A stretch of 37,605 nucleotides of DNA, taken from NCBI GenBank assembly GCA_018060545.1, contig JAGOVW010000005.1, positions 9,270-46,874 on the forward strand. Reading direction: 5' to 3'. Below are positions 1 to 37,605 of the stretch, piece after piece (the stretch's first letter is position 1; every line of letters begins with the position of its first letter). Both the position numbers and the translations under genes were made by a program. The notes under the pieces are model-generated. The model made no database searches, was not told where the DNA came from, and was given only the letters and a program-made list of their open reading frames with translations. This DNA is from Minisyncoccota bacterium. Lineage in GTDB: Bacteria > Patescibacteriota > Minisyncoccia > Phycocordibacterales > UBA2100.

Positions 1-398
1 ATTCTGGTTTCGCTACTGACTTCGGCGGATGGGACTCAGGATTCAACACTGACTTCGGCGGTTTCGATTCAGGTTTCAACACCGACTTCGGTGGATGGGA
101 CTCTGGCTTCGCTACTGACTTCGGTGGCTTTGATTCTGGTTTCGCTACTGACTTCGGCGGATGGGACTCAGGATTCAACACTGACTTCGGCGGTTTCGAT
201 TCAGGTTTCAACACCGACTTCGGTGGATGGGACTCTGGCTTCGCTACTGACTTCGGTGGATATGATTCTGGATTTAACACCGATTTCGGTGGTTACGACA
301 GTGGGCTGACGGGCTACGATTCAGGCCTTGCTGATGGCTACGACTCAGGTCTCGCTGGTTATGACTCCGGCTTGGCAAACGGTTATGATTCTGGGTAC
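1..398 (+). repeat. In-frame 33-bp tandem repeats with a 132-bp higher-order unit
   Basis: Nine 33-bp units encode DSGF(A/N)TDFGG(W/F/Y); the first is cut by the window start, and the array continues upstream. Units come in sets of four: bases 1-131 are almost identical to 132-263, differing only in the last codons of the set. Shorter DSGL-type units of 21-36 bp follow to 398. Everything stays in the frame of the surface protein. Confidence 0.95.
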
Positions 399-2111
399 GC
401 ATCAAACAATGGTGGTTACTCAACATCGCAGCCAGTGTATGGTCAGAATGGCCAAGGTGGATACAGTACCTCACAGCCGGTATATGGTCAGAGCGGGTAC
501 TCAGCTTCTACACCCGTGTACCGATCAGGTGCTACTGGTGGTGGCTACAGCTACTCAACTGGTGGTGGTCGCACGACGGTGACTTCAGTTCCATCACGCC
601 CAATCACCTACACGGTATCTACACCTCAACCTCCGGTGTACTACCCTCCGTACAATCCTCCTCAGTACCCTCCATACAACCCTCCAACCCCTCCACGCCC
701 AACTCCTACCTGTGTCATCTCGGCTAACCCAACAACGGTAAACCAGAATGGCGCAACGACGCTCTCGTGGAGCGCGCAGAATGCGACCTCAGCATCTCTC
801 TCAGGATTCGGTTCAGTGTCTACTAATGGCTCACGCCAAGTGACGGGTATCTCAGGAACTCGCGTGTACACACTTTCAGTGAATGGGCAGGGCGGTTCAA
901 GCTCATGTTCTGTGACGATCTATGTTCAGCAGCAGAATCCAACCTGTACGCTCTCGGCATCACCAACGTCGGTGCAGCAAGGTGGTTCAAGCACGCTTAA
1001 CTGGAACACACAGAATGCAGTATCTGCAACGCTTACTGATGCAGGTACGGTAGCACTCAATGGTTCTCGCACGTTCTCAAACTTGCAGAGCACACGAAAC
1101 TTCGTGCTTACCGTGCGCAGCGCAAGTGGTGCAACAAACACCTGTACGGCAAGTGTTGGTGTGTACTCAACTCCTATTCCTCCGCACCCAACCTCAGTGC
1201 CTACCTGTACTATCACTGCATCGCCTACATCAGTACGATACGGACAGTACACAACATTGAGCTGGAGTTCATACAATGCAAGCTCGGCTAACATCACCAA
1301 CCTTGGTGCAGTGTCAACGAGCGGCACACGTGCAGTCATGCCTAACGGCACCGTGACGTACACGATGACGGTATTCGGTCAGGGCGGTAGCAACAGCTGT
1401 TCAACGACGGTATACACACAGACACAACCACCGTACAACCCACCAGTTGTTCCTCCAACCTACCCACCATACAACCCACCCGTATCGAACCTTTACTGCA
1501 CCATTACTGCTAACCCAGCAGCAATCCGCAACGGTCAGAGCGCTCTCTTGAGCTGGACCAGCTACGGCGCAGTATCTGCTTCCTTGAATGACGGGTTGGG
1601 CCCAGTGCGCACGAATGGTTCATTGAGTGTTCGCCCAGAAAGCTCACGCTACTACACGCTTACCATTCGTGACTACACTGGACGCGTTCAGACCTGTTCA
1701 ACAAACCTTACGGTTTCAGGTGGCACGCCATACGTATCATTGACATCAGTACCGTACACCGGCTTGGACCTCGGCATCATGGGTAACATCCTCTACTGGG
1801 GAACCCTCCTTGCCTGGGCAGTTGGCGCAGCGTACTTGATTGTTGGATACAAGGGAGGCATCTTCGGTGCGGTGTACCAGATTGCAGGGATGCGCAGCGC
1901 ACCTCGCAAGATGAGTCCTGACGCCGTGATCCTCAACGAGGTTATTACCTCAAAGCCAGCGGCACCTGTGTACGAAACTGCACGTGCAGCTCGCGACACA
2001 ACCAATGAAGACGTTGTTACATACGCTATCGAGCGCAAGACGACGACTACCGATGCGATGACGCTTGAAGATGATGGCAGCACGCCACGCATCGTCATCC
2101 GACGAAACTAG
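1..2111 (+). CDS. Repeat- and Ig-domain surface protein, membrane anchored (5' end outside window)
   Basis: The reading frame is open from base 3, the first complete codon, to the TAG at 2109-2111. The gene therefore starts upstream, and the ATG at 372 is internal. Order of parts: Gly/Asp/Phe-rich 11-residue tandem repeats (1-296), degenerate DSGL/GY repeats (297-398), a Tyr/Ser/Gln stretch, Pro-rich linkers, then four homologous Ig-like domains beginning at 711, 945, 1206 and 1497. Each Ig-like domain opens with a Cys-x-Ile/Leu motif, has a central LSW/LNW tryptophan motif, and closes with a second Cys; Pro/Tyr linkers separate most of them. One hydrophobic segment (about 1788-1851) precedes a charged tail of about 85 residues. 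This is the architecture of a cell-surface stalk or adhesin anchored at its C-terminus with a cytoplasmic tail. The function is inferred. A double hairpin follows the stop. Confidence 0.85.
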   Translation, partial: SGFATDFGGWDSGFNTDFGGFDSGFNTDFGGWDSGFATDFGGFDSGFATDFGGWDSGFNTDFGGFDSGFNTDFGGWDSGFATDFGGYDSGFNTDFGGYDSGLTGYDSGLADGYDSGLAGYDSGLANGYDSGYASNNGGYSTSQPVYGQNGQGGYSTSQPVYGQSGYSASTPVYRSGATGGGYSYSTGGGRTTVTSVPSRPITYTVSTPQPPVYYPPYNPPQYPPYNPPTPPRPTPTCVISANPTTVNQNGATTLSWSAQNATSASLSGFGSVSTNGSRQVTGISGTRVYTLSVNGQGGSSSCSVTIYVQQQNPTCTLSASPTSVQQGGSSTLNWNTQNAVSATLTDAGTVALNGSRTFSNLQSTRNFVLTVRSASGATNTCTASVGVYSTPIPPHPTSVPTCTITASPTSVRYGQYTTLSWSSYNASSANITNLGAVSTSGTRAVMPNGTVTYTMTVFGQGGSNSCSTTVYTQTQPPYNPPVVPPTYPPYNPPVSNLYCTITANPAAIRNGQSALLSWTSYGAVSASLNDGLGPVRTNGSLSVRPESSRYYTLTIRDYTGRVQTCSTNLTVSGGTPYVSLTSVPYTGLDLGIMGNILYWGTLLAWAVGAAYLIVGYKGGIFGAVYQIAGMRSAPRKMSPDAVILNEVITSKPAAPVYETARAARDTTNEDVVTYAIERKTTTTDAMTLEDDGSTPRIVIRRN

Positions 2112-2174
2112 CCGCCGCCCCAGCTATCGCGCAAGCGACTGCTAGCTCGAAAGAGCAGAGCTTCCAAATGACCC

Positions 2175-2200
2175 AAAGGCCGCCCATACGGGCGGCCTTT
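2175..2200 (+). terminator. Hairpin terminator after the surface protein gene
   Basis: Perfect 11-bp stem (AAAGGCCGCCC / GGGCGGCCTTT) with a 4-base loop, 64 bases after the stop codon. The 3' arm ends in TTT and is followed by a T/G-rich stretch. Confidence 0.8.
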
Positions 2201-2208
2201 GTGGTTCT

Positions 2209-2264
2209 GAAAGACGACACCCCCGAACTGCTTCCTTGCGGAGGGTTCAGGGGTGTCGTCTTTC
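2209..2264. terminator. Long hairpin between convergent genes
   Basis: A 15-bp perfect outer stem (GAAAGACGACACCCC and its complement) encloses about 26 bases that can partly pair. It lies between the convergent surface gene and thrS and probably stops transcription from both sides. It has no clean U-tract in either direction. Confidence 0.6.
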
Positions 2265-2358
2265 GAATGTGCCAGGCCGAGGGCCCAGCAAAAGTGATTG
2301 AAGAACAAAAGCATGTATCACACCGTAGGTGCAACAAGTGCCGAGCCAGTCGCCTATT

Positions 2359-4137
2359 TTACGCACTCACAGCGTTTTGCAAAGTGGATTTCTGCGCTCG
2401 TGTGGATATTTCTGTTGCGAGCGCATCAATGCATGCAGGGAGGGCGTGGGATCCCAATGGTCCCTGGTCTCTACTTTCTACAGAGACGCTCGATGAGGCA
2501 ATTTCTTTCTCACCTACTACCATGATGTATGGCACCTTCGTCATTTTTGCAGCACGGATACGCTTACCGAGCGAATCGTCGGCAGGTGACACTTCGGCGC
2601 GCATGCCGCGTGCACGCATACGCTCTGCAGCTTCTTGTGCGTAGGCAGCGTGTGCCTCGGCAACAGGGATAATAATGGCCTGCACTGGGGAAAGCCAGGT
2701 AGGGAAGTTACCACCGACGTGCTCGATGAGCACAGCGCCGAATCGCTCGAACGATCCCATGATCGCGCAGTGAATCATCACGATGCGTTCCTTCTCACCT
2801 TTTTCGTTTATGCACGTAAGGTCAAAACGCTCGGGGAGATTCATGTCGAGTTGAATAGTTGCCACCTGGTGTTCGCGACCCATCGAATCTTTCGCCATGA
2901 AATCGAGTTTTGGTCCATACATCGCTGCTTCACCTGGTGCCTCGAAGAAATCTGCGTTGCGTTCCTGTGCAATTGAGCGCAATGCATCTTCTGCGTTTTT
3001 CCAGATTTCCTTTGTACCCAGATACTTCTCGAATTCTGCGGGGTCGTGGAAGGAAAGGCGTACGCGCATGTTGCTGAAACCAAATGTGCCGTAGAAGTTG
3101 TCTACGATATCCCAAATCTTGAAGTACTCCTCACGCACTTGTGAGTGGCGGCAGAATACGTGCGAATCGTCTTGGGTGATAGAGAGTACGCGCGTGAGCC
3201 CACCCAATTCACCGGACTGTTCGTCGCGGTAGACCATGGTGGATTCTGCATACCGTTGCGGCATCTCACGATAGCTAAAGGGTTTGCGGGCGAAAATCTG
3301 CGTGTGGTGCGGGCAGTTCATCGGCTTCAGTGCATATTCTTTACCTTCACGTGTGGTGATGCGGAAGAGTTCATCCGCGAACTTTGCCCAGTGGCCAGAA
3401 GTCTCATAGAGCTCTTTCTTGGTGATGTGAGGGATGGTAACGCGCTGGTAGCCGTGTTTTGCGCGAAGTTCCCACACGTAACGATCGAGTTCAAATCGGA
3501 TGGTGGTGCCGCGAGGGGTCCAGAGAGGAAGCCCTGCACCAACCAGTTCCGAGGTGAGGAACAGATCGAGCTCAGCGCCAAGCTTTCGGTGATCGCGCTT
3601 CTTGGCTTCATCGCGTTGTGTTTTGTATGCGTCGAGTGCCTCTTTAGTTTCAAATGCGAGCCCATAGATGCGCGTGAGCATGGCGTTCTTTTCGCTGCCA
3701 CGCCAGTATGCCCCCGCGATTTTGTCGAGGCAGAAGCTGCCTGGGTCAATGTCAGAAGAAGGGTTGTCGACGTGGCCACCGCGACAGAGGTCCTCGTAGG
3801 CTCCGGATTTATAGAACGTGAGACTCTGTCCTTCTTGCGAAAACTCTTCGATGAGTTCAGTTTTGTACTGGTTACCATCGAAACGTTTTTTGGCTTCCTC
3901 GGCGGTAACTTCTTCGCGCTCAAATTTCTGCCATGTTTTCAATAGGTGACGCATGCGCTTTTCCAGCGCAGGGAAATCTTTTTCGGTAGGGGCAGTGCCA
4001 CCAGAGAAATCGAAATCGAAATAAAAGCCCGTGTCGATAGCGGGACCGATGGTCCGCTTTGCATGCGGGTAATTTTCCATGATTGCAGCAGCAAGCGCAT
4101 GGGCGAGTGAATGGCGAATGTGTTCGAGTGATGACAT
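2359..4137 (-). CDS. thrS: Threonine-tRNA ligase (ThrRS), TGS-less
   Basis: Charges tRNA-Thr with threonine in the cytoplasm. The protein of 592 residues begins directly in the second additional (editing-type) domain, with the HxxxH-type motif HIRHSLAHALAAA, so the N-terminal TGS domain of the E. coli enzyme is absent. Class II motifs follow. The zinc/substrate residues expected in the family are present: Cys in MNCPHH, His in DDSHVFC and His in IHCAIMGSFERF. The C-terminal anticodon-binding domain is intact. The ATG at 4137 is chosen because the frame upstream of it runs through a T-box-like attenuator; the longer frame up to 4251 would place coding sequence over its conserved core. No strong Shine-Dalgarno sequence is seen. 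Transcription appears controlled by tRNA-Thr charging through the leader. Confidence 0.95.
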   Translation of the reverse strand: MSSLEHIRHSLAHALAAAIMENYPHAKRTIGPAIDTGFYFDFDFSGGTAPTEKDFPALEKRMRHLLKTWQKFEREEVTAEEAKKRFDGNQYKTELIEEFSQEGQSLTFYKSGAYEDLCRGGHVDNPSSDIDPGSFCLDKIAGAYWRGSEKNAMLTRIYGLAFETKEALDAYKTQRDEAKKRDHRKLGAELDLFLTSELVGAGLPLWTPRGTTIRFELDRYVWELRAKHGYQRVTIPHITKKELYETSGHWAKFADELFRITTREGKEYALKPMNCPHHTQIFARKPFSYREMPQRYAESTMVYRDEQSGELGGLTRVLSITQDDSHVFCRHSQVREEYFKIWDIVDNFYGTFGFSNMRVRLSFHDPAEFEKYLGTKEIWKNAEDALRSIAQERNADFFEAPGEAAMYGPKLDFMAKDSMGREHQVATIQLDMNLPERFDLTCINEKGEKERIVMIHCAIMGSFERFGAVLIEHVGGNFPTWLSPVQAIIIPVAEAHAAYAQEAAERMRARGMRAEVSPADDSLGKRIRAAKMTKVPYIMVVGEKEIASSSVSVESRDQGPLGSHALPACIDALATEISTRAQKSTLQNAVSA

Positions 4138-4341
4138 GTTGCTCGTGTTTAAAAAATAAAAAATCCCCAGCAAAGATACGGTACGAGCTTCCTCATACAG
4201 TCTCTTTGCCAGGGCGACAGTTGCCGCGGTTCCACCTGGTTTCTCCCTCACCGTCGTTCGGGACTCATTCCCTGGATTAGGATTTCTCTCCCTCGCACTA
4301 CGCGCTCGGGACGCCGGATGGTAGCCAGCGCAATCTCCAGT
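4138..4341 (-). promoter_or_regulatory. T-box-like riboswitch leader of thrS
   Basis: Read on the minus strand, the leader contains GGTGGAACCGCGG, matching the T-box core (GGTGGNACCGCG). The antiterminator can be drawn at 4209-4239: stem CCAGG/CCTGG, the 7-base bulge TGGAACC, then stem GCGGC/GTCGC closed by a 4-base loop. The 3' arm of that structure (4209-4213) is also part of the 5' arm of a terminator at 4165-4214, so the two folds exclude each other. Uncharged tRNA-Thr would stabilise the antiterminator and allow thrS transcription. A candidate promoter (TTACAA, 17 bases, TACCAT with an extended TGC) puts the 5' end near 4341, which gives a leader of about 200 bases. Stem I and the specifier codon could not be assigned with confidence; ACC and ACG triplets occur upstream. 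Confidence 0.8.
4165..4214 (-). terminator. Attenuator terminator inside the thrS leader
   Basis: A 12-bp stem with two G-U pairs (arms 4203-4214 and 4165-4176), read on the minus strand, is followed by a U-rich run (bases 4151-4164, A-rich on the plus strand). It is located 27 bases before the thrS ATG and shares CCTGG with the antiterminator. Confidence 0.8.
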
Positions 4342-4359
4342 AGGCGTATGGTAGCAGGA

Positions 4360-4388
4360 AAGCCCAGCCGTTGTAAACGGCTGGGCTT
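4360..4388 (-). terminator. Hairpin after the 70-aa gene
   Basis: Perfect 13-bp stem (AAGCCCAGCCGTT and its complement) with a 3-base loop, just downstream of the minus-strand stop at 4397. The U-tract is weak. The candidate thrS promoter overlaps this hairpin. Confidence 0.65.
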
Positions 4389-4396
4389 CGTGAGTC

Positions 4397-4609
4397 TCAG
4401 TGACTTATTGCTGGCGCTCCCGTTTGTTGAGCAAGCAGCGCCTGTGCATCAGAGATGGCATGCTCGACTGCTGCTGGGTCTACGTGCTCAAGCTGAGCGA
4501 CCGCGAGGAGTGATGTCTTCACTTCATCAAGCTCATCGCCCCGTTTGAGAGCAATCAGCGCTGCATTCGTCATCAATTCCTGAGGTGTTGCTCGTTCTGC
4601 TGTATTCAT
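4397..4609 (-). CDS. Small helical protein, unknown
   Basis: Seventy residues starting MNTAERATPQELM. A textbook AGGAGG lies 6 bases upstream and fixes the start at 4609 rather than at the longer frame to 4645. The sequence is Ala/Leu/Glu-rich and predicted to be mostly helical, with no Cys and no membrane segment. It follows the malic enzyme gene by only 22 bases and ends in a strong hairpin, so it may be co-transcribed with that gene or have its own promoter. No family is recognised. Confidence 0.75.
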   Translation of the reverse strand: MNTAERATPQELMTNAALIALKRGDELDEVKTSLLAVAQLEHVDPAAVEHAISDAQALLAQQTGAPAISH

Positions 4610-4631
4610 CTGAGCCTCCTGAGGGTTCCAC

Positions 4632-5789
4632 CTACAGGCTAGCACGACGTACTGCTTTGCCGACAGTAGCAGCTATCCCCACATCGAAAGGTCCGGGAAC
4701 AATTTTCTCGGCCGTTGGCTTTTTAACCATACCTGCAATGGCTTTTGCTGCAGCGATTTTCATGGCGTCGGTAACGCGAGTAATGTTTCCTTCGATGAGG
4801 CCCTTATAGATGCCAGGAAACGCGAGTGAGTTGTTTATTTGGTTCGGGAAATCCGAGCGGCCGGTAGCAACGATGAACGCACCTGACTTCTTTGCGAGGT
4901 CGGGCATGATCTCTGGGGTAGGGTTTGCAAGTGCAAAAATAATGGGTTGCTGTGCCATCTGCGAGAGCATGTCTGCTTTCAAAATACCTGGCGCTGAGAC
5001 GCCAATAAAAACATCGGCGCCGACCAGGGCATTCTCAAGTGTGCCCGACTCGTTTTGAGGGTTGGTGATAGTGGCCATGGCGCGCTTCATAGCAGACAAA
5101 TCGGTGCGCGTAGCCTCTATAATGCCCGTGCGATCGACGAGGAGTATGGTGCGCACACCAAACGAGAGCAGGAGCTTTGCGGTAGCAATACCTGCAGCGC
5201 CTGCGCCTGAAATAACTACACGAATCTTTTCTGGCTTCTTTTTCGTGACTTTCAGCGCATTGATGAGTCCTGCTAAGACCACCACCGCGGTGCCGTGCTG
5301 GTCGTCATGCATAACGGGTATGGAGAGCTCTTTGGTGAGTATCTCTTCAATTTCAAAGCAGCGTGGCGCGGCGATGTCTTCGAGATTTATTGCACCAAAA
5401 GTGGGTGCGATGGCTTTCACTGCAGCTACGATGCCTTCGACAGTTCGTTCAGAAAGGACAATCGGGAATCCGTTGATGTTGGCGAATTTTTTTAGGAGTG
5501 CCGCTTTACCTTCCATAACGGGGAGTGCCGCTTCTGGTCCAATGTCGCCCAAACCGAGGACCGCCGAGCCATCGGACACTATAGCCACCGTGTTCTTTGC
5601 AGTCGTGAGTTCGCGTGCCTTTCGCACATCTTTCGCTATTTCCATTGACGCAGCAGCAACGCCGGGCGTGTAAGCGATGGATAGTTCGTCACGGTTACGG
5701 ATGCTAAATGTTGTTTCAACTGAAAGCTTGCCGCGGTGCTTTTTGTGAGCCGCAATTGATAGTTTGGCGTAGTCTTTTTTCTTGGTCAT
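4632..5789 (-). CDS. NAD(P)-dependent malic enzyme (oxaloacetate-decarboxylating)
   Basis: Oxidative decarboxylation of malate to pyruvate. At 385 residues it matches the short bacterial/archaeal malic enzyme form. Visible family features are SIAYTPGVAAA near the N-terminus, the GDIGPEAALPVMEGKA block with the catalytic-region lysine, EDIAAPRCFEIE in the metal-binding region, HDDQHGTA, and the dinucleotide-binding GAGAAG. The C-terminus carries SDFPNQINNSLAFPGIYKG. The -10 box TATACT ends 7 bases before the ATG, so the mRNA is probably leaderless; that box lies directly after the dnaE stop codon. In a fermentative, reduced CPR metabolism this enzyme would supply pyruvate and NAD(P)H. Cofactor preference cannot be read from the sequence alone. 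Confidence 0.92.
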   Translation of the reverse strand: MTKKKDYAKLSIAAHKKHRGKLSVETTFSIRNRDELSIAYTPGVAAASMEIAKDVRKARELTTAKNTVAIVSDGSAVLGLGDIGPEAALPVMEGKAALLKKFANINGFPIVLSERTVEGIVAAVKAIAPTFGAINLEDIAAPRCFEIEEILTKELSIPVMHDDQHGTAVVVLAGLINALKVTKKKPEKIRVVISGAGAAGIATAKLLLSFGVRTILLVDRTGIIEATRTDLSAMKRAMATITNPQNESGTLENALVGADVFIGVSAPGILKADMLSQMAQQPIIFALANPTPEIMPDLAKKSGAFIVATGRSDFPNQINNSLAFPGIYKGLIEGNITRVTDAMKIAAAKAIAGMVKKPTAEKIVPGPFDVGIAATVGKAVRRASL

Positions 5790-5796
5790 ACGCGAG

Positions 5797-5802
5797 AGTA
5801 TA
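5797..5802 (-). promoter_or_regulatory. -10 box of the malic enzyme gene (leaderless start)
   Basis: TATACT on the minus strand, 7 bases before the ATG at 5789. No convincing -35. Confidence 0.65.
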
Positions 5803-5804
5803 CC

Positions 5805-8800
5805 CTATAGTTTCTTCACGATTTCAGCTACAAAGGTCTGCTCGCCGTTGCGGGGCGACATACGGCCTTTTATAGCAACACAGGTGCCTTCTACTACCGA
5901 GGCACTAAACTCCTTAAATACGCGAGGGAACAAGACCGTCTCGATGGCGCCTGAAAAATCAGCGAGTTTGATGAAAGCCATCTTGTCGCCATTTTTCGTG
6001 AGGATTTCTTGCTTCGTCTCAATCATACCTGCCATGACCGTTTGCGTGTCCGCGGCGAGTTTTTCTTTCATTTGGGCGATGTTCATCTTCTGCTGTGACA
6101 ACTTTTCCTTGAACTTATCAAGTGGGTGTCCTGAGACATAGAGTCCCAGTAGATCTTTTTCCCACGCGAGCCGCACGTCTTGGGTTGCGGGCGCTGCGCT
6201 CGGCAATACGAACTCTTGCGCTGCTGTTTCAACGGCACCAAAGAGGGAGACTTGGTTTTCTGGGGCGCGCATGTGTTCTTTGTGGTACTCGAGGAGTTTT
6301 TCGATGTTCGTGAGCATGGCATTGCGCTCTCCAAAGTGATCAAGCGCACCCGTCATAATGAGCGCTTCCAGTGATTTTTTATTCAGATTCTTATCTTTGA
6401 TGCGAGCAAGAAAATCACCGAGGGACGCAAATCTGCCACCCTGAGTGCGTTCTGCGATGATGGTGTTGGAGATACCTTCGCCGAAGTTTTTAATAGACTT
6501 GAGTCCGAATCGAATTGTACTTTCATTGACCACCGTAAAGTCAGCAAAGCTTTCGTTCACATCTGGTGGAAGAACGGCGATTTTCATGTGGCGACACTCC
6601 GCAACGATTTCACCAATTTTCTCGACGTCGCCTGAGTCCGCGGTGAGAAGTGCGGCCATGTAGTCGACGGGGAAGTTCGCTTTCATGTATGCGGTCTTGT
6701 AGGCAAGGTTTCCATAGCTGGCGGCGTGCGCTTTATTGAAGCCGTAGGCAGCAAACGTTTCAATTTGCTCCCACAGTTCTTTGGCAATCGCGGGTTTCAT
6801 GTTGCGTTCAATACAGCCAGTGAGAAATCGCTCTTTCTGCGCAGCCATTTCTTCGGGAATTTTTTTACCCATTGCCTTGCGGAATTTGTCGGCCTCTCCC
6901 CAGCTGTAGCCTGCCAACTCCACGGCCATGGTCATCACGTCGTCCTGGTAGATGAGGATACCGTAGGTAGGTTTCAGAATGGATTCCATGCGTGGGTCCA
7001 GATAGCGCACCTGCGAAGGGTTGTTTTTTCTCGCAATGTATTCTGGGATAAACGCCATCGGGCCAGGGCGATAGAGCGCCACCATTGCGTTCAAGTCGTG
7101 AATGGTTGATGGTTTAAGGTCTACGAGGTGTTTAGTCATACCTTCACTGGCCATCTGAAAAACACCCAATGTCTCGCCTCGTGCGAGCATTTCGTATGTT
7201 TTCGTGTCGGTGAGTTCTACGTTCACAATGTCTACTGATTGCTGCAGGCGCCCTTTCACACGCAACACTGAATCAGCGAGGACGGATAGGTTTTTGAGGC
7301 CGAGAAAGTCGAATTTCAAGAGGCCCACGCCGCCATACTCATCCACAATCGAGTACATATCATATTGTGTGATGGTCTTGCCGCCTTTGGGATCGAATTG
7401 AATGGGTGCGATGTGGGACACCGGCATTGGGGCAATAATCACTCCAGCGGCGTGCACACCTACGTGGCGGGCGTTGCCCTCAATTTTCTGTGCCAGGTCG
7501 AGAATCTCCCGCGCATCGGGGTCGTTATTGTAAATCTCCTTCAGCTCCGGTACGTCTTTTAGTGCCCCTTCAATTGTTACGGGAAAGCCCTGTTTGGGCG
7601 GGGGAATAATTTTCGCAATCATGTCACCGGTGTTGTACGAGTGCCCGAGTGCTCGTGCAACGTCACGTACAGCGGCGCGGGCGAGCATGGTTCCAAACGT
7701 TCCGAGTTGGGCGACGTGCTCTTCGCCATACTTACGGCGTGCATAGTCGATTAGTTCATCGCGGCGGTTATCGGCAATATCCATATCGATATCTGGTGCA
7801 GAGGGGCGCTCGGGATTGAGAAAGCGTTCAAAGGGCATACGAAAGGCAATCGGGTCCACGGTGGTGATCCCGCAGCAATAGGAAACCAAGGATCCTGCGG
7901 CGGAACCACGAGTGTTGGTAAAGATACCCTGTGCGGAGGCGTATTGCAGCAAGTCTGCCACCACGAGGAAGTATGACGAGTACCCTTTTTTTGCAATGAT
8001 GCCCAGCTCGTAATCGAGGCGCTTTTGAGCCTCGGGGTTTTCCATGCCTCGTGCTTTCAGACCTGCTTCGGCCATAACGCGTAGCACGTCGTCGTCGTGC
8101 GCCCCTTCGGGGACGGGGTATTTGGGGAAGATTGCTTTACCTAGAACCAGTTCGAGGTTGCAGGCATCAACAATTTTTTGCACGTTATCAAGTGCTTCTG
8201 GCAAATCGGTAAAGAGTTCTCGTGCCCGCTTCTGAGAAATGAAAGAGAAGTCGTCAGGCTTGTCTGCTAGCTCGCGGTCAATCGCGCCACCCGTTTTAAT
8301 TTTGTACACCAATTCGCGAGCAAAAGAATCTTCTTGCTTTAAGTAGTAGGTATCGTGTGCGGCAACAAGCGGCACGGCGCGCTTTTTTGCAAGCGCGATA
8401 AGTTGGAGCATGCGCTCATCGTGCCCAAGAATCTCACCGTGCTTCGTGATTTCCATGTACAGGTCATCCCCAAAGGTGTCCCGATACCACGAGAGGGCTT
8501 CGTCTGCGCGCGCCTCATCGTGGTTTTTAAGGTGCTGTGCCGGTTCTCCCGCAAAGGAGGGCAAGATGGCAATGAGGCCTTCGCGGTGCTGCAAGAGAAG
8601 ATCGCGGTCGGCGCGTGGGTTGTAGTAGAAACCTTCAAGGAACGACGTGGTGACCAGTTGCACCAGGTTTTTGTAGCCCGTTTCGTTCTTAACCAGGAGC
8701 ACCAGTCGGCTCGTGCGATCGTCTATATTGTGTTCTTTTTGGTCACGCTTTCTTGGGGCTATATAGGCATCAACGCCAATGATTGGTTTGATACCCGCTT

Positions 8801-8981
8801 TCTTACACGCCTTATAGAAATCAATAGCTCCATACAAAGCCCCTGCATCAGTGAGCGCGAGGGCTTGCTGCCCATCTTTTTTTGCAGCCGCTACTAGGTC
8901 ATCGATCTGCGGGAGTGCTTGCAAGAGTGAGTAGTGGGAGTGCACGTGCAGATGAGAAAACGGGGTGTTCGCGCGCGCCAT
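5805..8981 (-). CDS. dnaE: DNA polymerase III alpha subunit
   Basis: Replicative polymerase, 1058 residues, slightly shorter than the E. coli protein. The N-terminal PHP domain begins at FSHLHVHSHYSLLQ and includes ALTDAGALYGAIDFY. The polymerase core carries TRGSAAGSLVSYCCGI, the catalytic aspartates in PDIDMDIADNRRDE, and the third aspartate in LLKFDFLGLKNL. Helix-hairpin-helix and OB-fold regions follow (AGMIETKQEILTKNGDKMAF). The start at 8981 (MARANTPFSHLHVHSH) is preferred over the longer frame to 9089 because it begins at the PHP domain and an extended -10 (TGCTATACT) ends 6 bases before it. A leaderless transcript is therefore likely. The dnaE stop is followed at once by the malic enzyme promoter. 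Confidence 0.96.
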   Translation of the reverse strand: MARANTPFSHLHVHSHYSLLQALPQIDDLVAAAKKDGQQALALTDAGALYGAIDFYKACKKAGIKPIIGVDAYIAPRKRDQKEHNIDDRTSRLVLLVKNETGYKNLVQLVTTSFLEGFYYNPRADRDLLLQHREGLIAILPSFAGEPAQHLKNHDEARADEALSWYRDTFGDDLYMEITKHGEILGHDERMLQLIALAKKRAVPLVAAHDTYYLKQEDSFARELVYKIKTGGAIDRELADKPDDFSFISQKRARELFTDLPEALDNVQKIVDACNLELVLGKAIFPKYPVPEGAHDDDVLRVMAEAGLKARGMENPEAQKRLDYELGIIAKKGYSSYFLVVADLLQYASAQGIFTNTRGSAAGSLVSYCCGITTVDPIAFRMPFERFLNPERPSAPDIDMDIADNRRDELIDYARRKYGEEHVAQLGTFGTMLARAAVRDVARALGHSYNTGDMIAKIIPPPKQGFPVTIEGALKDVPELKEIYNNDPDAREILDLAQKIEGNARHVGVHAAGVIIAPMPVSHIAPIQFDPKGGKTITQYDMYSIVDEYGGVGLLKFDFLGLKNLSVLADSVLRVKGRLQQSVDIVNVELTDTKTYEMLARGETLGVFQMASEGMTKHLVDLKPSTIHDLNAMVALYRPGPMAFIPEYIARKNNPSQVRYLDPRMESILKPTYGILIYQDDVMTMAVELAGYSWGEADKFRKAMGKKIPEEMAAQKERFLTGCIERNMKPAIAKELWEQIETFAAYGFNKAHAASYGNLAYKTAYMKANFPVDYMAALLTADSGDVEKIGEIVAECRHMKIAVLPPDVNESFADFTVVNESTIRFGLKSIKNFGEGISNTIIAERTQGGRFASLGDFLARIKDKNLNKKSLEALIMTGALDHFGERNAMLTNIEKLLEYHKEHMRAPENQVSLFGAVETAAQEFVLPSAAPATQDVRLAWEKDLLGLYVSGHPLDKFKEKLSQQKMNIAQMKEKLAADTQTVMAGMIETKQEILTKNGDKMAFIKLADFSGAIETVLFPRVFKEFSASVVEGTCVAIKGRMSPRNGEQTFVAEIVKKL

Positions 8982-8987
8982 GCACGG

Positions 8988-8993
8988 AGTATA
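8988..8993 (-). promoter_or_regulatory. Extended -10 of dnaE (leaderless start)
   Basis: TGCTATACT on the minus strand; the TATACT ends 6 bases before the ATG at 8981. Confidence 0.7.
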
Positions 8994-9108
8994 GCAAAGG
9001 AGTGTTGCGGTAAGAGGCAGCTGAAATCGGGATAACTCGACCATGCTTGCGCGTTTCTCTAACGCGTGACAGTCTGGGGCAGTTGGCACCTTTTATGGCG
9101 AGGAAAGC

Positions 9109-9360
9109 ATGGCTGGTCCGCACAAAGTAACTCCACTGGAACAACTCACTGCCCAATTGCAACAGCTGGTGACACAGTTTGTCATCCACGGTGGCGCGTC
9201 GCGTGAAGCGACCACTGCCGCAGTTGGCGCGCTTGATGTGACCAAGACGATCATCAGTGATCCGAAATGGATTAAGCAGCTGAAGCAGATGCATCGGGCA
9301 CAAGCCCAACAGGCCACTCAGCAGGCTCGACCAACACGCAGAAACAAAAGACATCCCTAG
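9109..9360 (+). CDS. Small Gln/Ala-rich protein, unknown
   Basis: Eighty-three residues starting MAGPHKVTPLEQLTAQ. The Shine-Dalgarno GAGGA sits about 5 bases before the ATG. The sequence is amphipathic and Gln-rich with a basic tail (RPTRRNKRHP), which suggests a helical, perhaps nucleic-acid-associated protein. There is no Cys, membrane segment or recognised domain. The gene lies divergent from dnaE and is closed by its own terminator before rnhB. Another short frame starting at 9095 overlaps its start and is probably chance. Confidence 0.7.
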   Translation: MAGPHKVTPLEQLTAQLQQLVTQFVIHGGASREATTAAVGALDVTKTIISDPKWIKQLKQMHRAQAQQATQQARPTRRNKRHP

Positions 9361-9371
9361 GGATGCGTGTC

Positions 9372-9396
9372 GAGGCCACCCCATAGGGGTGGCCTC
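9372..9396 (+). terminator. Hairpin terminator after the 83-aa gene
   Basis: Perfect 11-bp stem (GAGGCCACCCC / GGGGTGGCCTC) with a 3-base ATA loop, 12 bases after the stop. It lies immediately upstream of the rnhB -10 box. Confidence 0.85.
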
Positions 9397-9401
9397 TCTG
9401 T

Positions 9402-9407
9402 TATGCT
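9402..9407 (+). promoter_or_regulatory. Extended -10 of rnhB (leaderless start)
   Basis: TGTTATGCT; the TATGCT ends 7 bases before the ATG at 9415. Confidence 0.6.
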
Positions 9408-9414
9408 CTGCAGC

Positions 9415-9981
9415 ATGCACACATGGGTTATCGGCATTGATGAGGTGGGGCGGGGACCTCTTGCAGGGCCTATCGCGGTGGGCGCAGTGGCACTCCCCAT
9501 TGCGCAGAACGAGTGGGTGTACTGGGAGGGACTCAAAGATTCAAAAAAACTGAGCGAGAAGCATCGCGAAGAATGGTACGCACGTATCAAACGCGATGCT
9601 CTCCGTTGCGCTGTGGCACAGGTGAGTGCGGCAATCATAGATGAAAAGGGGATTACCTATGCTGCGCGACTTGCCACACAGCGGGCCATTCAGAGGCTCG
9701 CTATAGAGGCACACGAAGCGCGCGTAATGCTGGATAAAAATCTAAAAGCCCCGGTAGAGTGGGATCAGGAAGAATTTGTGAAAGGGGACGAGCGCTTTCC
9801 AGTGATTGCTCTTGCATCCATTGCGGCGAAGGTAACGCGCGATCGGTACATGTGCCGGCTGCATGCGCAAGACACCCGCTATGGTTTCGACCAGCATAAA
9901 GGGTACGGCACCAAGATGCACTACGCTGCGCTGCGGGAATTTGGGCCCACAGAAATCCACAGAAAGAGCTTTCTGGGTTGA
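9415..9981 (+). CDS. rnhB: Ribonuclease HII
   Basis: Removes RNA from RNA-DNA hybrids, including primers and misincorporated ribonucleotides. The 188-residue protein starts MHTWVIGIDEVGRGPLAG, with the DE and GRG residues of the RNase HII active site at once visible. SKKLSEKHRE, the SIAAKVTRDRYM block and the C-terminal HKGYGTKMHYAAL with HRKSFLG are family hallmarks. The longer frame from 9367 would start inside the preceding terminator, so 9415 is chosen. A -10 box 7 bases upstream predicts a leaderless mRNA. A TTGACA overlaps the stop codon and may belong to the next gene. Confidence 0.96.
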   Translation: MHTWVIGIDEVGRGPLAGPIAVGAVALPIAQNEWVYWEGLKDSKKLSEKHREEWYARIKRDALRCAVAQVSAAIIDEKGITYAARLATQRAIQRLAIEAHEARVMLDKNLKAPVEWDQEEFVKGDERFPVIALASIAAKVTRDRYMCRLHAQDTRYGFDQHKGYGTKMHYAALREFGPTEIHRKSFLG

Positions 9982-10049
9982 CACATCAGCATATACATGA
10001 AAAATAGCCGAGGAGGTTGTGGTTCCTTCAGTTCCAACTAGGAGTGTTC

Positions 10050-10262
10050 ATGACACCGAATCGTTGTCTTACGCCCGCAGACGTGCTGCGCATCAATCAG
10101 CATGCTCAGGCATTTCGCCATGCGAATAATCCCGACTGTAAGGATTGCGCACGAGCAAGCCCGAATGGGGGAGCGTGCGGTATGCGCTCTTGCATCGGCT
10201 TCAAGCCTCGCGGCTCGCATTTGAGTGTGGTGCGGACATCTCCGCCTAGCCAGAAGAGCTGA
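10050..10262 (+). CDS. Small Cys-rich protein, unknown (possible metal binder)
   Basis: Seventy residues starting MTPNRCLTPADVLRINQHAQ. GGAG lies 6 bases before the ATG and fixes the start over the longer frame at 10017. Five cysteines are present, four of them clustered as CKDC and CGMRSC (CxxC, then CxxxxC), which could bind zinc or an Fe-S cluster. The tail is Ser/Pro/Arg-rich. The gene lies alone between rnhB and rpmF, with a TTGACA at 9979-9984 as a possible -35 and a strong terminator behind it. No family is recognised. Confidence 0.7.
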   Translation: MTPNRCLTPADVLRINQHAQAFRHANNPDCKDCARASPNGGACGMRSCIGFKPRGSHLSVVRTSPPSQKS

Positions 10263-10293
10263 GACGGCGACATAGCCCTCTGATGGGTACCAG

Positions 10294-10318
10294 GGACCCC
10301 GGCCACGTGCCGGGGTCC
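10294..10318 (+). terminator. Hairpin terminator after the Cys-rich gene
   Basis: Perfect 10-bp stem (GGACCCCGGC / GCCGGGGTCC) with a 5-base loop, followed by TCTCTTT. Confidence 0.85.
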
Positions 10319-10367
10319 TCTCTTTATGCGGGCTACTGCCGATGGTCTATAAGGAATATTCCGGCTT

Positions 10368-10410
10368 GCCCAGGCACCCTTCGCAGCTTTGCCGAGAAGG
10401 GTGCCTGGGC
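10368..10410 (+). terminator. Second long hairpin upstream of rpmF
   Basis: Perfect 15-bp inverted repeat (GCCCAGGCACCCTTC and its complement) with a 13-base loop. It sits 24 bases before the rpmF -10 box and 50 bases after the previous terminator. No clear U-tract follows. It may be an insulator, a backup terminator or a regulator of rpmF. Confidence 0.5.
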
Positions 10411-10433
10411 TTGCACGTGTCCATGGCTTTTGG

Positions 10434-10439
10434 TATAGT
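10434..10439 (+). promoter_or_regulatory. Extended -10 of rpmF (leaderless start)
   Basis: TGGTATAGT; the TATAGT ends 8 bases before the ATG at 10448. Confidence 0.65.
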
Positions 10440-10447
10440 CTCCGCCT

Positions 10448-10750
10448 ATGGTAGTCCGCATGCGCGCAACCCGATCACACCGAGACAATCGGCGTTCTCA
10501 CCATGCACTGACGGGCCCCCGCCTCTCAAACTGTGAATGTGGTGCGAAGCACATGCGCCACCGTGCATGCCAGAGCTGTGGTAAGTACCGTGGGAAGCAG
10601 GTGGTAGATGTGGTAGCCCGCACCGAGCGCAATCAGGCGCGCGCAAAGCGCAAGGAGCTCAACCTCCGTGAGTCTGGTATGAATACTGCACCAGCTGAGG
10701 ATGTTACTGCAGAGGAGAAGACTACGAAAGCTGCTAAGGCGGCCAAATAG
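10448..10750 (+). CDS. rpmF: Ribosomal protein bL32 with C-terminal extension
   Basis: Large-subunit protein. The basic start MVVRMRATRSHRDNRRSHHA and the following LTGPRLSN match bL32 closely, as does the zinc-ribbon region CECGAKHMRHRACQSCG with KYRGKQVVDV after it. Two oddities: the first zinc knuckle is CxC where the family has CxxC, a one-residue deletion. The protein is also 100 residues long against about 57-60 usually, with an Arg/Glu/Lys/Ala-rich tail after residue 60. The -10 box lies 8 bases upstream, so the mRNA should be nearly leaderless. It is followed by nusB and rnc on the same strand. Confidence 0.93.
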   Translation: MVVRMRATRSHRDNRRSHHALTGPRLSNCECGAKHMRHRACQSCGKYRGKQVVDVVARTERNQARAKRKELNLRESGMNTAPAEDVTAEEKTTKAAKAAK

Positions 10751-10800
10751 TTTCTCCACAGGTCTGCTGAATTGCCGTACTCTTGTGCGGTTTTTTTCGT

Positions 10801-10806
10801 TACAAT
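10801..10806 (+). promoter_or_regulatory. -10 box of nusB-Nudix (leaderless start)
   Basis: TACAAT ending 7 bases before the ATG at 10814. Confidence 0.6.
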
Positions 10807-10813
10807 GCCACCT

Positions 10814-11728
10814 ATGGCTAATAGGCGGTTGTCCCGCTCGATTGTTCTTCAAACCCTCTTTGAATGGGACTCCGCTGAGTACACCATGGAAATGAATACG
10901 CTCTTCGAGCGCCTTGCATCCTACCGCGATGAATTCGGCGCCACTCCTTCTGACGAACCATTTATGAAAGATCTTTTGCGCATGGTGGTAGCCAAGCGTT
11001 CGGAATTGGATGAGGTTATTACCCAGGCGGCACCTGAGTGGCCAATCGAAAAAATCTCACGCATTGATCGAAATATCCTGCGCATAGGACTCGCAGAACT
11101 TTTGTACGCAGACCGTGGGCAGGTGCCAGCAAAAGTAGCTATCAATGAATCCATCGAACTCGCAAAGACATTTGGCAGTGATTCATCCAGTAAGTTCGTA
11201 AACGGTGTGTTGGGTGCGGTGTATGTGGAATTGGGTGAGCCAGGCAAAGATGATGCACCAAAACGCAAGGAGAAAGTCCCGCGCGAAAAGATGCCGATTG
11301 AAGAGCTGATTGGGGCTGTGGTGTACGCGCGTGAAGGCGATGATGTGTTCCTGGCACTCGTTCACGACATTTTCGGTCACTGGACGCTTTCAAAGGGGCG
11401 CCTGAAGCCAGAGGAGCAGCACCATGATGGCGTAAAGCGCAAAGTACTCGAAGAGATGGGAATTGAAGTAGAGACCATTCACGACGAGGTGCTGGGCGAA
11501 AACGAATATATTGCTAACGATTCAGCTATTCCTGGAGGCAAGAAGCGTCGCCACGCAACCTACTTCCTTGCCTCTGCACCCTTTGCCGAACTCACACTGA
11601 AGCGCGAAGGGGGGCTCGACGATGCGCAATGGTTTCCACTGGCTGCAGTGGGGGATTTGAACTTCTACGACGACATCTTGCCGGTGGTAACCCGTGCCAT
11701 CAATATCTTGGCCCAGCGAGCTAAATAA
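10814..11728 (+). CDS. nusB: NusB antitermination domain fused to a Nudix hydrolase domain
   Basis: Residues 1-141 are a NusB domain, the RNA-binding antitermination factor (MANRRLSRSIVLQTLFEWD; IDRNILRIGLAELLY; KVAINESIELAKTFG; SSKFVNGVLGAVY). A charged linker (about 142-160) leads to a Nudix domain (161-304). Its Nudix box is G195-x5-E201-x7-R209-K210-V-L-E213-E214-M-G216-I, matching GX5EX7REUXEEXGU except that the first Glu of REU is Lys; the two metal-binding Glu are kept. The Nudix substrate cannot be deduced. The ATG at 10814 is chosen because it begins at the NusB motif and has a -10 box 7 bases upstream. The stop lies 6 bases before the first possible rnc start, so the two genes are probably co-expressed. 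Confidence 0.9.
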   Translation: MANRRLSRSIVLQTLFEWDSAEYTMEMNTLFERLASYRDEFGATPSDEPFMKDLLRMVVAKRSELDEVITQAAPEWPIEKISRIDRNILRIGLAELLYADRGQVPAKVAINESIELAKTFGSDSSSKFVNGVLGAVYVELGEPGKDDAPKRKEKVPREKMPIEELIGAVVYAREGDDVFLALVHDIFGHWTLSKGRLKPEEQHHDGVKRKVLEEMGIEVETIHDEVLGENEYIANDSAIPGGKKRRHATYFLASAPFAELTLKREGGLDDAQWFPLAAVGDLNFYDDILPVVTRAINILAQRAK

Positions 11729-11743
11729 GATAGCATGGCGGAC

Positions 11744-12436
11744 ATGGCATTCGATTTCTCATCTTTTGAAAAGCGCGTCGGATTCACTTTTGGCAAAAAG
11801 CATCTGCTGATGCAGGCGTTCACCCACCGTTCCTACCTGAATGAACATAAAGGACCTGACATTGAACACAACGAGCGACTGGAGTTTTTGGGTGACGCGG
11901 TACTCGAATTAGTGGTGACCGATTTTCTGTACAAGAAGTATCCTGAAAAAACTGAAGGGGACTTGACCGCCTACCGGGCTGCCTTGGTTAATACAAACAG
12001 TATTTCGGATGCAGCAGCGAAGCTGGGTATGAACGACCATCTTTTGCTTTCGAAAGGTGAGGCAAAAGACACAGGGCGTGCTCGGCAATACATCCTCGCC
12101 AATACATACGAGGCATTCATTGGTGCGCTGTACCTCGATCAAGGCTACGACGCAGCACATGAATTTATTGCGAACTCGCTTTTTGCAAAGACCGATGAGG
12201 TGGTTGCGATGCGGCTCTGGCAGGATGCAAAGAGTAAGTTCCAGGAGCTTGCCCAAGAGCGCGAAAACGAAACACCGCTCTACAAGCTGGTGGCGGAAAG
12301 CGGCCCTGATCACGATAAGAAATTCATTTCCGGCGTCTTCCTGCGCGATAAGGAAATCGGCCGTGGCGATGGCAAATCGAAACAGGAAGCCGAACAGGCT
12401 GCTGCAGAGAATGCGCTGATGAAGAAGGGGTGGTAG
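11744..12436 (+). CDS. rnc: Ribonuclease III
   Basis: Double-stranded RNA endonuclease for rRNA and mRNA processing. The protein is 230 residues from MAFDFSSFEKRVGFTF. The catalytic domain shows the signature NERLEFLGDAVLEL, the ALVNT segment and the second acidic cluster in NTYEAFIGALYLD. A C-terminal double-stranded-RNA-binding domain (about 155-230) includes KFQELAQERENETPLY and GDGKSKQEAEQAAAENAL. An upstream in-frame ATG at 11735 is an alternative start; 11744 fits the family and has a weak -10-like TAGCAT 7 bases before it. The gene directly follows nusB. Confidence 0.95.
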   Translation: MAFDFSSFEKRVGFTFGKKHLLMQAFTHRSYLNEHKGPDIEHNERLEFLGDAVLELVVTDFLYKKYPEKTEGDLTAYRAALVNTNSISDAAAKLGMNDHLLLSKGEAKDTGRARQYILANTYEAFIGALYLDQGYDAAHEFIANSLFAKTDEVVAMRLWQDAKSKFQELAQERENETPLYKLVAESGPDHDKKFISGVFLRDKEIGRGDGKSKQEAEQAAAENALMKKGW

Positions 12437-12503
12437 TTGCGCGTCCGAGGAATGTGGCGCACACTGCCTCCAGCGTGCCCACACCCCGGAAAGGAGGTCG
12501 ACT

Positions 12504-12707
12504 ATGAGTACCGATCAAGGAGAAAATCGTACGTCAAACATAAAGGTATTCAAGTTGTGCCTCGCGTTGCAGGCATGTATCTGGGTCGGAATCTTCCTGG
12601 CCGGTAGTTTCGGATTCGTGCATGCGCAGAAGGTGCTCTATTTTGCCACGATCTGGACTACTGTGTTGATGGTTGGAGTGGGCATACACATCCTCGAGCG
12701 CACATAA
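12504..12707 (+). CDS. Small two-helix membrane protein, unknown
   Basis: Sixty-seven residues starting MSTDQGENRTSNIKVF. AAAGGAGGT lies 6 bases before the ATG, one of the strongest ribosome-binding sites in the window. Two hydrophobic helices are visible (about 17-39 and 43-62) joined by a short loop with His-Ala-Gln-Lys; both ends are polar. A weak promoter (TTGCGC, 17 bases, CACACT) overlaps the rnc stop. Its own terminator separates it from the convergent operon that follows. No family is recognised. Confidence 0.78.
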   Translation: MSTDQGENRTSNIKVFKLCLALQACIWVGIFLAGSFGFVHAQKVLYFATIWTTVLMVGVGIHILERT

Positions 12708-12725
12708 CGTATGTCGCTAACCAGA

Positions 12726-12747
12726 AGTGCCTCCCCGTGGAGGCACT
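12726..12747. terminator. Terminator between convergent genes
   Basis: Perfect 9-bp stem (AGTGCCTCC / GGAGGCACT) with a 4-base loop, 18 bases after the small membrane gene and 25 bases before the minus-strand operon end. Both transcripts could use it. Confidence 0.75.
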
Positions 12748-12772
12748 CACATTTATGGTGCTGTTCTGGGGC

Positions 12773-15700
12773 CTACACTTTTCGCAGAGGTACTTCTTCC
12801 ACGGTACCGCTCACGTCAGCGACGATAAATATCTCGCGCACAACATCGAATGTAACTGAGGTCGCGTTCGCGTATCGTTTGTTTACCTCAGAAAAGACTT
12901 CCTGAACCTTGCGTTGCCATACACCTGCAAGCTGAACACTGTCGGGCTGTTCGAACACCTTTCTCTGAATCGAATTTAGCGGGGTGCCGGCATCAATGAT
13001 GGGGAGTAGTTGCTCTTGCACACGGGCAATACTGCTACGGGTAAGAATCTGCTGAATGATCCCCATTGTGCCTGCGTCTACAGAAGCAAGGTCAACTATT
13101 GGCGATCCGGTGATGGACAATTGTGCAACGAGAGATTCGGTGGTTTGGAGGTATGCGTCACGCAAGGACAGTAGTTTCATTTTCTCTATCTGCTTGCTGC
13201 CTGGAGCTAATTCAGCTTCGAATGCTGCGATGATTGCTTCGTCGGAGTTGAGGATGGTATTTGGTACGCCCCCACTGAACCAAATCGTTAGGTCGGGGCG
13301 GCCAGGACGAGAAACCTCAGCAGCGACCGTGAGTCCAGGGAGTCGTGGGTTGTAGCGGTATTCGACATCGATGGTGGCTCCACCAAGCTCTTCACTCATA
13401 GATTCGCGAAGGGCTCGTTCGATGACCGGCGCTCGCTGCTTGAGTCCCGTGATCAATTTTTGATACTCCTCGGCTACGGCGGTTAGATCAGCACCCTGCA
13501 GTTCGTTAGTGAGTTCGCGTGCTTGAATAGACGCTTCGAGATTTTGAACTTGATCAGATGAGTAGGTGATGGCTGTGTCGCGGGGAACTCGCTTGCCAGG
13601 CTCCTGCGAGATTTGTAGAAGGGCAGCGTGCTGAATCTCAATCAGGCTATCTATATTCATGAGTTCTTGTAGGTGGATGATGTCTGCAGGCTGTATTGAT
13701 GTGGGTTCTTTATCGAGGAGGCCTGCTTCGATCACCGGGCGTAGTTGCAACAGAGCTTCGCGGCGTGCATACAATTCCTGAACATGGCCTTCGCGTGCTC
13801 GGATTTCTTCCTGTCGGAATTTTGCGTCAAGCGATCGATACCACCGCACGATATTTTCGCGTGCTGCAGGTGTCGATGTGGTTGTGCCAAGCTGCGTAAT
13901 AAAGGCTTGGAGTTTCGCGAGTTCCTCGCTTCGGCCACCATCAACACTCTGCAGTAACTTCTTAACCCCTTCTATTCGATCTTCCTTATACGTGGCGATG
14001 AACTCATTGAGGGTGCGTGCATAGAGGTCGCGGAGCGCTCTGTTGCCAATGTGATGCTGGCGATTGATAAATGCCTGTCCTGCGGGGGTGGTGTGCATCG
14101 GGGGTTGCATCCCTGCGAGTACAGCGGTGCGCAGTTGCCTCTGAAGTATTGCGGTTAAGGTAACGTCGTCACGGTCGTCGTGCTGCAAATCTACCCCACT
14201 CTCTTTTGCCAGTGAAGCAAAAACCCCCGTCTCTCGCTCACGCATGAGACGCACCATGTCTTCCGCGATTTCTGTTTCCACAGTGAAGAGTCCACGCTTC
14301 TCATCCTTCTCGAGTGGTTGTTCTTCCACCCACGACCTCTTAAGTTTCTTCGCGGTGACGGTTGCCAGAGCGGACCCTGCGAGCAGGGTAAGAATAAATG
14401 CAACTAAGAGTCCTAGAGCTTTGTTCTGTCCTTCTGGGGTACTGGTGTCAATGCTGATGCCGTTCTGTTTCAAACTTTGTCCAATGTATCCCCAAATAGG
14501 ACTGTCTGCGGCCGGAATCGCGACGTAATCCCAAACAGTCTTGTCGACGATGGTTGCATACGGACTGCGATCGATACCGAGTTTTGCGACTCGTTCTGGG
14601 GTCAGCGTAAAGATGGTTGACGGAATATCCATGCGAACATCAACGCCGACTTGCTGGTGGACTTCGTCTAGGTAGCGGCTCAGTGTGGCGCTGACGGTAA
14701 CCTGCTGTAGCTGCCGAGCGAGCGCCATGAGTGTCTCGTCTCGGAACTTGCTTTCCGATTTAAACAGCGCCCGCGTGCCACTCGAGTTGTGAAGCACATC
14801 TTCCCACGGGACGTCCTTGGTGAAGATTTCTTTCACGGAAAGCTTTCGTTCACCAACAAATTCTCCCACGTTTGCGGCAAGTTTTTTTGCAACCGAGGGT
14901 GCAGCAGCAACGCCACCAAAGATATTTTCCAATATGCCACTCTCTTCAAGTGCCTTACTTTCGCGCAGTAGCGCATCGAGTGCGGCGAATGTTTTGAGTG
15001 GGTCGACTTTGTCGATTTCAGAGGTAAGTTTTTTCAAGAGCTGTTCCGCGCCGTCCCCTGGCTCTAGGCCGTAGCGTGCATTTATTGCGCTGAGCCTTGT
15101 TTCGATGTCTTCAGGAGCGGGTGCCGCATCTGGGGCGGCTGCTGTAGGTCCCTTTCGTTGCTGCTCTAGCTTCTGGAGCGCGAGTTTTGCCGTTGCAATT
15201 TTTTGACGTGCCGTAGCCTGTTTCTGGCGGTTGGTACCCGCTGCGGCCAGTTCGCTTTCTGCAGCGGCAAGTGCTTGGCGAGCAGGTGCGAGGCGAGGGT
15301 CTTCTGCGGCAGCAGGAGGCGTGGCTGCTTCAGTCCGTGTTGGTGCCGGTGTTGCACCCGTAGGGCGTTGTGGTGCGGATGGTGCTGCCTGCTTGGTGAA
15401 TTCTACATACTTCCTGTCAGCTTCTTGGGTTCGTCCTTCAAGTACTCGACTGGCGCCCCATGATCGCCTGCCAAATCCTTGGAGCACTGCATTTAATGCT
15501 TGCTCCTTCTTCCTATCTATTGCTGGCTTTATGGTGGTAAACAGGCTTCGTGCCTGGTCAATAGTCTGCTTGATCGCGTCTCGTTCTGGGGAGTATGCGG
15601 CTTTCATTTTCCCTCCGATTTCTCCACCAACACCCGCGTCCACCGTTCCGCGAACGGCATTTCCAAAGATGAGGGGGGTAGCAACGGCAAGTGCCGCGAC

Positions 15701-16531
15701 CGTGAGTGCGCCTGATATCTTTGCTTCTTTAGTTGCGCCCCAGGTCATGTCGCCAATCCACGTGACGTAGCCTAAGGCACCGGGGCGTCCCTTAACGCGC
15801 ATTTTTTGGCGCAATAGAAACGCATTGATGCCGAGCGAGGCACCGAGAGCGGTGGCAGTTCGTGCCGTACCCTCGACACCCATGTCGGTCAGCATACCTT
15901 CGCCCGCTTTCTCAATTACTGCGGTGTCTGCTGCCGCAATGACAATGTTTACGGTTGCGGCGATTGGTACTGCGAGTTTTCCGGCGACCAGCTTAACGGT
16001 CCCCAGTGGTCCAACGACTGGCCGACTAGCAACTTTGGTATGTTGAAGAGATTTTGCTGCAGTTGCATCTTGCTCAGCAATTTCGACGGCGCCTTGGGAC
16101 ACAAGGAGTGGCATCAATATGTTATTGGCAGGTATTTCTGCGCCACTCTCTGCTGCTGCAGCCACTTCGGCTGCGTCGTTTGCAAGGCGTTCTGCAAATG
16201 CATCGGCATCGAGTTCTTTGCTTTGAGACATGATCTCAGCAACGCCGGCCTGAGACGCTTTTTGGAGTTCCGGATCGCTTAGGTACGCTGCCACTGCCTT
16301 ATCAATGCTTTCAGGGTCAGCGCTCACGATGTGTGCCAGCTTGGTCTTGAGTTCGGCCACAACGCCTGCACGTATGCGCGCCAGGTGTTCCTGCGCAACG
16401 CCATCGGCCTCGATATCTACCGTATGTTCACTCTGCACAGGGTGCTCGACAGAAACAGGGACGCCCGTGAAGCGCTTAGTAGTTGGACCTGTTTTGCCAT
16501 ATTTTTTCGACAAGTATGATTCTCCGGCCAT
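12773..16531 (-). CDS. Very large unknown membrane-associated protein (1252 aa)
   Basis: Third gene of a minus-strand operon. Its ATG comes one base after the TAA of the previous gene. There is no signal peptide; the N-terminus is basic. Residues 40-170 are Ala/Glu-rich and helical. Hydrophobic segments lie near 176-204 and 272-292, and another clear membrane helix at 705-727 (LGLLVAFILTLLAGSALATV). Between them is a Pro/Ala linker (380-410) and an Ala/Gln/Lys coiled-coil-like stretch (410-460). After the third membrane segment come about 500 residues, mostly charged helices, with a mixed segment near 1050-1100 that looks beta-rich (ATIDVEYRYNPRLPGLTVAA). No catalytic motif or known family is recognised. 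A role as a scaffold or envelope-spanning component is only inference. Confidence 0.85.
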   Translation of the reverse strand: MAGESYLSKKYGKTGPTTKRFTGVPVSVEHPVQSEHTVDIEADGVAQEHLARIRAGVVAELKTKLAHIVSADPESIDKAVAAYLSDPELQKASQAGVAEIMSQSKELDADAFAERLANDAAEVAAAAESGAEIPANNILMPLLVSQGAVEIAEQDATAAKSLQHTKVASRPVVGPLGTVKLVAGKLAVPIAATVNIVIAAADTAVIEKAGEGMLTDMGVEGTARTATALGASLGINAFLLRQKMRVKGRPGALGYVTWIGDMTWGATKEAKISGALTVAALAVATPLIFGNAVRGTVDAGVGGEIGGKMKAAYSPERDAIKQTIDQARSLFTTIKPAIDRKKEQALNAVLQGFGRRSWGASRVLEGRTQEADRKYVEFTKQAAPSAPQRPTGATPAPTRTEAATPPAAAEDPRLAPARQALAAAESELAAAGTNRQKQATARQKIATAKLALQKLEQQRKGPTAAAPDAAPAPEDIETRLSAINARYGLEPGDGAEQLLKKLTSEIDKVDPLKTFAALDALLRESKALEESGILENIFGGVAAAPSVAKKLAANVGEFVGERKLSVKEIFTKDVPWEDVLHNSSGTRALFKSESKFRDETLMALARQLQQVTVSATLSRYLDEVHQQVGVDVRMDIPSTIFTLTPERVAKLGIDRSPYATIVDKTVWDYVAIPAADSPIWGYIGQSLKQNGISIDTSTPEGQNKALGLLVAFILTLLAGSALATVTAKKLKRSWVEEQPLEKDEKRGLFTVETEIAEDMVRLMRERETGVFASLAKESGVDLQHDDRDDVTLTAILQRQLRTAVLAGMQPPMHTTPAGQAFINRQHHIGNRALRDLYARTLNEFIATYKEDRIEGVKKLLQSVDGGRSEELAKLQAFITQLGTTTSTPAARENIVRWYRSLDAKFRQEEIRAREGHVQELYARREALLQLRPVIEAGLLDKEPTSIQPADIIHLQELMNIDSLIEIQHAALLQISQEPGKRVPRDTAITYSSDQVQNLEASIQARELTNELQGADLTAVAEEYQKLITGLKQRAPVIERALRESMSEELGGATIDVEYRYNPRLPGLTVAAEVSRPGRPDLTIWFSGGVPNTILNSDEAIIAAFEAELAPGSKQIEKMKLLSLRDAYLQTTESLVAQLSITGSPIVDLASVDAGTMGIIQQILTRSSIARVQEQLLPIIDAGTPLNSIQRKVFEQPDSVQLAGVWQRKVQEVFSEVNKRYANATSVTFDVVREIFIVADVSGTVEEVPLRKV

Positions 16532-16532
16532 A

Positions 16533-17537
16533 TTATTTTGTAGTTAGTGAGCGTTTTCCTGATAAGACATCTGCAAAATATCGTTCTGATTCGTGTAGTT
16601 CGGTAATGAGCTTTTTGATTTCATCAGGGAGTCGCTGCATCACGACTACCAAGTCCTTGGCCGTGAGCAAGGTTGCCTCAAGGCGAATCGAGAGCCCCTT
16701 TGCATCTGCCGGAGGGGTCACCGCGACGATATCGGCGCCATTGTATTCATATGTCGAGCCATCGAGCGCACGCGTGGCAGATTCGTCGATTGTTTTCATG
16801 ATGGTGATGACCTGTCGATCAATGCGGTCCTTCAGTTCTTTCGCTGCCTCTACCATTGCCTGCGCGAGCTCCAATCCTCTAGCTGTCTCACTAAATCCAT
16901 GCTCTAGTCGTGGATTCACCGGCACATTAGGTGTTGCGTTCCTTTGTACGGATTCACCGGGTGTACTCGAAGTGTCAGTGCTCCACATGTCGACGATGGG
17001 CACCGCTGTTGGGTCGGCTAATTCCTGACGTAGAAGAATTGCTCCAAAGTCTCGCTCGACGTCATTCAGAGAGGTGGTGAGGCCGACGATGTATTGGGGA
17101 AGTTTCTCAATAATTTCTGCAAAGCGGATAGCTGCCTTGCGCGTTACCTCGAGCTGTCGTGCCAGGTCGTTGCCGTCTGTGACGGGGGTGATGATGCCCG
17201 TCGCGGGGTCAAATGTGTATGCTTCGCCATTGAGGACGTGGGTCGTCGCTTCGTCAATGTTTCTAAAAATTCGAATCACCTGATTATCTAGATCAACCTG
17301 CATGCTTTCAATGCGTCGGGTCAGTTCGAGAGCTGTTTCGGTTGTTCTTGCTACCTGATCGAAGCCCGTGTGCAGTGTTCCATCGGTAGGGGTGTTCGTT
17401 CTGCGCTGTGGTGCCTCAGGAGACGCGACTGATGGAGCTGCTTGTACAGGTTCTGCGATGGGTAGCGCCTGTGCGGCTTCCTTGGCTTTCCACCCTGCTC
17501 CTTTGAGATTTCCAAGTTTCAATTTTTCGGATGCCAT
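16533..17537 (-). CDS. Unknown protein with two copies of a ~115-residue domain
   Basis: Middle gene of the operon, 334 residues. A basic N-terminus and a Pro/Ala linker (about 25-50) precede repeat 1 (55-168) and repeat 2 (211-325), separated by a Ser/Thr/Pro linker. Matching positions in the two copies include GF near the start, an Asp/Arg-x-QVI-x-I core followed by IDE, L-x-G-x-x-Y before a short beta-like insert, LE-x-T, then LP-x-x-I and ER-x-F-x-x-x-L near the end. The predicted fold is helix, short beta hairpin, helix. No enzyme motif is seen. The gap to the upstream gene is 9 bases and to the downstream gene one base, so all three should be expressed together. Confidence 0.85.
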   Translation of the reverse strand: MASEKLKLGNLKGAGWKAKEAAQALPIAEPVQAAPSVASPEAPQRRTNTPTDGTLHTGFDQVARTTETALELTRRIESMQVDLDNQVIRIFRNIDEATTHVLNGEAYTFDPATGIITPVTDGNDLARQLEVTRKAAIRFAEIIEKLPQYIVGLTTSLNDVERDFGAILLRQELADPTAVPIVDMWSTDTSSTPGESVQRNATPNVPVNPRLEHGFSETARGLELAQAMVEAAKELKDRIDRQVITIMKTIDESATRALDGSTYEYNGADIVAVTPPADAKGLSIRLEATLLTAKDLVVVMQRLPDEIKKLITELHESERYFADVLSGKRSLTTK

Positions 17538-17546
17538 AGTAGTTGA

Positions 17547-19574
17547 TTACATTTCAAGCGCTGTTTTTAATGCCGCTACTGCTGCGGCTGCTTCGGCGCC
17601 ATTGTCACTTAGAATTGCGTTCTGTGTTTTGGTCAGCGCCTCTTTTACTGTAGGCTCCAAATCTTCTTGTGCTCCCAGTGCCTCAATGGACATGCCCATC
17701 TCAGTTTCAATGGTTTCAACAAGTTGCAGTAGTTGTGCCAAGGGGTCAGCAGTCTCTTCAAGGCGAATGTGGACACTGTCCGGGGCAATCTCGATAAATT
17801 GTTCCGCGGGAACTCCGGCTACCTGAAGAAGCTTAATGCCTTCCTCCCATGAGGTGCGCCCCTCGTCTTGCACGGACACTGCGTCTTCGAGCATTTGATC
17901 GAGGAGTGTAGCAACTGGCTTCCAACCTTCACTGTTGTTTAGTTCGCGATCTCTCCACCCGCGCATACGGTCTACCTTTGAATCTAAATGTGCGCGTGCT
18001 CGCCTGAGGATCTTCATCGTTTGAAGGAGCATGCCGTCCTCACGAACTGAGGCCCATCCTTGCTCGGGTTCCTCACTGTACTGGTCATTCACGTATGCCC
18101 GCACCGCCTCAAAGTTGTTTTTGGCTTGCATGAAATTGCCGTGAGCAACGGCGATATGCTGTGTGAGCTTCTCGAGCCCTTCAAGGTGTACGCGTGCCGT
18201 GGGTGCTTTTGATTGGCGCAGTATCTGAAGTGCATTTCGAACCTGGCTATCCCAGTTGTCTACGAACTCTTCGCTCCCTGTGTCATCATCGCTTAGTTCG
18301 CCGATGCGCTTGTCGATACCTTCCGCTGTGGTTGGTAGCTGAGATTCGGTGACATACAAACGATTACCTGCTGACTCGATAATCGTTCTAAACTTTTCAA
18401 CCGGGACGCCGTTCTTTTTTGCTTGGCTCGAAATGAAATTCTGCCCAGACCGGTACTCTTCGCTTGCACGGTATGCGGCAAGTTCGTCACGTGCTTCTGC
18501 GCTGTCTGCGCGAGCGGCCGCTTTCTCGAGCTCTGCTTCTTTGCGCTGTGCCAGATACGTTTCAACGTGACGTGCGAGTAATGCAATTGATTGAGAGTCA
18601 AACGCAAACTTTATACTCTCTGATGATCGGGCGGTGTCCTCGGCTGGTACTTCAATTTTAAGAATTCGTGCTGACACAAGTGCCCAGAGCGCGTTTTCAT
18701 ACTGACGACTGTCGCGTTCTGATGGATTTTCGCGCAGCGCTTTTACCAAAATGCTTTTTGCAAAAAGTAAGGCAAAGGCACGTGTCTGTGGATTGGCAAT
18801 GCTTCCTTTTTCAGGATCAGCAGCACGCTCAACCTCGTGCACAAATTTAAGCAGACCATAGTTTACGGTTGCCCCTCGCTCATTAACCACATGCTCAAAC
18901 TGTGGCTCCATGGGCGGCAGGTCTTCAGGGCGAGAACGGTCCTGGAAGTATGGTGCTATGTAGTTTGGCGCGATAGGGAATTGGTAGATGTTGCTCGTCT
19001 GAGTCAATTTCGAGAGTTCAATGCGAACGGCGTCGCCTGCTTCAGTACTTGGAATTACAGAGGGGTTGATGGCGTATGCCCACAGTTCTGGAGGGACACC
19101 TTGGGTTTGCATGCGCTCAATGAGTGAACGAGCAGCAATTTCTTGCTGTGCTCTAGCAACCTTTTCGTACATCTGCTCCCAATTTTCTCTCGCTTTCTTT
19201 CCTACAGGCGGGCTTTTCGTAAGTTTCTTGCTTCCATCAATGTACGGGCGGATTTCAGCAGGGATCTTTGCGTGCATCTGCCAGAACTCCTCCCAATTAA
19301 ACTCGCCTTTGGTTTTTTTTGAACGAGCTGCTAGATACTCGCGAATGTCTGCTGCACGAACCTTTATCGCTTGTGCGATCTGGGCCTCTTCTTCAGGTGT
19401 GCCTATGTGGCTCTCGGCAAAGATGAGTTTTGCTAGGCGGGCAATATCGGGGTCTGTTTGCTTTTTTCGGGGCCCTTCCTTGGAGGGTAGGGTGGCCACT
19501 TTCGTTGGTCTCGCTGCTTTTTCCAGAGGAGGGCGCTTTCTACCCAGGGGAGCCTTAATTGTGTTTTCTGACAT
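17547..19574 (-). CDS. Unknown 675-aa helical protein, first gene of operon
   Basis: The start MSENTIKAPLGRKRPP at 19574 is chosen because TATACT ends 7 bases before it, which predicts a leaderless mRNA; the longer frame to 19595 would overlap that box. The first 45 residues are very basic and disordered. Residues of about 42-190 include LAKLIFAESHIGTPEEEAQ and then NWEEFW and WAYAINPS, an order faintly like SleB-type cell-wall hydrolases (LA-x-LI-x-AE, later NP), but many expected residues are missing. The remainder is charged helix with coiled-coil character (360-400) and no membrane segment or signal peptide. Function unknown. Confidence 0.85.
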   Translation of the reverse strand: MSENTIKAPLGRKRPPLEKAARPTKVATLPSKEGPRKKQTDPDIARLAKLIFAESHIGTPEEEAQIAQAIKVRAADIREYLAARSKKTKGEFNWEEFWQMHAKIPAEIRPYIDGSKKLTKSPPVGKKARENWEQMYEKVARAQQEIAARSLIERMQTQGVPPELWAYAINPSVIPSTEAGDAVRIELSKLTQTSNIYQFPIAPNYIAPYFQDRSRPEDLPPMEPQFEHVVNERGATVNYGLLKFVHEVERAADPEKGSIANPQTRAFALLFAKSILVKALRENPSERDSRQYENALWALVSARILKIEVPAEDTARSSESIKFAFDSQSIALLARHVETYLAQRKEAELEKAAARADSAEARDELAAYRASEEYRSGQNFISSQAKKNGVPVEKFRTIIESAGNRLYVTESQLPTTAEGIDKRIGELSDDDTGSEEFVDNWDSQVRNALQILRQSKAPTARVHLEGLEKLTQHIAVAHGNFMQAKNNFEAVRAYVNDQYSEEPEQGWASVREDGMLLQTMKILRRARAHLDSKVDRMRGWRDRELNNSEGWKPVATLLDQMLEDAVSVQDEGRTSWEEGIKLLQVAGVPAEQFIEIAPDSVHIRLEETADPLAQLLQLVETIETEMGMSIEALGAQEDLEPTVKEALTKTQNAILSDNGAEAAAAVAALKTALEM

Positions 19575-19581
19575 GGTTTTA

Positions 19582-19587
19582 AGTATA
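19582..19587 (-). promoter_or_regulatory. -10 box of the three-gene unknown operon
   Basis: TATACT on the minus strand, 7 bases before the ATG at 19574. Divergent from the promoter at 19685-19712. Confidence 0.65.
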
Positions 19588-19684
19588 TATTGCACACCCT
19601 CAGTTGCTGATAATTCTCTCGATTTTTGTTGATAAACACGTTTAAGCGCTGCTTTTGATCGGGGAGATGTAATAGCACCATAAG

Positions 19685-19712
19685 TTGACAGATTAGTTAT
19701 AAGTGATATAAT
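19685..19712 (+). promoter_or_regulatory. Near-consensus sigma70-type promoter
   Basis: TTGACA, 16-base spacer, TATAAT. This is the best match to the vegetative consensus in the window. Transcription should begin near 19719. Confidence 0.85.
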
Positions 19713-19724
19713 AGAAAAGGAGCC

Positions 19725-19766
19725 ATGTTAGAGGCTCAGAACCCAACCTTGGGAGTGCTCAGATGA
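19725..19766 (+). CDS. Possible 13-aa leader peptide overlapping the next start
   Basis: Reads MLEAQNPTLGVLR and stops at TGA, which overlaps the ATG of the 248-aa gene as ATGA. Its ATG lies about 5 bases from the predicted transcript start, so it could be read leaderlessly and couple translation into the main gene. It may also be chance. Confidence 0.35.
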   Translation: MLEAQNPTLGVLR

Positions 19767-20509
19767 GCAAGACGACGAACCTCTTCTTTTCGTACCCCCG
19801 CACCAACCGCCTGATCCCCGGCCTTCGGGTCGAGCCAATCAAGCGCGGAGCGAATGCATTCCCCACACCTTGTGTGGTGCTCGGCTCTGCGCACAACGGC
19901 AGGCTGATCAAGGGGAGTGCCGCGATTCCGCTGGATTTTTCGAATCCGCCGGAGTTGGGGAACGAGAAGGTGTTCGCAGGGTCGTTCGGTGAGGTGCCCA
20001 ACAGCGGCCTCAACCTGACAGCCTTGAATGCAGATGAGCCGGGTGTTTCCTTTGTCCTTGTCAGGACCGGCTTCATCTTTACCGACGGGGGTGTCATGGG
20101 CGATTTGGGGCGTATGCAGCAGGCTTTTCGGGCCGAGGGGAAAGAGCCGAAGCTCTGGAACCACGGATCGGTTGCCTTGCACGCAGCGGCTCAGCAGATG
20201 CTGCTTACGGCACACAGTGGCGCGCAAGTCGATGAGGTCGACCTGCCCAAGGCGGAAGCCCAGGCAGTGAAGACCGTCGTGGGCTACCGCCCCGGCCTCG
20301 GCATGCCTGCCTACGTGTATCGACTGTGGAAGATGCCAGACGATTCTGCACTCCTCGTTCGCGATGTGTCCGGTTTCATCTATCGGATCGTCAACGAGAA
20401 GCGCAGGACCGATATGGTCGACGCCACAGGCCAGCACTACCATGACATGTTCGAGATGCTCCTCGGAGAGCAGCAGAAGCCGCGGTTCATTCTTCCCGCT
20501 GCGGCATGA
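19763..20509 (+). CDS. Unknown 248-aa soluble protein
   Basis: Starts MSKTTNLFFSYPRTNRLIPG; GGGAG lies about 8 bases before the ATG. The N-terminal half looks beta-rich (PCVVLGSAHNGRLIKG; GVSFVLVRTGFIFTD). The C-terminal half is mixed and ends with QHYHDMFEMLLGEQQKPR. There is no signal peptide or membrane helix and only one Cys. Codons look more GC-ending than in the neighbours, though this was judged by eye. The gene has a strong promoter and a strong terminator and stands alone between two blocks of unknown large proteins. A CCCAA/TTGGG palindrome in the leader overlaps the ribosome-binding site. No family is recognised. Confidence 0.8.
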   Translation: MSKTTNLFFSYPRTNRLIPGLRVEPIKRGANAFPTPCVVLGSAHNGRLIKGSAAIPLDFSNPPELGNEKVFAGSFGEVPNSGLNLTALNADEPGVSFVLVRTGFIFTDGGVMGDLGRMQQAFRAEGKEPKLWNHGSVALHAAAQQMLLTAHSGAQVDEVDLPKAEAQAVKTVVGYRPGLGMPAYVYRLWKMPDDSALLVRDVSGFIYRIVNEKRRTDMVDATGQHYHDMFEMLLGEQQKPRFILPAAA

Positions 20510-20536
20510 TCTGCGGTTTCTCCCAGAGCATCTTTG

Positions 20537-20560
20537 GTCGGCGCGAGCAATCGCGCCGAC
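20537..20560 (+). terminator. Terminator after the 248-aa gene
   Basis: Perfect 10-bp stem (GTCGGCGCGA / TCGCGCCGAC) with a GCAA tetraloop, followed by TTCTTTTT. Confidence 0.92.
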
Positions 20561-20616
20561 TTCTTTTTATATCCACAAAGTTCATTGAGTTAAAAAAAAG
20601 TAGGTGGTCCATGCGG

Positions 20617-20622
20617 TAGAAT
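20617..20622 (+). promoter_or_regulatory. -10 box of the 1057-aa gene (leaderless start)
   Basis: TAGAAT ending 6 bases before the ATG at 20629. Confidence 0.55.
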
Positions 20623-20628
20623 GGCACC

Positions 20629-23600
20629 ATGGATGCAGCTCCGAGAACTGTTCGATCAATTGATCCTAAAAATCCGACCTCTGTGCCAGGCGGAGCGGTT
20701 GCTATAGAAAAGACAGCGGGCGGCGACTTCTTTTTTACAGATGCAGCAGGTACACGCCTTCGCCAGCTGGATTCTGTGGAGGCGACGACTGTTTTGACAA
20801 TGGGGCAAGCAGGTAACGTGTCTCCTACACCGGATGCTGTTGTGGAGGTGGCAAACCTAAATCGTGGACGACTACCCGTTTCTGACGATGCAGCGGGGGC
20901 TCTATCCGTAAATGGTGCCCAACAAACACAGTCTCGCAGGCAAGTTCCACCAGCGCCTGCTGCTGCAGCGGCACAGCCCCAAGTGGTACCTGGCAGTCCT
21001 GTTAGTCAGGCACCCGATACTGGTCCTGGTAGCGGCACCGCGGTGATGGATGCTGCAGCAATTGAGTCCGCTCGTGCAGATTTACGCACCCGAATTACGC
21101 GCTCAGGTCTAGATCGTTCAGTGCAAAATAGACTGACTCAAGATGTCCAGAGCCGTGAGAGTGTGGCAGAATTCAGTGCTATTGAGCTAGAACTTGAACA
21201 ATTGATTCAGGCTGCGGCGCAGACTAATGGACCTACTCCTGAAATTCTTGCTGAGGAACGTGAGAGGTGGAAAGCCATGATGAGAGGCAACGTGAGCGGG
21301 TCATCTCTGGACGATGGTGAGAAAGATAGACTATTGGGATTGCTCGATAGTGTTAACGATAGTGCTGCGATACAGGCGGTGGGCGAGCAGCTCCGCGCTG
21401 CCCTTACCCGACGTGTAGCACCGACCGCACCTTCTACGACAGGGCCGGCAGGTGCTCCTATATTGCCCGCAGCTGCACCAGTTGCACCGGGAGCTGCACC
21501 TCTAGATCCTGCCCTGCAGCGACTCACTGATGCTGTTGCCGCGACGCAGCAACAGTTACAGGCTTTGATTGCACAAATGGCAGCGGCTCCTCGGCCCGCA
21601 GCTGCAGCCGCTCCGATTCAACCCCCGCCACCAGCAATGCCCACTGCGCCAACGTTTGTCCCATCGATTAAGGCTCAGGTGCCAGAGCCTCTGGGTTTTG
21701 TTCCATCCAATCCTCAGCCACGAGGTGCGCATGGCATAGTGGGCCAAGACAACCTTCATAACTGGTGGGTCAAGAGTCCAAACGGTGCCCATTTTCAATA
21801 CGACACACCGGCCAATGCGATTGAAGCTGCAAGGCAAATGAACGGTAACGGTGGCACTGTGGGCACTGGTCCTGCGGCGCCTGTTGTCGGTGCGCTATCC
21901 ATTGTCGGCCCTGGTGGCGTCGCGGGTTCGGTTGATCAGCTGATTGCACAGAGTGATCAAGCCCGCAATGCGCTCAATGGCAGTATTGTTGCACCGCTTA
22001 CCGCGCAAGAACTTGCGCAACTAGCAGACCCTCATCTTTCTGCAGGCGAGAGGGCAGTGCTGCAAGGGCGACGTGATGCGCGCACCCGCTTCGAGCAGCA
22101 GTTTATGTCAGCAGAAAACCAGCTCGCACAAATCCGTGGCGCGTTGGCAAGGCAAAGCGCAGCGGTTATGAATGGAGCGCCAACACCAGCTGTTGCAGCA
22201 CATGTGACACGGGCGAATCGATCTATCGCTGCGATTCTCGCGCAGGAAGCAGCAGACTATCGCGCAAAGAATGGACGAGTGCTAGGTACGTTGCAGTATC
22301 TGGTACGTTGGCAATCAAAAGCCATTCTTACGGGTGGTCTAGTTGGCGCAGGAGTTACTACAGCAGCGGTCTTAACTGGTGGCGCTGGGTTGGCAACCGC
22401 GATGGGGGCTGGTGCTCTGTCAGGAGCGGCGCGAGCACGATTTGATTTGAGTAGCGCACGGGCAATTCTCGAGAAAAAGGCAAACGAGGCAGCGAGTGCG
22501 GGACAACCACAAGAAGCTATCGCATTGCGAACAGAGGCGGCTGCATTAGGCAGCGCTGCAGCGTTGCGACACGCCGTGCTCACTACAAGTATCGGTGCTG
22601 TTGGTGGTGCCGCTGGTTTTGGCTTGATGAGTGATTCAGGGCTCGGTTTTGGTAGGAAGATTTTAGGGTGGGCAAGTTCTGCATGGGCATCACTTCCTAT
22701 TGGTGGGCAACCCGCGGCAACTGTTGCTGCGGTAGGTGCAGGTGTCAATGCGGCACCGTCAGGACAAGTTGCAAGTGGATTAGTAACACGACCACGCCCG
22801 ATCGTATTGGCGCCTGTAGCGGGACCGCGGCCACTTGTAGCCGTAGGTGGCGCGCCGCGTCCTCGGCTTGTTGGCGCGGAAGAATGGATAATGGCAAAAC
22901 GAGGTGAATTGATTATCCCTGGATATGGGCGCCCGCAGCAGTGCGGAATTGATGTGCACGGCAAAAAATTACTCACGCAATTGGGAAATGGGAGTACGAT
23001 TTTGGATACCATCACTAAAGAGCGCAGTTGGGGAACACCGCGCTGCCTTGCAGCACTGCGTGGACAATTTGATGTTGCGTTTGGACACCCGAGCGGCCCG
23101 AGCATGGCCGGCATATTTGTTGAGAACTACCAGGGTAAAACGGCAGAACGTGCAGTCGTACCAGGGGCAGTGGTGGATACACTGAGCACGGTGCGAGGAC
23201 GCGCAACTACGGTAGTGCCTGGTGTTGATATGGTTCCACCAGCTCCAGCAACCCTCGCTGAAGCGTTGGGTATGCCGCGCCCCGGCATTTCACTTGCAGA
23301 TACAATTCCGGCCGATGGTATTCGCACGCCGGAAATAGCTCGTGGAGCAACTCAGGTGGTCATTGGAACGAACTCACCTGATTCACTTGGGCGCTTGGTC
23401 GCACGCGCGGGCATTGATGGATACGCGAATGAACTGCTCTTTAAAGGTGACGCACCACTACGTGGGCTTGCAGGAAAGGGGCGTTTAGAACTGATCGATC
23501 TGATTCGCAGTGTACTCACGCGGAACGACTCACTTGTAAAAGAAATGTTTCCAGGGCATCCAAATCCTGTATCACTCATCAGATCGGGTGATATTACTTT

Positions 23601-23802
23601 CACCACCGGCGCAAAGATGGATATGAACGTATTTAAGAATCCACTGTTTACACAGGCGCTTCTGCAAGCGGTTGAGCAATGGAAGCAGGGTGGTCTTCCT
23701 GCATATGTCACTACGGAATTCGGAGGCAATGCTCGCACATTTGCAGAAACAGTAGCGCGACTGCTTTCAGAATCGCCGCGTCCACGAATCATTCCTGCCT
23801 AA
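20629..23802 (+). CDS. Very large Ala/Pro/Gly-rich unknown protein (1057 aa)
   Basis: There is no signal peptide. Soluble, low-complexity Ala/Pro/Gln linkers lie at about 100-140, 262-295 and 318-345, and two helical segments at 140-260. A small Trp-containing module (about 355-405; HNWWVKSPNGAHF) follows, then a helical region to 545. Next come two Gly/Ala-rich hydrophobic stretches (about 563-600 and 645-672) that could form a membrane hairpin, then another Pro/Val linker and a C-terminal region of about 300 residues with several Cys (PQQCGIDVHGKK; GTPRCLAALRG). The layout resembles the 1252-aa protein upstream (linkers, a Gly/Ala hydrophobic pair, a long tail), although no clear sequence match was found by eye. 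A 118-aa gene follows 35 bases later. Function unknown. Confidence 0.87.
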   Translation: MDAAPRTVRSIDPKNPTSVPGGAVAIEKTAGGDFFFTDAAGTRLRQLDSVEATTVLTMGQAGNVSPTPDAVVEVANLNRGRLPVSDDAAGALSVNGAQQTQSRRQVPPAPAAAAAQPQVVPGSPVSQAPDTGPGSGTAVMDAAAIESARADLRTRITRSGLDRSVQNRLTQDVQSRESVAEFSAIELELEQLIQAAAQTNGPTPEILAEERERWKAMMRGNVSGSSLDDGEKDRLLGLLDSVNDSAAIQAVGEQLRAALTRRVAPTAPSTTGPAGAPILPAAAPVAPGAAPLDPALQRLTDAVAATQQQLQALIAQMAAAPRPAAAAAPIQPPPPAMPTAPTFVPSIKAQVPEPLGFVPSNPQPRGAHGIVGQDNLHNWWVKSPNGAHFQYDTPANAIEAARQMNGNGGTVGTGPAAPVVGALSIVGPGGVAGSVDQLIAQSDQARNALNGSIVAPLTAQELAQLADPHLSAGERAVLQGRRDARTRFEQQFMSAENQLAQIRGALARQSAAVMNGAPTPAVAAHVTRANRSIAAILAQEAADYRAKNGRVLGTLQYLVRWQSKAILTGGLVGAGVTTAAVLTGGAGLATAMGAGALSGAARARFDLSSARAILEKKANEAASAGQPQEAIALRTEAAALGSAAALRHAVLTTSIGAVGGAAGFGLMSDSGLGFGRKILGWASSAWASLPIGGQPAATVAAVGAGVNAAPSGQVASGLVTRPRPIVLAPVAGPRPLVAVGGAPRPRLVGAEEWIMAKRGELIIPGYGRPQQCGIDVHGKKLLTQLGNGSTILDTITKERSWGTPRCLAALRGQFDVAFGHPSGPSMAGIFVENYQGKTAERAVVPGAVVDTLSTVRGRATTVVPGVDMVPPAPATLAEALGMPRPGISLADTIPADGIRTPEIARGATQVVIGTNSPDSLGRLVARAGIDGYANELLFKGDAPLRGLAGKGRLELIDLIRSVLTRNDSLVKEMFPGHPNPVSLIRSGDITFTTGAKMDMNVFKNPLFTQALLQAVEQWKQGGLPAYVTTEFGGNARTFAETVARLLSESPRPRIIPA

Positions 23803-23837
23803 ACACTATTTACTATTATCATCACTAAATAGCCCGT

Positions 23838-24194
23838 ATGCCTACTGAAGAACAAGATAAGAACGTGCAAGCAATTATCACTGAGCTAAATATCGGCCAT
23901 CTTTCTCAAGAAGAGCAAGATGAAATATTGGACACACTCGGCGATATTGCACTCAAGCGCGTATTGATGACTGTATTCGACCGTATCCCTGAGGCTGAGC
24001 GCGACGTGTTCCAGGACTTACTTGAGAAAAATGATCAGGAGGGTATCCAGAAACTGCTCGGGCAGCATGTTCCTGAGTTCTCAGAACTGGTTGCTGATTC
24101 ATTGAAGATGACCGTCGAAGAGCATAAGCGCCTGGTAGGCGAAGAGGTGGGCTTTGTGGAAGAAGGGCCAGGATCGGGGCCGATGCCGGTGTAA
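23838..24194 (+). CDS. Small acidic helical protein, unknown
   Basis: One hundred and eighteen residues starting MPTEEQDKNVQAIITELNIG. It is strongly acidic and all-helical in appearance: two halves rich in Leu/Glu (HLSQEEQDEILDTLGDIALK; EAERDVFQDLLEKND), then a Gly/Pro tail. It has the look of a small protein type often seen next to large unknown genes in CPR genomes (a DUF5663-like assignment is only a guess). A TAAATA 6 bases upstream may be its own -10. It shares the terminator at 24211 with the 1057-aa gene. Confidence 0.82.
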   Translation: MPTEEQDKNVQAIITELNIGHLSQEEQDEILDTLGDIALKRVLMTVFDRIPEAERDVFQDLLEKNDQEGIQKLLGQHVPEFSELVADSLKMTVEEHKRLVGEEVGFVEEGPGSGPMPV

Positions 24195-24210
24195 GTGATC
24201 ACAAGAAATA

Positions 24211-24239
24211 AAAAGGCGGCCCCGCAGGGGCCGCCTTTT
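24211..24239 (+). terminator. Terminator before smc
   Basis: Perfect 13-bp stem (AAAAGGCGGCCCC and its complement, ending TTTT) with a 3-base GCA loop. Confidence 0.95.
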
Positions 24240-24261
24240 CGGTACCGTGCATGATTGATGG

Positions 24262-24267
24262 TATTAT
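24262..24267 (+). promoter_or_regulatory. Extended -10 of smc (leaderless start)
   Basis: TGGTATTAT; the TATTAT ends 7 bases before the ATG at 24275, which decides the start over the ATG at 24251. Confidence 0.65.
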
Positions 24268-24274
24268 TTCTTTC

Positions 24275-26479
24275 ATGTTGAAATCCGTTACCATTTCCGG
24301 ATTTAAATCGTTCGGCAAGAAAGTCGAGCTTTCTTTTGGCGCATCAATTGCCGCTGTAGTGGGGCCAAATGGTTCTGGGAAAAGTAACGTCGCCGAGGCG
24401 CTGCGTTTCGTTTTGGGTGAACAGTCCATGAAGTCGATGCGCTCAAAAAAGGGAGAAGACCTCATCTGGGGTGGCTCGGGCGCGCTGCCACGCGGTAACC
24501 GCGCGAGTGTGCAGGTCACATTCGACAATCGCTCGCGACGTATGGACCTTGATTTTGATGAAGTTATTTTGGAACGTGTCGTGTATCGCGACGGACAAAA
24601 CGAGTACCTCATGAACGGTACCCAGGTGCGCCTCAAGGACGTGATCCGTTTGTTGGCTGGGGCAAACATTGGTGGCTCGGGTTACCAAATTATTTCCCAA
24701 GGCGAAGCTGATCGCGTGCTCTCAGCAACACCACGCGAACGACGAGAAATGGTGGAAGACGCTCTTGGTCTGAAGCTCTATCAGCACAAAAAAGCTGAGA
24801 GCGAACGGAAACTGGAGGAGACACGGTTGAATATAGAAAAAGTCGAATCCCTGCGTCGTGAGCTGGCGCCTCATTTGAAATTCTTGCGCAAGCAGGTAGA
24901 GAAGATTGAAAAGACGAAAGAACTGAAAGATGAGCTCACGTTCCGTCTAAGCGAGTACTTGGCACGCGAGCATGCGTGGTTGCAGGCAGAGAAAACCCGT
25001 ATTGACGATGAGAAGGGCGCCCTCGCGTCGCAACGCGCGGCGATTGCTGCAGCACAGGAGCAGGCGGTCCACGCCATGCGGGCGGACGAAAAAGAAAGCG
25101 ACAATGGGGCGGTTCTTCACGCAGAAGAAGCACTGAGAGGCGTGCGCGAACGCCGAGAGGACGCGATGCGCGCTTTGGGGCGTGCCGAAGGTGCGCTAGA
25201 TGCTATGAAGCGGGTGAGTGGGCCTACCAGTATGCCTACCGAACGCGCAACAGCGTTTGCACGTGTTGTGCTTCGTTTTGCGGAAGTGGCACTGACCACA
25301 GACGACATGGCACAAGTCCGCGAACAAATCGCACGCATTCGTGATGAGGCAGCAACTTTTGTGCACGGTATTGAAGGCGATCGAGCAGGCGATCAGGAGA
25401 AGAGTAAGGCGGAATTTGAGGTTGCCGAACTTGCTAAACAGCTCGCATCTGCACGTGAGGATGAGCTGGTAGCACAGACGGCGCTTAACACTGCCCGTGC
25501 AGCTCGAGAAAAACTGAAAGAAGCAGCACATCAGGCTGAACGCGAGGCATTGAATGCCAACGCCAGCCTACGAGAGTTGGAAGGGCGGATACGCGACGCA
25601 GACCGTCGTGCGGAAGAAGTGGCACGAGCGCGCGAGGCATTCGAAGGTGAAGTTCGTGAGGGTATTGCGCTTATCGGCGCAGCGGTGCACGGATGGGAAG
25701 AGGGAGGAGTTCCTGAGGGAGCGCTATCAGAAGATAGGTCCCTTCAGGTGGAACGACGCCGCTCACTCGAGCGTTTAAAAATAAAAATTGAAGAATACGG
25801 AGCAGGAAATAGTGATGAGGTGCTACGTGAGTTCAAGCAGACCCATGAGCGAGACGAATTTTTGGGGCGCGAATTAGGCGACCTTTCGCAATCACAGCAG
25901 TCGCTGCTGCAGATTATTGAAGAGCTCGATGCCGAGATGGATCGCCGCTTTACTGACGGTCTCACCAAAATTAATGATGCGTTGCACGTATTCTTTACGC
26001 GACTCTTTGGTGGTGGCGAGGCACGGTTATTTATAGAAAAGCCTCGCGCAGAACGCGAAGAAGGGGATGATGAAGTTGTAGAGGAGGAGCCAGTAACGCT
26101 CGTGTCGGAAGACATTGCTCCTGTCTCTGGGCTATCAATTGCGGTGCAATTGCCGCGTAAAAAAGTGCGCGGGCTCGAAGTGCTCTCTGGTGGCGAACGA
26201 GCGCTCACTTCCATCGCGCTCATCTTCGCCATGAGCCAGGTAAACCCGCCGCCATTTTTGATACTCGACGAAACCGATGCGGCTCTCGATGAGGCGAACA
26301 GCAAGCGGTATGCCGACATGCTTACTGCACTATCCGAGCGCAGCCAATTGATCGTGATTACACACAATCGTGCCACGATGTCGGCGGCAGGGGAGTTGTA
26401 TGGTGTGACGATGGGTCAGGATGGGGTGTCGCGCCTCCTCTCGGTGCGTCTGGAGGAAGCTGAACGTGTTGCAAAATAA
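24275..26479 (+). CDS. smc: SMC-family ATPase, very short with almost no hinge
   Basis: Chromosome organisation ATPase. N-terminal head: MLKSVTISGFKSFGKK, Walker A GPNGSGKSN (30-38), Q-loop region, NIGGSGYQIISQGEADRVLS. C-terminal head: signature VLSGGERALTS (636-646), Walker B FLILDETDAALDEAN (661-675) and a switch His in VITHNRATMS. At 734 residues it is far shorter than the usual ~1150-1200. Coiled coil covers about 165-310 and 370-550, but between them there are only about 60 residues (311-370) instead of the roughly 150-200-residue hinge; no Gly-rich hinge motifs or CxxC hook are visible. The start at 24275 fits the head domain and a -10 box 7 bases upstream. No scpA or scpB is present in the window. 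It could also be called an SMC-like or RecN/Rad50-like protein, but both head motifs fit SMC best. Confidence 0.88.
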   Translation: MLKSVTISGFKSFGKKVELSFGASIAAVVGPNGSGKSNVAEALRFVLGEQSMKSMRSKKGEDLIWGGSGALPRGNRASVQVTFDNRSRRMDLDFDEVILERVVYRDGQNEYLMNGTQVRLKDVIRLLAGANIGGSGYQIISQGEADRVLSATPRERREMVEDALGLKLYQHKKAESERKLEETRLNIEKVESLRRELAPHLKFLRKQVEKIEKTKELKDELTFRLSEYLAREHAWLQAEKTRIDDEKGALASQRAAIAAAQEQAVHAMRADEKESDNGAVLHAEEALRGVRERREDAMRALGRAEGALDAMKRVSGPTSMPTERATAFARVVLRFAEVALTTDDMAQVREQIARIRDEAATFVHGIEGDRAGDQEKSKAEFEVAELAKQLASAREDELVAQTALNTARAAREKLKEAAHQAEREALNANASLRELEGRIRDADRRAEEVARAREAFEGEVREGIALIGAAVHGWEEGGVPEGALSEDRSLQVERRRSLERLKIKIEEYGAGNSDEVLREFKQTHERDEFLGRELGDLSQSQQSLLQIIEELDAEMDRRFTDGLTKINDALHVFFTRLFGGGEARLFIEKPRAEREEGDDEVVEEEPVTLVSEDIAPVSGLSIAVQLPRKKVRGLEVLSGGERALTSIALIFAMSQVNPPPFLILDETDAALDEANSKRYADMLTALSERSQLIVITHNRATMSAAGELYGVTMGQDGVSRLLSVRLEEAERVAK

Positions 26480-26486
26480 AAAGAGG

Positions 26487-26511
26487 GCGGGCGACCTGAA
26501 AGGTCGCCCGC
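26487..26511. terminator. Bidirectional terminator between smc and the 163-aa gene
   Basis: Perfect 11-bp stem (GCGGGCGACCT / AGGTCGCCCGC) with a 3-base GAA loop. TTTG follows on the plus strand; CTCTTTTTATTTT follows on the minus strand, so it best serves the minus gene but fits both. Confidence 0.92.
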
Positions 26512-26533
26512 TTTGATTGCATGTGCACGGTAT

Positions 26534-27025
26534 CTACTTCTTTGCCTGTTCCGTCGGGCTGCTCGACCACGGCCACCATGGCGTGGCAACAGGGGGAGTC
26601 GGCTCGGCCGGCTTCTTCGGTAGGGGTTGCGGCTGGGCCACTTCCTTTTTCTGTGTGGGCGGCCACCACCGCGACGTGTCCGGCATCTGATCACGCGTCC
26701 ACTGCCAAGCATTTTCGGCCGATTTGCGCGCGCTTTTCAGGGCTTCTTCAGTCTTCTTGCGACTTTCTTCTAGCGTGCGTGACGCAACATCGCGGCCGCT
26801 GTCGTACACTTCTTTGCTCTTGTCGGCGTATGTTTTGGGCACTGGTTCGAAGGCAAAGAAGGCGGCGATGCTGAGCATCATGAGTAGGAATCCGCCGATG
26901 CCTGCTGCAAGGCCGAAGATGTTTCCGCCCAGTATGCGGTCAAGATCGGGTCGAAGCATAGCTGCCAAGATTGCCACTGCACCGATGGTGCAGGCAGCGA
27001 TTGCGATGACTTGAGGCCAGTTCAT
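26534..27025 (-). CDS. Small membrane protein with helical Pro/Trp-rich tail, unknown
   Basis: One hundred and sixty-three residues starting MNWPQVIAIAACTIGA. GGAG 6 bases before this ATG decides the start; an in-frame ATG four codons earlier overlaps that site. Two membrane helices (about 5-24 and 34-57) are followed by a charged helix rich in Lys/Glu/Arg (KSKEVYDSGRDVASR and on), then a tail with WQW, RWWPP and PWWPWSS. This resembles a membrane-anchored protein with a helical stalk inside the cell. The promoter has a perfect TATAAT (27054-27059) preceded by TG, giving a leader of about 25 bases. Function unknown. Confidence 0.8.
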   Translation of the reverse strand: MNWPQVIAIAACTIGAVAILAAMLRPDLDRILGGNIFGLAAGIGGFLLMMLSIAAFFAFEPVPKTYADKSKEVYDSGRDVASRTLEESRKKTEEALKSARKSAENAWQWTRDQMPDTSRWWPPTQKKEVAQPQPLPKKPAEPTPPVATPWWPWSSSPTEQAKK

Positions 27026-27053
27026 GCTGTTCTCCATTGAGGCTACTATTTTG

Positions 27054-27059
27054 ATTATA
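27054..27059 (-). promoter_or_regulatory. -10 box of the 163-aa membrane gene
   Basis: TATAAT on the minus strand, preceded by TG, about 28 bases before the ATG at 27025. In contrast to the core genes, it leaves room for a ribosome-binding site. Confidence 0.7.
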
Positions 27060-27081
27060 CAATATATATGTAAAAAAGAAA

Positions 27082-27106
27082 GCAGCGGGCGCAAAGCGCC
27101 CGCTGC
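27082..27106 (-). terminator. Terminator after the 84-aa acidic gene
   Basis: Perfect 11-bp stem (GCAGCGGGCGC and its complement) with a 3-base loop. On the minus strand it is followed by TTTCTTTTTT. Confidence 0.95.
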
Positions 27107-27122
27107 GAGAGATTGAAAAAAG

Positions 27123-27377
27123 TTACTCTTCCTTTTTTCGCCGAAAAACGCGGATGACGATCTCCATGATCTCAATTTCTTCACCAGTGTCATCGACGGC
27201 ATTTGGAGTGAACGTGTCGTCAGGTCCCATTTCAAAATGGGGGTCGTCGACAGGCACCTCCTCAATACGAATCACATCGTCGATGGTATCGTCGTTGAAT
27301 CGGTTGCCGATCCAGGTGTGAACATCAGGAAGTGCATCGTCGGGCTCGTCTTTCTGTTCGTCAGGCGTATCGGCCAT
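27123..27377 (-). CDS. Small acidic protein, unknown
   Basis: Eighty-four residues starting MADTPDEQKDEPDDALP. GGAGG lies about 5 bases upstream; the in-frame GTG at 27389 would start inside that site, so 27377 is chosen. The sequence is dominated by Asp and Glu, with a short hydrophobic strand (EIMEIVIRVF) just before a basic end (RRKKEE). This charge split suggests a binding role, perhaps a DNA mimic or a protein clamp, but that is speculation. A promoter-like TATAGA lies just after the rnr stop, and a strong terminator follows. Confidence 0.75.
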   Translation of the reverse strand: MADTPDEQKDEPDDALPDVHTWIGNRFNDDTIDDVIRIEEVPVDDPHFEMGPDDTFTPNAVDDTGEEIEIMEIVIRVFRRKKEE

Positions 27378-27425
27378 GGGGGCCTCCACTGAGAGGGAAA
27401 CTGCCTACTCTATACAGGAAAAACA

Positions 27426-29396
27426 CTATGCCGCCAAGTTCCAGTCGATGCGACGTTGGTCGAGGTTTGCAGCGGCAAGCGTGACGCGTACCGTGTCGCC
27501 GAGGCGAAAAGTTCGTTTGAGCTTGTTGCCCGTTAACGCAAAACTCTTGGGTACAAAATGGTAGTAGTCATCTTTGAGCGTTGAAACGTGCACCATGCCT
27601 TCAGCGCGTGTTTCTTTTTCTGCGATGTAGAGGCCGTTTTCGGTAACACCCGTGATGACACCATTAAACGTTTCCCCGATGCGCGTGCTCATGTACTCCA
27701 CTTGTTTGTACTTAGTTGAGTCGCGCTCTGCTTCCACGGCAGAAACTTCGCGCTCTGAAACGTACATAGCAGTGCGTTGGTAGCTCTGCAGTTCGTCTTG
27801 AGCAATGGCGCTACCATCCAGGTGGCTTTCCAAAATGCGGTGTACCATCACGTCGGCGTAGCGGCGAATAGGTGAGGTGAAGTGTGTGTAGTGGGTGAAT
27901 GCCAGCGAGAAGTGGCCAATATTTTTATGACTGTACACTGCCTTTGCCATAGAGCGAAGTGTCGCCATCTGCACCACTGCTTCTTCCGGGGTTCCTTTGA
28001 TTTTGCGCAGCAACTTTCCAATATCACGCGAGTGAATGTGGTCGCTGTGGGTATCAAAATCATGGCCGATTGCTTTCAGGAAGATGCGCAACTCTTCAAT
28101 GCGGTCGCTCTTGGGTGAATCGTGCACGCGGTAGATGAATGTCTGGTCAATCGGTTTCTTGCCTTTCACTTTGTCTGAAACAAAGCGTGCCACCTCCTGG
28201 TTGGCCAAGAGCATCCAGTCTTCGATCATCTTCATTGTCTCAAGGCGTTCTTTCACGTATGCGCGAATGGGGCGGCCCGTTTCATCCAACTCAAATCGCA
28301 CTTCGTCGGTTTCAAATTCGAGTGCGCCATTTTTAGTGCGTGCTGCGCGCAGCTTCAAGCCTAAGGTGGCTAGGGTGGCGAGCTCTGCATGATGCAGGCC
28401 TGTTCCGGCGTCGAGTACATCTTGTGCGCTTTGATAGGTGAATCGCTTCGCCGAATGGATGACGCCTTTGCCGAACCAGTGCTCTTTGATGCGTGCGTCA
28501 CTGTCGAGCACAAAGACGGCAGAAAACACGAGACGGTCAACGTCTGGTTTGAGTGAGCAGAGATCGTTACTGAGTGCTTCAGGAAGCATGGGAATAGTTC
28601 GGTCCACCAGATAAATCGAGGTGCCTCGGGTACGTGCTTCCGTATCGAGGAGGGTGCCGCGACGTACGTAGTGGGACACGTCGGCGATATGCACGCCTAC
28701 CTCCGTGTCGCCATTGGAGAGCGTGCGCACCGAGAGTGCGTCGTCGAAGTCTTTGGCATCTACGGGGTCGATGGTGAATGTTGGGATTGCACGGAAGTCG
28801 CGACGCTTGGCAATTTCTTCAGCGTCGGCAACACCGCGCTCGGCAAGTGCATCAGCTTCTTTTTCTACAGCATCAGGGAAGCTGAGCTTCATGCCACGCG
28901 CAAGAACGGTGGCGCGCATTTCTGTTTCGTGTTCACCAGCCTTACCAATACGCTCGGTTACTGCACCTACGGGATCGGTGTGCGGGGAACTCCAGCGATC
29001 AATGCGCGCAATGACTTTGTCGCCGGCCACAGCGTCTAGGCTGTGGTTTTTTGGAATACGCAGCGTGGGGTAGAAGCGTTGGTCATCGGCTTTGAGTGTG
29101 TAGCCGCCGGCTTCGTGCTCGAGTAGGGTGCCCACAAAAGTTTCCTTTGCACGGGTGAGTACTTTTAGAACCTTGCCGCGGGTGCGGCCCGGTCCTGGTT
29201 TGCCACGGCCTGCGTACTTACTTTTGCCGGTTATGATGAGCTCGACTTCGTCGCCGTGAAGCGCGCCCCCTAGATCCTCGGGCGCAACTTCAACATCTTC
29301 TTCTTTTAGGTCCGCATGGGGAAAATACCCAACGGCACGGCGGGTGACTGAAATAATGCCCACCATGGGTGCGGCTGATTGGGTATGGTTATTCAC
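27426..29396 (-). CDS. rnr: Ribonuclease R (RNB family exoribonuclease)
   Basis: 3'-5' exoribonuclease for structured RNA, 656 residues. A cold-shock/OB-like N-terminal part includes VGIISVTRRAVGYFPHAD; a second OB region precedes the RNB catalytic domain. The RNB active site is in TIDPVDAKDFDDALSV, with its four conserved Asp, and continues through HIADVSHYVRRGTLLD and the SPIRRYADVMVHR motif. The C-terminal S1 domain starts near GETFNGVITGVTENGLY. The GTG at 29396 is preferred over the ATG eleven codons in because an extended -10 (TGCTAGACT) ends 6 bases before it. The mRNA should be leaderless with a GTG start. Confidence 0.94.
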   Translation of the reverse strand: MNNHTQSAAPMVGIISVTRRAVGYFPHADLKEEDVEVAPEDLGGALHGDEVELIITGKSKYAGRGKPGPGRTRGKVLKVLTRAKETFVGTLLEHEAGGYTLKADDQRFYPTLRIPKNHSLDAVAGDKVIARIDRWSSPHTDPVGAVTERIGKAGEHETEMRATVLARGMKLSFPDAVEKEADALAERGVADAEEIAKRRDFRAIPTFTIDPVDAKDFDDALSVRTLSNGDTEVGVHIADVSHYVRRGTLLDTEARTRGTSIYLVDRTIPMLPEALSNDLCSLKPDVDRLVFSAVFVLDSDARIKEHWFGKGVIHSAKRFTYQSAQDVLDAGTGLHHAELATLATLGLKLRAARTKNGALEFETDEVRFELDETGRPIRAYVKERLETMKMIEDWMLLANQEVARFVSDKVKGKKPIDQTFIYRVHDSPKSDRIEELRIFLKAIGHDFDTHSDHIHSRDIGKLLRKIKGTPEEAVVQMATLRSMAKAVYSHKNIGHFSLAFTHYTHFTSPIRRYADVMVHRILESHLDGSAIAQDELQSYQRTAMYVSEREVSAVEAERDSTKYKQVEYMSTRIGETFNGVITGVTENGLYIAEKETRAEGMVHVSTLKDDYYHFVPKSFALTGNKLKRTFRLGDTVRVTLAAANLDQRRIDWNLAA

Positions 29397-29402
29397 GAGC
29401 AG

Positions 29403-29408
29403 AGTCTA
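29403..29408 (-). promoter_or_regulatory. Extended -10 of rnr (leaderless GTG start)
   Basis: TGCTAGACT on the minus strand; the TAGACT ends 6 bases before the GTG at 29396. Confidence 0.6.
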
Positions 29409-29409
29409 G

Positions 29410-29634
29410 CATGGGCTTGCAAAAATCCATAGTTGTGTTAGTTTCGAACCAGGTGTGGATGGTGAAAAGGTATCTTTCCAAGAAGCCCACATCGCTGCAG
29501 AAGAGGCAAGACAGGTGCTGCCGGTCCCCTCGGAAATTGGTAGCGAAACTCAGGTTCTGGCCAGGACCTGAGATGGCGACGACCGATCGGCGTTGCCCAC
29601 GCTCCCTCACTTGCTCTTGTGTACATTTGCAGCT
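29410..29634 (+). other. Unassigned region with a strong stem-loop; possible small RNA or short gene
   Basis: There is no convincing gene between rnr and the secreted-peptide gene, yet a clear plus-strand terminator follows at 29635, so something should be transcribed here. A 10-bp stem-loop with one G-U pair (CTCAGGTTCT / AGGACCTGAG) lies at 29549-29572. One frame gives a protein-like 38 residues from a GTG near 29454 (MDGEKVSFQEAHIAAEE and on) ending inside that stem-loop, but its ribosome-binding site is weak. No known RNA family was recognised. Confidence 0.25.
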
Positions 29635-29659
29635 GCCCCGCGGACAACCACCGCGGGGC
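29635..29659 (+). terminator. Terminator of the unassigned unit
   Basis: Perfect 9-bp stem (GCCCCGCGG / CCGCGGGGC) with a 7-base loop, followed by CTTTCATTT. Confidence 0.82.
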
Positions 29660-29745
29660 CTTTCATTTCCAATAAAGCCTGCTATTCTCCTCGACAGCTG
29701 CCACGTCTTTCATTTTGGCAGCCTTTCTAGAAAAGGAGTTGCACA

Positions 29746-30042
29746 ATGAAGAAAGCGTCACGACTATCCGCAGTGCTCGTTTCGGCGGCAGTGCTTTTCT
29801 CGACTATCGGTCCAGGAGAAGGGCTTGCTGCAGGGTCGGCAAAAACGCCCGCTATCGCGCAGTCAGCGCCTGCTACAGGCCTGCTTGTGCAGCAAGCTCC
29901 GATGTCGACCCCGCGCACGTACGCACAGGCTTTCGGTTCCGTGTGTCGCAATGGGCTCTTCTACTGCATCACAGGCGGATTCGGACCTATCGGTGGATCA
30001 TGTTGTGGCTGTGGCTTCTGTGGGTGGTGGTCCTTCAACTGA
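29746..30042 (+). CDS. Secreted Cys/Gly-rich small protein, unknown
   Basis: Ninety-eight residues. AAAAGGAG lies 7 bases before the ATG. A typical signal peptide (MKKASRLSAVLVSAAVLFST, cleavage probably near residues 28-34) is followed by an Ala/Pro/Gln linker and a C-terminal core with six Cys between 67 and 92, including CCGCGFC, ending in Trp-Trp-Ser-Phe-Asn. The mature part could be a disulfide-bonded or metal-binding peptide; bacteriocin-like, adhesive or pilin-like roles are all open. The leader (about 50 bases) starts at an extended -10 (TGCTATTCT, 29683-29688) and carries a 7-bp hairpin at 29697-29722 before the ribosome-binding site. It is closed by its own terminator. Confidence 0.8.
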   Translation: MKKASRLSAVLVSAAVLFSTIGPGEGLAAGSAKTPAIAQSAPATGLLVQQAPMSTPRTYAQAFGSVCRNGLFYCITGGFGPIGGSCCGCGFCGWWSFN

Positions 30043-30076
30043 TCGAAGCGACTTCCGCGTACTTTTCAGACAAAAG

Positions 30077-30101
30077 CGCACCGGCCTTTCAGGCTGGTGC
30101 G
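30077..30101 (+). terminator. Terminator after the secreted-peptide gene
   Basis: A 10-bp stem with one G-U pair (CGCACCGGCC / GGCTGGTGCG) and a 5-base loop. The -35 of rpsP begins at the next base. Confidence 0.82.
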
Positions 30102-30130
30102 TTGACTTTATTTATCCTTTTGGTTATAGT
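30102..30130 (+). promoter_or_regulatory. Promoter of rpsP
   Basis: TTGACT, 17-base spacer, TATAGT. The -10 ends 11 bases before the ATG, so the leader is only about 4-5 bases. Confidence 0.82.
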
Positions 30131-30141
30131 GCCCGTCACGT

Positions 30142-30477
30142 ATGTTAATGATTCGAATGCAACGCACGGGGCGCAAAAACGAGCCGCAATTTCGTATTGT
30201 GGTTGGTGAGCACACCATGGGCCCAAAGAGCGGTAAATTCCTTGAGAAGCTTGGCTCTTTCAATCCGAAGACTGACGAAAAGACTCTCGACGTGGAACGT
30301 GTGAAGTACTGGATGTCACACGGGGCACAGGTTTCTCCTCGCATTCACAATATTCTCGTAGACATGGGCATCACCAAAGGAAAGAAGATCAACGTGCTCC
30401 CCAAGAAGGTGCTCGCTAAGGTTGAAGCTCCTGCAGCTGAAGTTGCAACAGCACCAGAAGCTGCTCCAGTTGCGTAA
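30142..30477 (+). CDS. rpsP: Ribosomal protein bS16
   Basis: Small-subunit assembly protein. The start MLMIRMQRTGRKNEPQFRI matches the bS16 N-terminus (MLxIRLQRxGRK), followed by GPKSGKFLEKLGSFNP and DVERVKYWMSHGAQVS. The length of 111 residues includes an Ala/Pro/Glu-rich tail after residue 90 that many bS16 proteins lack. The start at 30142 gives the expected N-terminus and lies 11 bases from the -10. It opens the rpsP, KH, trmD cluster known from many bacteria. Confidence 0.96.
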   Translation: MLMIRMQRTGRKNEPQFRIVVGEHTMGPKSGKFLEKLGSFNPKTDEKTLDVERVKYWMSHGAQVSPRIHNILVDMGITKGKKINVLPKKVLAKVEAPAAEVATAPEAAPVA

Positions 30478-30565
30478 GTTGCACACAGTGGTGCATTGCC
30501 GAGTCTCTCCATGCTCGGTATTATGAATCCGGTGTGTTTGTCGTGTGGGCCACACTTTTACTGAA

Positions 30566-30571
30566 TAAGAT
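30566..30571 (+). promoter_or_regulatory. -10 box of the KH gene (leaderless start)
   Basis: TAAGAT ending 7 bases before the ATG at 30579. Confidence 0.55.
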
Positions 30572-30578
30572 AGACAGC

Positions 30579-30902
30579 ATGGAACAAGATCAGCAGTTTC
30601 TCGAATACGTAGTGAAAGGTCTCGTAGACCATCCAGAAGATATCAAGATTACCCGTACGGTGGACGAAATGGGAGTGCTTTTGACCCTTACGGTACATAA
30701 AGACGACATGGGTAAGGTGGTAGGGCGCCAGGGAGCAACCGCCAAAGCAATCCGCACCCTTTTGCGCGTAGTTGGCATGAAGCACGAAGCGCGAGTGAAT
30801 TTAAAGATAAATGAACCGGAGGGAGGGATGCGTGCTGCTACAAATGGTGCGCCGGCACGCGAACGCTCAGTAGATGAGGTGTTGGCAGATTTGGAAGCAT
30901 AA
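30579..30902 (+). CDS. khpA: KH-domain RNA-binding protein (KhpA/YlqC type)
   Basis: One hundred and seven residues starting MEQDQQFLEYVVKGLVDHPE, the typical start of this family. The KH core carries the GxxG loop in DDMGKVVGRQGATAKAIRTLL. A tail of about 30 residues (Gly/Ala/Glu) extends beyond the usual ~76-residue protein. The longer frame from 30534 is rejected because a -10 box lies 7 bases before 30579. The gene sits between rpsP and trmD, as in many bacteria, where it acts in ribosome and RNA metabolism. The rimM gene usually found next is missing here. Confidence 0.92.
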   Translation: MEQDQQFLEYVVKGLVDHPEDIKITRTVDEMGVLLTLTVHKDDMGKVVGRQGATAKAIRTLLRVVGMKHEARVNLKINEPEGGMRAATNGAPARERSVDEVLADLEA

Positions 30903-30922
30903 AGAGACAGACGGGCGAAAGG

Positions 30923-30955
30923 AAAAGGCCGCAGCACATAGTGCTGCGGCCTTTT
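30923..30955. terminator. Bidirectional terminator between the KH gene and the 30-aa gene
   Basis: Perfect 15-bp stem (AAAAGGCCGCAGCAC and its complement, ending TTTT) with a 3-base ATA loop. Both strands give a T-rich 3' end. Confidence 0.95.
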
Positions 30956-30981
30956 CGGCGTGCCTCTCGAGCGCGTGCGAT

Positions 30982-31074
30982 TCATCGCTTCGCGAGTACG
31001 CGCACTACGAGGTACAGATACAGCACAATCAAGAGTGCGGCGAAAATTTTTTCGGGCATCGAGACAATCTGCAT
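30982..31074 (-). CDS. 30-residue single-helix membrane peptide, unknown
   Basis: Encoded opposite to its neighbours: MQIVSMPEKIFAALLIVLYL, then YLVVRVLAKR and a TGA stop. AGGAGG lies 6 bases before the ATG. One membrane helix of about 20 residues is flanked by a polar start and a basic end, which is the usual form of a small membrane regulator or toxin-like peptide. Its promoter would overlap that of trmD (TATTGT on the minus strand within the trmD -10), and it uses the terminator at 30923. It is too short for most gene finders. Confidence 0.65.
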   Translation of the reverse strand: MQIVSMPEKIFAALLIVLYLYLVVRVLAKR

Positions 31075-31111
31075 GGCGATCCTCCTGTGTGGCTTGCACG
31101 AATACTCACCG

Positions 31112-31117
31112 TACAAT
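31112..31117 (+). promoter_or_regulatory. -10 box of trmD
   Basis: TACAAT ending 11 bases before the ATG at 31129, giving a very short leader. The reverse strand reads TATTGT one base over and may drive the 30-aa gene. Confidence 0.5.
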
Positions 31118-31128
31118 AGCATGCATCT

Positions 31129-31848
31129 ATGTCAAAAAAAGGCCCACTTAACTTCCACATAGTGACGCTGTTTCCAGAATCAATCGAGCCATACCTGGCA
31201 ACGTCGATTCTTGGCCGAGCGCGTGGTATCACGGGTAAGAAAAAAGGCGCGGCGCCGTTGATTACGGTTTCATACTATAATCCACGCGACTACTCCACCG
31301 ATAAATGGAAGCGGGTGGACCAGCGTCCTTACGGCGGCGGTCCAGGGATGGTGCTCGAGCCTGAATCGATGCTCAAGGCGGCAGTAAAAGCAGGGGGATT
31401 CAAGAAGGGAACGGAAGTCATTTTCTTTTCACCATCGGGAAAGCAATTCGATGCGGCAGAAGCACGACGGCTCGCAAAGAAGAAAGACATCGTTTTCATT
31501 AGTGGGCGCTACGAGGGAGTGGATGCACGTGTGCCTAAAATTTTGAAAGCAACGGCAATGTCGGTGGGCCCCTATGTGCTTACGGGAGGTGAATTGCCTG
31601 CAGCGATTATGATCGACGCCATTGCGCGGCAGGTGCCTGGGGTGCTGGGTGACATTAACTCGCTTGAGGAGCGCAGAAAAAGCACCTACAAAGCAAAAGG
31701 GGAGCAGGAAGACGCAACCGCCAGCAGTGAGGTGTATACCAAACCAGAGACATTTGTATGGAAAAAGAAAAAGTACCCCGTGCCGAAAGTGCTGCTCTCA
31801 GGAAATCACAAGGCGATAGAGGAGTGGAAGAAAAGTAAGACACCGTAA
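31129..31848 (+). CDS. trmD: tRNA (guanine-N1)-methyltransferase
   Basis: Methylates G37 of tRNAs to prevent frameshifting. At 239 residues it is the usual length. Visible motifs: HIVTLFPESIEPYL near the start, RPYGGGPGMVLEPE, the knotted SAM-binding core ISGRYEGVDARV and VGPYVLTGGELPA, and VLLSGNHKAIEEWK at the end. The start ATG lies 11 bases from a TACAAT. It closes the rpsP, KH, trmD cluster; rplS does not follow. Confidence 0.96.
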   Translation: MSKKGPLNFHIVTLFPESIEPYLATSILGRARGITGKKKGAAPLITVSYYNPRDYSTDKWKRVDQRPYGGGPGMVLEPESMLKAAVKAGGFKKGTEVIFFSPSGKQFDAAEARRLAKKKDIVFISGRYEGVDARVPKILKATAMSVGPYVLTGGELPAAIMIDAIARQVPGVLGDINSLEERRKSTYKAKGEQEDATASSEVYTKPETFVWKKKKYPVPKVLLSGNHKAIEEWKKSKTP

Positions 31849-31896
31849 GAAGGTTCGGCAGGTGTAGCGTGGCTTTTCTCCGTGCACACATACATG

Positions 31897-31925
31897 TTGA
31901 CGCATGGAAATGACAGGCGTATGTT
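31897..31925 (+). promoter_or_regulatory. Promoter of the 74-aa gene
   Basis: TTGACG, 17-base spacer, TATGTT. It predicts a leader of about 58 bases, with a CCAAG/CTTGG hairpin at 31939-31954. Confidence 0.7.
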
Positions 31926-31990
31926 GCATAAGGCAACACCAAGGAGAAACTTGGGTTTGTCATGCACTTCAACGGAAGTAGGGGAATGCA

Positions 31991-32215
31991 ATGAAGAAGC
32001 CGAAAGCAGTTCGTAATACTCCACAAAAAGACGGTATCCTGGACGAGCGCAAGCAGAGGCCAGGCGAAACCGATCGGGAGTACACTCGGCGAATCAGTGA
32101 ACTCGATGTTGCTGCAGAGCGTGTCCGTGAAGCGGATGCGGCTGAGCGCAGAAGGTTGATTCAGGGTGCCGTTGCCAGCCATTCTGTGGTTGGTCGGCAG
32201 GACAACCACGGGTAG
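31991..32215 (+). CDS. Small charged helical protein, unknown
   Basis: Seventy-four residues starting MKKPKAVRNTPQKDG. AGGGGA lies about 5 bases before the ATG. The sequence is mostly charged (RPGETDREYTRRISELD; ERVREADAAERRRLIQG), suggesting one long helix, perhaps nucleic-acid binding. It has no Cys or membrane segment. An 11-codon frame (31962-31994) ends in TGA overlapping the ATG; this may be a leader peptide or chance. It has its own promoter and terminator. Confidence 0.72.
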   Translation: MKKPKAVRNTPQKDGILDERKQRPGETDREYTRRISELDVAAERVREADAAERRRLIQGAVASHSVVGRQDNHG

Positions 32216-32238
32216 GTAGGTTGAGGTGACATGAGCAG

Positions 32239-32263
32239 CGGGCGGCCACATAGTGGCTGCCCG
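32239..32263 (+). terminator. Terminator after the 74-aa gene
   Basis: An 11-bp stem with one G-U pair (CGGGCGGCCAC / GTGGCTGCCCG) and a 3-base loop, followed by TTTT. Confidence 0.9.
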
Positions 32264-32290
32264 TTTTCGCCGTCTATCCACGGCATGTAT

Positions 32291-32319
32291 TTGACCATTC
32301 TTTCTGGTACCTATACAGT
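32291..32319 (+). promoter_or_regulatory. Promoter of the 75-aa zinc-ribbon gene
   Basis: TTGACC, 17-base spacer, TACAGT. It predicts a leader of about 55 bases. Confidence 0.65.
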
Positions 32320-32379
32320 GCCCGCGTGCAGCACTAGCAATGCGGCATGAACGAAAACTGATCTTTTAGGGGAAATAGA

Positions 32380-32607
32380 ATGAGTACGTCTCACGGAATA
32401 TACATCGATCAGAAGGCGGAAGATGCGCGAGCTGCCAAAATGGCCGCGCGTTTGAAATGCCCCTGCTGTACCAGGCAGCGGCGCGCTGAAGGTGGCAGGT
32501 ACGTCTGCTACACACTGGGATGCACGGGCAAGGCGCCTGAGGCATCACCGGTCAGGAAGATGATCGATAGCTCCCTGAGGGCGGCGGCGGTGTCTAGCCG
32601 TCGCTAG
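32380..32607 (+). CDS. Small zinc-ribbon-like protein, unknown
   Basis: Seventy-five residues starting MSTSHGIYIDQKAEDARAAK. AGGGGA about 6 bases before the ATG is the ribosome-binding site. A basic helical N-terminus leads to KCPCCTRQRRAE and then YVCYTLGC, a pattern of paired cysteines typical of a small zinc ribbon. The C-terminus is Ser/Arg-rich. The gene has the same layout as the 74-aa gene before it (promoter, ~55-base leader, AGGGGA, terminator with the same arms). Zinc binding and any nucleic-acid contact are inferred. Confidence 0.75.
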   Translation: MSTSHGIYIDQKAEDARAAKMAARLKCPCCTRQRRAEGGRYVCYTLGCTGKAPEASPVRKMIDSSLRAAAVSSRR

Positions 32608-32631
32608 GTGGGGATTTTTCCCTGATGTATG

Positions 32632-32656
32632 CGGGCGGCCACTTTGTGGCCGCCCG
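32632..32656 (+). terminator. Terminator after the zinc-ribbon gene
   Basis: Perfect 11-bp stem (CGGGCGGCCAC / GTGGCCGCCCG) with a TTT loop, followed by TTCTTTG. Confidence 0.92.
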
Positions 32657-32733
32657 TTCTTTGTGCCAGAAAGTGGGCAAAATCGCCTGCATATAAGCCA
32701 TAGAAACACCTGTGGAAAAGATTATTGACTTAT

Positions 32734-32762
32734 TTGACATAGTCTGGGCCATCCTATACACT
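32734..32762 (+). promoter_or_regulatory. Promoter of rpoBC
   Basis: TTGACA, 17-base spacer, TACACT. It predicts a leader of about 118 bases, the longest before any core gene here except thrS. Confidence 0.65.
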
Positions 32763-32858
32763 CTTTTTTGTACTTCCCCACGGATGAGTTGCGCCTTTTC
32801 TTAAGTACTCTTGCCCCGAGTTTTGCTCGAGGTCTATTTATAAAGGTGCACGCTAGCC

Positions 32859-32879
32859 AAGACAGGAGGCCCCTGTCTT
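32859..32879 (+). promoter_or_regulatory. Hairpin in the rpoB leader covering an AGGAGG
   Basis: Perfect 8-bp stem (AAGACAGG / CCTGTCTT) with a 5-base loop. AGGAGG spans the stem and loop, but it is 17 bases before the ATG, too far for normal use. A second, imperfect hairpin (CCCCGAG / CTCGAGG) lies upstream. Confidence 0.5.
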
Positions 32880-32886
32880 CACAAGC

Positions 32887-35800
32887 ATGGCAACAAAAAA
32901 GGGAACACTCCCGCAAAAGTTTTTCGGTAGCTACCAAAAACCATTGGTAGACCTGCCCAACCTGGTTGAGTCACAGCTCGAGTCGTTCAAGACTCTTGTT
33001 GAGAAAGAAGCAGCAGAAGTGTTCAAAGAGTTTTCTCCTATTAGCGACCACTCGGGTAAAAAATTCGAGCTCGTTCTGAGCAAATTTGAATTTGGTAAGC
33101 CAAAGTGGGATGAGCACTATGCGAAGCGTATGATGAAGAGCTACGAAGCTCCGCTTTCGATGGTTGCAAAGCTCAAAAACAAAACAACTGGTGGAGAAAA
33201 AGAGCAAGAGATTTTTCTCACCGATTTTCCGTGGATGACTGATCACGGTACCTTCATCATCAATGGTGTGGAGCGCCTCGTGGTGCCACAGCTTGCACGT
33301 AGCTACGGCGTCTTCTTCGATGCAGTGCCGTACAAGGGTGTGAACTACTTCATGGCGAAAATCATTCCAGCACGTGGTGTATGGATTGAAATCGAGTCAG
33401 ATCCTGATAAGGCAGTATATGTAAAAATCGATCGCAAGCGTCGCTTCCCGGTGACGCAGCTTTTGCGCGTCTTGGGCCTCAAGGACGTAAAGGCGATGAA
33501 CGATGCATTTAAGGACGTGGCAGGTGGTGAAGAAATGGTCAAGGCCACCATGGAGAACGACCACGCGGCAACGCTTGAAGAGTCGTTTGTTGAAATCTAT
33601 CGCCGTCTGCGTGATGGTGATATGGCAAACCCAGACACGGCTCAGGAGTACGTGAAGCTCATGCTCTCAAACGAGCGCTACGATCTTTCTCGTGTGGGCC
33701 GCTTCCACTTCAACCGCCGCTTCGGGCTTTCAACCGCTACGAAAGATCTTAACGACGGCACGCTTGGCGTTGCTGACATTGTGAAGATTGTCTCGCACAT
33801 TTTGGAGCAGAACGCTGATCCAAAAGCACAGGGCGACGACATCGACCACCTCGGTTTCCGCCGCGTACGTTTCGTCGGTGAACTCTTGCAGCAGAAGATG
33901 CGTGTCGGCCTCTCGCGTATGAAGCGCAACATCCAAGACCGCATGTCGATGGTAGAAACCGACATTTCACTCCCTGCACAGTTGGTAAACCCGCGCCCAT
34001 TCTCGGCTGCGGTTAAGGAATTTTTCACCAGCAACCAGCTCTCGCAGTTGGCGCAGCAGTACAACATCCTCGACGAAATGGAACACCTCCGCCGTCTCTC
34101 AACCCTCGGTCCCGGCGGTCTCACGTCAGAACGAGCAGGTCTTGAAGTGCGCGACGTACACGCTTCTCACTACGGGCGCGTGTGTCCGGTGCACACCCCA
34201 GAAGGTAAGAACATCGGTCTCGTGCTTCAGATGGCGCTCTACGGCCGACCTAACGAGTTCGGTATTATCGAAGCACCGTATGCAAAGGTGGTGAAAGGTA
34301 AGGTAACGGATGAAATCACGTACATGAACGGTTTGGACGAAGAGCAGTACGCTATCGCTCACGGTGCAACCGCACGCGACGCAGACGGCACGCTCACGAA
34401 CAAGCTTATCGAGGTTCGCCGCCACGGTGAGCCAACCCTCGTCAAGAAGGAGGCCGTTGATTACATCGAAGTAGCATCAAACCAGCTCTTCTCAGTGGCA
34501 ACCGCACTCATTCCATTCGTACAAAACGACGACGCCAACCGTGCGCTGATGGGTTCAAACATGCAGAAGCAGGCAGTGCCATGTATCGTGCCTGCAATTC
34601 CGTACGTTGGAACTGGTGTAGAGGAGGCAATTGCACGTGACTCTGGTCGCCTAATCATTGCTGACGAACCAGGTGAAATCACCTACGCAGATGCACGCCG
34701 CATCACACTTGAAAACAAGGATGGCAAGAAGCGCGAGTATGCACTTGTGAACTTCCAGCGCACCAACGGGTTCACCATGCTCAACCACCGCCCACGTGTT
34801 TCTGTGGGAGACAAGGTGAAGCGCGGAGATGTGCTTGCCGACAACACCTCAACAGTGGATGGACAGCTCGCTATCGGGCAAAACCTGCGCGTAGCATTCA
34901 TTCCATGGTCAGGTGCTAACTACGAAGACGCGATCATTATCTCTGAAAAGTTGGCGAAAGAAGCACGACTCACTTCGGTACACGTAGAAGAGTTTGAGTG
35001 TATCGTGCGAGACACCAAGCTCGGGCCGGAAGTGACGACACACGACATTCCAAACGTATCTGAGTTCAAGCTCCGCAACCTGGATGAAGAAGGAGTTATC
35101 CGTATTGGTGCTGAGGTGCGCCCTGGCGACATCTTGGTTGGAAAGGTAACTCCAAAGGGCGAGACTCAGCTCTCTGCAGAAGAACGACTCTTGCACTCAA
35201 TCTTCGGTGAAAAAGCGAAAGATGTGAAAGACACGTCGCGCCGCATGGATGGTGGAAAGCGCGGCCGCGTTATCTCGGTGAAAGTATTCTCACGCGAGCA
35301 GGGCGACCAGCTCGAGTCAGGCGTCATCAAGCGCATTCTTGTTGAGGTTGCACAGCTGCGCACCATTTCAGTTGGTGACAAGCTTGCGGGCCGTCACGGT
35401 AACAAAGGTGTTATCTCCCGCATTCTTCCTGAAGAAGACATGCCATTCGATGAGAACGGTGATTCAGTAGACATCATCCTTACTCCTCTCGGTGTGCCTT
35501 CACGTATGAACCTTGGTCAGATTCTCGAATTGCACTTGGGTCTTGCTGCTGAAGCATTGGGTTACCAAGCGGTAGTCCCATCATTTGCTGGCGCAACAGA
35601 AGAGGAAATTCGCACCGAATTGGAGAAGGCAGGGCTCGAAGCATCCGGCAAGCGCACCATGTTTGATGGCCGCACGGGTGAAGCGTTCGCTCAGCCAATT
35701 GCAGTAGGTATCATGTACATGCTCAAGCTGCACCACATGGTTGAAGACAAGATTCACATGCGCTCAATTGGGCCATACTCACTCACGACGCAGCAGCCGC

Positions 35801-36072
35801 TCGGTGGTAAAGCACAAAACGGTGGTCAGCGCGTGGGAGAAATGGAAGTCTGGGCATTCCTCGGTTACGGTGCTGCCCACTCACTTCGTGAAATCCTTAC
35901 CATCAAGTCCGACGATATTCTTGGTCGCTCGGCCGCATTCGATTCAATCGTGTCTGGCTCGCGCATCAAAGATCCAGGCATTCCAGCAACCTTCAACGTC
36001 CTCGTTCGCCACTTGCGCGGATTGGGTATCGACATCAACTTTAACAGCGACCACGAAGAGGTAAACCAATAA
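32887..36072 (+). CDS. rpoB: RNA polymerase beta subunit
   Basis: Catalytic subunit of RNA polymerase, 1061 residues, at the short end for the family. Family blocks include [54 protein letters not shown], the active-site-side [15 protein letters not shown] and the C-terminal [18 protein letters not shown] and [10 protein letters not shown]. In the rifampicin pocket the stretch [20 protein letters not shown] carries Gln at the position of E. coli Asp516 and Asp at Ser522; His526, Arg529 and Ser531 are kept. Start [16 protein letters not shown]. No rplJ/rplL precedes it. rpoC starts 4 bases after the stop. Confidence 0.98.
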
Positions 36073-36076
36073 GCGT

Positions 36077-37605
36077 ATGATGAAGAAAAAAGACAACATT
36101 CCGCAGCACTTCGATCAGCTCACGGTGTCTTTGGCATCGCCAGAGCGCATGCTCGACTGGTCGTATGGAGAAGTTACGAAACCTGAGACCATCAACTACC
36201 GCACCCAGCGTCCTGAAAAGAGTGGTCTCTTCGACGAAAAGATTTTCGGTCCTGAGCGTGACTTCGAATGTTACTGTGGCAAATACCGCGGTATCCGTTT
36301 CAAGGGCATCGTCTGTGAAAAGTGTGGGGTAGAACTCACTCGTGCGATTGTGCGCCGCGAGCGCATGGGCCACATTGATTTGGCAACACCGGTTGCGCAT
36401 ATCTGGTACCTCCGCAACATTCCTTCACGCATCGCACTCATTCTCGGCCTCTCTGCAGGTGATGTTGAAAAAGTAGTGTACTTCGCTGGCTACATCATTA
36501 CGCACGTAATCAAGGAGGAAAAAGAACGCCTCTTGAAAGAGCTCCAGCAGGAGTTTGAAATGAAGGTGAAGTCTGCAAACAACGAGACTGAAAAGACTCG
36601 TCTAAAGAATCTCGCACTTGAAGCAAAGAAAAACATCGACCGCATCGAAGAAGGCTCGGTCTTGGACGAGGCTGCATACCATACGTCAGCAGTACGCTTT
36701 GGTGCCATGTTTGAGGCCCAGATTGGTGCAGAAGCGTTGTACACCATCCTCAAGAAGCTCGATCTCGGAGCACTCCAAAAGAAATTGATGGCTGATTTGG
36801 AAAAGACCTCGGCAGCTGATCGTGAGAAGCTTGAGAAGCGTCTCGCCTTGGTAGAGACGATGCACCGCGCGGGTGTTCGCCCTGAATGGATGTTCATGAC
36901 TCGTCTTCCTGTAGTACCGCCGGCATTGCGTCCGATGGTAGCGCTTGAGGGTGGCCGCCATGCTTCATCAGATCTTAACGACTTGTACCGACGCGTCATC
37001 AACCGTAACAACCGCTTGAAGAAGCTCCTCGCTATCCACGCGCCAGAAGTTATTCTGCGCAATGAAAAGCGTATTCTCCAGGAAGCAGTGGATGCACTCC
37101 TCGACAACTCAATCCGTCGCGGTGGTTCATCAGGAGTTCTCGGCGCACGTCGTCGTGAGCTCAAGTCACTCGCCGACTACTTGAAGGGTAAGCACGGCTA
37201 CCTCCGCCAAAACCTCTTGGGTAAGCGCGTAGACTACTCAGGCCGTTCAGTCATTGTGGTGGGACCAGAACTAGAACTCGACGAGTGTGGTTTGCCAAAG
37301 CACATGGCATTGGAACTTTTCCGTCCGTTTGTTATCCAAGGACTGTTGGAGCGCGAACTCGCGTACAACATTCGTGGTGCAGGCCGTCTTATCGAAGATG
37401 GAGTGCCAGAAGTGTGGGCAATCCTCGAAGAGGTGATCAAGGATAAACACGTGCTCTTGAACCGTGCACCAACACTGCACCGCCAGTCATTCCAGGCATT
37501 CCGTCCTCAGCTCATTGAAGGTAACGCTATCCAGCTGCACCCACTCGTGTGTCCTGCGTTCAACGCGGACTTCGATGGTGACGCTATGGCTGTGCACGTA
37601 CCACT
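36077..37605 (+). CDS. rpoC: RNA polymerase beta' subunit (3' end outside window)
   Basis: First 509 codons, open to the window end. The start [20 protein letters not shown] follows rpoB by 4 bases; the second Met is an alternative. The N-terminal zinc ribbon [20 protein letters not shown] has the normal spacing. Further blocks are [64 protein letters not shown], and the catalytic Mg-binding NADFDGD just before the end. Transcribed with rpoB. Confidence 0.97.

Follow-up and report, generated by a model that had tools for sequence, protein, structure and literature searches.

Predicted membrane giants, their putative soluble partners and DUF5663 in a variable rnc–smc spacer of Patescibacteria

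Patescibacteria have genomes of about 1 Mb, and their contact with host cells is a large open question. In one such genome (1.08 Mb in 71 contigs), a 37.6 kb stretch of DNA—hereafter the window, meaning the whole stretch that was analysed—carries a block of large proteins between rnc (encoding RNase III) and smc, with housekeeping genes on both sides (thrS, malic enzyme, dnaE, nusB, rnc, smc, rnr, trmD and rpoB). A preliminary description read five of these genes as a single important system, perhaps an envelope or host-contact complex. Do the genes of this spacer belong together, and what might such giant proteins do for the cell? Giant membrane proteins that are kept in ~1-Mb genomes, exchanged at a fixed site and, in one of two modules, paired with a small protein of the family DUF5663 would be candidate parts for contact with the host or for facing phages.

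The spacer is filled by six genes (Table 1). The five ORFs of the preliminary description and the gaps of 9 and 1 bases inside the minus-strand operon were recovered exactly, and these ORFs are taken as real genes because each has homologs elsewhere: those of 1252, 334 and 675 aa in a relative (G018), the 118-aa protein as a member of DUF5663, and the C-terminus of the 1057-aa protein in a second relative (G015). For B675 an alternative GTG start at 19595 is possible, which would give 682 aa. The sixth gene, A248, had been overlooked, and the 1057-aa gene is not back to back with the operon as had been thought: because A248 with its promoter and terminator sits between them, A1057 does not directly face the operon, and it probably belongs to a separate transcription unit. 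The promoter-like site upstream of A248 is the sole match with at most one mismatch in the window (0.04 expected), and the A248 homolog in the relative G306 has a 10/12 match. The block thus probably comprises three transcription units, namely B675-B334-B1252, A248 on its own, and A1057-A118, behind which come the palindromic hairpin and smc.

Table 1. Genes and transcription signals in and around the rnc–smc spacer (positions in the window).
Feature	Position	Strand	Remarks
rnc (RNase III), left spacer border	11735..12436	+	Pfam Ribonucleas_3_3 1e-38, dsrm
B1252, predicted membrane protein, 1252 aa	12773-16531	-	
B334, soluble, 334 aa	16533-17537	-	
B675, soluble, first gene of the operon, 675 aa	17547-19574	-	ATG at 19574
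Sigma70 promoter-like site upstream of A248	19685-19712	+	TTGACA-16-TATAAT, extended TG, 12/12
A248, soluble, 248 aa	19763-20509	+	homologs in G306, G020, G054
Terminator-like hairpin after A248	20536-20561	+	11-bp stem, 8 GC pairs, T tail
A1057, predicted membrane protein, 1057 aa	20629-23802	+	
A118, DUF5663 (PF18908), small, acidic, 118 aa	23838-24194	+	
Terminator-like hairpin between A118 and smc, near-perfect palindrome	24210..24240	.	14-pair stem; scored on - strand
smc, right spacer border	24251..26479	+	Pfam SMC_N 6e-67

Searches of Pfam, NCBIfam, PHROGs and PADLOC with the block proteins returned nothing convincing except for A118, which matches DUF5663 above the curated cut-off (33.8 bits vs 23.7; residues 13-94, profile positions 1-82 of 84). 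DUF5663 is a known, uncharacterised Pfam family and the sole known family among the block proteins; the view that these proteins lack a known family thus holds for the giants and fails for the 118-aa protein. B1252 had no match above the cut-off in any of the four collections; weak Pfam matches to ING, HrpF and DUF4924, all below the cut-off, were taken as chance. In none of the six proteins was a domain found whose known function is in binding or in the envelope, and no enzyme or fold could be assigned; the lack of an enzyme motif in the giants had been noted before. The shared plan ascribed to the two giants comes down to gross composition, since hhalign finds no homology between A1057 and B1252 and their hydrophobic segments are arranged differently (at 565-583 and 649-667 in A1057, at three places in B1252). 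These segments are predicted, with fair support, to insert in the membrane.

The surroundings of smc were compared in 40 relatives, in 37 of which both rnc and smc lie on the stretch. The order and orientation of the two genes are identical in all 37, and the spacer between them ranges from 12 bp to 12.1 kb with differing cargo; the majority of spacers are empty or hold one or two small ORFs. The order of the flanks is fixed and the cargo differs between relatives; by the sequences compared, the spacer is therefore a place where gene content varies within this family of Patescibacteria. The minus-strand operon recurs at the same site in relatives, but the five genes of the preliminary description do not travel together: G018 has an operon of the 675-334-1252 type without DUF5663; G015 and G022 have DUF5663 and large proteins without the minus-strand operon; G306 has the operon, adjoining rnc, together with an A248 homolog; and G033 combines a homolog of B675 with a protein of 1128 aa that is no homolog of B1252 and with DUF5663 beside a protein of 585 aa. 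The supposed single system therefore resolves into separable modules on the two strands, which we call A (plus) and B (minus). Importance in the sense of essentiality is contradicted, because the block is absent from most relatives (B1252 occurs in two of 52 genomes of the sister genus, g3).

The 675-334-1252 operon of module B is one unit, which reappears at this position in up to three relatives and is absent from every other family sampled; the nearest named relative that carries it is a Candidatus Nomurabacteria MAG (CALRFU010000005.1). Its most constant member is B675, with homologs in G018, G306 and G033, every one at the rnc–smc site (three of the 52 g3 genomes). B1252 has homologs only in G018 (41% identity over 1226 aa) and G306 (24%), and none beyond the window and G018 in 347 genomes sampled across the order. 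The protein that holds its position in G033, the one of 1128 aa, has no detectable homology to it. B334 is built from a ~115-aa unit that is present twice in tandem (half-to-half phmmer 4e-18, and 3e-28 in the 336-aa G018 homolog, to which it is 25% identical) and is absent or replaced in G306 and G033; a 191/212-aa protein of G306 was considered as its counterpart and rejected for want of detectable homology.

The genes of this operon differ in their histories. Like rnc, B675 follows kinship, with 46% identity between G018 and G306 vs 23-27% to the window, whereas B1252 is 41% identical between the window—which is of another genus—and G018 vs 23% between G018 and G306, a pattern that is even along its length. 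The type of B334 tracks that of B1252. Because the window and G018 share both types while rnc and B675 group G018 with G306, this mosaic of four genomes suggests that B334 and B1252 were exchanged as a pair between lineages. The alternative that the locus is ancestral and vertically inherited, lost in most relatives and with proteins that diverge fast, would explain why G018 and the window agree exactly in site and in operon order; we think it unlikely, given the conflicting similarity patterns of adjacent genes and the non-homologous replacement in G033.

The hydrophobic segments of B1252 lie at 176-199, 272-290 and 705-723, with a Pro-rich linker at about 367-429. The strongest, 705-723, is followed by a K/R cluster (five to six K/R in the 20 residues after it in all three B1252 homologs). 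By the positive-inside rule, a K/R cluster after a transmembrane segment predicts the cytoplasmic side, and so the C-terminal half of B1252 is predicted to be cytoplasmic. This topology is drawn from hydropathy, because the AlphaFold2 model is poor (pLDDT 44; residues 53-1252, 3 sequences).

In module A, A248 is 32% identical to a 232-aa homolog in G306, which is divergently oriented beside the 675-aa homolog as in the window. An HMM of A248 also matches proteins in G020 (7.6e-16) and G054 (3.4e-11), and in both, at a site other than rnc–smc, a large protein and then a small acidic one come after the homolog. A248, a large protein and a small protein may thus form another unit. The large proteins of G020 and G054 have no detectable homology to A1057; their small proteins, considered as DUF5663, are like it in size and charge only, with no detectable homology.

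A1057 has hydrophobic segments at 565-604 and 649-667, Pro/Ala-rich linkers and a conserved C-terminal domain (~921-1015). This domain is common to proteins that precede DUF5663 and smc, namely in G015 (2e-4) and, after iteration, in G033; the G015 protein in turn weakly matches the DUF5663 partner of G022. In many families the partners of DUF5663 carry, after their membrane segments, a conserved domain with the motif 'GD-S/T-VW ... PGQ.I.F' that resembles LysM (PF01476), although its Pfam LysM matches (E 0.05-0.1) fall below the cut-off and A1057 itself has no Pfam match. When the A1057 C-terminal domain was compared by hhalign with a profile of this LysM-like domain without shared members, P was 0.17 for the window alone, 1.7e-4 with G015 added and 0.017 with G015 and G033 added, and column shuffles gave 0.24-0.78; the link to the wider LysM-like domain is only suggestive. 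A higher hhalign probability for this link (96.8) was discarded as circular, G022 being in both profiles.

A regularity concerns DUF5663, of which we found no mention in the literature searched. The AlphaFold2 model of A118 has five helices (pLDDT 86.8); Foldseek returned no match to it in the PDB at E 0.001, and the best VIA hit (Z 5.3, 82 residues at 5.5 Å) was not convincing. The DUF5663 profile searched against PDB sequences matched only a designed helical repeat, together with weak helical matches. In a sample of 51 distinct DUF5663 genes, at least 35 have, directly before them and within 100 bp, an ORF of 440 aa or more on the same strand, and with a threshold of 240 aa at least 41 have such an ORF directly before them—counts that are lower bounds, since some stretches end before the neighbor—vs a background of 22 of 179 (12%) for small genes in the same neighborhoods after an ORF of at least 440 aa. 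The preceding ORFs differ widely in sequence, and most have hydrophobic segments. In size, in acidity and in its place right behind a large ORF, A118 is like most members; it differs in that its partner is a 1057-aa giant beside smc. Conversely, among 27 loci with the 'GD-S/T-VW' domain, DUF5663 lies downstream within the stretch at 15, and at another two (L136, L137) by genome position. This pairing, which hints at a role at the cell surface or in secretion that would be undescribed, provides a handle for finding more such proteins.

Some DUF5663 loci depart from the common arrangement or have neighbors of other kinds. At L117 (G120) and L173 (G032), DUF5663 genes form arrays of three in which no two copies adjoin the same large or membrane protein, and three genomes have DUF5663 ahead of proteins of 1157-1472 aa (L175:7818-11816, +; L176:3048-6521, -; L120:1149-5567, +), one of which has a glycosyltransferase family 2 domain. 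M23/LysM peptidases lie near DUF5663 at L114.

In four genomes (families f44 and f62), a VirD4-type coupling ATPase (DUF87, T4SS-DNA_transf, TraG-D_C) lies directly upstream of the giant and DUF5663, and an ATPase-like ORF adjoins two more loci that carry the LysM-like domain. Module A might on this basis be a type IV secretion accessory, with the giant and DUF5663 as substrates or adaptors recruited by the coupling ATPase. The window genome itself encodes two TraG-D_C coupling ATPases, but on other contigs (C61 and C50), which counts against a secretion link of the block; in Patescibacteria, such ATPases are usually encoded away from virB4 (PMC12102498). No secretion gene, VirB4/VirD4-type genes included, was found in or near the block; the giants are not known type IV secretion components, and most DUF5663 loci are without a coupling ATPase, adjoining uvrD, tuf, rpsL or smc. 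We therefore regard this explanation as having a rather low probability.

The gene content of the spacer, the conservation of its site, the discordant histories, the DUF5663 pairing and the hydrophobic segments are read from the sequences themselves, and from them we infer topology, partner binding, surface exposure and function. Our favored reading, advanced tentatively and at a little under even odds, is that the block is an exchangeable cassette at rnc–smc, composed of two modules of membrane-anchored giants with soluble partners. In module B, the constant soluble B675 would be made with an exchangeable membrane giant, B1252, and the co-varying repeat protein B334; B1252 would be anchored by its hydrophobic helices with the middle part extracytoplasmic and the large helical C-terminal half in the cytoplasm, where B334 and B675 probably bind it. 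Module A would comprise A248, the membrane giant A1057 and DUF5663; A1057 would be threaded through the membrane with its C-terminal domain exposed, and DUF5663 would most likely bind the adjacent giant or hold it ready, as a dedicated small chaperone or adaptor. Between them, the two modules would form variable complexes that belong to the envelope or are linked to secretion and that face the host cell or phages. A role in the envelope or in host contact, as in the preliminary description, persists as a conjecture. A broader version, on which we would place less weight, is a modular system across Patescibacteria in which the constant helical DUF5663 partners a rapidly exchanged membrane giant, with the B675-B334-B1252 operon in parallel, and which forms a variable host- or phage-facing surface of epibiotic cells.

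The favored cassette resembles genomic hotspots, where cassettes occupy fixed sites, in its fixed flanks, variable cargo and conflicting gene histories, and differs from them in having no recombinase or mobility gene and in its cargo of unknown families. Defence islands, too, typically occur patchily, are exchanged between lineages and sit at a fixed insertion site, and the block could be an undescribed defence or conflict (toxin-immunity-like) cassette turning over at a chromosomal hotspot. This seems improbable: the block proteins gave no nuclease, NTPase or toxin match, PADLOC gave only a 12.7-bit match (in B334), and the giants have the look of structural proteins anchored in the membrane. 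The variable cargo at one site in relatives might also suggest that the block is what is left of an integrated phage or mobile element; this is largely refuted and very improbable, for the block has no integrase, tRNA, phage family or (by PHROGs) phage gene of known function, its GC equals that of the rest of the window (0.534 vs 0.531), and relatives of its proteins were found in no viral contig or phage record (viral contigs being scanned for block proteins other than DUF5663).

Further observations concern the neighborhood of the block. In G030 a type IV pilus cluster (L045, about 5900-13000) with T2SSE, T2SSF and several prepilins occupies the rnc–smc spacer, where the window has its giants. 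Elsewhere in the window, a 579-aa ORF (372-2111, +) has no Pfam match, and its C-terminal ~200 residues are conserved beside thrS in many relatives. Finally, SMC carries an intein at the P-loop in two relatives, G015 (L063:2296-5688, -) and G037 (L064:12642-16538, +); the G037 intein has a LAGLIDADG domain, whereas in that of G015 a NYN domain (Pfam 7e-17) takes the place of a LAGLIDADG endonuclease.
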